A program made the translations under genes and the position numbers. From Owenia fusiformis (lineage: Eukaryota; Annelida; Polychaeta; Sabellida; Oweniidae), in assembly GCA_903813345.2 (NCBI GenBank), contig CAIIXF020000002.1, positions 32,568,109 through 32,632,108 of the forward strand: a stretch of 64,000 nt of DNA, given 5' to 3'. Shown piece by piece: positions 1 to 64,000 of this stretch. The notes below the pieces were generated by a model, which saw only the letters and a program-made list of their open reading frames with translations, was not told where the DNA came from and did no database searches. Every line of letters begins with the position of its first letter. Within the stretch, counting starts at the first letter, position 1.

Positions 1-189
1 AAATGTTTAACATTGTGCCAATGTTATGCCTCTTTAGTTTACTTTATCTGCAACTTCATGTTTATGAATTATAGTGGCTTGTGTGCAGCTGAACACTATT
101 TTGACCTTAAAAGTGATTAATTTACCCTGCTTTTCTTTAGAGAATAATAATGCCTGTGAGAATGGACACAATTTATCAAATTTTTTTAC

Positions 190-386
190 CTTTAACTTGT
201 GACGAGGATCAGCACAACAACAGCAAGGTGTCTCCCAAAACAAGCAAGAGACAGCACAGTGTGGTCATTGGTGGAAGTTTGCCTGTTAACATCTTCCCCC
301 TTACTGATCAGGAACTGCACAGTACACAGGTGCCCTGCTCTGGCTGCTTTCATCAGAGGAGTACGACCACCTTCTGACTCATGTTC
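190..386 (-). pseudogene. ANKHD1: ANKHD1-like exon f (small deletion)
   Basis: It reads EHESEGGRTPLMKAARAGHL and VNRQTSTNDHTVLSLAC, then HLAVV. Around 207-216 about 20 bases encoding the family's ELLLAHG stretch are missing, and the frame shifts before ADPRHKLK at the donor (gtaaaa, 189). In the unshifted frame a TAA follows. The next exon would lie left of this window. Confidence 0.83.
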
Positions 387-594
387 CTGGAGATTTCAAC
401 AACATTAATTCATTATGACATACACATATGTATCATAATCATGGACTAATCTTTATGATCTATCACCATGAAATCGTTGTCAAATTCTGAAATGAGCTCT
501 GTAAAATATGGTTTCAGCATTATAAATGCAGGTCAAGTGTCAAAGCATCATGGCTCATTAAAGTTTATAATATTTAAGTTACTGTAATACATAC

Positions 595-704
595 CAGGCC
601 AGCTCCATGCATGAGAAGGACATCAGCAACATCAGTGTGCCCATTCTCACAAGCATAAGTCAGTGCAGTGTCACCAGTTCCAGTGTGAGCATGAACATTA
701 CTCC
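595..704 (-). pseudogene. ANKHD1: ANKHD1-like exon e (open)
   Basis: Acceptor ttttctaaag, donor gtatgt. It translates to SNVHAHTGTGDTALTYACEN and GHTDVADVLLMHGAGL, very close to the family's corresponding repeat. No lesion is seen. It ends in phase 0 and joins to EHESEGG in the next exon. Confidence 0.87.
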
Positions 705-770
705 CTTTAGAAAATAAAGAACATTATTTTCAAACAAATTTTACTGGTGTACAAATCACTGAAACATGTT

Positions 771-1537
771 AAACTAGATAATGGCAACTCCGCGGAGTAG
801 CAAATCCCAACGAACAAAATATCAATTACCGAATTCCAATTAATTATACTCATTACTTTGGTTAAAATTGAAAAATTTAGATTTTAGAATTGCGAATTCC
901 TGCAAAGCAGCCATTTTCTGAGGTACAAATCTGAAAAATAATACCATAATTGTGATCTACTCCAAAATTCCTTCAATTTGAGTATAATATAGCCATACTT
1001 TGAAGGGATCGAAAAATTATTGCGAAATCCTACATTAGACGGCCATTTTGAATTTTACGAGGCTCGAATCAGAAAAAAGATACAATATTTGCAATCTACT
1101 CCTAATTGCCTTTCATTTGAGTATAATAAAGCTATACTTCAGAAAGATCTAAAAATTAGCGAAAATTTCTGTTTTCCTGAACCCCCATACACGGCCCCTG
1201 GGGGTCAGGATGAAAAACAAGGAATATATGTGAAAAAGATAGATGTTGCGAATATACTACCTATATTTCAAACAATAATATTAATTACTTTGGCTTAGAA
1301 TGAAAAATTTATGATTTTTGCGAAAATGTCCCATCATTTTTAAAGCGGCGGCGATCTTGAAAAAAATTATTCACCAATATACATCTTTCCACTAAATATG
1401 AAGAAAATCCGTCTACTAGTATTTGAGTTATCTTCCGGACGGACGGAAGGACGGACGGACTGACTGACGGACAGACTGACTGATGGACGGACGGAGGGCT
1501 TCACTATATCCCTACCGAACTTCGTTCGTTGGGATAA
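771..1537 (+). repeat. Dispersed repeat family A, copy 1
   Basis: This copy opens actagataatggcaactcc, then carries aatcccaacgaac, and closes ttcgttcgttgggataa, an imperfect subterminal inverted repeat. Inside it has a run of ggac-type tetramers (1437-1497) and blocks ending 'gccattttgaattttacga'. The same element recurs at 33460-34067 (shorter) and, diverged, at 19568-20125. No coding capacity is seen. It is probably a non-autonomous DNA element and sits in the pseudogene intron between exons d and e. Confidence 0.85.
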
Positions 1538-1670
1538 TAATTCATGAGCCTCACTGAGCCTCAGTAAAATATTTTTAGCATACAAGTTAGCAGCTTCTTA
1601 AGTTTTGTCAAGAAAACCTCTGTATTTACTTCAAATCTATTTCATAGTGTAACAAAAAACTAAAACCTAC

Positions 1671-1770
1671 CAGATTTTAGAAGGTACTTGACAAGCTCAA
1701 GGTGTCCTTCCTGTGCTGCCTCCATAAGCAGTCTCCCGAGTCTCCTCAGTCTGTGCATTGATGTCAGCCC
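1671..1770 (-). pseudogene. ANKHD1: ANKHD1-like exon d (internal deletion)
   Basis: It reads GADINAQTEETRETA, then jumps at about 1726-1731 to LMEAAQEGHLELVKYLLKSG in another frame. Compared with the family, about 30 codons between these blocks are missing and the frame is lost. The acceptor (cttaccag) and donor (gtaggt) are intact. The intron between this exon and exon c holds the 2.5-kb repeat-cored mobile element. Confidence 0.83.
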
Positions 1771-1852
1771 CTGGTAAGACAATGACAAACAAATTACTAA
1801 CAAGGCATTAACATGACAAAATGTCACCACCTAGTTGCTCACAATATTATGA

Positions 1853-4230
1853 GTTCAAACTTAAGTCAGATTTGAATTTCTGATAACTTGTTAAGTCAAA
1901 TTTGAACTTCTGAAAAGATGAAGATGATTTTGAAAAAAAATTTGGTCAATTTGAAGCAAGTTGAAAACAGACCTTTTTGACCTTTTTTTACCTTGAGAAG
2001 GTCATTAAAGGTCAAATGTCAAATCTAAAGTCAGATTTGAATTTCTGAGAACATGTAGATGATTTTGAAAAAAAAAATTAGTCAATTTGAAGCAAGTTGA
2101 AGAAAGACCTTTTTGACCTTTTTTGACCTTGAGAAGGTCATTGAAGGTCAAATGTCAAATCTAAAGTCAGATTTGAATTTCTGAGAACATGTAGATGATT
2201 TTGAAAAAAAAATTAGTCAATTTGAAGCAAGATGAAAAAATACCTTTTTGACCTTTTTTGACATTGAGAAGGTCATTGAAGGTCAAATGTCAAATCTAAA
2301 GTCAGATTTGAATTTCTGAGAACATGTAGATGATTTTGAAAAAAAATTTAGTCAATTTGAAGCAAGTTGAAAAAAGACCTTTTTGACCTTTTTTGACTTT
2401 GAGAAGGTCATTGAAGGTCAAATGTCAAATCTTAAGTCAAATCTAAAGTCAGATTTGAATTTCTGAGAACACGTAGATGATTTTGAAAATTTTTTTTAGT
2501 CAATTTGAAGCAAGTTGAAAACAGACCTTTTTGACCTTTTTTGACCTTGAGAAGGTCATTGAAGGTCAAATGTCAAATCTTAAGTCAAATCTTAAGTCAG
2601 ATTTGAATTTCTGGGAACACGTAGATGATTTTGAAAAAAAAATTTAGTCAATTTGAAGCAAGTTGAAAACAGACCTTTTTGACCTTTTTTGACCTTGAGA
2701 AGGTCATTGAAGGTCAAATGTCAAATCTTAAGTCAGATTTGAATTTCTGAGAACATGTAGATGATTTTGAAAAAAAAATTTAGTCAATTTGAAGCAAGTT
2801 GAAAACAGACCTTTTTGACCTTTTTTGACCTTGAGAAGGTCATTGAAGGTCAAATGTCAAATCTTAAGTCAGATTTGAATTTCTGAGAACACGTAGATGA
2901 TTTTGAAAAAAAAATTTAGTCAATTTGAAGCAAGTTGAAAACAGACCTTTTTGACCTTTTTTGACCTTGAGAAGGTCATTGAAGGTCAAATGTCAAATCT
3001 AAAGTCAGATTTGAAGGTCAAATGTCAAATCTAAAGTCAGATTTGAATTTCTGAGAACATGTAGATGATTTTGAAAAAAAAAATTAGTCAATTTGAAGCA
3101 AGTTGAAGAAATACCTTTTTGACCTTTTTTGACCTTGAGAAGGTCATTGAAGGTCAAATGTCAAATCTAAAGTCAGATTTGAATTTCTGAGAACATGTAG
3201 ATGATTTTGAAAAAAAAATTAGTCAATTTGAAGCAAGATGAAAAAATACCTTTTTGACCTTTTTTGACATTGAGAAGGTCATTGAAGGTCAAATGTCAAA
3301 TCTAAAGTCAGATTTGAATTTCTGAGAACATGTAGATGATTTTGAAAAAAAATTTAGTCAATTTGAAGCAAGTTGAAAAAAGACCTTTTTGACCTTTTTT
3401 GACTTTGAGAAGGTCATTGAAGGTCAAATGTCAAATCTTAAGTCAAATCTAAAGTCAGATTTGAATTTCTGAGAACACGTAGATGATTTTGAAAATTTTT
3501 TTTAGTCAATTTGAAGCAAGTTGAAAACAGACCTTTTTTGACCTTGAGAAGGTCATTGAAGGTCAAATGTCAAATCTTAAGTCAAATCTTAAGTCAGATT
3601 TGAATTTCTGGGAACACGTAGATGATTTTGAAAAAAAAATTTAGTCAATTTGAAGCAAGTTGAGAACAGACCTTTTTGACCTTTTTTGACCTTGAGAAGG
3701 TCATTGAAGGTCAAATGTCAAATCTTAAGTCAGATTTGAATTTCTGAGAACATGTAGATGATTTTGAAAAAAAAATTTAGTCAATTTGAAGCAAGTTGAA
3801 AACAGACCTTTTTGACCTTTTTTGACCTTGAGAAGGTCATTGAAGGTCAAATGTCAAATCTTAAGTCAGATTTGAATTTCTGAGAACACGTAGATGATTT
3901 TGAAAAAAAAATTTAGTCAATTTGAAGCAAGTTGAAAACAGACCTTTTTGACCTTTTTTGACCTTGAGAAGGTCATTGAAGGTCAAATGTCAAATCTAAA
4001 GTCAGATTTGAAGGTCAAATGTCAAATCTAAAGTCAGATTTGAATTTCTGAGAACATGTAGATGATTTTGAAAAAAAATTTAGTCAATGTGAAGCAAGTT
4101 GAAAAAAGACCTTTTTGACCTTGAGAAGGTCATTGAAGGTCAAATGTCAAATCTAAAGTCAGATTTGAACTTCTGAGAACATGTAGATGATTTAGAAAAA
4201 AATTGAAGTCAGTCTAAACAGTATTTGTTA
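1853..4230. repeat. Tandem array of ~136-bp units with ~1-kb higher-order period
   Basis: About 17 units share the words gatttgaatttctgagaaca, tagatgattttgaaaa, gtcaatttgaagcaag and gaccttgagaaggtcattg. Variant units recur in order: 'caagatgaaaaaatacc' at about 2229 and 3235, and 'gactttgagaagg' at 2395 and 3401, both exactly 1006 bp apart. A seven-unit block was therefore duplicated after the units diverged. One later unit lacks about 10 bp near 3530, shortening the offset to about 997. The array is not coding. Confidence 0.93.
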
Positions 4231-4343
4231 AGTTATAGGAAGTTGTAAGAAATTGTTACAGACGCCGGACGCCAACCGCCGGATGCCGGACGCCAACCAC
4301 CAACCGCCGGACGCCGTCGCAAAAAAACGGAGACCATAACAAT

Positions 4344-4368
4344 ATGTCACCACTTTTGGTGGTGACAT
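4344..4368. other. Terminal 10-bp hairpin of the repeat-cored element
   Basis: ATGTCACCAC (4344-4353), loop TTTTG, and GTGGTGACAT (4359-4368) form a perfect stem. The same ATGTCACCAC word opens the element at 1821. Confidence 0.85.
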
Positions 4369-4708
4369 AATAACAAACTAGTTACTTACTATAGTTTCTT
4401 AGAAGAGGAATACAGTGACTCAGACTTTTTAATGTAACCCACATTTGCGTAATAATATACTGTGTCCACATGAAACACTAATTTGCAAAATGAATTTAAG
4501 CATTGAAAAGACAGATAGACTGGACCATTTTGCTAGATTTGCATCCATGATCTGCTACTTTTTATTTACTAGTGTTTACAACTGAGTATAATCATCAGCA
4601 CAATAGACATGAGAAAATGACAGTTCTACAAGTAGAAAAGCCAATATGTGAGTGTACTTGTAGGCAGACTGAGTTAATTAATCCACTCATATCTCAACAC
4701 TATCTTAC

Positions 4709-4895
4709 CGTGTGCAAGGAGTAGAGAGACTATCTCTTCATGTCCTTCTCTGACTGCTTCCATTAGTGATGTACATCCTTCATCATTGACTTCTTCAAGG
4801 TTGGCCCCTAGTTTAGTTCGGAGGTTTGCCAGTTCAACATGACCACCACAGGCAGCCAGTGTCAAAGGAGACTAACTGTCAGCAGGCATGTTAAC
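4709..4895 (-). pseudogene. ANKHD1: ANKHD1-like exon c (in-frame TAG)
   Basis: The exon opens VNMPADS, then TAG, then SPLTLAACGGHVELA. In the family two residues stand where the stop is, so one codon is lost and the other is a stop. The rest reads GANLEEVNDEGCTSLMEA and ends LLLAH plus one base at donor gtaaga. This is the clearest inactivating lesion. Confidence 0.87.
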
Positions 4896-5174
4896 CTAAA
4901 CAACAAGACAAAACAATTAAAACTTTTTTATGGAGTTCTTAGTTCATATATCAACACATTTGATTGATTTTTTTAATGGATGTAAGGTTTACATGACAAC
5001 ATATATACAACAAATGTGCCCCATACAAGTGTTAATAAAATATAACTGAGAAACTGTTTATAGTTTGTTTAATATAATTGAAATATGATAATCCAATGAA
5101 TTTCATATCCTGTAAGTGCAATTTGTGCAAGAATTGTACTGTATTGTACCCCATTGTATATGAATGTACTGTAC

Positions 5175-5317
5175 CTGTGCCCAACTGTCCAGTAACAACC
5201 TAGCAACATCCACATGTCCATCCATGGAGGCCTCCATTAAGGCGGTGTGCATCTCATCTGTCTTGTGCTCCTGGTCAGCACCAGCTTCTAGCACAAACTT
5301 CACCATCTCAAGGTGCC
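5175..5317 (-). pseudogene. ANKHD1: ANKHD1-like exon b (open)
   Basis: Acceptor ttttcag, donor gtacag. It reads HLEMVKFVLEAGADQEH and then a full ankyrin repeat ending VARLLLDSWAQ. The family has Gly where this copy has Trp (LLLDSG to LLLDSW), a radical change at a usually conserved turn. The exon is otherwise intact and ends in phase 0. Confidence 0.85.
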
Positions 5318-5581
5318 CTGAAAATGAAGTTCACAATAATACATGACATGTATGTATTTAATGAGATTAACAAACAACTGCAGTTTAATAAACTCCTAGT
5401 TTTTCCACCATAGAGTTCCTAAACCTGAATGGCATCTGATACGTTCATTGATCACTTCTTATTTTGTTCCACAGCAATCAGACTTGATATTTTTAAATTG
5501 GGAGTTGACATTTGAAGGAGGCCAAACCTGTTTGTCTGTATTTTATTCATTAACAATTTTTAAAATATCTGATAATCATAC

Positions 5582-5817
5582 CTTTATAGCATGCCAAGGT
5601 CAAAGCACTCTCTTTGAACTTATTAGAGGGAGTGTTAATTCCTGCGCCACCCTCAAGAAGAGACATCGCAACTCCTGCATGACCAGCTGATGCGGCCTCC
5701 ATCAGGGGTGTATGGCCGTTCTCATTATGTTCTTCCACATTAGACCCAGTTTCAATCAGAACCTGCATAACATCTTCATATCTCCCCCACATGATGCATA
5801 GTGTAGCGGGGTGTTGC
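5582..5817 (-). pseudogene. ANKHD1: ANKHD1-like exon a (frameshifted)
   Basis: The acceptor is at 5820-5818 (aaatttcag) and the donor is gtatga at 5581. The first 12 codons read GNTPLHYASCGG; then a net +2/-1 shift is needed to continue into YEDVMQVLIETGSNVEE and KESALTLACYK. Without the shift the frame reaches TGA within about ten codons. The exon ends in phase 1 (AAA G), matching the next exon. Confidence 0.8.
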
Positions 5818-6780
5818 CTGAAATTTCAGTGTATATTGTTTATTTTGTAGTTCCTATTATTCTATTAATGAAATTAGAGTTTCTACTGAAAAAAACTAAA
5901 GATGATACCAAGATGTTTCTGCAAGAAAATCTTACATAATTTTGAAATTGACACCTCTTTTTTTAAGGTTGAACTGTTCATTGCGCAGTCAGTTCGCGCA
6001 TCTTTAATTCCAAAAACATAAACTGATCTCAACATTTATTTCCTGAGAAGTTGCATATGTTTGTATTTTGAATCTTGAATAAGTTCTTCATTTGATGGAA
6101 TATCATAAATCATTTGGAACATAATATATTTGAAGTAATAAGGAACATATGTAGTGCTCCACGTACATGTTACTTACAATTTTGTCAACCCCTTTACTGC
6201 CTATAGATCTATTTTTGCCTTTAATGGTAAGCATAAAAATATGGATTGGATTGAGTGGATTTGGTTGGATTGGTTCAATGTAAAAGCCCCCCTCCCCAAA
6301 AAGTGTGTCATTAGCAAATTTACACAGGCAAGAGAGGACTGACAAACACATGGAAAAAGAAAGACCATATACTGTCATTAAACATGATATAATAGGACTT
6401 TTCATCTAAAGTAAAATCTGTTTAAGTGATTGGACTGACAAATAACATGCAAAATCAAAGACAATATACTGCCATTAAACACGTAGTATATATTATAGGA
6501 CCTTTTTATTTACAATAAAACCTGTAAATCCAAACACCATTAGGTCATGTAAAATAGATTAGCAGGTGTATGATGCGGCTTTACCACCAGAATTGCGTGA
6601 ACCATGACCTAATATTGACTCTCCCTAGAATTCCATTTTCGCAAAGTGCAGACAAGTTGGCCTTCAAGTGCAGAATAACAGAATCATTAATTTTGATCAA
6701 TCAGATATTTCTTCTAAGTACAATATATTCTGCAGTTAAAATGTTCATTGAGAAGTAAGAAATTGTGCATAATATATATA
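5818..6780. other. Intergenic or intronic sequence, no gene seen
   Basis: AT-rich sequence upstream of the last recognisable ankyrin exon. Around 6360-6560 two diverged half-copies of 'aggacctttttattta...aataaaacctgtaaatcc' suggest an old MITE remnant. No exon of the ankyrin gene could be found here. Confidence 0.5.
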
Positions 6781-7762
6781 GGGTGTCTCAAAAAAATGTA
6801 CCCAAAAGTATATCAACACCATAGACATTAACCAATCAATATTTTCAGACATTTTTTGCATGGTCTTGAAGATAAAAGATGAAATTTTTTTCCCCTATAC
6901 ACAGTTTTTAATTCAGTTTTGCCTTTTTGATACTTTAACCCGTTACCTTTTACAGTTTTACACCACATATTCAATGTAACCTCATATTTTGATGACAGTC
7001 TGCATCCTTACTACTACATTGTTCATCACATTTGATATATCTGGTGGAATGTTTTGATTTCTGTTTGGATGCTGGTCTTAAGTTGTTCTAGGTCTCTTAG
7101 CTTGGGTTTAGCATAAAAATGGTCCTTCAAATAGCCTCAGAAAAAAAAGTATGGGCCGTCAAATATGGTGAATAGGGAGGCCCTCACAATGTCTTATAGC
7201 CCCCATTATACAGAGAGGTCAGAGGTTCAAGAAACTGCATTGCTTGGGATTCTAGTGTAGCTTTTGTTTGTGTATCAATTTGAGACCACTGTCTTTTCAT
7301 TTGGATATGATTTGGTCTCCAGGCTAGCCTGCCTAACTCTGTAAGGTAACTCCTGAATCATTTGCCGATAATTGACCTGATTATCTGTGTTTGTTCTGTC
7401 ATCATCATCCTCAATCATCTTTCTCTGTGGCTATTTGAAGGAGTGTTTTAATGCTCATTCCAAGCAAAAAGACCGAGAACAACTTAAGGGCAACATCCAA
7501 AGAAAAATCCAAAACATTCCACCGAAATTATTATCAAATGTGATGAACAATGTAGCAGTAAGGATACAGGCTGTCATCGATATATGAGGTTACATCGATT
7601 ATGTGGTGTAAAAGGTAAAGGGTTAAAGCATCAAAAAGACAAGACTGAAATAAAAATGGTGTATTGGGGACAAAACTTTCATGTTTTGGCTACATGACCA
7701 TGCAAAAAAATGTCTGAAATTGTGCTCTTGATATACTTTTGGGTACATTTTTTGAGACACCC
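6781..7762. mobile_element. Mariner-type element rearranged into a foldback
   Basis: Flanked by TA on both sides, with terminal inverted repeats opening GGGTGTCTCAAAAAA. The right half (about 7412-7587, plus strand) encodes a decayed mariner transposase C-terminus: CGYLKECF, then LKGNIQRKIQNIPPKLL and MNNVAVRIQAVI. The left half carries the same 3' portion on the minus strand (NIPPDISNVMNNVVVRMQTV, with stops), so the two arms are inverted copies of one transposon end, about 350-370 bp each. About 260 bp between them continues the minus-strand copy towards the middle of the transposase. There is no intact catalytic domain. Confidence 0.85.
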
Positions 7763-7925
7763 TATATATATATATATATATATTTGAAAATTGATTATAA
7801 AAACAGAAAATATATATATATATATATATTCTTCTGTTATTTTCTGTTTTTATAATCAATTTTTATATATATATATATATATATATATGATTATAAAAAC
7901 AGAAAATAACAGAAGAAGTAATTCA
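7763..7925. repeat. (TA)n tracts alternating with an inverted 18-bp motif
   Basis: Three copies of gattataaaaacagaaa (forward, reverse, forward) are separated by long TA runs and adjoin the mariner right end. Together they can fold into nested cruciforms. Confidence 0.88.
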
Positions 7926-9689
7926 GTCACTACAGGTTTCACTTTTATTCTTCAGGTATGAAACATGATATATGGATTGCGATTGATATATATATCACTC
8001 ATGATTATATGTTGATTTAAAATTGAATTTGCAATGAAAATGCTTGAAGCTCTGGAACTTTTATTTCTCCATGATTGAGTCATTAACTCTTACCCTATTA
8101 TCCATATTTTAATTTCAATAAAAAAACGCTGTTAAATCTTGCGGAATTCCCACAGAAAACGAGGGGGAGTGAATGTTCATCGAGCCTGTTTTTTTGCCAA
8201 GGAAGCATTTTTTAGAGAGGAGGGGTGTCTAGTTGTAAGAGAGGTATAAAGCATTAGATACAACAAAGTAGGTGAAATGAGTGTTTAAAACTCTAATTCA
8301 TATGTTCATGCCTACCCCTTTATCATTATTATGTTGCTTTTATTCCCATAATAAAATGGAAAACATATAAACACAAATAACACAAATCATTCAACATTAC
8401 AACAATAACCAAATCAGATTAATTTATACATGTAACAAAGAACAAAATACAACAAAACAAATATAAATAAAAGTTTACAATAATTTGAATAAAGTACTTA
8501 CCTCATCTAAGGAGAGGTTTTGAAGTGTACTGGTTGTTTGATGTTGTTTTATTTTAAGATATGTTAAGATTTGAACTTTGTTTTGAACAACAGTACAGTT
8601 GTTTTTATGCATTTATTCATTCTGAATTGCCTTGATATTTTGTAGTTTGATGTTAATTTGTTCATTTCACTAAGTCACTTATTAAAATCTAGGCTCTTTC
8701 TCATTAACAGGAGACATGTTTTCTCAATCTGTATGAGCTATTTTATAATTGATGTTTATTTGGTTGTTTTATTTTTTATTTTTATGGCTATTTAGATGTT
8801 TAATTGATCAACTTACTCAGCCACTTTATTGGTCTGTTCAGTTGTTTTGTTTTCTGATATGTTCAGATCCGTAATTTGTTCTCTACAATAGTAGAATTGA
8901 TTCTGGTTTGTTATTCATTCAATCTGTTTCACCTTGACATTTTCCACTCTGATGTTCCATTGTTTGTCTAAGTCATGATCAGGGCTTTATTCTAATGATT
9001 TATCTGTTTGGTTTATGACCTGATTTTGGTGTTACAGTTCATAACATTTATTGCCTGTTCTGTTAGTGATTTCCTGTGGTATTGTTGTTCCTTCTGATTT
9101 AGTCTGTTGTAGGACTGATCATATGATAAAAATGTTCTGGTATTCTTTCAAAGATGTATATTTTCTGCTAAATGATAATCTTCTGTTTCATTTTTAAACT
9201 TACTCTCTTACTCTCATTTCTAATCTCACTTTTGCATTCCATTATTATCAACAAATACAATATTACCAATTGAAGCGACCAAAAGATCTACTAATATATC
9301 TTACCACAAAATAAATTCATATTATTTACACTATGGTCTCTTCCATTCATGATTTATTGTATTCTCTGGTATTGTTGTTGATTCTACAATAGTCTCTCAC
9401 AGATTTTCTATCTTTCCATGGCATCTACAGTTGGACATTTTCTTTTCTATTTTCTGCAGTAGAACACTTTCCCAAGTATGGAATTGTATATTTTGCAGTA
9501 GGATATTTTTTGTTGTATTTTAACAGAAGGACACCTTTTGTTGCATTTAAAAGAAGTGGGTTTACATTCACTTTCTTGTTAGATCAGTTGTTTTCTAGGT
9601 TAATAATAAGCTATGATCTGTTTCAATGTTGCAGTTCATATAATTTAATTCATTGCCACTTCTGTGATTTAATAATAATAAGGATAATA
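7926..9689. other. AT-rich stretch without genes
   Basis: Strand-biased T-rich sequence from about 8500 to 9660 with many ttctg/tgttt words. No exon, transposase or inverted ends are recognised. It lies downstream of the Helentron reading frame and may include the element's 3' region, but no boundary was found. Confidence 0.45.
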
Positions 9690-9775
9690 AGAACTACAGA
9701 GTACAGTAAGGACTACAGAGTACAGTAAGGACTACAGAGTACAGTAAGGACTACAGAGTACAGCAAGGACTACAA
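9690..9775. repeat. 19-bp tandem repeat, about four copies
   Basis: The unit ggactacagagtacagtaa repeats with period 19, 'actacagag' falling at 9693, 9712, 9731 and 9750. It lies about 125 bp beyond the Helentron stop codon and could belong to that element's 3' end. Confidence 0.9.
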
Positions 9776-9900
9776 GGGTATCGTAAAGACTAAACTTGGA
9801 TTGGGTAAAAGTTAATGTAAGGACTTCACATTGTGTAGCATCAGTATTTTATTATATTTTTTGGAGTCAATGTCTATCTTCCACATGGTTTATTTACCAA

Positions 9901-12900
9901 TTACTTAACATTCCTAATAATTACTTTGATCATTTCATGATAGCTGTAATAGATTGGTAAAACACATACATCTACATTGCGTAATCCTCGACTAGCATAA
10001 ACATGATCAATACATGTTCCAAATTCAGTCGTTGGTACAGTTGGATCTGACAGTAATCTGTATCTTTGGCGTAGCAAGAAATCATGAATAGGGTGCTTCT
10101 CTGTATCAATCAAATTTTCATTTAAATCACCAACAATAAGAACTTTTTTATGCTTTTTGTGAACATAATGTAAAATGTTCTCCATTTCTAAAACAAATTT
10201 TGTTTTCACTATTTTTGGTGACTTATATAATGTTATCACAGCAATATCTTTAAAGATGGTAATTGCGTTGTCCAAAGGTGATATTATGTTGGATGTTTGC
10301 AAGTTTCCAAAACCATTTTTCTTATAAATGGCAATTCCACCTTTACGGGTTGAGTCAATTTCTGTTTTTCTATTCACTATATGTGGAGAATCGAATGTTT
10401 CAATCTCAAGAATATCACACACATTTTCATGTCTAAGCCATGTTTCTGTGAGACACATAACATCACATGAGGTCAAGTCAGTGTTACACTTTACATCTTC
10501 TATATGACCTATCAAACCCTGTGTATTATGATAAATAATGGCCAAGTCATTCTCTGTTGCCATTTCATAGTGAGGTAAATATTGAGATAAATCTAACTCT
10601 GGCATCTTTTCTAAAGCCTTTGCTGTGTTTTCGTCACAATATATTTTCTTCGGGTCATAATCAATTATATAAAGACCTTCAGCTGATGTTACCCTACTGA
10701 AAGCAACATATGCTTGACCACCTGTAAACAAGTTTGCGCATGATATGGCAAGTCTTTCACATGTCTTCCCCTGCAATTTATGTATAGTGCAGCCATATGA
10801 TAAAATCAGTGGTAGTTGACGTCTCATAAATTTGCCATTGACTTCATCATTATATGGTTCAATACGTATAGAATCAGGGTGAACTTTAGACTTATCTTTA
10901 TATCTGCTCTTTATACCTACTTTTGGATTATCAAATTTAACCCATACAGCCTTCGGCATATTGTCTGTATCATTTTCAAATTCAATAGCAGTTACAACAC
11001 CAAATGCACCATTAGCCAGTCCATCAGCAGTACATATATTTTTTATCAGAAGTACATTTGCACCAATGCAAATTTGTATTTCATGTGAAAGGGTATCATC
11101 CCGACGATTTGGTGGTTTGTCAGTTTTTTTCCATTCTTGGCCTTTCAATTTGGTGTAATCAATTGCTTTTATATTATATATTTTATTATTAGTTGACTTT
11201 GCATAAGACAATATTCTCTTCCGATTATACTCATTCACTTGGACATGCTTAGAATATATCCTCATGACATCTTCTGGAATTGGTTTTTTCATTATTTCTC
11301 TAATGAATTCATCGTCTTCGGTCGATATTTTTTCACCTTTTTTAAGAATTCTAATTCTGTTTAAAAATTCGGCATATTTGAGATCATCTTTCTGTCTCAT
11401 TATTTCAGTCAGCTCTATTTTTTTGAATTTTCCCCAAGGATTATAATCTGGCTCATCAGATGTCAGTAAACTTTTCTGCATAACTGGGGGCAATTGATAA
11501 AAATCTCCAAATGCTAATACTGAAGTATTACCAAAATCTGGATGGTTGCCAGGTTTAATTTGCTTAAGTCTTCCTCGTACTGTGTTGAAAAGTCTGACAC
11601 TAACCATAGAAATCTCATCAACTATCAGATTCTCTAGAGATTTTAGTCTCATTTTTAAGGGAGCTATATCTTTTTCTTCAAGTGGCTTATATTTTGAAGA
11701 CATAAATCTTGAAGTGATTCTAAATGCCGAATGTAATGTATTGCCATTAATTTGGAAGGCGCTTGTTCCTGTTGGACTTGTTAACAGTACACTCAAGTCA
11801 TCTGGATTCTTTAAAAGGTTTCGCAATAAATGAGTGGAAATATAATGGATGCATTTAATCAAATGTGTTTTACCTGTTCCTGCTTTTCCACAAATATGAA
11901 GAAATAAAGGTTCAACTTGTTTATGCCACGATAACTCTAAGCAGCGTTTCCTAATTAAATAAAACACTTGTTTTTGCTTCGCATTCATGGTTCTCATTAA
12001 CTTCATGGCTTCCTCTGTAGGTATTGTATCTGTCTGTAATTCTACAAGACAATTTACATTTCCTTTAACTTTTGTTTTAAGGTCAATATCAGGCATATCA
12101 TTTTCATCAATTTCATCACAATTTGGTTTAACATATTCGGAAATACACTCCTGTCTTTCCAGTTCTTGCTCTGGTGCTAACTGAGCCCATGCATTCTCAT
12201 ATGTATCATCTTCATTTAATTGTTCTTGCGCAGCATCTAAATCATCGCCAGTAACATCATAAATACATTTATATTTTGACACAATTTCAGACACTTGCAA
12301 ACATTTTTCTCCATGTTTTATTTTTCCACACTTGAAATAGCCTTCAAATGTTTCATATTTAGCAGGTCGCAATTCTTGATCACTTCTGTGTGGTATGAAG
12401 AGTTGGAGCATACTATGATAGTATTCATCAGGATTGGTGTCCTTCGAGAATTTTGGATATCTTATAATAGCTGGTGGACTTTTTGATCTCTTCTGAATAT
12501 ATCCTAAGCCATTTTTCAGTTGTATCTTTTTTGATGTTTCTGTTTGATTTTCAAATACTTCATCATCGTAATTATATGTTACAACTCTGTACATTGATGC
12601 AAACTCTGCCAAACATAATTCATCAAATTCTAAATTACATGGCCTTCCAAAATATCTTTCAATGATACTTGTTGCCCATATTTTATCTTGTTCATTCTCT
12701 TTGTGTCTGCGGATCTGTGAAATTGGTAATGACATCTTTATTGGGTTGTTACCCACTGGCAGAAATACTGTTTGTCTTGAACATTCTTTAAGATGAAGAT
12801 TGGTGGCTCTGTACACGGCTTCTTGAGCACTAACTTCTCTATGTTGCATATATTTGTATCCGATCATTTTCATGAGTTTTGAGGCAGATGCATTTTTCTC

Positions 12901-15900
12901 TTTAGCTTCTTGTTCAGCATCTATTAGATTTTGACTCATATCACGTTCTTGTTTTGAAATGTATGATACAATATACACTACACAAGAAAATACATCAAGA
13001 ACATATTGTATATCCATGTTAGCTTCCCATGCTTTCAGAAGGTCTGGATTGTAGTTATTTATCCACATTTCCTGAACATTTCTCCTCAAGAATATAGTTT
13101 TCTTTCTTTTACTAGTCAAAACTCTAATTACATTTTCATATTTCTCCATTGTTAATCCTGGATATGCTTTCTCAAAAATTTCAGTTAATGTCATTTTTGC
13201 ATAATCTTCTGACAGAAAAAACTTCCAAAGAGACTGAATAATATCTTCAGCTACTTTTATTGGTATACTCTCTATTGGTTCATCAGAAATGTTGTCATCA
13301 ACAATAAAGGTTCTGTCAGATGGAAGTTTGGGGAAGTGAAATCTACAACTTGCTTTTTTATTTTTCTTACAACTTTTTGAATGGTTTTTGCTGTGTGTTT
13401 GAACTTCATTGACTATTCTGTTCAAATCTGGATCAATTGTCTCATCTGGCAGTTCACAAGAGATATATCTATCAATGAATTCCTCAACATCTGAGTCTTT
13501 TGATTTGCCATAAATGGGAGCATCTTCAATCCAAATTAAACAGTGTATATGGGGTGATCCTCTCATTTGAAACTCAACACGGTAAAACATATCTTTTATT
13601 CTACCAATCGGTTCTGCAGGTGATTTCAATACATCATTCATGAACCTTCTCCATCTGTTATCAAACATTCTTGCAACAGTAACTGGATTATCTCTGATGA
13701 ATTCACATCGTTCTGTTTTTGTTATTTCGTCTGGCAAACGTGGGTCATTATTTTGTTTCAGGATTGTTTCAATAACCTCATTCCATTTCAAATCTGCTGA
13801 TGAAAATGAACAAAACCATGTTGGTGGTCCAAGTTGCCGTATCATTGCAAATAAATCTTTTTGTACATGTTGCCAGTATGGTGGTGTGCCACGGATTGGT
13901 TGCAGATAATGATGACCAACATTTTTCCGGCAAAGACTTTCACTTTTATCCTTACTAATAATATCATCAGCTGTTATTACATCACCACTCGTTGACTTTT
14001 CTGTTATTTTCCTGAGGCTGATACTAACTTTAGAGAGTATATTCTGAAGTTCAGTCAAATATTGGGCATAAAATATATATTGAGTATTTTTAGCAAACCT
14101 TAAGTCTGCAGATAATAACCTATTGCCAAAATATTTGAATGCTGACAATTTCTTTTCTCTTTTTTCAGCATTTGTATTTTTTCCATTTGGAAATAAAGTT
14201 GGGAATGAAAGTGCTTCATTGTTCTTTTCTTGGAGAATACGTATTGGCTTGTTGTTTTCTCCTGGTGCTATGCAGTATATCTTGTCAAGATGTGTGTCAA
14301 TAATATTTTGAGCAATATCATCAGGTTGCATACAAGTATCAAATACTATATTCTGTATATCACTACTAGTGTCTTTATCCAGGATTTCTGTATTGGTTTC
14401 TTGATCTTGATCACAGTCTATCTCAGTAGATTTTAAGTCATGTTTACTTCCATATTTTTTTTTGTCTTCTTCACTTAAAATTTCAGGAGGTATTGAATTC
14501 ACAAAATCATCCAATATATCAATATCTTTGTATTGCTCATTGTTTTGTTTCAGGTACTTGAGTGCTTCTTTTACTTTAGAAACATTCACTGACTTATATA
14601 AGTAATGACCCTTATATTCAAGTTTGCGCTTGAGTTTCACTGTCAAAAGTTGTTCATCACTAATTGGCCTTGGTAAGACTTTAATGGTTTCTTCGGCATT
14701 ACTTGATACAGATATAACAGGACCATTCATACCAGATTGTCCTCCTCTTGGCAATTGTACTATTTTCATAAAAGGTAAACGTAACGACACTAAATGTTGT
14801 TCAAGGACATTCAAATCTTTCAGTTCTGGTGGAATAGATGGTACAGACAAATTGTTGCTAAAAGACATCAGAGGAATTTTACCTTTTTTAAAGTGAACAT
14901 GGCAGTTCTGACATATCCATAATCTGCTCTTAGGAGAATTGCAAAGTGTACAACTTTGGTTGCATATTTCTTTCTTGTGTAAATATATTTTTGAAACACT
15001 CTTTTGTTCATCCTGTTGAGATAATTTTGAATAAGTATTTTCTTTGTAGGCAAGCACTTGATTTTTAAAAAGCAATCTGTGACAAACCACACAAATATAA
15101 TTTAGTCCATCGTGAATTGTTTGTTTAAAGTCATAAATTACTTTTTCAATATTTTCTCTTTGAGTATTTCTGATAATGTGTTTTTGTTTACCTTGGTTGA
15201 TCTTACGTTTCTTGAAGGCTTCATCAGTGTTGTACTTTTGTTGGCTTTCTAGTCTCACTTTTTGTTGAAAATCTAGATCAGATTCATACTTGCCCTTGCT
15301 TTGTTGTCTCACTTTCTGTTGAAAATCTAGATCAGATTCATACTTGCCCTTGCTTTGTTGTCTCACTTTCTGTTGAAAATCTAGATCAGATTCATACTTG
15401 TCCTTGCTTTGTTGTCTCACTTTCTGTTGAAAATCTAGATCAGATTCATATTTTCTTTTGCTCTGTTTTATCTTTCTCTGCTTGAAAAGCTCATCAGTTT
15501 CATATCTTTCTTTGATTTGTTGCTTTCTTTGGTCAACCTTATCATGTCTGAAGAGCTCATCAGTAGAGTATCTGTGTCTTTCATAAATCTTACTCTTGTA
15601 TTTCCTCTGATCTGTCTTTGACATCTTTCTCAACTTTGCCTTGTCACTTTCTGAGAAAATATCATCATTTTTACAATCATCATTAATCGAGCTACTACAA
15701 CAGGTCTCATCTTTGGTACATTTTGTTGAATCATGTCTTGTTTTATCACAATTTCCAGCCGTTACCTGACCAAATGTTTCTTTTAATTTACATAAATGAA
15801 CATATGATTGTTTGATTCGCAGACTGGTTGAACTAACAGGATTCTGTTTGCTATCAGATACAGGTTGAGTGTCAGTATCTTCTGTGAAGTTTAATCTCCT

Positions 15901-18900
15901 TTTGCAAGATTTTCTTTCATTTGACTTTGAGGGCATGAGAGATGGTTCACTACTTGTCTTTTTGACAGTCAAGTTTAGTGCTTCATTTTTGGCAGGGTCA
16001 TTTCTACATTTTATTTTGCTAGATATCGTTTGCCTCTTGATTTTAGGCTCAAGTACTGGGTATTGTATCTGATTAACTCTTGCACATTCTTCAAATGTTA
16101 TACCATCGACAGAAAACCCATGCTTGACATTGGTTCTGTTTATCAAACTATCAGTTAATGACTCTGCAGTGTTCCACAAAAACATTGATATTTTTTCCAA
16201 TGAATTTGACATATGAACAATTGCATTTCCAAAAACATCAATTCGTCCTTGATCATTCCTACTGTGAGGATCAAATGAGTAATACATGTCTTTGCTCTTC
16301 ATAACACAAGTTGTTGTATTCAGGAATGTAACGAGGCATGAGTTGTAATCTGTGAGCCCTTTTTCAATAGCTTCATGTAGAGTTAATCCATCATCGTCTT
16401 CTTCAGTATAATTCCAGTACTCTAAGTAGCCCTGTTGTTGTCTTGATTTGTATGTATACTTTTTGTTGTTAAAGCTTAAGATTTTTGGAATATCAAATAT
16501 TTCCAAATAACCTGTTGGAGTTGGATTTTGAGATATGATACTATTGTATAATATGTTGCCTCGGACTAAAACATCAGTAATGAATTCTGCATTAATTTCA
16601 CGGTGACTTTCATTTTGAAGCATCAGTAAAAATGACAAAGAGTTAGCATAACATTGTTTTCCTTGACCTATGCCTTCAAACATTAGATGATTTTGAGACA
16701 TATTTCCTTCTATAACTTGATCAAATATCTGTATTGCTGATGCATTGTTCTTTGCAGGATTTGTATTTGTATTTGCCGCTATCACATCTGTTACCACGTC
16801 ATAATGACATTGGCTAGAATGATCTAGGTACATACATCTGTTAACAAATGTTTTTCCAAATACTGTCCATCTATTTGTGTTTTCAAAAGTAAGTATCTGG
16901 GTTTGGAATAAATGGCAAGCTGCGGCAATTTCAATATCAGTTCCCCATACAGATGATCTATTCATATTTTGGGATTTTATATGATTTTCCAATTCTGTTG
17001 CGGTTATTCCTCTTGTTTTACAAATGTATTTCTTACAGCTTTGGTCATTTCTATGAGACACTATACTCTGTCTAATAGCAGTGTGGTCATTTTCATTGTT
17101 TGTTATACAATATGCAATTGCTCTAAAAAGACAGTTTCCATCACCTCTGATATGTTTTAAGGATTCATATTTTGGCTTCATAAAGGCAATTTCAACATTG
17201 TCATATACAGGATCATTGCTTTTTGGCGTATACTTGAGATGATGGATGTTGCATAAATGAACTTTCTCTTGGTTTTGCAAAGGGTTAAAATTCCCAATAG
17301 GCTCACTGTAGGTTTCTTTCAAAACAGTTACATCATCAGGACTTTCCTTTGATTTATCCTTAGAATTATCTTTTGGGTTGTAACCTCCAGTTTGGGAAAC
17401 TTTGTATTTTGTTCCAGTTTGTAAATCTTTCGAAGACACATTTTCATTTAACAGTTTGTCATCATTGTCAGCTTCTAAGATTTCAGTCTTTTTCACTTCA
17501 TATTTATGGTTCATGGAAGACAGTATTTCATTGTTTTTGCTATGACTATGAATCGTTACTGGTGGAACACGTAAACATCCTTCAGCAAAAATATCTTGCA
17601 TTTGTTCTACAATTTCTACAAAGTATGGATTTTCACTGTCTGGCACATTTTTAGTTTCTGGTTTGTTTCTAGTTGTATCTGATTTGTAACTAAGATATTT
17701 GGATCTTTTCAATTCTTTCCTGTTTGAACAGTGTTCAATATTCAGCTTGAACAGTGTTTCAGTGTTATCAATGTTTAAGATTTTGAGATCATTATTTTCA
17801 ATTGGTGGTACTCTTACAGTGTTGTCAGACAAAAACTGTTCTAGATCATGGTGTGGCAATACATGTTTCTCTGGTTGTGAAGTTCTGAAAGTACTATCTG
17901 GGACATGCTTTTGTTGTTTTGAAGTTGAGTTGCTTTTCAATCGTCCAAGTTTACGCCTCGATAGTTTCTGTGTTTTTATAAGAATAGGCTGTAATGTTTC
18001 ATTGTTTTTTAAATGTCGTTCCATTTTCTTTCTTCTTGCTTTCATTTTGATAACTTCAGATCTTTCTTGTCTCCTTATTTTGTTTCTTAAGTACTTTTCT
18101 GATTTCAACAGAGATCTAAGAATATCATTGGTATCAGTAAGAAGTGCGTTCACATCATGGATAATTTTGAGAGATTTTCCAAGAGTATCAATGCAGTTTG
18201 CTATTAAAATATCTTTTGGTTGTGTGACAGTTCCAACCTCTGCTGACACATTGGCAAATTTGGTAAGTTTTCTGAGTTTCTTCTTCTCAGATTTCTTTAT
18301 GGTATTCTGTATTAACAGTGTGGCCAACTCAGATATTAATGAATCTTCCATATCTTCTGCTAACACCTTGTGATGGTTTGTATTGTTCTCAGTAATATTA
18401 GAAGTTGTACGCGATATTGTATCAATGTTTTTATACATATATTCAGTTGAACATGAGAATGCGACTTCCGAAAGTATGGTCTTATTGAAGCACAATGGTA
18501 CTGGTATTTCTTGCTTTCCATATGGTATTTTAGGTAAATTAGGCATTTCAGTTTGTATTTCAGTTTGTACTTCAGCTTGTACTTTAGGCACAGTAAGCAC
18601 TTCAGTTTGTATTTCAGGTACAGTAAGCATTTCAGTTTCTATTTCTGGTACAGTAAGTGCTACAGTTTCTATTTCAGGATCGGTAAGCCCTTCAGTTTCT
18701 ATTTCAGGTACAGTAAGCTCTACAGTTTCTATTCTAGGTACAGTAAGCACTTCAGTTTCTATTATAGGTACAGTAAGCACTTCAGTTTCTATTCTAGGTA
18801 CAGTAAGCACTTCAGTTATTCTGGGTACAGTAAGCACTACTACAGGTTGGGAATGCATTTGGTCTCCCTCCAGCCGCGATGCAAATGCATCACCCCCACC

Positions 18901-18963
18901 GCGACCTTCGCAGGAATCATACCCACCAACCGTTCGCTTCTTCCTCCTTCGATCAGGTGTGGC
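9901..18963 (-). CDS. Helentron Rep-helicase-endonuclease polyprotein, exon 2
   Basis: This exon encodes 3,020 of 3,043 residues; numbering below is for the joined protein. Order: decapeptide repeats (about 65-165); OTU protease, GDGNC with Cys634 and HYDVV with His743; a second cysteine-protease-like domain, KQCYAN with Cys794 and DPH with Asp921 and His923, resembling peptidase C76; 18-residue repeats (about 1191-1262); a CxxC-rich segment; HUH Rep with HIH (His1828, His1830) and YIVSYISK (Tyr2020, Tyr2024); PIF1-type helicase with GKAGTGKT (from 2382) and VDEIS (Asp2472); and an EEP endonuclease with TETW (Glu2863) and GDLN (Asp2969, Asn2971). The expected final SDH is SYH (Tyr3031). The obvious Met is at 18858, but the frame is open 35 codons further to a splice acceptor (tttttttacag, ending 18964) and joins exon 1 in phase 0. 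Rep nicks and joins single strands and the helicase unwinds; the protease roles are unproven. Confidence 0.93.
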   Translation of the reverse strand, partial: ATPDRRRKKRTVGGYDSCEGRGGGDAFASRLEGDQMHSQPVVVLTVPRITEVLTVPRIETEVLTVPIIETEVLTVPRIETVELTVPEIETEGLTDPEIETVALTVPEIETEMLTVPEIQTEVLTVPKVQAEVQTEIQTEMPNLPKIPYGKQEIPVPLCFNKTILSEVAFSCSTEYMYKNIDTISRTTSNITENNTNHHKVLAEDMEDSLISELATLLIQNTIKKSEKKKLRKLTKFANVSAEVGTVTQPKDILIANCIDTLGKSLKIIHDVNALLTDTNDILRSLLKSEKYLRNKIRRQERSEVIKMKARRKKMERHLKNNETLQPILIKTQKLSRRKLGRLKSNSTSKQQKHVPDSTFRTSQPEKHVLPHHDLEQFLSDNTVRVPPIENNDLKILNIDNTETLFKLNIEHCSNRKELKRSKYLSYKSDTTRNKPETKNVPDSENPYFVEIVEQMQDIFAEGCLRVPPVTIHSHSKNNEILSSMNHKYEVKKTEILEADNDDKLLNENVSSKDLQTGTKYKVSQTGGYNPKDNSKDKSKESPDDVTVLKETYSEPIGNFNPLQNQEKVHLCNIHHLKYTPKSNDPVYDNVEIAFMKPKYESLKHIRGDGNCLFRAIAYCITNNENDHTAIRQSIVSHRNDQSCKKYICKTRGITATELENHIKSQNMNRSSVWGTDIEIAAACHLFQTQILTFENTNRWTVFGKTFVNRCMYLDHSSQCHYDVVTDVIAANTNTNPAKNNASAIQIFDQVIEGNMSQNHLMFEGIGQGKQCYANSLSFLLMLQNESHREINAEFITDVLVRGNILYNSIISQNPTPTGYLEIFDIPKILSFNNKKYTYKSRQQQGYLEYWNYTEEDDDGLTLHEAIEKGLTDYNSCLVTFLNTTTCVMKSKDMYYSFDPHSRNDQGRIDVFGNAIVHMSNSLEKISMFLWNTAESLTDSLINRTNVKHGFSVDGITFEECARVNQIQYPVLEPKIKRQTISSKIKCRNDPAKNEALNLTVKKTSSEPSLMPSKSNERKSCKRRLNFTEDTDTQPVSDSKQNPVSSTSLRIKQSYVHLCKLKETFGQVTAGNCDKTRHDSTKCTKDETCCSSSINDDCKNDDIFSESDKAKLRKMSKTDQRKYKSKIYERHRYSTDELFRHDKVDQRKQQIKERYETDELFKQRKIKQSKRKYESDLDFQQKVRQQSKDKYESDLDFQQKVRQQSKGKYESDLDFQQKVRQQSKGKYESDLDFQQKVRLESQQKYNTDEAFKKRKINQGKQKHIIRNTQRENIEKVIYDFKQTIHDGLNYICVVCHRLLFKNQVLAYKENTYSKLSQQDEQKSVSKIYLHKKEICNQSCTLCNSPKSRLWICQNCHVHFKKGKIPLMSFSNNLSVPSIPPELKDLNVLEQHLVSLRLPFMKIVQLPRGGQSGMNGPVISVSSNAEETIKVLPRPISDEQLLTVKLKRKLEYKGHYLYKSVNVSKVKEALKYLKQNNEQYKDIDILDDFVNSIPPEILSEEDKKKYGSKHDLKSTEIDCDQDQETNTEILDKDTSSDIQNIVFDTCMQPDDIAQNIIDTHLDKIYCIAPGENNKPIRILQEKNNEALSFPTLFPNGKNTNAEKREKKLSAFKYFGNRLLSADLRFAKNTQYIFYAQYLTELQNILSKVSISLRKITEKSTSGDVITADDIISKDKSESLCRKNVGHHYLQPIRGTPPYWQHVQKDLFAMIRQLGPPTWFCSFSSADLKWNEVIETILKQNNDPRLPDEITKTERCEFIRDNPVTVARMFDNRWRRFMNDVLKSPAEPIGRIKDMFYRVEFQMRGSPHIHCLIWIEDAPIYGKSKDSDVEEFIDRYISCELPDETIDPDLNRIVNEVQTHSKNHSKSCKKNKKASCRFHFPKLPSDRTFIVDDNISDEPIESIPIKVAEDIIQSLWKFFLSEDYAKMTLTEIFEKAYPGLTMEKYENVIRVLTSKRKKTIFLRRNVQEMWINNYNPDLLKAWEANMDIQYVLDVFSCVVYIVSYISKQERDMSQNLIDAEQEAKEKNASASKLMKMIGYKYMQHREVSAQEAVYRATNLHLKECSRQTVFLPVGNNPIKMSLPISQIRRHKENEQDKIWATSIIERYFGRPCNLEFDELCLAEFASMYRVVTYNYDDEVFENQTETSKKIQLKNGLGYIQKRSKSPPAIIRYPKFSKDTNPDEYYHSMLQLFIPHRSDQELRPAKYETFEGYFKCGKIKHGEKCLQVSEIVSKYKCIYDVTGDDLDAAQEQLNEDDTYENAWAQLAPEQELERQECISEYVKPNCDEIDENDMPDIDLKTKVKGNVNCLVELQTDTIPTEEAMKLMRTMNAKQKQVFYLIRKRCLELSWHKQVEPLFLHICGKAGTGKTHLIKCIHYISTHLLRNLLKNPDDLSVLLTSPTGTSAFQINGNTLHSAFRITSRFMSSKYKPLEEKDIAPLKMRLKSLENLIVDEISMVSVRLFNTVRGRLKQIKPGNHPDFGNTSVLAFGDFYQLPPVMQKSLLTSDEPDYNPWGKFKKIELTEIMRQKDDLKYAEFLNRIRILKKGEKISTEDDEFIREIMKKPIPEDVMRIYSKHVQVNEYNRKRILSYAKSTNNKIYNIKAIDYTKLKGQEWKKTDKPPNRRDDTLSHEIQICIGANVLLIKNICTADGLANGAFGVVTAIEFENDTDNMPKAVWVKFDNPKVGIKSRYKDKSKVHPDSIRIEPYNDEVNGKFMRRQLPLILSYGCTIHKLQGKTCERLAISCANLFTGGQAYVAFSRVTSAEGLYIIDYDPKKIYCDENTAKALEKMPELDLSQYLPHYEMATENDLAIIYHNTQGLIGHIEDVKCNTDLTSCDVMCLTETWLRHENVCDILEIETFDSPHIVNRKTEIDSTRKGGIAIYKKNGFGNLQTSNIISPLDNAITIFKDIAVITLYKSPKIVKTKFVLEMENILHYVHKKHKKVLIVGDLNENLIDTEKHPIHDFLLRQRYRLLSDPTVPTTEFGTCIDHVYASRGLRNVDVCVLPIYYSYHEMIKVIIRNVK
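15245..15460 (-). repeat. 54-bp coding minisatellite (18-residue repeat) in the Helentron protein
   Basis: Four nearly identical units read KYESDLDFQQKVRQQSK. Similar but diverged units (YETDELFKQRKIKQSK, YNTDEAFKKRKINQGK) flank them, so the run is an expansion inside an older degenerate repeat. It is highly charged and probably an extended or helical linker between the protease and Rep halves. Confidence 0.93.
18589..18840 (-). repeat. 30-bp coding minisatellite (decapeptide LTVPRIETEV-type)
   Basis: About eight units of a 30-bp repeat encode variants of LTVPRIETEV at the N-terminus of exon 2. The unit is frame-preserving. The opposite strand is also open here, which is a side effect of the repeat. 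Confidence 0.93.
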
Positions 18964-21033
18964 CTGTAAAAAAATTAATACTTACTGTACTCTTAGTATT
19001 TTTTGTATGCCATTATATTTTGCGCTTTTTAAGAGCATTATAAATTTGTAAAATAAAGAAGCCATGAAATTCTAATGATCTAAATTCACAAAAAAATACA
19101 TTCTCCAATCACAGGGCTTCAAAATCCAGAATATATTCTTTCTTTTTACCCCCTGCGATAAGCAGTTAGCATTTCCCCTATTAAGAACTCGCAATCTGAT
19201 TGGTTGTTGCAACACTGCAACAGAAATCACTCAGAGTTTGCAGTATTTTACTGCTTGGCAATAAAGGTATTTTTGAAAGCATGAGCCTGGTCTGAGGCAA
19301 AACCAACAAATTTTTGTGAGGGCACTAGTATTGCCGATATTAATGTTCAATAAGATAAGATAAACATGCAAATTTACAAAAAAAACATGCGACGTTTTGA
19401 AATGTCTCAAATCACCAAATATGATTTAAAAATTTGAAAAAAGTGAAAGTTACAGAAAACTAATAGAAACTGAAAATTTTCAATAACACAAAAAAGCAAA
19501 ATATAAAACCACGGAATATTGCAAAAAGTATAGTATCTGGTATTCAGATGAATGAATGACTAATATAAACTAGACAATAGCAATGCCAAAGCGTAGCAAA
19601 TCCCATCGAACAGCAATGGCTGGAAATATTTACAAAAATTGTCATTAGACAGTGTGTCATGCTTATAGTATTCACATACCAATTATGAACAAAATTGCTC
19701 CACTACTTTTTGAGTTACAGCAAAAATAGTAAAATAATGAGTAAAGGCCGCCATTTGTCAAGGTGGTCGCCATGTGCTTCTTTAATATCAACATTTCTAG
19801 CTTTATTAATGTCCTATATCATTTTTTACATTTAAAACATATTGCTATTACAGTTTTACACATTGCACCTAAATTACTGTAAAATTGACACTAAATGGAT
19901 GCCATTTTTAAATGAGTGACCATTTTAAAAATCAGCTTTCTAACAGAACTTCTACCCTTATAGGGCATATATGTACAAAATATTAACAAAATCAGGCCAA
20001 TGGTATTCGAGTTATTGCCCTGACGGACACACAGACGTATATACGTACGGACGTACATACGGACAAACGGACAGATGGATGGAGGCATTCTCTATATCCC
20101 TCCGAATTTCATTCGATGGGATAATGAATACATACCTATGCAAATCACTTTCACAGGGTTAGGATGCTACATTATAGCTAGTTTGATGTATCCAGTACCT
20201 GAGATTGATTGACTAGTTCACTCAAACACACTAGATGTCATATTCATACTCACATACTACAACACTGCAACTGGAAGCTTAGTGATAATAAATGAATAAT
20301 AAAAAGAGCACAGGTAGTAACTTATCCAATGCCTTTGACTATTCAGAAAATCCCCAAGACTGAGTGTTTCATTACATATTTTCACTACATTCATACACAC
20401 TGTCCTTAAAAACATACAGTGGCACACTTTCGTCATCGAAGAATCAATAAGCACAATTGTCTAGCTCATGACCTGTAATTGCAAAAACAGTTGTCTATCT
20501 TGATTTATCCTGAAATGTTTACAGCTAAGGAAATTCAGCATCTTTAAATGACATAAGTTATGCACAGACATTTTCACTCAATTGTTCCCAATGACTTGGG
20601 ACAAGAAACTCTGCCACTTAAAGCCCAGACATTGACTAAAATGAGTGAAAAATATATAAAGCCCACACCCAATTAAACTTCTAGGTTATAGCACCAATCA
20701 CCTTACCTGATGTATCCAGAGCTCTATACTACTTGGCTAGATTCCATTACCCAGGATGCCTAAAGGGTTCACTCAGTTACATACTCACAAATGCTCGACT
20801 GTCCTTAAGGAATCACAACTTGAGTTGTCAAATTTTTATAACTGAAACCCCAGACAGTGATCATTCATTGACTATAAACATGTTTCTCAAACTCACAACA
20901 TCTAGGTTACAGCATACCTACCCATTAGCTCTAGATGATGAAATATAACAATAGTCATATAACACTGCTCTCCATCTAGTTTACAAGGTTACAACATAGA
21001 TGACCATTTTTAGAACTGTTGTTAATAGTTTAC
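18964..21033 (-). other. Intron of the Helentron gene
   Basis: 2,070 bp with GT (21033) and AG (18964). It contains repeat family A copy 3 (19568-20125) and diffuse repeats around 20160-20260 and 20690-20760 sharing 'acctga' and 'gatgtatccag' words. No exon is seen inside. Confidence 0.72.
19568..20125 (+). repeat. Dispersed repeat family A, copy 3 (diverged), in the Helentron intron
   Basis: It opens actagacaatagcaatgcc and aatcccatcgaac and closes attcgatgggataa. The inner part shares 'cttatagtattcacatacc' and 'gctccactactttttgagtt' with the array at 34.6-34.9 kb. It has a short gacggac/ggacgta stretch near its end, as copy 1 does. Confidence 0.75.
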
Positions 21034-21102
21034 CTTTTTTAGGTCTAACTTGGACCTCTTGACATATTCTCTTTTCCTCAATCCTTTTGGTTTTCTCGCC
21101 AT
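21034..21102 (-). CDS. Helentron polyprotein, exon 1 (start codon and basic N-terminus)
   Basis: The ATG at 21102-21100 opens 23 codons, MARKPKGLRKREYVKRSKLD then LKK, ending at a strong donor (AAG then gtaaac, 21033). It joins in phase 0 to the exon 2 acceptor at 18963, continuing ATPDRRRKKRTV. The joined N-terminus is strongly basic, as expected for a nuclear or DNA-binding lead sequence. Evidence is splice consensus plus matched phase. Start at Met 18858 without this exon remains possible. Confidence 0.78.
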
Positions 21103-21818
21103 GGCTGTGTAAATAAAAAATAAAAAATAAATAATCAAGACGATAAATATACATTTTCTATGATATATGCCAGATTTAAAAAACTTCAGAAATTAACTTT
21201 TTGTATCATGTATGACAAAGAGCTGGAGTGTTACGCTATTTTTCATTTTATATGCAATTTAAAAATTTCAACAGTTAAATATAAGCTATTTTTATTTCAT
21301 CTAAAATCAAATGTATCAATTGAGGAAATTTAAGTATGAAATCTAGCCAAAATTTTAAATTCATCTTATTGTTACATTGTCATACTTAATTAGTCAAAAC
21401 ATGATTGAGTATATGGTTTGTATTTATGAATGAGTATTCAATAAAATCATGTTTGAAGGACACCAGAACTATGCTTAAAATTCAAAATTTAAATACTAAA
21501 TATTTCGTTTGAGATTCTGTTAAAAATTCAATATATATATATGGTGCGCTTAATAAACTTTCAACTTCACTATTGTATTTATGGTATGGGATATATTTAT
21601 CATAAGTGTATTTCTATTAGGCATATATATCATAGAATTTGTATTTTTAATTCATTGAATAAAATGTTATGTAAAATTATAGCACAGTAGATAGTGTAAC
21701 CAATTTCAACTGTTTATCCTTTGGGTATTGAGTGTGAGTGTATCAAAATATGACAAATTATGACAATATATCATTACGAAAGAAAGTTTGATAACATAGT
21801 CACTTTGCTTGTATTTGC
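21103..21818. other. Upstream flank of the Helentron gene, no gene seen
   Basis: AT-rich sequence that would include the Helentron promoter and 5' terminus. No TATA box, inverted end or boundary could be assigned with confidence. Confidence 0.4.
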
Positions 21819-21973
21819 AAATGCAACTATCAGCTGTCGGATACTGGATTAGCTTAATGTTTTATGGTCAACCCATTTAAATATGAATATTACATGCCAC
21901 TATTTTGTTCATATTAAAATGAATTGGTCATAAAATAGTAGGTTAATCCAGTAGCCAACAGCAAGTTGCATTC
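21819..21973. repeat. 155-bp palindromic MITE-like hairpin
   Basis: The left arm (21819-21888: aatgcaact, tactggatta, ttttatg) is mirrored by the right arm (21907-21973) with a 20-bp centre. Arms are about 66 bp with scattered mismatches. Confidence 0.85.
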
Positions 21974-22300
21974 ACTAATATAAACTCAGCCAATTAAGCA
22001 ATATGTTAACTTTAAAGTGAACAATTTATTACAATGTCTAATACAAAATTGATGAGACCTTAGAAAAATAAAATGTACATTTAATACTATAATAAAATAA
22101 TCCTTAATTGAAGAAATTAGGTATAATTTTAAAAATATACCACTATGGACAAAATATTGTAAGAGGGTATAGCCAAACCAATACAGTGACAAGGATATTA
22201 CAGATGGAAGAATCATAGAACACATGAAAGGCAAAAGAGGAACTAGCAAGAACTGGTCTTAAGTAGAAGGCATTAGTTGAAAGAGTAGTAGAAGGAATAT

Positions 22301-22462
22301 ATAAGCACAAATGCCAAATGGGAGCTGTGACTAAAAACTATAAAGAAACCCAACAAGAAAAGCAAACTCTAAGTGTAAATCTGTCATAAGAAAAGTAGAC
22401 CCTTTATATCCCAAAACCATGATCTAACGTGAAAACAAACAATGTCTAACATCCCCCCCCCC
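22301..22462. repeat. Dispersed repeat B, copy 1, ending in poly-C
   Basis: Shares order and words with 49671-49827: 'acccaacaagaaaa', 'tatcccaaa', 'gtgaaaacaaacaatgtcta', then a run of C. No function is recognised. Downstream to 23040 is unassigned sequence with two short minus-strand frames I do not recognise. Confidence 0.7.
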
Positions 22463-23094
22463 CCTCCAATCGAGAAGCAGTATCACAATCCAGGACCAGA
22501 ACAACAAGGGACATTTCATTCATACTGAAGTCATTACAATACATGTTGAAGAAAAATTGAAAAAATTGATAGCCAATACTCATAACATCAAAACAACATC
22601 ATTAAATGAACAATGAAGTAACAAGTACACACTGGCATGCTGAAAATTCCAATTAAAAAACTTGTTCACATGAAGGCATGACCAACTCCATGAAAAGAAA
22701 ACGACACATCCTCAGTAATTTGATCTTGTTAAGGCAAAGGGCACTTGGAAGAAACCCAGGAGAAGTGTACTGACCACCACAAGAAGTTGGTTCACAATTC
22801 AAGGTTGTTTGGTTGATTTGCATTAAAACTTCTATTGCCAAATCACTGCACTATAATGATACTCATCAGACCAGATATTCTCCTGTCTTAAGATAGTACA
22901 AAGCATAACAAGGACAAAGGTCACAGTGTCATGAGGATGCAAAAAAGATCTGATTGAAGAAGTTGCCAAAGGCTGTATTGTCCATTTATTGTCCAATTGA
23001 AATTGGATGAAAGAGATTCCCTTCATTCACCCCACACTACACAACATAGCTTAAGGTTGAGCGAGTATTAATCGCTATTAAGGAATTCTAATTG

Positions 23095-23315
23095 CAAAAA
23101 AACTGATTAGTAGATGCACTTACCTTGTACTTAATTTTAATGGATATATAACATCATATGCAGTTATAGGTTGTTATAAAGGAAGTGTGTGGTAACAGCA
23201 GCTCATCACGTAAGCTAATAATAACTGATAAGTAGATTCACTCACCTTGTAATTCATTTCAATAGATATACAACAACCAATTATAGGTGTTATAAAAGGA
23301 AGTTGAATTTCTTCC
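23095..23315. repeat. Direct duplication, ~125-bp period
   Basis: Two diverged units share 'aactgattagtagat.cactcaccttgta', 'tttaatagatata' and 'ataggtgttataaaaggaag'. Non-coding. Confidence 0.7.
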
Positions 23316-25394
23316 ACTTTGGAAGATTCATATTATCATTCACAATGGAAACATACATAATCTTAGAACACATTTGTACTTTAAAAAGAAGTTGTGTTAG
23401 TTCTCAATAAGATTTTTAGACTGAGTTTGATTTATAATACATTCCTTTGGTTAACATGGCAGAATGTTCACAGTTCAAATTTGATTCAAAGATTTAAATG
23501 CTTTCTTAATTTATATTTGTAGAATTTTTTTGGTGACCAAAAATATTAGAAATAAAATAGTGAGATTCTGCATTTTAGTCTAAAGATTCAGTGAGAACCC
23601 TATAGTAAATAGGTTTATGGACTTAAAACTATCTGATTACCTGAATTACCAATGTTGACAGAACATGTACTCCCCATAGCAGCAAACCTGAAAATACTTC
23701 TATTTCTTCCAGTTGTAAGTAAATGCTCACTTCCTGTCCATTCTTATTTTGCTGATTGTTTTTTCCATCTTTTTCATTTAGCCTCAGATTGGTTTGTTAT
23801 ATCCATTCTTCTTTGAAAGTATTCTTTTGTCATTGAATGTATCTTTATGTTTGTGTGTTTTCATCAGCCCTCTTGTTAATGCCACATTTTCCTTAATTTG
23901 TTATCCATTCTCAGGTCAAAGTCTCCAGTACATAAATAATAAATATATCCTCTTAAAACCTAACCACTTCGAGTAAACTTGCTTGGACACATCTCATTTA
24001 GCAATTGCATCTTGGTTAAACAAAGCAAGAATCACAAGAGTCTGGTACTACTGATGCCTTGTATTGACTGCTTGACTTTCCCAGCAATGTCTGCATTCAT
24101 AGAATAAAGCATACAAAAGATAAATAAACTGATTGAATAATATAATGTGGCAGATACAGAAATACAGTCACTGCAGGTTAAATTATTGGTAATGCAATAC
24201 CCCAAAGAGAAACAATTCTAATGCCAAAGCTTAAGATCCAAGGGTGGAGCAGGTGGTTTCAGAGAAGCTTGCAAGAACCACAGCAAGAATTATGGCTTCT
24301 GGTTACCTCATCACAAAGTCATATACAGCAGTCCAGCGTTTCCTTCTCTTAAATCTTGGAGATATCACCTAAAGTAGTTTAAAGCAATTTGGTTTTCATC
24401 CTGGAGTTTGGTAAATCAACCTACCTACAATTTGAAATTAACAGCATTTAAGAAAAATGTTCTAAATTCTAAATGGGCATGGCTTTTAAATAATTTCAGG
24501 CCTCAGACATTGAAATGTCCTTATTTCTTAATTGAAACAGATTGATTTCCATTTATCTACAATGTTCCATCTATTCTTGCAGGTTCTGTCTTTCTGAAAC
24601 CAGGCATTAACATGCAAACTGTCAGCACCTATTTGTTGCAAATGCTCAACCCCAACTGCTATTACACATTCCACTAAAACAAAAAAGTAAAATATAGAAT
24701 AAAAGTTGACCAAAAATAGAAAAAAAAACATGCAGACTGACACTGACACTAAATTACTGAACAAGCTACTGTACACCCTGTACACCCAGTTTTAATTTCG
24801 CAAATTTTGAGAAATACCAATATCGCGGCCATTAAATTTCGCGGATTTCAAAGGTTTAAATTCCATTATTCTCTGAATCCTCAAGCTCTGTAAACTAATT
24901 TACCTTATCTACAGTAATTACACCTACCCAATGTCATATTTGGATAAGATTTACAGTTTCTAGATCTTAGTCAACGGCATTGTTGCACCTCAGCCTTTAA
25001 TTGGCAAAATTTGCGATGATTTATTTTCACGATTTTCACACAATCGCGAAAAGCGCGAAACTAAATCGCACACGAAAAATACCGGGCGTACAGTATGCTC
25101 TTGAGGTTTAAATAATTTCTGAGTCAATTTTCTGATTGACCAGCACCTTTTCATATGGACCGAAACTTTTGAAGTACTCCGGGTTATGTTGAACAGCTTA
25201 ATTTGATACCAACCACCTGACTTTTAAGGTCAAAGGGTTGTTTTACCAGTCTCAGTTTTGCCCTAAATGTCTACACTGTTTGCCAGAGATGAATGATGTG
25301 TGCTAGTGTATCACTTTGATTGGTTCCTCCTGATCCATCTGGTATTTGTGGTTCAGCCAAAAATTGGATTCCTCTCTATGCTGATACTGTATTT
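23316..25394. other. No confirmed gene; one candidate minus-strand exon
   Basis: Mostly unremarkable AT-rich sequence. On the minus strand, an acceptor-like ttttgttttag near 24676 is followed by an open frame reading VECVIAVGVEHLQQIGAD and ending KWKSICFN plus stop near 24528. I do not recognise the peptide and find no partner exon. 24970-25090 is rich in cgcgaaa words typical of invertebrate MITEs. Confidence 0.3.
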
Positions 25395-25850
25395 GTCTTT
25401 AATTTGGCAAAGGAGTTCATGACCATTAGACAGACAATCACAATGTTACAGCACTTTAAACATCATGCCCCAGTGGCCAATATTGGGCTGTAGGCAATCC
25501 TGCTCATGTCATCTAAAATGTCCTATCTGACTTCTACCTGTAGGTATACACCAAAGATAGAGTGTATGAGAATGACCTCAGGACAATTGCAGACCATAAA
25601 AGGAAGATCATCCATGTCATTCAGGCCATACCTGCTGAGGGATACAGTCGGATTGTTGCCAGCTTGTGCAGGTTTGCCTACAGAGCGATAATGGCCACAC
25701 CTGTGACATGTTGTTGAAAGTGCTGTATTTTGTGGGATAGTAGGAAATTATATGTTCTACAAATATGTGAAATATCAGGAAGTTATTTCTTAAAATGACA
25801 AAGATATGAGGAAAATGCAGGGTTGCCATTTTTTGACCACCCTGTATTAT
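25395..25850 (+). pseudogene. Decayed Tc1/mariner-superfamily transposase fragment
   Basis: A plus-strand frame at about 25541-25716 reads VYTKDRVYENDLRTIADHK, then IPAEGYSRIVASLC, matching the C-terminal layout of mariner-like transposases (K..VY.....L..L...I, then I....). The DDE core and N-terminus are not recognisable. A plausible right end, 'accaccctgta', lies at about 25840-25850; no left terminus was confirmed. Confidence 0.6.
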
Positions 25851-26012
25851 CCCAGTCGCAGTCCACCATCAGCCCCATATCCACCCAACTCAAATCAAAT
25901 ATTCCATGACAATATCACCTGAGTAGATATCCATGTTTTAAAACTTTTTAAACTAAAAAAACTCAATGTTTGGAGAAAATTTGGAAAACCGAATAGGCTT
26001 ACAGCAGAATGA

Positions 26013-26608
26013 CTTATACACCATTCAAACGTTTGTGAGAGACCCCCCCCCCCCTCCTCCCATTGGCATGAATGGGGAATTTAACATCCTCACCCCGTCA
26101 TTGGCCAAATAAATGTGTCAATTTCCCCTCTCTGGAAGTAATAATCTGATCAAAAATTCCCGATCCCCGGGCCCAGACCCTTGTTAGCAGGCAAATGCTC
26201 ATGATTGTTGAGGAATACACGTGCAGTACTTTCTTTTTATCAGTATTTTAATTAGGGAACGTACTATTTTTCGAAAGTGCTCTATGCTTAAATGGTACTT
26301 TATGCAATAACATATTTTATATATATCCCTATATAAGGCAAACTATATTGGCTTTTTACTTTAATACCTCCCTCCATTTTATTCTGATTGAACTATAACA
26401 AGGCAAGGAATACAAGTAGAACGCGGAAGTGCAACTTTTTTAAGAGGGCCAGGGCGAGAGCAAGCTCGACAAAAAACTATTTCGACAAAAATCCCCACTC
26501 ACAGGGACGTGCAAATCAAATACCTATCCCGGGGGACAATATTACAAATCAAATTCCCAAACCTCCCTGCGTGGGGGGTCTCAGGCAAACTTTTGAATGG
26601 TGCATTAT
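26013..26608. mobile_element. MITE with ~30-bp inverted ends
   Basis: The left end (caccattcaaacgtttgtg, then gagacccccc, 26018-26052) and the right end (ggggggtctcaggcaaactt then ttgaatggtg, 26574-26603) are inverted copies. A second inner pair, gggaattt/aaattccc, continues the symmetry. No coding capacity. Confidence 0.72.
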
Positions 26609-27623
26609 TTAAACTTAATTAAATTTCTTATGGAAAATAGTCAACAGAATTCTATTATGTCATCAAGTCCTTTAGTGGTTAAATATGCAAATCTCTCTAT
26701 TGCATCATCAATGGGAACCTATAACAATAAGCCTTTAATTAAAAATGGAAGCCTAAAATAAAAGAAAAAAAAACACAAAATTCATTCCTTAAAGAGGAAA
26801 TTATGTCCTCTAAAAAAACAGTATGATTAGAGAGCTTTCGATAAAAGTTGTTTCAAAAACGTATATGGTATGTAAACTTTGACTTTAAAGGGTCTTGTCA
26901 CACTAAAATCAATTTGAAATTTGAAATTGATTTTCATGTACTTTGTTGACATAAATAGTTTCCCAATTCTATACCTCATTCATCAATAAGTGACTGTGAT
27001 TGTAATATCTGTAACATCATTGTAATATGTACATTATCAACTCAATACCTAGCTCTTGTGACGTGGTGTTCTACACACAAGACTCTTTAACGTGGTTCAT
27101 CACACAGCAGAGTAGATTATTTCACAGTTCTCAGTGATCCCCACAGCATTAAGGTAAGTGGGCACAGCCCCCATCTGAGATTTTTAAAACATGCTTGCAC
27201 TCACCTGAAAATCCATTTGCACCAACTTGAAAATGAGAAAAATCATGAAAAGTGGGCACATTTTGACCAATTTTGGTCTGAATTGTGAGAATGAGAATTT
27301 TGCACCCACTTGACAAAAAAAAACTGTGGAGAACACTGGTTCTTATAAAAGTTTAAGTTGAGATATAAGTTTAGAATGTATAAAAAGGTATATAGTAGAC
27401 AATGATTGTAAACTTATAAATTGAATCTACATGTAAAGCCTAACATACGCATGTGTATCGACCAAGGGACCATGATCCCTATTCAAAATTAATAAGCTGA
27501 ATATGCAAAGTATCCAATCAAACACTTCGACTACCATTTTGATACGTTAATCAATCCAATCTGTGCTAGCGATTTCAGGAGCGAGCCATTTATTGCATAA
27601 TAAACTCTCTCACCAGTATCTGT
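26609..27623. other. No gene seen
   Basis: AT-rich. 26815-26860 shares 'agagctttcgat' with 27870-27895 in inverted orientation. Around 27160-27320 are degenerate 'cacttgaaaat / gggcaca' words. Nothing else is assigned. Confidence 0.4.
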
Positions 27624-27826
27624 ACAAGGTGTTTCATAATGTTCATCCCAAAATTAGGATAGACTTTAATGTATATATCATATAGGAATTCCTATTTCAT
27701 TTTAGACCAAGAGATCTCACACATGTGATAATAAAAGTCACAAATGGTTTGCATTTGAATGTTATGTTATGTCCAACCTCTGGAGATTTTTGAGTAATAG
27801 CTTTCATTATGTAGCACCCTGTATTT
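27624..27826. mobile_element. ~200-bp MITE candidate
   Basis: Left caaggtgtttcataatg and right cattatgtagcaccctg are imperfect inverted ends, each bordered by TA, as in Tc1/mariner-superfamily MITEs. Confidence 0.5.
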
Positions 27827-28619
27827 TTATTTAGAAGCACAAGTTTACGTACAAGTTGACCAAATAACTTACATCGAAAGCTCTCTATTGATCGATCTGA
27901 AGCTGCAAAGATATCCAAAACAATATAAAGTCAAATTAATGCAATTTTTCTTAAATACCTCTTGAGCTCTATTTGTGTAGCTCAACTAACAACTTCATAA
28001 AATTTTAAGTCCATCGACCTTAGTTACTGATGCCCATATTTCATAAGCTGAAATCAGTAGATAACTGGCAGAGAGTCTGGTTGAGAAACATTGAGTGTGT
28101 GTGTGAATAGAGCCTTCAATTTGTGTTAATCTTTCACATTCATTATGATATACTGTACTTGTATCTTAGCATATTGCTTGAGCTACATCAAGCATGAAAT
28201 CCCTACCTAACCTATTACTAGCTATGCTTAAATGGTAACAAATACATTACTATTATTGCAACAATAAAGGTTTTCATTGACACAAAGTTACACTATCCAT
28301 GCTCTACATATAGCAAAGAGCAGCTGGAATATTTAGTATTTCAGGCCTGTGGGGCTACACCATAGTACTTGATGGTCCTGTGAAGAAGCAGATCTGACCC
28401 TTTTTTGTTCTTCACTCGTCATTCCACAGTTTCTGCTGCTGATTTTGTAACTCTTACACAGAATTTTATTCCTACCCTCTGTTCAATTTTATCAATTTGA
28501 AAAAGTTCTGGTAGCATATTTGACAGACAAAAAAGGATGAGATGCAAACAACTTTACTCTGTTTTGAATAAAATTAGTTAAAGCACTCATTCTCAAAATC
28601 ATCAATTTTAGGGGATTTT

Positions 28620-28985
28620 TTCAAATGTTGCCCTTGCGCTTTTTAACATGACTTTAGCTTTCAAATGATACTGCAGCTTGGCCTGTATTCAAATATCTGT
28701 GTTTTAAGTTGATGCCCTTGTGCCTTTTAATATTGAGTTTGTACTTTCAAATGTTGACTCGTGTGCTTTTATTGAACATTTGTGTTTTGAAATGTTGCCC
28801 TTGTGCCTTAGCTTTCAAATTTTGCGCTTATGCCTTTTAATATTGATTCTGTGCTTTCCAATTTTGCCCTTATGCCTTTAAATATTGATTTTGTGCTTTC
28901 AAATATTGCCCTAATGCAAATTTTGCCAATTGTGATTTCAATCAAATACCTGTTTTTGAAATGTTGCCCTTGTGCATTAAATATT
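28620..28985. repeat. Degenerate ~50-60-bp tandem repeats
   Basis: Repeating phrases aaatgttgcccttgtgcctt and ttaatattgattttgtgctt occur about seven times with variable spacing. The minus-strand frame through them reads as a repeated ESTKSIFKGIRAKL-type peptide, a by-product of the repeat. Confidence 0.85.
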
Positions 28986-30490
28986 TGCATTTATTAATGT
29001 TAGCACACACATTTCAATTTAAGCAACATGTATGATTAATTCTCCAATTTGTTTACTACCGCCTTAAATATACAGGCAATTTATCTTGCAATAAATCTGT
29101 GACATCGTATCAAATGATGAATTTACTTAAGATCCAAAATGCTAAATTATTTAAATTCTCAAAAATGTTGAAATTCTCCAAATTCCAAAACTTTGCATGC
29201 ATCTCATCCTTGAACTACTTATTCCCTTACAGAATTTACACATTGTTTTTGGATACTTAGAAATACATTTTAAATGTTATATTTAATTTCAACATCTATC
29301 AAACCATCCATCTAATATTTATCTATCTACTCTATCAGGCTAATACATGAACTTCCCTAAATAATACTGTTAAGAGAAAATTTAAATGTCTATTGTAAGG
29401 TGGGTTATGTATGTTGTGTAAGCATATCTATCCTCCACAAAGAGACATGGCAGTTTCCTAATTTCTCTTAAACTTTTTCAAACACTTCAATTTTAATACA
29501 AATTTAATTATTGCAAATATTTTCAGAAAAATATTAATACTGAACATTAGCCCTAATTAAAAGTTTCCGCAGGTGCATGACGAGCAAAATTTGGTGATCT
29601 GTCAACTCGATTAACTCAACTGTTAGCTTCAGATTTATTTAAACAGGTTCATAAACAAACAAAATAGTGAACAAATACAACTAGAAAGCAACACAAAAAC
29701 CTTTTTATCTTATTATCTTAGTGTAGAGGATAGATGGAGCTGAGTTTGGATGGACTCTCTGCCAGGAACAAAAAAATTATACATACCATTCCCCGTCAAT
29801 AACCACTACTGGAACATCTGCTTCCACTACTACTCTCAGCTTATACAAACTGCTTATTATCCAGTTCCAGGACTATATGTGAGGATAAGGTTGTAGTATA
29901 TTGATAGGCCAGCTTACACTTACCAATAACTCCAAATGCCAAATTCAGGATGTAGGGCTAGAAAAACAAATTGATTTGAATTAAAAACAAGACATATGGT
30001 GATATCACCCTAGTAAGATGGACTATCCAAAAACAATGAGTGCAGGTATTATGTGCATGAGGTGAGTAAAAAAGTCGTTTTCAAATTTGATAATTTCATT
30101 AACTAAGGCTTAATGAGTACTCAATTTAACTCATACATGTGTAGTGGACACCTTAGAATAAGGAAATTTGAAATTGAATTTGAAAATGCGTTGTTTATAC
30201 ACTATTTACAGCTTTCATTTAGTATTGATGATCAAAATGATCATCAGATAGTAGATAAAGAAAATTAGATTGTATGATAGTATTTGTGAAACAATGCATG
30301 TTGTTTTTTAACTGTATAATTATATGTAAATGTCTTGTAATTGATTTTGAGAGGAAACCAAGTGTTTGGTTTGAAACACAATAAAATCTTGAATCTTGAA
30401 TCAAAATGACCTATTGGTACAAAATGGCATTCTTAAAGCCCCCATGTAAAGTTTGAACCACTTTGGCTTATATTGTAGTCTTACCCAATC
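28986..30490. other. No confirmed gene
   Basis: Mostly AT-rich spacer. A short minus-strand segment 29957-29924 is bracketed by ttttctag and gtaagtg and reads PYILNLAFGVI; a second donor (gtatgt) follows a frame reading VEADVPVVVIDGEW near 29790-29830. These could be isolated exons but no gene could be assembled. Confidence 0.3.
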
Positions 30491-30499
30491 TATTTATAA

Positions 30500-30910
30500 T
30501 TCATCATTCATGCCTGTCCCTGAAGATGATATATTGCTGAGGGACTGGATCAATATCCATTTAGCCATTTAAAGGGACAGTGCTTGTAAAGTAGTTTACA
30601 TATTAATGAACACTTAAGTATTTTGAACAGAGAAACAAATGGATCAATCTATCTTTAATTCATTGTTCATGCCTGTCCATGCTTATATATTGCTGAGGAA
30701 CTTGATCAATATCCATTTAGCTATTTAAAGGGACGCTGCTTGTAAGGTAGTTTTCATATTAATGAACATTAAAACATTTTAAATGAAGAAACAAATGGGT
30801 TAATCTATTTTTAATTCATCATTCATGCCTGTCCCTGAAGATGATATATTGCTGATGGACTGGATCAATATCCATTTAGCCATTTAAAGGGGCACTGCTT
30901 CTGAGATAGT
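30500..30910. repeat. ~158-bp tandem repeat, three units
   Basis: The words tcatgcctgtccctgaagat, gatatattgctga and ggatcaatatccatttagcc recur starting near 30509, 30668 and 30826. Confidence 0.9.
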
Positions 30911-31734
30911 TCTCACCCTGCTAGTAAGGTAATTCCCCAAAGAAATAATGAAACTAAGCCTTTTAAACTTGTAACCCCCCCCCCTGACACCTAATTATTT
31001 CATGCGAATTGGTTATTTTGAAAAATAATGCTAATAAGATTGGAGAGTCTATCACCTTTAATTAACATTTGTTATTTGAAAATGCCAAATTAATATATAA
31101 TTTACTGGAGATTTGAGTTGAATATCTGGGTTTTGTGATTTTAGTATGTTGCCATTTGTGCCCTGCCTTTTATAATAATGTTTTAATATTTCCTCTAGGC
31201 TGAATGTCTATGATAAAGCTAAGTGAATACCAACTTAGGTAATCAAACTATTGCCAGATTGCTGAGAACACCTTGATTAAGATTGACTTTTTCATATGAT
31301 AACAGTGCATCCCAATAAAAACACAACAAGCAGAACCATTGTAAAACCAAAAAAAAACAGTGATGATTAGATAAATTTCAAAGTTTATCATAAAGCTACG
31401 TGTCTCATCTTTACAATGATATGTCATTTGTTCATTATGTGATCATTGACCACTGAATAATCATTATTTTGCATGCATGGGAGTTAGGGTGTTTAGAAAT
31501 CTCACTTTTTTACCAGAGAGCTAAGCACATATGGGTTCCCATTCCTTTTACACTACTGTAACTAACTTTATTGTAAAATTTCAGATTGCTAGGATGATGT
31601 CTTGGTTCTTGGAATCACACCTGAAATATCAGCCATTTTGGTGAAAATTCACCTTTTTCATGAATTGCGTTCAATTTCAAATGACTTTATTTCTTAACTT
31701 AATGTTCTCTAATGGCATGCAATGGTCCTTTTTC

Positions 31735-31990
31735 CATATAGCTTTGAAATCTTGTTCTCGTTTTTAATGAGATTTTAGGAGATCTGCACTTTTAACCATT
31801 AAAAACTAACGTTTTCTTCCATCTGATGGCATATTTGAATTCTGTGAGTAATTCTCTCTCAAAACAACTTTGATTTGCACTGTTATTTACCATTATTCAA
31901 ATTCTAATGATTTTCTGGTTGTCTAAAAAAGGTTGGGCTAAATCCCCATAGACACAATGCTGAAAAACCTTCAGAAGTTCATTTACTCTT
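31735..31990. repeat. Dispersed repeat C, copy 1
   Basis: Shares an ordered series of words with 37490-37735: catatagctttgaaatc, tctcgttttt, gagatttta, ggcatatttgaattc, tttgattt.cac, tccatagacacaatgct. Non-coding. No end structure seen. Confidence 0.75.
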
Positions 31991-32504
31991 ACAAGGATCA
32001 CAATTTTTATGTGAAATCACAATCCTGAATCCACATGTCAATAAGATCATATAGTTACATTTCAATGATGTTTTAAGTTGATCCAAATGGAATTACTTCT
32101 TAAATCAAGAAATTAAATGACTCTGGCAATACATTTACATGTATTCTAGCCCTACCCAAGCTCTACCCATACCCATGATGCCATCTATTTTTCATTTATA
32201 TGGAAAAGGTCAATTCAAAAAAAGCTTTTTACCATGTTACTTCAGTATACAAGTCAAGTTAAATATTTTCCCTGCCATTTCTGAGTTTAACTGTTGAAAT
32301 ACACTGTAATTTACCACTTTAATACTGCATATGAACATGATTGTTCCAGATTGTAAATTTGCAAGATTCTTGTATAAAAGTCATAAGTCTAATAGTATTG
32401 TCATCTGTGGTAATTTAAAAATTGTTCCTCCTAGTATCATTTGAGTTGTTAATTGATAAACATTATTATCCTTGAAAGCTTTTCCATCAGTAGGTATGAT
32501 TCTT

Positions 32505-32899
32505 AAAGGACGATTCTCGGTTTGGAGAACAGTCTCCTGGGCTAATAATTTTTTTCATGAAAAATATAGAAATATTACCCAAATTAAACTATGAATATTC
32601 AAAAGAGGACATTTAGATCTACAAGATGTAAAAATAACAAATTGGTCTGAAGCAGGGATAACGCTCAATTTGACCGATTCAACAAATTACAAAATCTCGA
32701 TTTGGGGAAAGAAGTTCATCAGTGTACTGCGCGAATATTTTTTTGCGAAAAATCTAGAAATATTACCCAAATTAAATTATGACTATTCAAAAGAAGACAT
32801 TCAAATCTATGTTATGTAAAAAAAATCAAATTTGTCCGAAGCAGGGATAATGCTCATTTAGATTGATGAACTTCGTTCTCCAAACCGAGAATCGTCCTT
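32505..32899. mobile_element. MITE with perfect 26-bp inverted ends
   Basis: Ends aaaggacgattctcggttt... (32505-32530) and its exact complement ...aaaccgagaatcgtccttt (32874-32899). Inside, a ~170-bp segment is tandemly duplicated: 'agaaatattacccaaattaa' and 'gaagcagggataa' each occur twice. No coding capacity. Confidence 0.9.
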
Positions 32900-33459
32900 T
32901 CATATATCTGTATATATATAGATATGATGCAGAATACAGCCATTCTTGAGGTGGTACATGTAGCTTCATCTAATCAATATGTACATCATAACTCAAAGCG
33001 GTTAAAAACGCTGGACTTGGATTTTGAAAGTGGTACCTTAATAAATGGTGAGGGAGGAGTATAATATTGTCTCTTTATACATTAGATCATTCATCAGTTG
33101 AACTTTCATGTCAAACTTAAGGAGAGCTTTCAGCATTCCTGATAATGACACTTTTTCACATCAGTTGAATCAAATGGTGCTGGACTCATTCAGAGGCCTC
33201 ATTTTTAGAAACCCTTGAAGGTTACACTTATATCACTGATTTTATTGTTTTACAATGTTTTTGCTTGTTGTGTTTTTTGGACACGCTGTATTATATATCT
33301 AGGGGTTATTTCATGGTATGCATTTTCAATATGTTTCCCTTAGTGTTTTACCTTAATGATGTTTTAATATGTGGACTGATGAATGGTCAATATACTTAAA
33401 TGTTCATGAGTGAAGCCTAACATACTCCTAAAATGATACTAAGAATGAATTCCATAATA
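32900..33459. other. No gene seen
   Basis: Spacer between two transposon-derived blocks. Nothing assigned. Confidence 0.4.
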
Positions 33460-34067
33460 AAACTAGACAATGGCAACTCCGCGGAGTAGCAAATCCCAAC
33501 GAACAAAATATCAATTACCGAATTCCAATCAATTATACTCATTACTTTGGTTAAAATTGAAAAATTTAGATTTTAGAATTACGAATTCCTGCAAAGCAGC
33601 CATTTTGAATTTTCTGAGGTACAAATCTGAAGAATAATACCATGATTGTGATCTACTCCAAAATTCCTTCAATTTGAGTATAATATAGCCATACATTGAA
33701 GGGATCGAAAAATTATTGCGAAATCGTACATTAGACGGCCATTTTGAATTTTACAAGGCTCGAATCAGAAAAAAGATACAATATTTGCAATCTACTCTTA
33801 ATTGCCTTTCATTTGAGTATAATAAAGCTATACTTTAGAAAGATCTAAAAATTAGCGAAAATTACTGTTTTCCTGACCCCCCCCATACACGGCCCCTGGG
33901 GGTCAGGATGAAAAACACAGAATATATATGAAATAGATAAGTGTTGTGAATATACTACCAAAATTTCAAACAATAATATTAATCACTTTGGTTTAGAATG
34001 AAAAATTTATGATTTTTGCGAAAAAGTGGCTTCACTATATCCATACTGAACTTCGTTCGTTGGGATA
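33460..34067 (+). repeat. Dispersed repeat family A, copy 2
   Basis: Closely matches copy 1 (771-1537) from aactagacaatggcaactcc to ttcgttcgttgggataa, but lacks about 150 bp near the 3' end including the ggac-rich run; the junction is at 'gcgaaaaagtggcttcac'. The similarity suggests recent spread. Confidence 0.88.
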
Positions 34068-34489
34068 ACTAAATGCACTGAATGACCTTAGTTTTAATCT
34101 GAATGACCTAATTTTGTTTTGAATACTGTAAATTCATAATTGATAAAAGTAACTATTTCTATATTATTTTCAATGAAATCTTTGGGGGCAATTTTTGGAT
34201 CCTTTGGAAAAACTTTTCTGCATTTTAAACATGAGATTGTTGACAAAAACATCCTGTTTCTGAATCTGTACATTTATCCCAGTACCCCTATGGAAAAATT
34301 AAGAATAGCTGCCCCTCTTGGGTCACTTGTAAAATACAGAGAACTGTTTGATATGGCAAAATTGACAAAATTACAAATAGAAAATTGTCATGTTATTGAA
34401 CTTGGCGAGAAGGTAACGATGATTTGAGCTGGTCCCATACTGTGATGTGAAGAAAAATTTATTACAAACGAAGCGCAAATATCATAAAA

Positions 34490-34960
34490 CAACACACCAG
34501 AAAGGCCACCATTTTCAAAATGGTTGCTCACTAGCCAAGTTGTCATCAGAAGAAATAATATGCTTTTAAGTAGCCACCTCTTGTAAAACCGCACACGTAC
34601 TTGTAAAATAACACACATAAAAATGGTGGCCATGTTTCAAAATGGCCGACTACTCTCTAAAGTTTTATTAGACAATGTGCCATGCTTAAAGTATTCACAT
34701 ATCAAATATGAACAAAATCACTCCACTACTTTTCGAGTTATAGTTAAATACGTTAAAATGGCGGCCATTTTTCAAAATTGTTTTCAAAATGGCCGCCTTC
34801 TACCAAAAGTGTCATAGGACAGTGTGCCGTGCTTATAGTATTCACATACCAAATATGAACAAAATCGCTCCGCTACTTTTCAAGTTATAGTAAAATATGT
34901 TAAAATGGTGGCCATTTTTCAAATTTTTTTTCAAAATGGCCGCCTTGTATTACACTCCCA
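34490..34960. repeat. ~150-bp repeats rich in 'aaaatggccgcc'
   Basis: Two clear units plus a partial one share cttatagtattcacatacca, atatgaacaaaatcgctcc and tggcggccatttttcaaaa. A related unit occurs in repeat A copy 3 inside the Helentron intron (19640-19760). Confidence 0.8.
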
Positions 34961-35319
34961 GTGATTGGGAAAATGGGACGGAGGGGGGGGGAGCAGGCAA
35001 TTTCTGCTCGATATTTCAACGAATATTTCAAGAGAAAGCTTATAGTTGAATTGCTGTATGAATAGCGCACAGTATGGTTAAATATGTGAGGTATTCAAGG
35101 ATTTTTTTTAACCAATAATCTCTTAGGTATAAGATCTATTAAACAAGGCACAGAGAGAACAAAATCGTACCTAACTCACAACAGTTTGGGCTTGTTGACC
35201 AGGAAAGCAAGATTGCCACAGAAAGTTGATCAGCTCTTAGACTAGAACTTCTTGCCAAGCAGGCAATGAGCGTGTGTAAAATTTGCTATGGCTTCTCTTG
35301 AATAATGACAAGATTTATC

Positions 35320-35765
35320 TTAAAACTTCCAAAATGGCCATCAAAAAGTTAATCAGCTCAAGACTATGTCTCATATGTAAAAATTTGAAGTAAATTTGTC
35401 AAATGGTTTGGCTGGAAACCTGTAAACAAGCCTTAGTGGTAGACAAGATTTTAGGATGAAAAATCCAAAATGGCCGCCCCATGCCAAAAATTGGTCAGTT
35501 CTAAACTTTCATACGTACGTAGAAACATCCCTGGAAATTTCAGATGAATCCCTCAAAGGTTTGGCAGGAAACCTGTAGACAAACCTTGACAGACAAGATT
35601 TTAGGACGGAAAATCCAAAATGGGCACTTTAATGTTTACCCAGAATGTTCAAAACTAATCAGTTCTAAATTTTTATATGTAGAAACCTCCTTGAAAATTT
35701 CCATGAATCCCTTTGGTTCGGCTGGAAACCTGTAAACAAGCCTTGACAGACCAGGTCTTAGAGAC
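35320..35765. repeat. ~140-150-bp tandem repeats, three units
   Basis: Units share 'gattttaggacggaaaatcc', 'aaaatgg', 'tcagttctaaa', 'gtagaaac' and 'ggctggaaacctgtaaacaa'. Non-coding. Confidence 0.8.
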
Positions 35766-37489
35766 ATTTAGGCATTCTAATACTCATCACATCTTTCTGT
35801 CTTCAACTAGAAATACCTTCTAGAAAGAAGCTAACAGAAGGCAATGAATTCTCATGATGGCATTTGGGACCCAAGACCATCTAGGAATTTCAAAGGGACA
35901 AATCATAAAGATAATACAATATTTGAGATCTAAGGTATTATGTAACCATTCTTAGAAGAGATCTTAAGTAAAAGCGAATTCCTGCTCAAGGCAGCCACTT
36001 TGATTTTCTTGATGCACAAACCAGAAAAAACAATACCATAATTGTGTTGTTCTCAAAACGCCCTCAAACTGAGTATAATATTGCCATACTTTAACCTGCT
36101 TGTTTCGAAAAAACACAATCTTGGGTTGTTCCCAGGGTCCCATCCATCTTTACCCCATGCAAGATATTGCATCTTTTATCATAAAAAGTCACACGTGGAA
36201 GATGAGATTTACTTGTGACATCACTTGTTTAAAAACATCAATAACATAGCAACAAATATACTGCGTTTTTGGTTTCATGATTCTTACCGTATCATACATT
36301 TCCAGTAACCTTCCATTAAGCGGTGGAAGATATCGTTGAATTGTGGCGCCCATGTATTATATACGATCAAATGATCATACGCTGGAGTTTCCATTTCGTA
36401 TAAGCTTAGTCTCATTTAGTTCATTAAAGCATAACGCAAACTATAAAGAAGTTTGATTCGAAGAAAACTAAAAATATCGAAATCGACACTTCCTTTCTGC
36501 AGTAACTTTCGCTTGATACCAGTGATCAGTTTGACAACATTTATACAAGGGATACTTGACTGGATCAATATTTGAACTTCCACACCAAAACTTATGCGAT
36601 TTGAAGTAAATAATGAGTTCTTTATACTGTGAGTTTACTTCTCACAGCTTATGCGTCACCGTACAAATCTGATCTTTTTTAAATATACACAATGAATGGT
36701 TATTTGCTGAATCTTCGCCCGTTCTAAAATGTGTATTTAACAAATACATATTCTCATAAAAATAATCCATACTTTCAGACGACAGGGAAAATAATAACTA
36801 AAAGAAATGTGAAAAACACCCCTTTTCACCAAGGGTCGATTATGTGGGCCGATTCACTCAGAAAAAATCCGAACAGTGCTCGTAAAACGTTTATCATAAT
36901 TAGAAAGTTAAAACCATTTCGAAGAGAATGCTGTTTTTATTTCACGTGAAATCGTATTTGTTTTCATCAAATTAATTTTTTTAGAACCCTTATCATAGTT
37001 TTTGCTTCAAAGCAGTCGATTTGCGTCACCATACTAAAAACTGTTCTCCGTTATTTTTTTACATCGATGGTTAGGCGCGTGTTAGAGAAGAGAATTGGAT
37101 GTTTACGAAGTGAGCCTGTATTTTTTTAAATTAGCTATACAGTGACTGGGGGAGGGGGATTTAAATCTTCCTGGGCCTGTGTTTTGCACATACGTGTACT
37201 TGCACCACAAAATTTCACTTTTTCCGTGCAGAATTTGGCGCAGAATTTTATAAATCAATCAGAATTTGGCTTTTTCATGCAGAATTTCTGGGCAGAATTT
37301 GCATTTTTCTCATGCAGAAAACTAAGCTTAATGTGCCTAGGCAGCGGTGTGATGACGTCACCCACTTGTTTGCACCAAATTCCAATTTCGTACGATTGCA
37401 AGCTAAATAACGCCAAAATTACTCCCAAACATAAAATATTAATGAATATAAATTACCGAGACATGAAATATAACAACAATAGTATAGTT
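35766..37489. other. No gene seen
   Basis: Unassigned spacer. 37215-37320 has four short 'cagaatttggc'-type repeats. Open frames here are short and show no splice support or recognisable peptide. Confidence 0.4.
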
Positions 37490-37735
37490 TCCATATAGCT
37501 TTTGAAATCTCGCTAAATCTCGTTTTTCGTGAGATTTTAAGAGACTTGCATATTAGACCTCTAATGACTTACGTTACCTTCTTTTAAATGGCATATTTGA
37601 ATTCAGTGAAATGTTTTCTCCTATAATAGCTTTGATTTACACAGTTATGTAATTTGAATAATTTTCTATAACAATTTAAAAAAACTTGGGCCAAATGTCC
37701 ATAGATGCAATGCTAAAATTCTTTAAATCCGTGGA
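37490..37735. repeat. Dispersed repeat C, copy 2
   Basis: Diverged second copy of 31735-31990 in the same orientation; see that entry for shared words. Confidence 0.75.
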
Positions 37736-38849
37736 TTATTTGTATGTCAATCAACATTTGCATGTTTAATTACATTATGTACATAAACAGGGTCATTATG
37801 TGGTATATCATTCAAGTTTTATACAGATTCAACAAACACACTTTGATAAATCATGAAATTAAGCCACTTTTCCAAGATTTTAGCATGTAAATGAATGGAG
37901 CTCTAGCCCGAGTTAAAAGCTGAATAAAAGATGGCAGCACGAGATTTCATTGATTTTTCTGCTATTTAGAAACTATCCTATTATGTACAGACTGACATAA
38001 TAAAGATGCTTTAATGAGTTAAAGTTATCCTCCTGAATTTAATTCCAAAACTTAGTTTTAATTCTCAACTTGAACTCCATATATCTCGAAAAATATAAGC
38101 TAATTCTAGTCCAAAGCTACTCAATCAATACTTGAGATCGTTATTTATACTAATCTATTGAAACTGGATAGAAAGAAAAACAAACTAACCTGTATTGGAA
38201 CGGTATGATATGAGCGGTGCGAAGGTTGGTTGTTCCGAATGTTTCGAAATGACGCACTAAAAACTTTGGTGGTGATTTAGTGGATGTCAACTACCCAAAC
38301 GTGAAACGAAACCACTAATTAAATTAGAAATATACGAAATGACCGGAAGTGGTCAGTTAAACACGCGAATTAATTCCCATACACAATTGAGAGACCAAGC
38401 AGGAATAAAAAATAATTGCCAAAATATGTGTATAACTAGCTAGCTCAACTATAACCGGGGAAATTGCTGTTAAAGTGCTGAAAACCTCCAAATACTGGGA
38501 CCATAAAATTGAGAAAAAATTGATTTTACAAAAAATGTCTTTTATCTGCGGCCAAGGTTAGAAAATAACAGAAGCACAAAAATTTTGTAAAAGAGTACAA
38601 TTGAAAAATCGACCATATCATATGGTATCAAAACAACATTTCTTCAGGCTAGTGTGCTCGAGATTAATTGTACAATTAATTCACAATGAGAAAATATGAC
38701 TAAAGAACATAAGAAAATTAATAAGCCTTTTTTATTCTCACTTTTTCACACTTCACATTGGCGTTTTGGCGTGAATTGTTCCCTACGCCACTGAAGGGGT
38801 AACGAATTTATGGGTTTGGCATCAAAACAAGCTCCAAGAAGATTACTCT

Positions 38850-39670
38850 TACCACAATTTTGAGATATGGCGTCCGAAAGGTAGTTCAGAACAAAAAGTT
38901 CTCCAAATTCAACGTGTGTGCTAATATGTGAAGGAATCCAAATCTGAAAACCAAATTTCGGTTATAGCATTTTGAAAGCTCAAAAATCGCTAAATTTGGT
39001 GCCCTGTGTTAAGTCAATGTTGTAGTGTTAGGTAACTCACTCTTGGAGATATTATGTTAAGCCTTTAAATAATATGTGACGTCATTAGTGTCAGGCTTTT
39101 TAAGACCGACATCCGGGGCCTTCCTAGATGCCCGCCATTGATGTAATGTTATGATCTTGATAGCTGGTACAATAAAGTCTTATTGAAGCTCACATCTGAG
39201 TTAGTTCACTCAATCGTAATAACAGACCAAATGGGAAAAATACTTTTTTTGAAGTGTAAAATACAAGATAAAGACTGAGTACAGTTTAACATAATGAATG
39301 CCTATAAAACAAGGGGTTTCAAAAGCTACCTAGCTTCAAAATTTGGACACAAAAGTGCCTAGGTCAAAATCTAGGTCAAATACATAGTTTTTCCTTATTT
39401 TAACAATTCTGATACTACACTTTGATAATTTGCTTTAAAATTTTGGACACAGGTAGCAAAGGATGTGCTTATAGTGTTAGCCTTTGCCGTCAGGAAGTAA
39501 TTTGACCCACTTTTGAGATATGGTGTCCAAAATGGAGGTCAAAATAAAAAGTTCTCAATATTTAACGTATGAGTTATGAATTAAGAATAGAATTTTCTCA
39601 GGAATCCGAATCTATAAACCAATTTTCGATCAAACTCCTGGTTAGATAGTTATAGCAGTTTGAAGTCTCG
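38850..39670. repeat. Duplicated segment D around an LTR-like block
   Basis: 38860-39010 and 39500-39680 share 'ttttgagatatgg.gtcc', 'aaaaagttctc', 'ggaatccaaatctgaaaacc' and 'ggttatagca.tttgaa', in the same orientation. Between them lies the LTR-like stretch 39026-39224. Confidence 0.65.
39026..39224 (+). mobile_element. Possible solo LTR
   Basis: It opens TGTTAGG and closes TAACA and carries acaataaagtcttattgaag near its 3' part, the usual polyadenylation layout of a retrotransposon LTR. Flanking bases (tgtag/gacca) do not form a target-site duplication, so the call is weak. Confidence 0.35.
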
Positions 39671-39679
39671 AAAAGTCGA

Positions 39680-41289
39680 TATGATGATATCCATCCCCAT
39701 GTTATACAAATGGAGTCGAAGATAACATTCTTAAGAGTTTTCTAAATGTCTATATTCTAGCTGACTCAGCTTATTCTGAATGACTCAGCTTACAAGTAAT
39801 TGGATGACTCAGCTTAAACAAGTCTTAAATCTGGAGTCTTAAATTGAACTTGTTCAATTTACATGTCTAGTTATTCATGTTTTATAAATCATAATGCAAT
39901 AACAAATAGGTAAGATGTATATCTAATAAAATGTTATTGAGGTATTGGAATGTTCATATATAAGGGCATGTCTAATAATCAATTTGAGTCATATGCATTC
40001 GAACGCCTTAAAATTCTTCCTCGACGTTACTGCTGGCTACCATCAAGTTTTCTGATGGTTGTTTCTTCTTTGACCTTACCGCTGGATATAGTCAAGTTTT
40101 AGGAAGATAATGATAACGATTCAGCAATAGTCCCTCCTTTATTGATAATGTTCACCGCTGAATAAATGTTCATATCTCGAAATGTATTGAGACCCATTTT
40201 GTGAAAAACTAGCATAATTTAAGCATTTGTCATTCTAAAATAAAAGTGATTCATTCGTAGCATTTATCTCATTAATAGCTGAGAAACAATGCAAAACGTT
40301 GATACACTGATAACATTTTTTTTGTATTGATAAGAAAAATAATCTCAAACTTATAGCTTAGAAAACTAAATCATATATTTAAAATCATTTTGCATTTTTC
40401 TGTTGGATTGTGTACTCCAAATTGTGAAAAATTGGGATTTTAGTTTTTGGCAATTTTTGGACCTCTGCTAGTGACAGGCATAATTCAGGCTAGACGCCAG
40501 AAGTATATTAAACGGTCATAATAAAAATGATTAGGGAACATATGTAGGTATGTTAATATAAGGTCAAATATCGCTGCGCTATACTGTGCTACCAGCTCCT
40601 TTATTAGACGTCCTAGAGATTTCCTACCATGGACTAATGGTGGGTCTTAAAAATATATAAAAGTGGATTTCCCCTTTTTAAAGCTTTGAACTTGATAGTC
40701 TTGATAGCACAGAAAAAGTTAAAATTTTCCTATTTTCTCTCTACAGGCCATGTTGCCCCTTTAAAATTGTTTAAAACCAAAGATTTTATCTTTGAACCAT
40801 ATGGCAGTCTGGCCCTGCCAAAACATTTTAATACAAGTGGCGACATCTAGTCATTCAGCTTTATTGAGCTATTTTGCAACTCCCTCATTATTTGATTAGA
40901 AATGTAAAGATATAGCAAGGACGTCCTCGGATATAGTTTATGGTCTTTCGTTTTCTTGCAGCTAAAGATAGACGAGATAACGTAAGAAGGAATGAAGACC
41001 CTGTGTATGGAAATTATTATTAACTTAGAATAAGTGTCCATTTATCTATGTGGTCCATTTATGGACAATTTTGGGCATGCATTCGAACTTATTTATAACA
41101 ATGATTAACCAAGGACGTCCTTGGATTAACGTAGTACTCGGGATAAAATATGTAAAATCAATCTTCTTTCTGCATTCGTCCATGCTAATTGCGAATATGT
41201 AGATACATGTAATGGCTATTTTGCAGTCTTAAAGGCTATAGAGCAGCACAATTATCATTTGAATCAATATTTTTCTCTCACTAGATTTA
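39680..41289. other. No gene seen; downstream flank of the oxidoreductase gene
   Basis: AT-rich spacer. 39730-39835 repeats 'gactcagctta' several times. No exon recognised. Confidence 0.4.
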
Positions 41290-42644
41290 TCATGGCTCTG
41301 GCCCCGCTCTGACCACCACCTTCCCCGTAGAACTCCTGTTACCAACATATAAAAGAGCTTCGTTCACTTGTTCGAGTGGGAATGTTTTTGATACGTGTGG
41401 TGTCACGGTCTTCGATGCACTAAGGGCCATACACTGTGTAACGGACTCAATAAAGGCTTTAGGGTCCCGCTGACTGTAGCTTCCCCAGTATAACCCGACC
41501 GCGGAACAGGACTTTACCAACAGAATATTTGCCGGGATTTTTGGGATTTCCCCGGAAGCAAATCCTACTACAACTATTCGTCCTTCGAACGCAATGCTTC
41601 TGAGGCATTCATTGAAAACATCTCCGCCAACTGCATCGAAAATAATGTTAGCACCCTTGCCCTTAGTGATTTCCTTAACGCGTTCCCGTATGCTTTCTTT
41701 TTTGTAATCTATTGCATATTTTGCGCCGAATTTTTTGATGAGTTCACATTTTTCAGGGCCACCACAGGCGCCGATGACAGTAGCGTTGTAAACATTAGCG
41801 GCGAGATCAACTGCAGCAAGTCCTACTGCCCCAGCTGCCGCAGTGACGAGAACAACGTCCCCTTCTTGTATGTTGGCGCGTCTAACAAGTCCCATCTGAG
41901 CAGTACCGTATGATGTCACGAGGGAAGCTGCCGTCTTAAATTCCATTCCCGGATACATCCCCCATATCATCTTGGAGTCAACCTGCCATATGTATTACAT
42001 TAATCATCTATTGATTAAATAATCAAATTATATATCATTTAAGCAATGTTTTACCGTTTTATATATGTATTAGAAGATGTTCATCATGCTTTCTACATTA
42101 CAGGAAGACTAATAATTAATTAAGGCCAAACATACTAAAGCATAAAATGGGGTCGAAAATAGACCCCTGTGGAACTCCGAAATAAATCATATCCCCGAAA
42201 TATCCTTGTACAGTTACACTACTCTTCAAAATATAGTTGAGTCTCGGAATCGATACATACCACTACCTCCTCAGCGAATCCTCCCATCATATTCCCCATG
42301 ACATGGTCCCCCTGTTTCACATTCTTCACCTCGTCCCCTACTTCCAACACGACCCCACTAGTCTCTGTACCCGGGGTAAAGGGTAATTCAAACTTCTCCT
42401 GATATTTACCCTGCGTCATCAAAATATCCCCAAAATTTATCCCACAGCATTTCACAGCTACTCGGACCTGATCTTTTTTCAATGGTTTCCTGGGAAGATT
42501 CTGAATAAGTAACGGTTTTCCTAGCTCAGTGACAGTCGCTGCTCTGTACGTTCCGCTCGCCGAGCTACTGTTGTTTCTCACCATATTCATTCCCTGCCTG
42601 ATAAGAGGACGTAACAGAGCTTCTGGGGGACATTTGAAAGCCAT
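41290..42644 (-). CDS. Quinone oxidoreductase-like protein (zinc-free MDR family), two exons
   Basis: Exon 1 is 42644-42261 (128 codons, donor gtatgt) and exon 2 is 41982-41290 (acceptor atatggcag). They join in phase 0 as AEEVV/VDSKM and encode 358 aa, the usual length for quinone oxidoreductase-like protein 2 homologues. Residues 1-30 are basic and Ser/Asn-rich, compatible with a mitochondrial presequence. A GroES-like domain (about 35-130) holds CCGINFGD and PGTETSG. The Rossmann domain carries AAAGAVG (about 176-182), the nucleotide-binding loop of the zeta-crystallin branch. No structural zinc Cys cluster is present. Expected activity is NADPH-dependent reduction of quinones or related carbonyl compounds. 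The intron is 278 bp. No lesions are seen. The exact substrate cannot be told from the sequence. Confidence 0.93.
41983..42260 (-). other. Intron of the oxidoreductase gene
   Basis: 278 bp, gtatgt to ggcag, phase 0. No internal feature. Confidence 0.88.
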
Positions 42645-42982
42645 TTTCCGTGTTTGCAGTTGTGTATTTTGCTCTTATAATGTTTTATAGTCTATAGCTA
42701 ACCCCTGCACAAATATACACTTTGGAACTAGGCCTACATACTTATAGACCATTGATATAAATCGTGTGCTGTACACGGCGATCTAGGTTATTCACAGTGC
42801 AAATAATAGGCCTACACTATATACTCTATATATATCATTGCACTTCACTTCGCCGGGTCAAAATGTGTGATTACAGGTACAGAGTGTAAATGATGAAAAC
42901 GAGGCTTTAATAATGTTACCCAAAACATTGATAACAATTTAGATATTTTATAAAGATGTCACTGTTATAACATTACCAGCTG

Positions 42983-43364
42983 CAGTAAAACCTGTCTAAT
43001 AAGGGCTTAATAAGATCTACACAGTTTTCAAAAGACCTCAGTGCTTTAATGTCCTGTTAAAGAACCCACTAGTAAAAAAGGATTCTACCAATACTCTCAA
43101 CGTGGATGTAACTTGTTAAGACTCTGAATGGGGATTTCGTAAGTATCACCCTGATGACATGCAGCTTTTAAGTCAATATACAACCTTGCTGAAATCCTCA
43201 TTTTCTCAGAACTCAAGTTGATCGTGTCTCAACAAGATCCATGTGGGACAGTAATGTAGAATCCATTTTCAATATTAATACTTAGAATAGCGGTTCATAA
43301 ACGAGACATAAACATGCTTAAGCTTTTTGAAAACTTTGTAGCTCTAATTGGACAGGTTTTACTG
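42983..43364. mobile_element. Tigger/pogo-type MITE upstream of the oxidoreductase gene
   Basis: Inverted ends CAGTAAAACCTGTCTAAT and TTGGACAGGTTTTACTG bound 382 bp of non-coding sequence. The right side is followed by TA and the left preceded by TG, so one copy of the TA duplication has mutated. The end sequence matches that of the 55505-56916 element. Confidence 0.8.
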
Positions 43365-44875
43365 TAGTTGATAATAGTTGACATCTTTTTAAAATATAAA
43401 ATGTTATCAATGCTTTGTGCAACATTATACCGGCAATTTAGTTTGCAAATTGGCGGTTGTTCTCTCAGGTATCTTAAAGGGGCAACAAGGACTGTAGAGA
43501 AAATTTTTTTTCTGAGCTATCAGGTCAATATTTGGCTTAACATCTTCTTTGACATACCTATTTTCTAAAAATGTATGGATAAACTATCAATTTCAGCATT
43601 GATTAAGAAGTGTAAATTCAATTCTATAAAGGGAGTCCCACTTAAAGATTTTTAAGATCAACCACATTTCAAGAGGAATATCAGCTGAAATAATGTTCAC
43701 CCAGGGGGTTTCTTTGTAGATAATAAAAATATATGTTAGTCTTGATGATCGTTGAATGCCCCCCCCCCCCCCATGCACTAATTGTTGCACCTTTAAAAAC
43801 GGTAATCCATGGACGCTTAAAAGGAACAGAAAAGCATTCACATAAAGACATGCTAACATGTTTCATAATTAAAAAAACTTCCCAAAACAAAACAAAGTTG
43901 TTTTCAGAATATAGCTTTTGACTGTTTATTTTAATTACAAAATGTTATAAATATATACATGCTGTTATTAAATGTCATTAAAATATATTGAATCCATCAA
44001 ATATATACATGTTTAATCATTCGTAATGATCTTTTGTAAAATATATAGCACTAAATTAGCTGGGATACCTTTTACAACAATGCCATATGTAATAAGAAGC
44101 TCAGTAGGCAACTGAAGTAAGAATGTAAATCCCTATTTATAGACCAACTATACAAATCATACAAAAACTTTTCAAAATAACCCATTCCCAGTCTAGAAAA
44201 AGTGATATAAAATTCTTGTCATCTATGATTTTTTATTGCTTTTACACCCATATTCATATTTTTGGAATCAGAAGCTATTATACAATTCTACCACATACAT
44301 AACTGCCCACATGTTATCATTTTAAAATGTTGATATTACATAATCAGAAATGTAACTAATTCAGTTGAGTAGCTCAGCTACCCCTTTTCCTTCTTATTTA
44401 ACTCATTGTTTGCTATGTCATCCTTATTTATAGACCAGCATTGATTCCATAAATGTGATTAGTGGTGTACAAACATATAAATACAATACATGATAAGCAT
44501 ATTTACTAGAGATTAAAATTACAGTTTTCAGATATATACATCATATAAAAAATGGCTACTACTATATACATAATACATTTGATACCATTTATTGAGGGAA
44601 TGTCACTTGAATGAATGTTTTAAAATAAAGTCTATCTGTTCTAACAATTCTCAACTTAAAGCACTTATAGTTTGCTGATACTGTCCATATTAATTTTAAC
44701 ATGTTTGGAACACTGTGTAAGAAAACCTACGACCAAATATCCTATACTGGTATAGCTTAAACATTCCATTGGCTAATGTGTGGATATCCAAATAACTCTA
44801 ATCAAATATGAATATTATTTTTATAGTTGTCAAGACAACCAGTGTAACTAAACAAGGGAAATATGATCAGTTGTT
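43365..44875. other. No gene seen
   Basis: AT-rich intergenic sequence between two minus-strand genes, with a 17-nt C run near 43757. The long 3' untranslated part of the four-TM gene may extend into its right end. Confidence 0.4.
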
Positions 44876-44877
44876 AT

Positions 44878-45115
44878 GGTGATCAATGCAAATGAAACAC
44901 TTTTATTACTCAAATCTTGAGGAATGAATGTCTTATTGTTAATGTAGTCTACTTAAGTCTATGCAATTGACATACAGTACATTAATCACATAGGAATGGT
45001 CTCCTGCACAGTTGTTAGGATCAATGCAAGTGAAACACGTAAATCTTGGGGAATGTTGACTTAGGTGTTAATGTAGTCTCCTTAAGTCCATGCAATTGAC
45101 ATACATTAATCCAAT
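44878..45115. repeat. ~130-bp tandem duplication in the 3' flank of the four-TM gene
   Basis: Two units share gatcaatgcaaatgaaacac, gttaatgtagtct, 'cttaagtctatgcaattgac' and 'aataggaatg'. AATAAA on the minus strand at 44902-44907 falls inside the first unit and could serve the gene, 240 bp past its stop. Confidence 0.8.
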
Positions 45116-45146
45116 AGGAATGTTCTTGTTATTCTTGTCGTCAAGT

Positions 45147-48100
45147 TTATGCAAATGAGGCTTGGGACGACAGAAGGTTGGTTCTGGACATGGGAAGAGT
45201 TTTGCGAGATATTCCGTACCTCATTTCTTCATCCATCTCACTTAGTCGACTGTATGATATACAAATAGTACACATCTGAAAGAAAACATGTATTGCTTAT
45301 TCGATAATAATCATGTATAATCACATTATATGCTATCATGAAATAAATTATTATAAAGCCTGACCTTTTATAAAGCCTGACCTTTTTCAGAAAACTTTCA
45401 GAGACAACTTCCAGGAAGTGATATGTATCATCTGCGACACCTCTACTTTGAGTTTATTTTATGAACCTAATTTTTTTAATCTTTAAAACCACAGTATCAC
45501 TGAATGCTATTATATGGTAAAAACAGTATCTTATGATAGGACCTTTAATAATGAGCCAAAAATGATTACTTACATTTAGAATGAATCTGGTCAGCATGAA
45601 AACCCACAAGAACACCAGATAAGGTCTCCTCTGAAACAGTGATATGGGACATATTTATATGTGATTAAACATGCTAAAAATACAGCTACTTCTAATATTC
45701 TTCAGCACGAGTTGGACAGAATATCGTACCAAGCACGAACCAAAAGTAAGTACATTTGTACTGATACTCTGTCTAACAAGTATAGAATTTCCCAATAGTG
45801 ATTGGCCTATCATTATTAATTCTGATTCAAACATAAATAAAAAAAGTTTTTTTTTTTTTTTTTTTCATTTCTCATTTATTCCAAATATAACATAAAATAC
45901 ATTACAATATTATTGCCTACGTTTTTCAACATTGTCGGCAATATACAAAACATATAAAAATGGAAACAATGAAAATACAATAGATAAGGTACATAATATT
46001 AATGGCAGGGAATGTTAGAGGCTTTCAGGGGGGGGGGGTTAATCTAAAATATCAAGAGCCTGGCAGATGTAATGGCTAACTATATGAATAATTTGTTCAT
46101 TATCAGTTACAGTGAGATTTCTGTCTCCAAATAATAAAAATTGAATTTTTTCATGAGAGTTTAAATTTTGGAAACGATTGAAAAATCCTAAGGTTTTTAG
46201 TCCTGCTAGGAGAGTGCATCTTTCTTGTTGCAGCAGAGGGCAGTTTAATAAAAAGTGATGCGTTGTTTGTTGTATGTCACCACATACGCAGAAAGGGTCA
46301 TTTACTGTCACAAAGTTATGGGAATATAAATGTGCTTTTAGAATCAGTCCAGCTCTAAATCTATTGAACAGAATTTCAATTTTCCTTGGCATTGTCATAT
46401 TCATTTTAGTAGTGGATACTCTGGAGTCAGGGCTCATATTTCCTCTTACTAACCTTTTAAATCTAGATATTGGTTGGCCTTTCCTGTCCTCATATGGTAT
46501 GTCATCCCACAGGGTCATAGCCCTGATAATGGTTGACTTTTTGAACGAATTACTGATTGGAAAGGGTATTCTATAATGCCTTGGTTGTCTTAGGGGCCGA
46601 TTTGGAATATTCTCGTATGAACTAACTAAATCACAAATGAAAGGAGGGAAACAATGGTATCTAGCCTTGAAAGCAAAAATTTTAAGATGTTCTTCTCTCC
46701 TGGAAGCTAACGTTTTCCAGTTGAGTAATGATAAAACTTTCGATGTGTTTGAACCGTGTATTGCTCCTGACACATGGCAAGCTGCTTGATAATGAAGTCT
46801 ATCCAATGTTAATAGTTTTGAAGTTGATGCCTTATCATATATTGTATCACAGTAGTCGAAATGTGGTAGTATAAATGAATTATATATATTCTCTAGGTAT
46901 TTACTGTTTAGCATTTTAGTTAACTTTTTCAATGGTCTCATGAGAGAGATTACTCTCTCTATGAGTTGGTCAACATGTGAATTAAAGTTTAGATTTTGAT
47001 CAAGTACTAAGCCCAGGTGTTTGTGTTTGGTGCAACTAGGAATCACATCTCCTCCTAGTTTTAAAGGGACTGGCTCTTGTAATAGTCTTCTATTTCCTGA
47101 TACAAAGGTTAAGTCAGCACTTTTTTGTGCCTTAAAAGTCATCTTCCAAGTCATGGCCCAATTTGCCAAAATGTCAAGATCTCTTTGAAGTGGTTGGTGA
47201 ATGTTTAAAATCTGATCAAAACTGTCATGTGCACTATAAATAGATGTATCATCAGCAAAAATAAATGTTTTGGATAGGAGATCATCTGGTAAGTCATTAA
47301 TGTAAATAAGAAATAGGAGGGGCCCGAGGACTGATCCTTGAGGTACACCTGCATTGATTAAATAAAAAAAGTGAAAACATTGTGCAGAGAATTGGGGACT
47401 GAGGCCCATGAAATAACCAAACTTGCTGTTATTTTCACCATTCTCAGGTGTGGCATCACAAAACAACACAAACATAGATTCCCAGGATGATTGAATAGAT
47501 GAAATGTTGTTCATGTATGGAAAATGAGAGCACGGCTATGCTGCATTCTGATTCGCTTAGAAACTCGATTAGAGAATGGCCATGTTTGAATAAGGAGCAG
47601 TATAGGCATTGTTTATACAAGAATTCTTAAACATTACAGGTATCATCATCCATGTTATATTTCTATTAATGCATCAATACACAGTATAACATTTACATGT
47701 ATTATTCATATGAGAACTAAAAAAACATAAAAGGTACAGGGTAAACATCAAACTGCTCTTTACATGAAAGTATTTCACTACTGAGTAATTTTAATTAAGG
47801 AATAAAGACAAAAATTTAATATATGACCAGAGGTCGCGTAGCGATTGAGGTCTTTGTCAATGGCCAGAATAATTTTGAGGTCATATATTTGACATAAGTC
47901 GTAAAATTGAGGTTTTTGTTACAATTTTAATTTGATAAACAGACAAGAAAAACAACTATTTGCATTTATGAATTTTAGCGGTCATACATACTCCAATAAA
48001 GACCAGTAAATCAATTGTTCAAGCTATTATGACGTCACGTATCATATTAGAATCCTTAAAGCAGATATGAAATGGTATTTTTAACCTAAAGGAATCAATA

Positions 48101-51100
48101 TTATTTTTTGAAAGATGTATTTGGACATGTTTTCTCATCAGTAGTGTGAAAACTATTTCACTCTAACGATCGTTATAGCTGCTTAATAAGCAATGTTCGA
48201 ATTGGTTGTGACGTCATTGGCCCCCAAGTGATCTCTCACTGGTCCCCACGTGGCCCGTTTTGGTCCATTGGATCATGACGTCATAATGCCAAAATGTTTT
48301 GTTATTTGTTTATACAACAATCCAATGGTTGATGTGACGTTGTGATTACTATGGAACCAATAAACCAAAGCTATATTTTGTATATGACGTTACTAATCAC
48401 GTGGGGGCCAATTTGATTAATCAGTTAGTTTTATTTCGTTATCTATGACCGTTAGCAGTTATCTAACATTCATTTTATAATAGCTATCGCAAGAACTCTA
48501 CGGTGGGCTTACAATGGAGAAAACCGCATTTTTGTAGCTGCAAGTTGAGAAAAGCTATTTCAGTTGTCCTTTAATAATGACTAAAAAGACCAGCACCACT
48601 CACAAATATTATCAACCACACAACACTCATTTTGTAGCTTATTTTTACTTACAAAGGTGTTCTTCCCATACCAAGAATACTCGTAGGCTGACACTACAGC
48701 TTCAGCAAACACATAAATACACATGATCCAAAACCACCCTGTGTGAATCTGGTAGTTACGATATTGTTTCTGAAATAACAAAAACACTTTTATTTACAAA
48801 TTTGGGATATAAAATGTAGTCACTTGTATTATGCATGATTCATGCTTCATGCACCAAAATGAGGCCATCAGTCAAAAGTACCATATTATGCATGATATAT
48901 GCTTCATAATGTCACGACTTGCATAAACCACACATTGGAATGCATAGAATAAGACATCATACAATGATAACAATTTTATTTTTGTCGCTTTTCTCTCCAC
49001 TAAGTTTAATTTGATATTATCATTAATTTCAATCAGAGATATATTTCATTATTATAGGTATCACACCGACCCCAAGTTGACCCAAATCTCAGGTCGGAAG
49101 GCCCGGGTTGGGTCACGAACAGGTACTTATCAAATTTCAAACTTTTAGCTGGCCTATTTCATGTATATGTATAAATTATGATCACAAAATAATTTACAGT
49201 TCTCTACGATTTAATGCTAATTAAGTTTCTATCATTTTTCCTTTATCAAAGCATAACATGCAGTAATGCAGGCTTAAACAGTCTTATATGTGCCTTATAT
49301 TCACCAAGTCATTTCAGTTGCTAGTACTAATCCTTTTTCTGTTGTCTTCTGACCGGACCCGAAATTACCCGACCCGCAAACTTTTTTTCTGGCCCGACCT
49401 GACCCGAAGAAAAACTGACCCGTAACACCTCTATTTGTTATGGTAATACATGTGCAGACAACAACAGTGTGGATATGTTTATTAATACTCCATTCTGCAT
49501 GACCAATTCATTGTTTATCACCAAAATACACCCTACTCTACATTCGTTAAATATCTGAAATATTTCAATAAAGAAAAAAATCCTTCCTCACTTCAATTCA
49601 CTTAAAGAAACTCATTTACTCATAATAATTACAGCAGCAAATTAATCAAATTGATGAAGTGTACAAATATGAACGCACAAGTGCCAGAGGGAATGGACAA
49701 AAAAATTGTATAGAACCCAGCAAGAAAAAAAACATCTTAGTGTACACCTGTGATAAGGAAAACAACCCCAAATATCCCAAACTATAATCCAATGTGAAAA
49801 GAAACAATGTCTAATACCCCCCCCCCCCAACCATTCATGTTCCATTCAACAAAATTGTTTAAAAAGACTTACAAAGGGCTTGGTGACAGACATGAGCAGG
49901 ACGATTGAAAGAACGATCATGATGATATGTCCGAACAGCATAACCACATTGCACGTCATAAAGCCTGAAAATAGAATGAAACTTTTTTTTTCTATTTTAA
50001 TGCAAACAGGCTTTCATATTATAGCAAGCTTTGAAGAAAACTTGGCACTATAAATCATATTATCAAAAAATCATGAAAATGGGAATTTTTTAAAGTTTTC
50101 GACATTTTTTAATAACATAATTTTTTCTTCTGTAGATATTTGCATTCAATATATTCATACAGATGTTTATACAAAAGTTATTGTGCAATGATCAATTACC
50201 CCCATAAATGTGGGTTCGGTTTGCTTTTTTTAATTTTTGACTTTATACTACAAGGCAAACTATCACTTATAATGTCAAAAATTAGAAAAAGGCAAATCAC
50301 CACCACTTTCATGGGGGTTTGTTCAAAGAAAAGAGTATGCGTACATACCTTCTGCCACATGTCTACGCCAGATAGACCTAAATCCTCCTTCAATTTCAAA
50401 TCCATTGTTGATATCAGAGGCTGCCATGTCTAAAATGACAAGGAGGAGCGCAAAGAATGCGGAGATCTGAAAGTACAAGAAATAATGGTGCAATTTGGTG
50501 GGAGAAAACTGCCACTGACTGGTAGATAGGGGGACTGTTGGATTGGCAACTCATCTGAGGGTTCATCTTTACATGGCAAGTTCTCAGTGCATATTTCTTT
50601 TTCGACATTTACGATAAGGCAATGGATCTAAATTTTAGGATTCTGGATGATTTTAATCTTTTTTAAACTGACCTTCTTTTTTAAAAGATAGAGCTTTGGT
50701 TGAAAAGTTGACTTCAAATTTTTATTTTTCACTGTATGTTAAAATAGTTTAAACCGATTAGATTATTTGAACATTTCGCACATGTGAATAATTTGCTACT
50801 GAGCACTTACCATTAAAATCTAACCACAATGAACAAAAATGTTGGAGAGAACCTCAAACTCAAATCGAAATGCTTGGAGACACTCATTTTGGTAATAATA
50901 AGCTGCGGGGTATACTTTTTTTGCAGTTTGGGACATTTGTTAACATTCAAGAAAATACGCCAAATATACCACTTATCAACTATTTTTTGCCCCAACACAG
51001 GGAGGATTGGAAACCATTATTCAAACTCGATACTCCATTGCCTGGCGCCCAGGCCTGGACCAATTTGATAACAATATTACTGTACTCATATTTTGAAGAC

Positions 51101-51619
51101 TAGAACTGCTGAGGAAACTTGAATACTACCAAAATATTCGTAATCCGACCATAATACTTGGTCCAAAGAGAACCTTACTGAAATATTTTGACTAAATTCT
51201 TTCACTGCAGGCAATGGAGAATCGAGTTTGAATAATGGCCAAAACATTACAACAAACTGAAATTTGATATTCCAAGGGGAGTAAGTCGTCCACCATCTCT
51301 GATATCCCATATAAAAAGGTATATGGTATAACCTGAGAGGGGTTGACGTACTACGCGTGATATATTCGTGTATTTATCTCAATAAAAGTTCAGAAAATAT
51401 TCTACAAATTCTTTATTTCCGGAAACTTTTTTCAACAAAACAATTCAGTATTCAGCTAACCATATCGGAATCGCTGAACTAATCGGTTATATTTTACAAA
51501 TCATATCTGAGAAATAGTCTATGGAACACCAGAATACTTACAATAACGTATATCGCAGATGCAAACTGCGATGTTTTTAAATTCCAACAGAAAAACTTTT
51601 CCAGCGGTAAACACGCCAT
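45147..51619 (-). CDS. Small four-transmembrane protein, six exons (196 aa)
   Basis: Exons: 51619-51542, 50466-50349, 49964-49873, 48769-48653, 45630-45574, 45275-45147. All introns are GT-AG and every phase matches, giving 591 bp and a complete frame from MACLPLEKFFCWNLKTSQFA to LLSSQASFA and a stop. Hydrophobic segments lie at about 20-40, 67-91, 108-126 and 139-163. The N-terminal FCWNLKTS preceding TM1 and the cytosolic tail with many Ser and Met resemble small invertebrate tetraspans such as the DUF4728 (pasiflora) group or LAPTM-like proteins, but I cannot place it firmly. Such proteins act in membranes: septate junctions for pasiflora, lysosomes for LAPTM. The ATG sits in CAAGATGGC. 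The fourth intron carries a LINE insertion and the third a second copy of dispersed repeat B. Exon structure is strongly supported; function is inference. Confidence 0.85.
45847..47358 (-). mobile_element. 5'-truncated non-LTR retrotransposon (LINE) in an intron
   Basis: A perfect 13-bp duplication TAAATAAAAAAAG flanks the copy (45834-45846 and 47359-47371). The minus-strand 3' end is a 19-nt poly(A) (45847-45865) and the 5' end is cut inside the reverse transcriptase, beginning exactly at INAGVPQGS. These are the marks of target-primed reverse transcription. The 1.5-kb copy lies in the fourth intron of the four-TM gene, on the same strand. Confidence 0.94.
46039..47358 (-). pseudogene. LINE reverse transcriptase fragment
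   Basis: About 440 codons are open. They begin at GVPQGSVLGPLLFLIYIND, continue with the catalytic FADD motif (FIFADDTSIYS), the thumb region, and a C-terminal CVCGDIQQTTHHFLLNC zinc-knuckle-like motif typical of LINE proteins. The endonuclease and the first half of the reverse transcriptase are missing through 5' truncation, so it cannot be autonomous. Open codons upstream of 47358 (to 47514) are flanking intron, not LINE. The lack of stops suggests a young insertion. The clade (Jockey/I/CR1 group) is uncertain. Confidence 0.9.
49058..49437. repeat. Inverted-end repeat with 'gacccg' runs in intron 3
   Basis: aggtatcacaccgaccc on the left and tgacccgtaacacct on the right are loosely inverted ends. 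The inner parts are rich in gacccg/cgggtc words. A non-autonomous element is possible. Confidence 0.4.
49671..49827. repeat. Dispersed repeat B, copy 2, ending in poly-C (intron 3)
   Basis: Same word order as 22301-22462 and the same orientation, again ending in a C run. It lies just downstream of exon 3 (in the gene's sense) of the four-TM gene. Confidence 0.7.
51013..51238. mobile_element. ~226-bp inverted-repeat element in intron 1
   Basis: ccattattcaaactcgatac... (51013-51042) and ...gagtttgaataatgg (51209-51238) are near-perfect 30-bp inverted ends, with weaker pairing inward (ttggtcca/tggaccaa). Probably a MITE. Confidence 0.78.
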
Positions 51620-51876
51620 CTTGAATTTCAGGTAAATTAGGTCACAGGTGAGTCATCAGGAAAACACCGTTGCTCAGATATTTCGCTTCACTTCACGAGA
51701 GCGGAGTCCTAAGATTTGTTCACATTTGTTCAGATATAAAATACTTGTTTAGTTTTGCTTACTTCATATTTAGTTAAATGGGTATTTTTTCATGGATGAC
51801 TTAAATTAGGAAGAGATTTAATTTATAAGCATTTACTTGGCTCAGCGAGTGTATAGTTTTACCTGTAGATGCGAGT

Positions 51877-52291
51877 AGGTAGTTACCAGATTCACCACCA
51901 GGTGGCTCGCTCGGGTCAGATAGCATGGCGGGTATAGTAGAAAGTTCCCTTTAACTTAAATTACATCTATTTGCGTGGTTCAATTTTCACATAACCCTTG
52001 TGTATCTAATAGTTATTCAAATTAAAATATGTCCAGTAAACGAAAATGTTATCTGTTCAATACAAAAAAAGATAATTCACTTTTTGTGGTTTTGTAACAT
52101 GGGGTGTATGGGGAATCAACCCGAACAAGAAGTCACATTTTCAAAAAAAATTAAATTTTCAAAGTTGATCGACAATTTTCGAAACCATATTTCTAGATGT
52201 ACTTTTACATGCAGATTTCAAATATGACATCACTTTGACTGAATTTTGAATATTTAATGACGTAAATCAATATTAATTCTACTCGCATCAA
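51877..52291 (+). mobile_element. MITE family E, copy 1 (~415 bp)
   Basis: Opens gatgcgagtag and closes with its inverted copy ctactcgcatc. A second copy in the opposite orientation lies at 58490-58906. The two share long stretches such as aattaaaatatgtccagtaa, tcactttttgtggtttt and 'caaatatgacatcac'. Confidence 0.88.
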
Positions 52292-53180
52292 GTCTATTAC
52301 CACACAGACTCTTACTCGAGTCTCTCGCTTAATACAGAAGGATTTGGACCAAAGTAAACAAACTTCACTATTTGAAATGTTTTTCCAATTTTGTAAATAG
52401 GTTTTTCACAATCTGGCAAGTAATCAAAAGCTTTTTCAATTAATAATATTTCATTTTTTCAGATATACATGTATCTGTAAGAATCCACTAAAACGAGCGT
52501 ATTTTTAACTTGGACTAATAATTGAAGTTTGTATACTTTCATATGATTGAAAATATAATGTCATTACTTAAGGAAGTATGTACTGATTTTTTGTTAATGA
52601 AAAGACAGAATGGAATCCAGCTGCGCGAAGGGCTGATGTGAAAAAGTCAGTCCACCCCAGTGGAATTTTTAAAACCACTTTGTCTCTGACTATTTCTATG
52701 TACTTGAAAAACAATTGGAAAGATTATGGCCATGAAAATCCTTTCAATACATGATGGCCAAGCAGGCATGTAGACAAAAATTTTTTCATAATCATGAGCA
52801 GAACTAAGAAATACTATTATTGGCTAAGTATAATAATTCATCGCCAAATGTTCCAACATGAAGCGTGGACCTCTATTCCGAGGAGAGAGCTACCATAAAG
52901 TACATGTCGCAGTGACACATTCACACCAATAATGGGATTGCTAATAACGAATTGAAAAATACTATTTTTCATTTTTTTTATTCTGACATATCTATTTAAA
53001 CAGCGTCACGCTGCTCATCAATTTCGGACTCAAAATTGAAATTTCTATAAATTTGCGTAAGGGTATCGTTAGCAAATAGATCAGTTACAGCAGGAGATCC
53101 AAGACGTCATTTCCATTGTTCTCTGCATATTTCGCGTAGTAATCTACGGTGATTAGCCCGCGCGATTTTCGCATGAATGA
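52292..53180. other. No gene seen
   Basis: Begins with ttactcgagtctctcgc (52312), a word that also opens the 512-bp insertion at 60568. 53080-53100 shares 'ggatctcctgctg' (inverted) with 62219. Nothing coding is recognised. Confidence 0.4.
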
Positions 53181-53184
53181 ACGT

Positions 53185-54500
53185 CATGGTTGATGCACCC
53201 ATTTTTACACGACGGTATCTCCCTCGTCTTTTATCGGTTTCCCACAAAATAAACGGTTTTGAAAAGCTTATATCAAGTAGTTTCAGACGGTCTTTCTCAT
53301 TTTTTAATTTCATTCAATGTCTGGTCTCAATAATCAAAATCGCAATTGTGATATTTTTTATAGAAAACGCAAAAATGTGTACTGTTTTCAAGCCTTACGG
53401 ATAAATCGTTAACGGCGGCCTTCACAAACAATTAGTTCAGCACTATTTAGCTCAAATCTAGACGATTTCAATGGTGTTATTCTTTTTTACCAACCCTGGG
53501 GGAGATGGGTTTCTGCCAATTTTTAGTGCGACCAAGTGTTTTTTAGAGCCATTTATATCATCATTTAACGTCACATATTCCGGATTGTAGCGTGACTGAA
53601 CTTTATTGGACGGATGTACCCATCTTTACACGATGATATCGCGCTCGTCTTTCATCGGTTTCCCACAAGGTAAACAGTTTTGAAAAACGTATATCAAGTA
53701 GTTTCAGACGGTCTTTCTCATTTTTTAATTATATTCAAGGTCTGGTCTCAATAATCAAAATCGCAATTGTGATATTTTTATAGAAAACGCAAAAATGTGT
53801 ACTGTTTTCAAGCCTTACGGATAAATCGTTAACGGCGGCCTTCACAAATAATTAATTCAGCACTATTTAGCTCAAATCTAGACGATTTCAATGGTGTTAT
53901 TCTTTTTTACCAACCCTGGGGGAGATGGGTTTCTGCCAATTTTTAGTGCAAGTGTCTTTTAGCCATTTATTTCATCATTTAACGTCACATAATACCAGAT
54001 TGTCGCGTGACTGAACTTCCTGGGAGATGCACCCATTTTTACATGATATTAGAGCACTCGTCTTTTATCGGTTTCCCACAAAGTAAACTGATTTGCAAAG
54101 CTTATATTAAGAAATTTCAGAAGGTTATTCTCATTATCTTATCTTATATATACATTATATTGAAGGTAGAGTCTACGCCATAATTAAAATCGCATCCGGA
54201 TATTTAAAAAATCCAACAACGATATTGTTTCAAGCCTAACAGACACATCGCTAACAACCGGTTTTATCTAAAATTATTTCACCACTTGTAGATCAAAATA
54301 AGAGGATTTCAATGATCGTTATTCTTTTTTACCTATCCTGGGGAAAACGAGATTCTGCCATTTTTAGTGCGACCAATTCTAATTTAAGTTCACTTCCATT
54401 TCTTTCATTTTACGTCGTCGCCGGCAACTTTCATAAAGAAATATGAATGGATATGCAGCCGTTTTACACGATGTATGATATCTCGCTAACCTTTCAAGCC
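53185..54500. repeat. ~425-bp tandem repeat, three units plus a partial
   Basis: Units begin near 53205, 53630, 54035 and 54460 with 'cccatttttacacgatg', then 'ctcgtcttttatcggtttcc', 'agacggtctttctcatttt', 'tcaagccttacggataaatc', 'gggggagatgggtttctgcc'. Units 1 and 2 are very similar and unit 3 is more diverged. A minus-strand frame is open in units 1 and 2 but shows mainly replacement differences, so it is not under coding constraint. The phrase 'gggagatggttttctgcca' also occurs at 61907. Confidence 0.88.
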
Positions 54501-54599
54501 TTGCGGACACATCGTTGACGATCGGATTAAAAAAATTATTGTATATTATTATTGTGTTTACATGCCCCTGTTTTATATCCGAATTGTATTTCATGAAAT

Positions 54600-55504
54600 A
54601 AGTAGTTTAAGTAAGTTAATTTTATATTTCATTGTTCATTAAATGTCGCGTGAATAAGAAAAAACGACAGAAACAAAAAGAACACGCAAAAATGTGATTT
54701 CTTTTAAAATGGCATGGACTGGTGAAAGTGATGATCAACTTTTTTAGCGTGTAATGTCCAAATTTTCTTATTTATTTTCGCCAACTATTGAATGTGCGAT
54801 AAAAGTCATAGAGATGTTCACGGCTTTCGTCAATTAGCTTCAGCGATAATTGTTTTAAGATCAAGACCTCGGATCCCCACTAGATTGGACTGTATTTTTC
54901 ACATTAGCCCTTTGTGCAGAATTTCATTCCCTGTTTTCATTAACTAATTAAATGGATAAATTGGTAAATAATACACATACTTTGCATATCCGTCCATTTG
55001 CCAGTACTATTCTAATAATGTGACAGTTAAATAAAATAAAAAAGATTCTGAAATTATTATGGATCCCTGGGTATAGATCATGTGAATTGACAAATAAAAA
55101 TCTGTGTAGAGCGAAAGTAAAAATATTTATTTATCCAATTCAAATATGGCAGCACTGGACATATCTTATTCAATACATATAGGCCTAATTGATAAGGATA
55201 GATATAAAATTGAAACATCATACTGTGACTGTGCACATTTGCCAAGAACTAAAAATATGATTGGAACTTCTTTAAAAAATGTAAACTAGTTATACAAACT
55301 TCGATGGCAGATGTGTTCTCAGAATATACAGTAAAATATATTTTAACCCAAAGCATAATTAAATGTACTATCATATACAGGTAGAGTTCAACATAAAAAA
55401 TATATAAATGTTGAGTTTTTTTCACATTGATCAACATTTACTTCAAGGGTTATAATAAAACTTTTATTTTGACCATTATGCCTACATTTAATATTTTTAA
55501 AATA
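54600..55504. other. No gene seen
   Basis: AT-rich spacer up to the Tigger element. Nothing assigned. Confidence 0.4.
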
Positions 55505-56916
55505 CAGTAGAACCTGTATATCTGAACACTTGGCTAAACCGAACACCTTCCAATTTGAACACCTTTTTTTCGGTCCCATTTTTTCCTCCCATTGACCCCC
55601 ATGTTAAAAAAACTTGAAATCTGAACACCTCCTAATCTGAACAGTGAACAACCAGATTTGAAAAACTGACCTGTCTAATCTGAACATTTTATCAGGAATC
55701 AAATGTCTGGACATTTCAATAATAGCCACATATTGAGTCAATGTTATAGTTCTTATTATCTTTACATATACAATGTAATCAAAGAACCAATATTGTCCTA
55801 ATTAACTTATTTAAGTCTCAATGACATCCCTAATTGTGGAAAACAACAGGAAATGTGTGAATACGGGAGTTAATTGGTTTTTAGAAGAACTGAATGTTTT
55901 ATGTTTGGATTAAGAGAAAGGTGTGAATCAAGAAGATAATTGCTTTATCCTTATTTTAAATTAACTGGATGTTTTTGATTTGGATTATGAATAACAAGTC
56001 TTAACTGTTTTATATCCCATGTGTCTGTTATGATAGCTAGGATTCAATCAGTAAATGTTTTATAATCACAGAGACAACACAGACACATTTGCAGACAAGA
56101 TTATAATTGTTTTATCATTATTAGAAATTACCTGGATGTTTTTGATTTGGACTAAGAGAAAGGTGAGAATCTGGGAGATAATTGGTTTTTCCTTATTTTA
56201 AATTAACTGTATGTTTTTGATTTGGATTATGAACAAGTCTTAACTGTTTTATATCCCATGGGTCTGTTATGACAGCTAGGATTCAATCAGTAAATGTTTT
56301 ATAATCACAAAGACAACACAGACACATTTGCAGACAAGATTATATCATGAGAAAGAGAAAAAATTCAACTTCGTAATATCCTATCACTAAAATGCCTCCT
56401 AAAAAGGCACATCTGACATACTGAATTGATATTTTGACAGATTATGCATCATCTCGAATGAGCACTCATGAAAAATTCTTTTTAATTAAAGAGGGTATCT
56501 ACTCAAATATTGCTAATGCTAAAAGTGCCAAGAAACAAACAACAATGAACGACTTTTTCAAGCTAAAGTAAAGCAGTACTATGTAACCATAATATGAGAT
56601 AAGTCATTTAATAAGCATAAGATTTTGTACAAGACTATCATATACTTATTCAGTGTATTACAAAGTTTTTGCCAAAATTAAAGAGTTATTTTTCCCAAAA
56701 TAATGAAATTGTTCAATATGTAAATAAAACACAGCATATACATGTAGGCTATAGGCTTATTGTAGAATAAACTCAGCAACAACATGTATTGTTTTCTGAC
56801 TAAGTATTAAGTGTTCAATATAGCTGTATAGTGGACTGAACAATGATAATCCTCCCCCCGACCAACAATAGTCCCATGGGTGGCCCATGGGTGTTCGGAT
56901 TAGACAGGTTTTACTG
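55505..56916 (+). mobile_element. Tigger/pogo DNA transposon relic
   Basis: TA-flanked inverted ends CAGTAGAACCTGTATATCTG (55505) and TTAGACAGGTTTTACTG (ending 56916). Near the right end a plus-strand remnant reads AKSAKKQTTMNDFFKLK plus stop (about 56518-56571), with the QTTMNDFF shape of a PCNA-interacting (PIP) box, which pogo-family transposases carry at the C-terminus. The rest of the transposase is lost. A ~240-bp segment is tandemly duplicated inside (about 55965-56105 and 56203-56340). Confidence 0.85.
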
Positions 56917-58489
56917 TAGTCACATATGCTTGGATATTCCATGTGGGATAACATGAACATTCGATATATCTGATGTATATGGAAATTGTATTTGGGAACT
57001 GGATTTATTTGAATGTTATTGGAATAAGCCCAGATGATCTTGGGAAAGCTGTCCTCCTGTATTCCCATTGTTCAATGTTTGTTAGTTGGAAGATGACCTC
57101 CTGACAGCCAAAGTGTTAAAATTCGAGTATTTGGAATCTCTCCTGCTTTATAATCCTGCAAATATACATGTATACATTTGATGTAAAATAAAGCTCAATA
57201 CTTTGCATGAGAGTGGTTTCCCTGTTCAAAAGGGTTCAATCTTTTAACATTTTGACCAGCATAAGTACCTACCTTGTTATTGATTAATACTTATTTAAAT
57301 TGGTACTATTCACTCAGCTGCTTACAAAATTGAGGAAGGTAATTAAGTAAATTGTTAATATTTAATCAGTTGTAAAATGTAAAATGCATATAAGTTTGAA
57401 TGGTGTGTTCTGATTGACTGGATTTTTGGATGTCATGCCTGCCTACATGTGAATAAATAATGAGACATACAGGTATCAGCTTACTTTTATCATTTTTTAT
57501 CATAGGATCTGCATACCCTCCGGTCAAGTTTGTCTAACATATAGGACCAATCAGATGTGCTGCATGAAGCAACATACAATCCATGATAGATTCTTTCCCA
57601 TTGGTTTGTTCTATCTTAACTATGCTGCAATAAATGATAATAAAAACAAATACAATATTTGATCAATGTCAATCATAAATTACACAAGTTTCACACTTAA
57701 TCCAACAAAAGGAAATCTATGATTTCTTTGACATTGAAAACATTGTTTCCAATCCATTTTTAATTATTAACCATAGGTCAGATCTACAGAAATATTACTT
57801 AAATATAAAAATATATTGCGTATCACATCATTGGCAAAGTACATCTATATTAACCCTTGAAGCCTTAGGTATGAATTTCACACAAAGTCCCAAGAGGGGG
57901 AGGGGGTACAAAGGGCATAAGCATATTAAATTAATTACCCTATGTACAATTCCACTGATTTTTTAAGAATACATTTGATGTACCTGTAGCCCCAGCTATT
58001 TGAAGACACTACTCAAAACCAACAAAATGTTTCAAAGAAAAAACAAAACTCCAGGAGCTTTTTGTACATGTACCTCCCTTAGGCCTTCCAGGGTTAAATC
58101 TCCAAAATGACAATTCCAACCTTGACAGCAGGTAGAACATATTATGAACCATATGAGAAGCTGACTTACACTGATAAGAACTTCCTGTCGTGTGGTTTTG
58201 TAAACATTTCAGAGAGATGTCTGTAAGAGCCAGTTGCATAAGAGTTCAAAGCCAGCTGCTCATATTTGAGGCATCCTCACTCCACATTAGAAGCACATGA
58301 TCCTACAAAAATGAAACAACTATAATACATTTAGAAAATGAACATATAGGATATCAACAATATTGATGGCTTATTCAAAATGGAAGTCAAAGCTGAAGAT
58401 ATTTTCATTTTTCTACATACAGTACATGTATCCAAAAGTGATGGAATTAATTTGATCATAATTTGAGTCATATTAAATATCCTAGATAC
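56917..58489. other. No gene seen
   Basis: AT-rich spacer with a short G run near 57896. A minus-strand frame at 58239-58009 has no recognisable domain or splice support. Confidence 0.4.
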
Positions 58490-58906
58490 GAGTAGAAATA
58501 ATCTTGATTTACATCATTAGAAATTCACAATTCATTCAAACTGATGTCATATTTGGAATCTACATGTAAAATTATATCTGGTTTTGAAAAGAGTTTATCA
58601 ACTTTGAAAATCTAATTTTCTTTGAAAATGTGACTTCTAGGTCGGGAGATTCCCCATAGACCCCATGTTGTAAAACCACAAAAAGTGAAATATATTTTCT
58701 TGTGTGTGGCAGATAATATTTTCTTTTACTGGACATATTTTAATTTGTATAACTATCACATACATGAGGATAATATGAAAAGTGAACCATTAAAACTTAT
58801 CAATATTCAGGTTTAAGGGAATTTTGTAATACCCTGCCATGTTATTTCCCCCGAATCAGCCCCCTGGTGGCGAAACTGGTAACTACCTACTCGCATCTGA
58901 GTAATT
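58490..58906 (-). mobile_element. MITE family E, copy 2 (opposite orientation)
   Basis: Reverse-complement counterpart of 51877-52291, roughly 80% alike by eye. The outer end actacctactcgcatc matches copy 1 well; the inner end (tagatacgagtag) has drifted. Confidence 0.87.
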
Positions 58907-59595
58907 GTGAAATATTGAGAATGATATGAAACCTTTAAAAGATAAAGTTTTTAGTTTATTAGTTTTTCTTACTCCAAACTCAAAATTGCCTTCAATAAGG
59001 ACAGTGTATGTGACTAAAATTGATGGTGCTTTTCACAGAGTAACAACCCACAACCAAACAGAACCCAATCATCTTTGTATCATCATCATGAGGGAATATT
59101 AAAATGCTCCACCTTTTGTGTTTGAAGCATGGGGTCCCAGTAATCTGGTATGTTGAGTAGTACATTGCTCCTCAATACTAGATGTGATCATTACAGCTAG
59201 TGCATTCTGGGATTCATCTAGCATGTCCTCAATCTATGTTATCTGCACCAATTAGAGAAGATAATCCAACTCCTTTCATTCCATTCTACCACCATATTGG
59301 GAAGAGTGTGCCAAAGTTGGTCTGGAGAAGAACATAATTTTTGATTATAAGGATATTCAAAGTTCATTATATCATGTTACAAGTTTACCTGATGCATCCA
59401 TAGATTGTAGAGAATAATCATTTGAAATGTTCTGAAATAAAATATTCATATGTATAAAGGCAGCCATTGTCAGAGTAACAATAAAATACAGTGAATAAAA
59501 GAATAAGCCTAGAGCCTAGAAATTCAGTCCGAGCAGAGTCTGACAGAGAAAAAAATCAGAGAGCTGAAACAGATTTATGCCTAAAGCTAGGGGAG

Positions 59596-61164
59596 TTATG
59601 ATCACATGCTATCTATTGCAAGACTTACGCCTGTCACAACCGTCGCCATGTTAATCAGTGTTTTTAAGTAGCGCAAGGATCCTGCCATGACCGTGGTAGT
59701 GTTATCGTGTAAGCCTGGTATAACCGTGACAGGCTGGTATAACCGTGACAATGCTGTATTATATTGCAAGGCCTGTCATGACCCTCGAAGTGTTATCGTG
59801 GAAGCCTGGCGCGACCGTAGCTTTTATCGTGGTTTATAAGCGAATGTGAATATTAATGTTTAGTAGTAATTTTGATTTTGACATGATTAAGGTAGTTAAA
59901 CACCATGATCATAGTATTAAACTGTTTAATTGTAATGACGATCACTTAAAATTGTTAAGGATATTCCTAGCATTAATGTCATACATATTTACTAGTCATT
60001 GCAATTGTAAAGATCATAGTAGGACTAATTAAGCCTAAATTTCTACATTACCACCCTCATACCTGGCCTTGCAATACTATATTACATTGTCATGGTCATA
60101 CCAGGCTTTGTGATCCCATAATACATTGTCACAATCATGCCAGGTTTTCAAATACACATTTTCACGGTCACTTATAGTAATCATAAATTTCTACATTACC
60201 ACTCTCATACCCGAACCTGGAATACTATATCACATTGCCATGGCGGTCATACCAAGCCTTGCAATACTATATTACATTACCACGATCATGCCAGGCTTTG
60301 CAATACACATTGTCACGGTTATAGCAGTCCTAATCGTAAATGTATACCTTATCACTCTCATACCTGAACTTGCAATACTACATTACATTGTCACAGTCAT
60401 GCCAAGCCTTGTTGAACTATATAACATTGTCACGGTCATGCCAGGCCTTGCAGTACTATATTACATTGTCACGGTCATGGCAGGCATTGCAATATAATAC
60501 AGCATTGTCGCGGTTATACCAAGCTTTCATGATAACATTACCGCGGTCATGGCAGGATCCTTGCGCTTTACTCGAGTCTCTAGCCAATACTTGGCTAGAG
60601 GGGATTCATCTGGAATACTGTGAACTCTATTTGAAAAAAGCTGCCGGGGTGTCATAAATTTATTGAATATTTTAAAAATCGCCAGATAAATGAATCATTA
60701 ATCAAACCGGACCCAGCTCGGCTCCTTGATGAGATATGACATGATTTCATCAGGATTTCGTCTAAAATTAAAACAAAATGGCTCCAAGAAAAATGGCGAT
60801 GTTCGAAAACTGGACGAAATGTCGTTACGTCTGACATTAGTAACTGGCTGTAAATTCTAAATTAGCGATCCAGAAGATGTGAACTAATACACTGATCACT
60901 TTGTGTGTGTTTTGGAATTTTTGGTGAGGTAATAAGACCAAAACTCGCAATTCAAATTGTGATGTGGAAAAATGGCGGACATATGATTTCAAATTTTATG
61001 ATTACGACATGACCAGTTGTTCATGCAGGAATATATCTGTACTGGAAGGCCACGATACAGTGGCCTTAGAAGAAGGTAACTTGCGCTACTTAAAAACACT
61101 GAATAACATGGTGACGGTTACGCCAGGCGTTAGTCTTGCAACAGATAAGGTCTCGTTATGATAA
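59596..61164. mobile_element. Foldback element with one arm split by an insertion
   Basis: The left arm (59596-59830) and right arm (60040-60567 plus 61080-61164) are inverted copies. The outermost parts (tattgcaagacttacgcc / ggcgttagtcttgcaa) pair across the whole element. The right arm has expanded into degenerate ~45-bp repeats built from 'ttacattgtcacggtcatgc' and 'caggccttgcaatacta'. The central loop is about 210 bp. No coding capacity; the open frames through the repeats are by-products. Confidence 0.85.
60568..61079. mobile_element. 512-bp insertion with 8-bp target-site duplication
   Basis: CTTGCGCT is duplicated on both sides (60560-60567, 61080-61087). The uninterrupted left arm of the foldback shows the empty site as agcgcaag, continuous with both flanks. 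The insert opens ttactcgagtctctagcc followed by a perfect hairpin (ctctagccaa/ttggctagag) and ends gaagaaggtaa. An 8-bp duplication fits hAT-like and a few other transposases. Terminal inverted repeats are very weak. Confidence 0.85.
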
Positions 61165-62975
61165 TAGAAAATGATTAGAAGCTAAAACAGTATCTCAAGT
61201 AAAGGTAGAGTCAATATCTACAGCAATTTGAGTCAAAAATTATAAATTGACTTGAGAATATAAAGACAGATTCTAAAACCGTTTACCCTGGTTCAAAATT
61301 GCAGTCAGAGAGAATGTATCAAAATTTTGAAGCTTGGAACCAATGAAATAAGGAAATAACCAACCTGTTCAATGTGTTAATGCTGCAATTCTAAACGATT
61401 TGTACCTTCTGATGTCCACAATATGTCGTTAGCAGTCCAGGTGTATTGTAATCGCTCAATTTATTACCCTGAAAATATGTTATTGTAGATTTGGAATCGA
61501 AAATATGGCATCCATTTTGAAAAATCTAGGTCAATTAACTGACATGTTTCGTCGATCCTAGGCTCAATTAAGCGTTTGTACTTACTCATTATGAGGCCCA
61601 TGGGTAGTCAGGTATACAGCATACATATACAACATAGTAAATCTGCATGAGTACCATTATATTCAACCTAAAAAGGTCTAAATGTTCAACATGTTCAAAA
61701 GCAAAAAGTTTGTAACGCACGGCGGAACCGGAAACTGACGATCGCTCTTCAATAGTGAAACAAGAAAATCGAAAATAATGATCTAGGTTTGAAAGTAATT
61801 TTCAGCGAGTTGCACGTATTCTTCACAAAAGGTAAGTCGATAAAAATGTTTCCCATATCGTCTTGTATCATTTAAATACCACTTTGAATCTCAGAGCAGG
61901 GGGAGATGGTTTTCTGCCAGTTTTTTCGAAAAAGTTTTAATTTCTTAAAAAATCGCTTGAAAAAAATTCGAATTGTTTCGAAAGCATTTAAGCTGCATTT
62001 TCACGAGCTTTGAGTCATATCCACTCCAATGAACTAAGTTCTAGACTTATATAACTCAAAACTGAAAACAGAATTCAATTTCATCAAAAATTCACAAAGT
62101 TAGGAACAATCAAAAATGGCTGGGTGATTTGGGGCTCTACCGAAGAAATCGAAATATCGGACTTTATGACGTCCCGGCGGAAGTAGAAATCGGCCTAACC
62201 GAAGCACATTTGCGGCTTGGATCTCCTGCTGAGTTACACGTTGTGTGAGAATTGACTATTCTATATTCTCAAATATGTTGTTCTTTGTTTCTAAAACACA
62301 TTCTGTCCAATTGCAAATTTTCAGTTCGGATAAACTTTCAAGGTGAAAGGTTTGGGTGGAAGATCAATCGTAAAGGAATTAAAGACAAGAGCTAGAATCA
62401 TGTTACTGTTACTTTCAAACTGAAATAAGTGGCAATTCCATTGCAGTAGGACGGCACATTGAAAAAACCCATTGTTGTTTACCAAACTTTATATCAAAGT
62501 GGTGTAGCGATATATGACGTCGTCGCACTACTTGTTTCTGGTTCGTTGGCTACCATCTTTATGAGGTCCATTGAAATGGTAAACATTTAAACATTTGAAA
62601 ATGAAAGTGACGGATAGAATTCTACTGATCTCTTCTTTCGAACTATCTCATTTTAATGTTAGAAAAATGCACATGAATGGGAGTAAAATGCAATCAAACA
62701 CGTGAGACTTTCACTCATTTTGTACCCTATATTCGTGCGAAATTAACATTGATTAAACATCGTTTTTTTAAATGTCTGAATCGCTTAAAAGTTAAAGTAA
62801 ATACGATATTTTATAAGTACCAAATATCAATCAGTTCCGATAAAATGCCTTCATTTGTTACATTTTCTGCGAAAACGGTTGGGCATAATTTCGGTAGAAA
62901 TGTGTATTTTACGACGTTATATGCATGGTTGAATCCAAAAAGTAGCGTCATTCAGAAAATTATCATGTGTGCGTA
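61165..62975. other. No gene seen
   Basis: Spacer with scattered words shared with the 53-kb repeat region (gggggagatggttttctgcc at 61904; ggatctcctgctgagtt at 62219). No exon recognised. Confidence 0.4.
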
Positions 62976-64000
62976 AAAGCATGTGGATATTTCATTTTGA
63001 GTAACTGAATTATCAAATTGACATATATATTTCCTTTGGAACATCACCTTTACACAGAATTATTTTCATAATGATTGCTCGTTTTGTTCCATGATAAAAT
63101 GCAATTTTAGACCTGCAGCTGACTCATATCAAAAATTATTTAGCAATGAGTTCAGGCTCACTGATTTTTAAGATAGATGAAATGAACAAAAAGGGAAAGG
63201 GTTATGTGTGCGGTAAAGCATGTGGATATTAAACTTTCAATAAATGAATTACAATTTTGATGTTTATATGATCTGAAGAACATCACCTTTACACATAATT
63301 ATTTTTATAATAATTGTTCGATTTCTTTCATGATAAACTGCAATTTTAGACCCGACATGTATTAAAGAAGTATCGGACAATGTATTAAGGCTCACTGATT
63401 TTTAGGATGAATAAAAAGGAGAAAAGGTCACGTGTGCGTAAAAGCGTGTCAGTATTTGGATTTGAAGAAATGAATTAAAGTTTTGACATTAATATTATTT
63501 GTGAAGCATCACCTTAACATAGAATTATTTTTATAATTTTTGCTTGGTTCCTTCCATGAGAAAATGCAATTATAGACCTGGCACGCGTATCAAAGAAGTA
63601 TTTGGCAATTGCGTCCAGTCTCGTTGGTTTTCAAGGTAAATTAAATAAGCAAAACTGGAAAAGGTCATGTGTGCGTAAATGCGTGTCATTATTTAATTTT
63701 GAAGAAATGAATTAATTTTTTGACATTAATATTATTTGTGAAGCATCACCTCTACGCAGAATTATTTTTATAATTTTTGCTTGGTTCCTTCCATGAGAAA
63801 ATGCAATTATAGACCTGGTACACGTATCAAGGTTGTATATAGCAATTGCGTTCGGTCTCCTTGGTTTTCAAGGTAAATGAAATGAGCAAAACTGGAAAAG
63901 GTCATGTGTGCTTAAAAGCGTGTGAGTATTTAATTTTTGATATTTTTTTGACATTTTTGACATTTATTATATCCATGGGGAATCATCTTTACACAGAATT
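62975..64000. repeat. ~226-239-bp tandem repeat, at least four units, running off the right edge
   Basis: 'gtgtgcgtaaaagc.tgt' recurs near 62965, 63205, 63432, 63670 and 63906, each followed by gaa.catcacctttacacag, aattatttttataatttttg, 'tccatgagaaaatgcaatt' and 'tagacctg'. The last two units are the most alike. Confidence 0.92.

Follow-up and report, generated by a model that had tools for sequence, protein, structure and literature searches.

Erven et al. (2022; PMC9741609) reported VTD deubiquitinases in Helentrons, 121 also with an OTU domain, and the pairing of OTU and VTD in transposons was described there from zebrafish and other animals. VTDs of zebrafish Helitrons cut K48 and K63 di-ubiquitin, and it was proposed that Helitron VTDs block proteasomal degradation of proteins required for transposition; according to that paper, no transposon OTU had been assayed. 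The zebrafish Helitron DrT2 and the VTD-carrying Helentrons described there have a RepHel-endonuclease, one active VTD with an Asp-x-His motif, and an OTU, a layout to which the locus described here corresponds, whereas zebrafish DrT1 carries a pair of VTDs and lacks an OTU (PMC9741609). The deubiquitinase of the herpesvirus large tegument protein (peptidase C76) is in the same Pfam family as the VTD described here, but that protein is viral, capsid-attached and without Rep or helicase (in part PMC9741609). Helentrons with an OTU-like cysteine protease likewise combine OTU, Rep, helicase and AP-type endonuclease, and the available text of these papers makes no mention of a second deubiquitinase (PMC4067079; PMC6431247). 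The OTU and VTD pair was considered as a new architecture and rejected as such, being already in PMC9741609. Less expected is an apparent exchange of the pair between different transposon bodies among relatives in the same genome; a limited search of literature listings found no deubiquitinase exchange between Helitrons or Helentrons, which does not establish its absence in print.

The window analysed is a stretch of 64,000 nucleotides from Owenia fusiformis (GCA_903813345.2, contig CAIIXF020000002.1, 32,568,109-32,632,108). A single minus-strand frame encodes, in order, an OTU, a papain-type second domain, DUF6570, Rep, a PIF1 helicase and an endonuclease (Table 1). A sequence-only reading had placed all of its listed motifs in one open frame, and all were found there: GDGNC at residue 613, HYDVV at 726, KQCYAN at 775, FDPHSRN at 903, HIH, YIVSYISK, GKAGTGKT at 2365, VDEIS at 2454, TETW at 2844-2845 and GDLN at 2951. 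Residue numbers of that reading equal frame numbers plus 17, as expected of a joined protein if exon 1 is 21034-21102 and exon 2 starts at 18963, and numbers from the Pfam run are one lower than frame numbers. The putative first exon is supported by two copies (C5 and C505, 85-86% identity over 170 bases) that align without gaps from the ATG to the GT donor, whereas indels occur in their flanks; small gaps are needed to align a third copy (C515), which is more divergent.

Table 1 Features of the window element (frame numbering unless stated)
Feature	Position	Strand	Remarks
Helentron polyprotein open frame	9901-18981	-	3026 aa; exon 2 start probably 18963
Putative exon 1, 23 codons	21034-21102	-	Reads ATG to GGTAAAC; GT donor 21033-21032
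30-bp coding tandem repeat, LTVPEIETE-like	18569-18838	-	Repeat detection and frame reading
QTGGY motif, conserved island in linker upstream of OTU	17380-17394	-	Residues 530-534; may be a processing site or a short linear motif
OTU domain	16777-17169	-	Residues 605-735, bounds set by hand; Cys617, His726, Asp728
VTD / peptidase C76 domain	16132-16719	-	Residues 755-950, bounds set by hand; Cys777, Asp904, His906
Point where five related loci depart from window type, inside VTD	16393-16407	-	Residues 859-863
54-bp coding tandem repeat, YESDLDFQQKVRQQSK-like, in linker	15244-15504	-	Repeat detection and frame reading
DUF6570	14509-14886	-	Residues 1366-1491; Pfam 3.7e-23
Rep (Helitron_like_N)	12952-14121	-	Pfam 7.6e-32; HIH 1811, YIVSYISK 2003
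PIF1-like helicase	10612-11988	-	Pfam 4.5e-22; C-terminal bound residue 2790 set by hand
Endonuclease/exonuclease/phosphatase domain	9922-10584	-	Pfam 3.2e-12; residues 2800-3020, bounds set by hand

The Helentron-type coding region that had been proposed was supported by Pfam matches to Helitron_like_N, PIF1 and Exo_endo_phos. A Rep (HUH) with HIH and YIVSYISK accompanies the PIF1-type helicase, and an AP-type endonuclease is fused C-terminally to RepHel (Exo_endo_phos match at 2831-3010, Pfam-run numbering). As judged from its sequence, the window element is an intact-looking Helentron, a rolling-circle transposon. Element ends, where subterminal inverted repeats, a 3' stem loop and insertion at TT would mark a Helentron, were not located by comparing five 3' flanks with the window or three flanks within the OTU-VTD-OTU group, and similarity to other copies extends past the frame on either side. 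One copy (L061) has a 154-bp tandem array in its flank.

Both N-terminal domains were identified by a Pfam search of the whole protein and by profile searches of the PDB. The OTU domain matched Pfam OTU at 1.4e-7 (32.5 bits against a curated cut-off of 23.3) and OTUD3 (4BOU) at 2.9e-8 in a profile search of the PDB, and its Asp-Gly-x-Cys and His-x-Asp columns were invariant across the 17 rows of the alignment; the OTU call made from GDGNC and HYDVV is supported. No second OTU was found by Pfam in the window element. The second domain had been likened to peptidase C76-type deubiquitinases, and it matched Herpes_teg_N (peptidase C76) at 1.9e-7 (31.3 bits against a curated cut-off of 25); a profile match over residues 794-923 of the joined protein, the absence of which had been named beforehand as evidence against that claim, was therefore present. 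Its closest solved relative was VTD2 of zebrafish DrT1 (8ADD, 3.5e-8), with the Gln-Cys and Asp-x-His of which Cys777 and Asp904-Pro-His906 (Cys794, Asp921 and His923 of the joined protein) line up; matches to herpesvirus tegument structures were weak (6PPB, 0.072; 9NO1, 0.21). Chance similarity was rejected as the source of the second domain on the Herpes_teg_N and 8ADD matches, and for both domains it is argued against by E-values that pass curated cut-offs and by their recurrence in other copies. Folding of the VTD alone from a single sequence, without an alignment, gave a useless model (mean pLDDT 30.6), and a papain-like alpha-beta-alpha fold that brings Cys and His together is predicted from homology to 8ADD. 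The window protein carries two unrelated predicted deubiquitinase domains side by side, the OTU preceding the VTD.

To place the element among its relatives, 38 VTD places were read in the Owenia fusiformis genome. The pair recurs: 37 of the 38 are of the OTU and VTD type, and eight of these have two OTUs flanking the VTD, unlike the published description of DrT2 (PMC9741609). The VTD Cys and Asp-x-His motifs were retained in 37/37, and the OTU Cys and His-x-Asp stood in one frame in 35/37, with one of the other two running off a contig end and one having a broken frame. One place, the C12 element (L045), was assigned to this type from its motifs and because it shares 40-43% identity with the other VTDs; Pfam found its OTU and no Herpes_teg_N or Exo_endo_phos match at E 0.05. 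In two further copies (L058 and L060) Pfam gave no Exo_endo_phos match. The remaining place (L001) is VTD-only, and VTD-only and deubiquitinase-free Rep-Hel frames are also present in the genome, so the pair is dispensable for some such elements. Pattern searches for relatives gave 20 matches in viral and 29 in prokaryote collections, none of them confirmed.

Selection was assessed as dN/dS in five pairs of copies that have members in common. Values were 0.07-0.18 for the OTU, 0.14-0.17 for the VTD, 0.09-0.12 for Rep and 0.10-0.17 for the helicase, and 0.23-0.43 for the N-terminal part and 0.24-0.39 for the linker; in several pairs the bootstrap range of the OTU or VTD overlaps that of the linker or of the N-terminal part. 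At the level of sequence, both the OTU and the VTD are under purifying selection. Between-group comparisons of the two domains were left out, many of them having a dS that was undefined or at saturation. In the OTU-VTD-OTU group the second OTU, in a segment that includes linker, gave 0.37, 0.45 and 0.59 (one upper bound 1.28); similarly wide segments of that group gave 0.22 for the first OTU and 0.18-0.31 for the VTD. The second-OTU values, like the missing Pfam matches in L045, L058 and L060, run counter to our reading.

Trees of the OTU/VTD part and of the Rep-Hel part conflict among the copies in this genome. In AU tests of groups all chosen post hoc, from trees already inspected, the OTU/VTD-part data rejected Rep-Hel groupings (p = 7.2e-4, 5.6e-5 and 4.1e-5) and the Rep-Hel-part data rejected OTU/VTD-part groupings (p = 3.1e-80 and 0.0039). 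The window and one copy (L047) are 98.7% identical over residues 150-858 and 81.4% over 1365-3020, whereas a third (L042) and L047 are 80.5% and 99.1% identical over the same ranges. The departure of five related loci from the window type falls at residues 858.7-862.7, and over residues ~863-930 they resemble neither reference closely (82-91% to each); this unclean junction makes it likely that several events took place or that a parent went unseen. A large number of copies are on unplaced contigs, and the similarity does not stop at the frame; their number or arrangement may therefore owe something to segmental duplication, gene conversion or misassembly. By sequence, the OTU/VTD part has had a history different from that of the Rep-Hel part among this genome's copies, and the OTU/VTD cassette would have been exchanged between Helentron backbones. 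What would favour such exchange is that the cassette, and not the backbone, faces the host.

A Helentron with two deubiquitinases, in which ubiquitin removal would protect transposition and the cassette would be exchanged, is the best explanation of the whole, with a probability of roughly 0.6 from sequence and analogy. The OTU and VTD would strip ubiquitin either off the transposition protein or off proteins that assemble on the element as it replicates, and the transposition protein or complex would be spared host degradation or shutdown. Judging from the zebrafish Helitron VTDs that have been assayed, the VTD would probably cleave K48/K63-type chains. Countering host ubiquitin tagging is suggested as the best reading of the role. 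The enzymes might instead act at the rolling-circle intermediate on host replication and repair factors, for instance repair signals or ubiquitinated PCNA, and not on the transposase; their fusion to replication machinery and a dN/dS similar to the values of Rep and helicase agree with this, but targets cannot be read from sequence, and we consider it unlikely.

Less likely still is self-processing, in which one protease would cut the polyprotein, for instance on the C-terminal side of the QxGGY di-glycine, freeing the variable N-terminal part. The motif, (S/T/C)Q(T/S/K)GG-Y, lies 84 residues ahead of the OTU cysteine, and 35 of the 38 VTD places have it in their main frame; of the other three, L031 carries it before a frame break, L019 runs off its contig end and L001 is the VTD-only element. 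Six divergent representatives agree at four of its five residues, within an indel-rich region, and it resembles the end of mature SUMO, QTGG. Viral deubiquitinases often also cleave polyproteins at di-glycine sites (PMC9741609). Against this, neighbouring RVPP islands are equally conserved (five-residue windows with four invariants numbered 4/447 in residues 150-600, starting at 390, 470, 471 and 530), so QxGGY may be an ordinary short motif, and Pfam found no ubiquitin-like domain ahead of it. The other di-glycines that 8 or more of 13 frames retain are within the VTD, DUF6570, helicase and endonuclease and look structural; as sites inside conserved domains they were set aside as cleavage candidates. 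That the OTU and VTD are passengers, or modules that bind but have no activity, is a reading for which insect genes with inactive VTDs offer a precedent (PMC9741609), but it is very improbable given catalytic motifs retained across copies and dN/dS of 0.07-0.18 in five pairs.

For the reading of ubiquitin removal as protection of transposition, a further step is tentative: the N-terminal deubiquitinase cassette may be a swappable anti-host module, since it, and not the backbone, would be in conflict with ubiquitin-based host control. Consistent with this, a near-identical cassette stands in Rep-Hel-endonuclease backbones differing by 4% and 19%, junctions that fall inside a catalytic domain can leave a complete triad, and deubiquitinase number varies (OTU-VTD, OTU-VTD-OTU, VTD alone or none). 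This one genome holds many open-frame OTU and VTD Helentron copies, natural mosaics, and evidence of selection keeping both deubiquitinases. Together these make the reason for deubiquitinases in rolling-circle transposons testable.

All motifs on which the sequence-only reading based a Helentron polyprotein with an OTU and a second cysteine-protease domain were found in one minus-strand frame of the window, 9901-18981, encoding 3026 aa. Frame residue numbers are those of that reading minus 17; the Pfam query started one codon later, so Pfam positions lie one below frame numbers. The putative upstream exon aligned without gaps in copies on contigs C5 and C505 (85-86% identity, 170 bases), with indels in the flanks, and with small gaps in a more divergent copy on C515.

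Predicted features of the Helentron in the window
Feature	Position	Strand	Evidence
OTU	611-708 (Pfam)	-	E 1.4e-7
Herpes_teg_N	771-910 (Pfam)	-	E 1.9e-7
DUF6570	1365-1490 (Pfam)	-	Pfam
Helitron_like_N	1620-1815 (Pfam)	-	Pfam
PIF1	2331-2548 (Pfam)	-	Pfam
Exo_endo_phos	2831-3010 (Pfam)	-	Pfam
Putative upstream exon	21034-21102 (window)	-	GT donor at its end

The proposed assignment of the second domain to the peptidase C76 type (VTD) held, both by the Herpes_teg_N match and in searches of the PDB. A single VTD sequence matched 8ADD (2.2e-5) and 8ADB (0.0011), and a 15-row VTD profile matched the same entries at 3.5e-8 and 1e-4 and, weakly, two herpesvirus large tegument chains (0.072, 0.21). 8ADD is DrT1-VTD2 from a zebrafish Helitron, and Asp-x-His is described as the invariable VTD motif (Erven et al., PMC9741609, available in part). 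In the profile alignment, Cys777 and Asp904-x-His906 of the window align with the Gln-Cys and Asp-x-His of 8ADD. The predicted active-site geometry rests on this homology, because structure prediction from the VTD sequence by itself gave a mean pLDDT of 30.6. A 17-row OTU profile matched OTUD3 (4BOU, 2.9e-8) and OTUD5 (3PFY, 2.2e-6) among 15 sequences.

Selection was gauged from Nei-Gojobori dN/dS ratios, bootstrapped over codons, in five author-chosen pairs with shared members; these came from 13 frames, that of the window plus 12 more, of which nine were truncated at one end by a 10,000-base length limit. dN/dS was 0.07-0.18 for OTU, 0.14-0.17 for VTD, 0.09-0.12 for Rep, 0.10-0.17 for the helicase and 0.17-0.30 for the endonuclease. 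Values were 0.23-0.43 for the N-terminal part and 0.24-0.39 for the linker; in several pairs one or other of these has a bootstrap range overlapping that of OTU or VTD. Between groups, OTU/VTD dS is saturated in many comparisons.

Profile searches of the 498-Mb genome (525 contigs), whose counts are lower bounds, gave at least 37 Herpes_teg_N places, the window included, at least 58 OTU places and at least 58 Helitron_like_N places. Thirty-eight VTD places were read: these 37 and one on C12 (L037/L045), whose VTD Pfam did not report but which carries the VTD motifs and is 40-43% identical to other VTDs. Of these places 37/38 are of the OTU+VTD type, all with GxQC(F/Y)AN and FDPH; the OTU Cys and His-x-Asp share the frame in 35 of the 37, the remaining two being L019, which runs off its contig end, and L031, whose frame is broken. 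A second OTU follows the VTD in 8/37 (L019-L025 and L027, on C1, C6, C73, C158, C328, C337, C340 and C500), giving three predicted deubiquitinase domains that have catalytic motifs in a single Helentron frame; in L019 the contig end truncates the first OTU. The dN/dS of this second OTU was 0.37-0.59, measured together with some linker sequence. The one VTD-only place is L001, the same place as L060. Three further Rep-Hel frames were examined. L060:742-6360 (C6) has a VTD at its start and neither an OTU nor an Exo_endo_phos match. L058:720-8000 (C10) has a VTD-like match at residues 738-875 (18.1 bits, cut-off 25; GKQC and FDSHS present), lying between DUF6570 and Rep rather than before DUF6570, and no OTU match; C6:5179499 and C11:29204960 share its Rep score. 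The L059 frame gave neither a VTD nor an OTU match.

Of the 38 VTD places, 35 show the motif QxGGY (residues 530-534) in their main frame; in L031 it lies ahead of the frame break, L019 is cut and L001 is of the other type. Among six divergent representatives, 4/447 five-residue windows of residues 150-600 had at least four invariant residues, one being QTGGY and three lying over RVPP motifs. Since the RVPP windows are equally conserved, QxGGY is only a candidate processing site. RVPP occurs twice, at residues 390-394 and 471-474, within an otherwise variable N-terminal part, and is perhaps a docking motif.

The OTU/VTD and Rep-Hel parts gave different groupings, which suggests exchange of the OTU/VTD cassette between elements. 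Trees were built on residues 560-840 and 1600-2790 with 12 rows each, L045 being omitted for its long branch, and protein trees also with 13 rows. For residues 560-840 the window grouped with L046-L048, L042 and L038/L049, and L039-L041 with the OTU-VTD-OTU elements; for residues 1600-2790 the window grouped with L046, L048 and L039-L041, and L047 with L042. AU tests, on groups chosen after inspection of the 13-row trees, rejected the Rep-Hel groupings for the OTU/VTD part (p 7.2e-4, 5.6e-5, 4.1e-5) and the OTU/VTD groupings for the Rep-Hel part (p 3.1e-80 and, for two groupings that define one split, 0.0039). Identities over residues 150-858 and 1365-3020 were, respectively, 99.9% and 96.0% for window and L046, 98.7% and 81.4% for window and L047, 80.5% and 99.1% for L042 and L047, and 60.6% and 89.6% for window and L040.

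Five mosaic loci (L026, L031, L032, L033, L035) were compared with the window and with an L042-like copy at the sites that distinguish these two. Up to residue 858.7 each locus follows the window, apart from a single exception or a third base, and the switch comes at 862.7, between the VTD Cys and Asp-x-His. The stretch from there to about 930 is mixed and close to neither reference; beyond it the loci are mostly L042-like, with the L042 match falling again in places farther along the linker; more than one event or an unseen parent is therefore likely. Matched by position, four of the loci share 78% identity with the window in the 3' part of the frame, the same as L042, against 94-95% for window-type copies; L026 is N past about residue 1000. 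Their number could be the product of local duplication, because four of the five lie on one unplaced contig, C13 (the other on C432), and the mosaics may be misassemblies.

Upstream of the frame, parts of 19,000 to about 36,140 are common to contigs such as C13, C104, C415 and C499 (91-100%), with scattered pieces as far as about 37,320; downstream only short pieces (67-90%) are shared, from 9700 down to about 6,024. Dispersed repeats lie within these flanks, and the repeated unit may be one giant element or a segmental duplication of the region. Stretches within 19000-24500 and 37980-39875 were listed at 100% identity to the small contigs C482 and C385, respectively, possibly alternate haplotypes remaining in the assembly. 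A 136-bp tandem array occupies 1893-4012, stretches of which match C1 to C12, most at 86-95% among the matches listed. A 154-bp tandem array of about 15 copies follows the frame of an OTU-VTD-OTU element (L061:628-2962); satellite-like arrays are reported in oyster Helentrons (PMC7492417, available in part). By eye, two minus-strand frames at 41290-42674 resemble exons of a quinone-oxidoreductase-type host gene, and a 498-aa minus-strand frame at 46039-47535 has reverse-transcriptase-like motifs.

VTDs are known in Helitrons of vertebrates, insects, cnidarians and molluscs, 121 of them also with OTU, for example DrT2, according to the available part of Erven et al. (PMC9741609), and OTU in Helentrons is treated in PMC4067079 and PMC6431247 (both available in part). 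The pair is thus already published and the window element adds another example; a literature search largely without full texts found no account of OTU-VTD-OTU or cassette exchange. Judged from sequence, two predicted deubiquitinase domains with catalytic motifs have been retained by selection and are fused to rolling-circle machinery. Zebrafish Helitron VTDs cleave K48 and K63 di-ubiquitin, and Erven et al. proposed, in the same available text, that Helitron VTDs prevent proteasomal degradation of proteins needed for transposition. By analogy, the VTD of the window element would have the same role, and its OTU would add another specificity.
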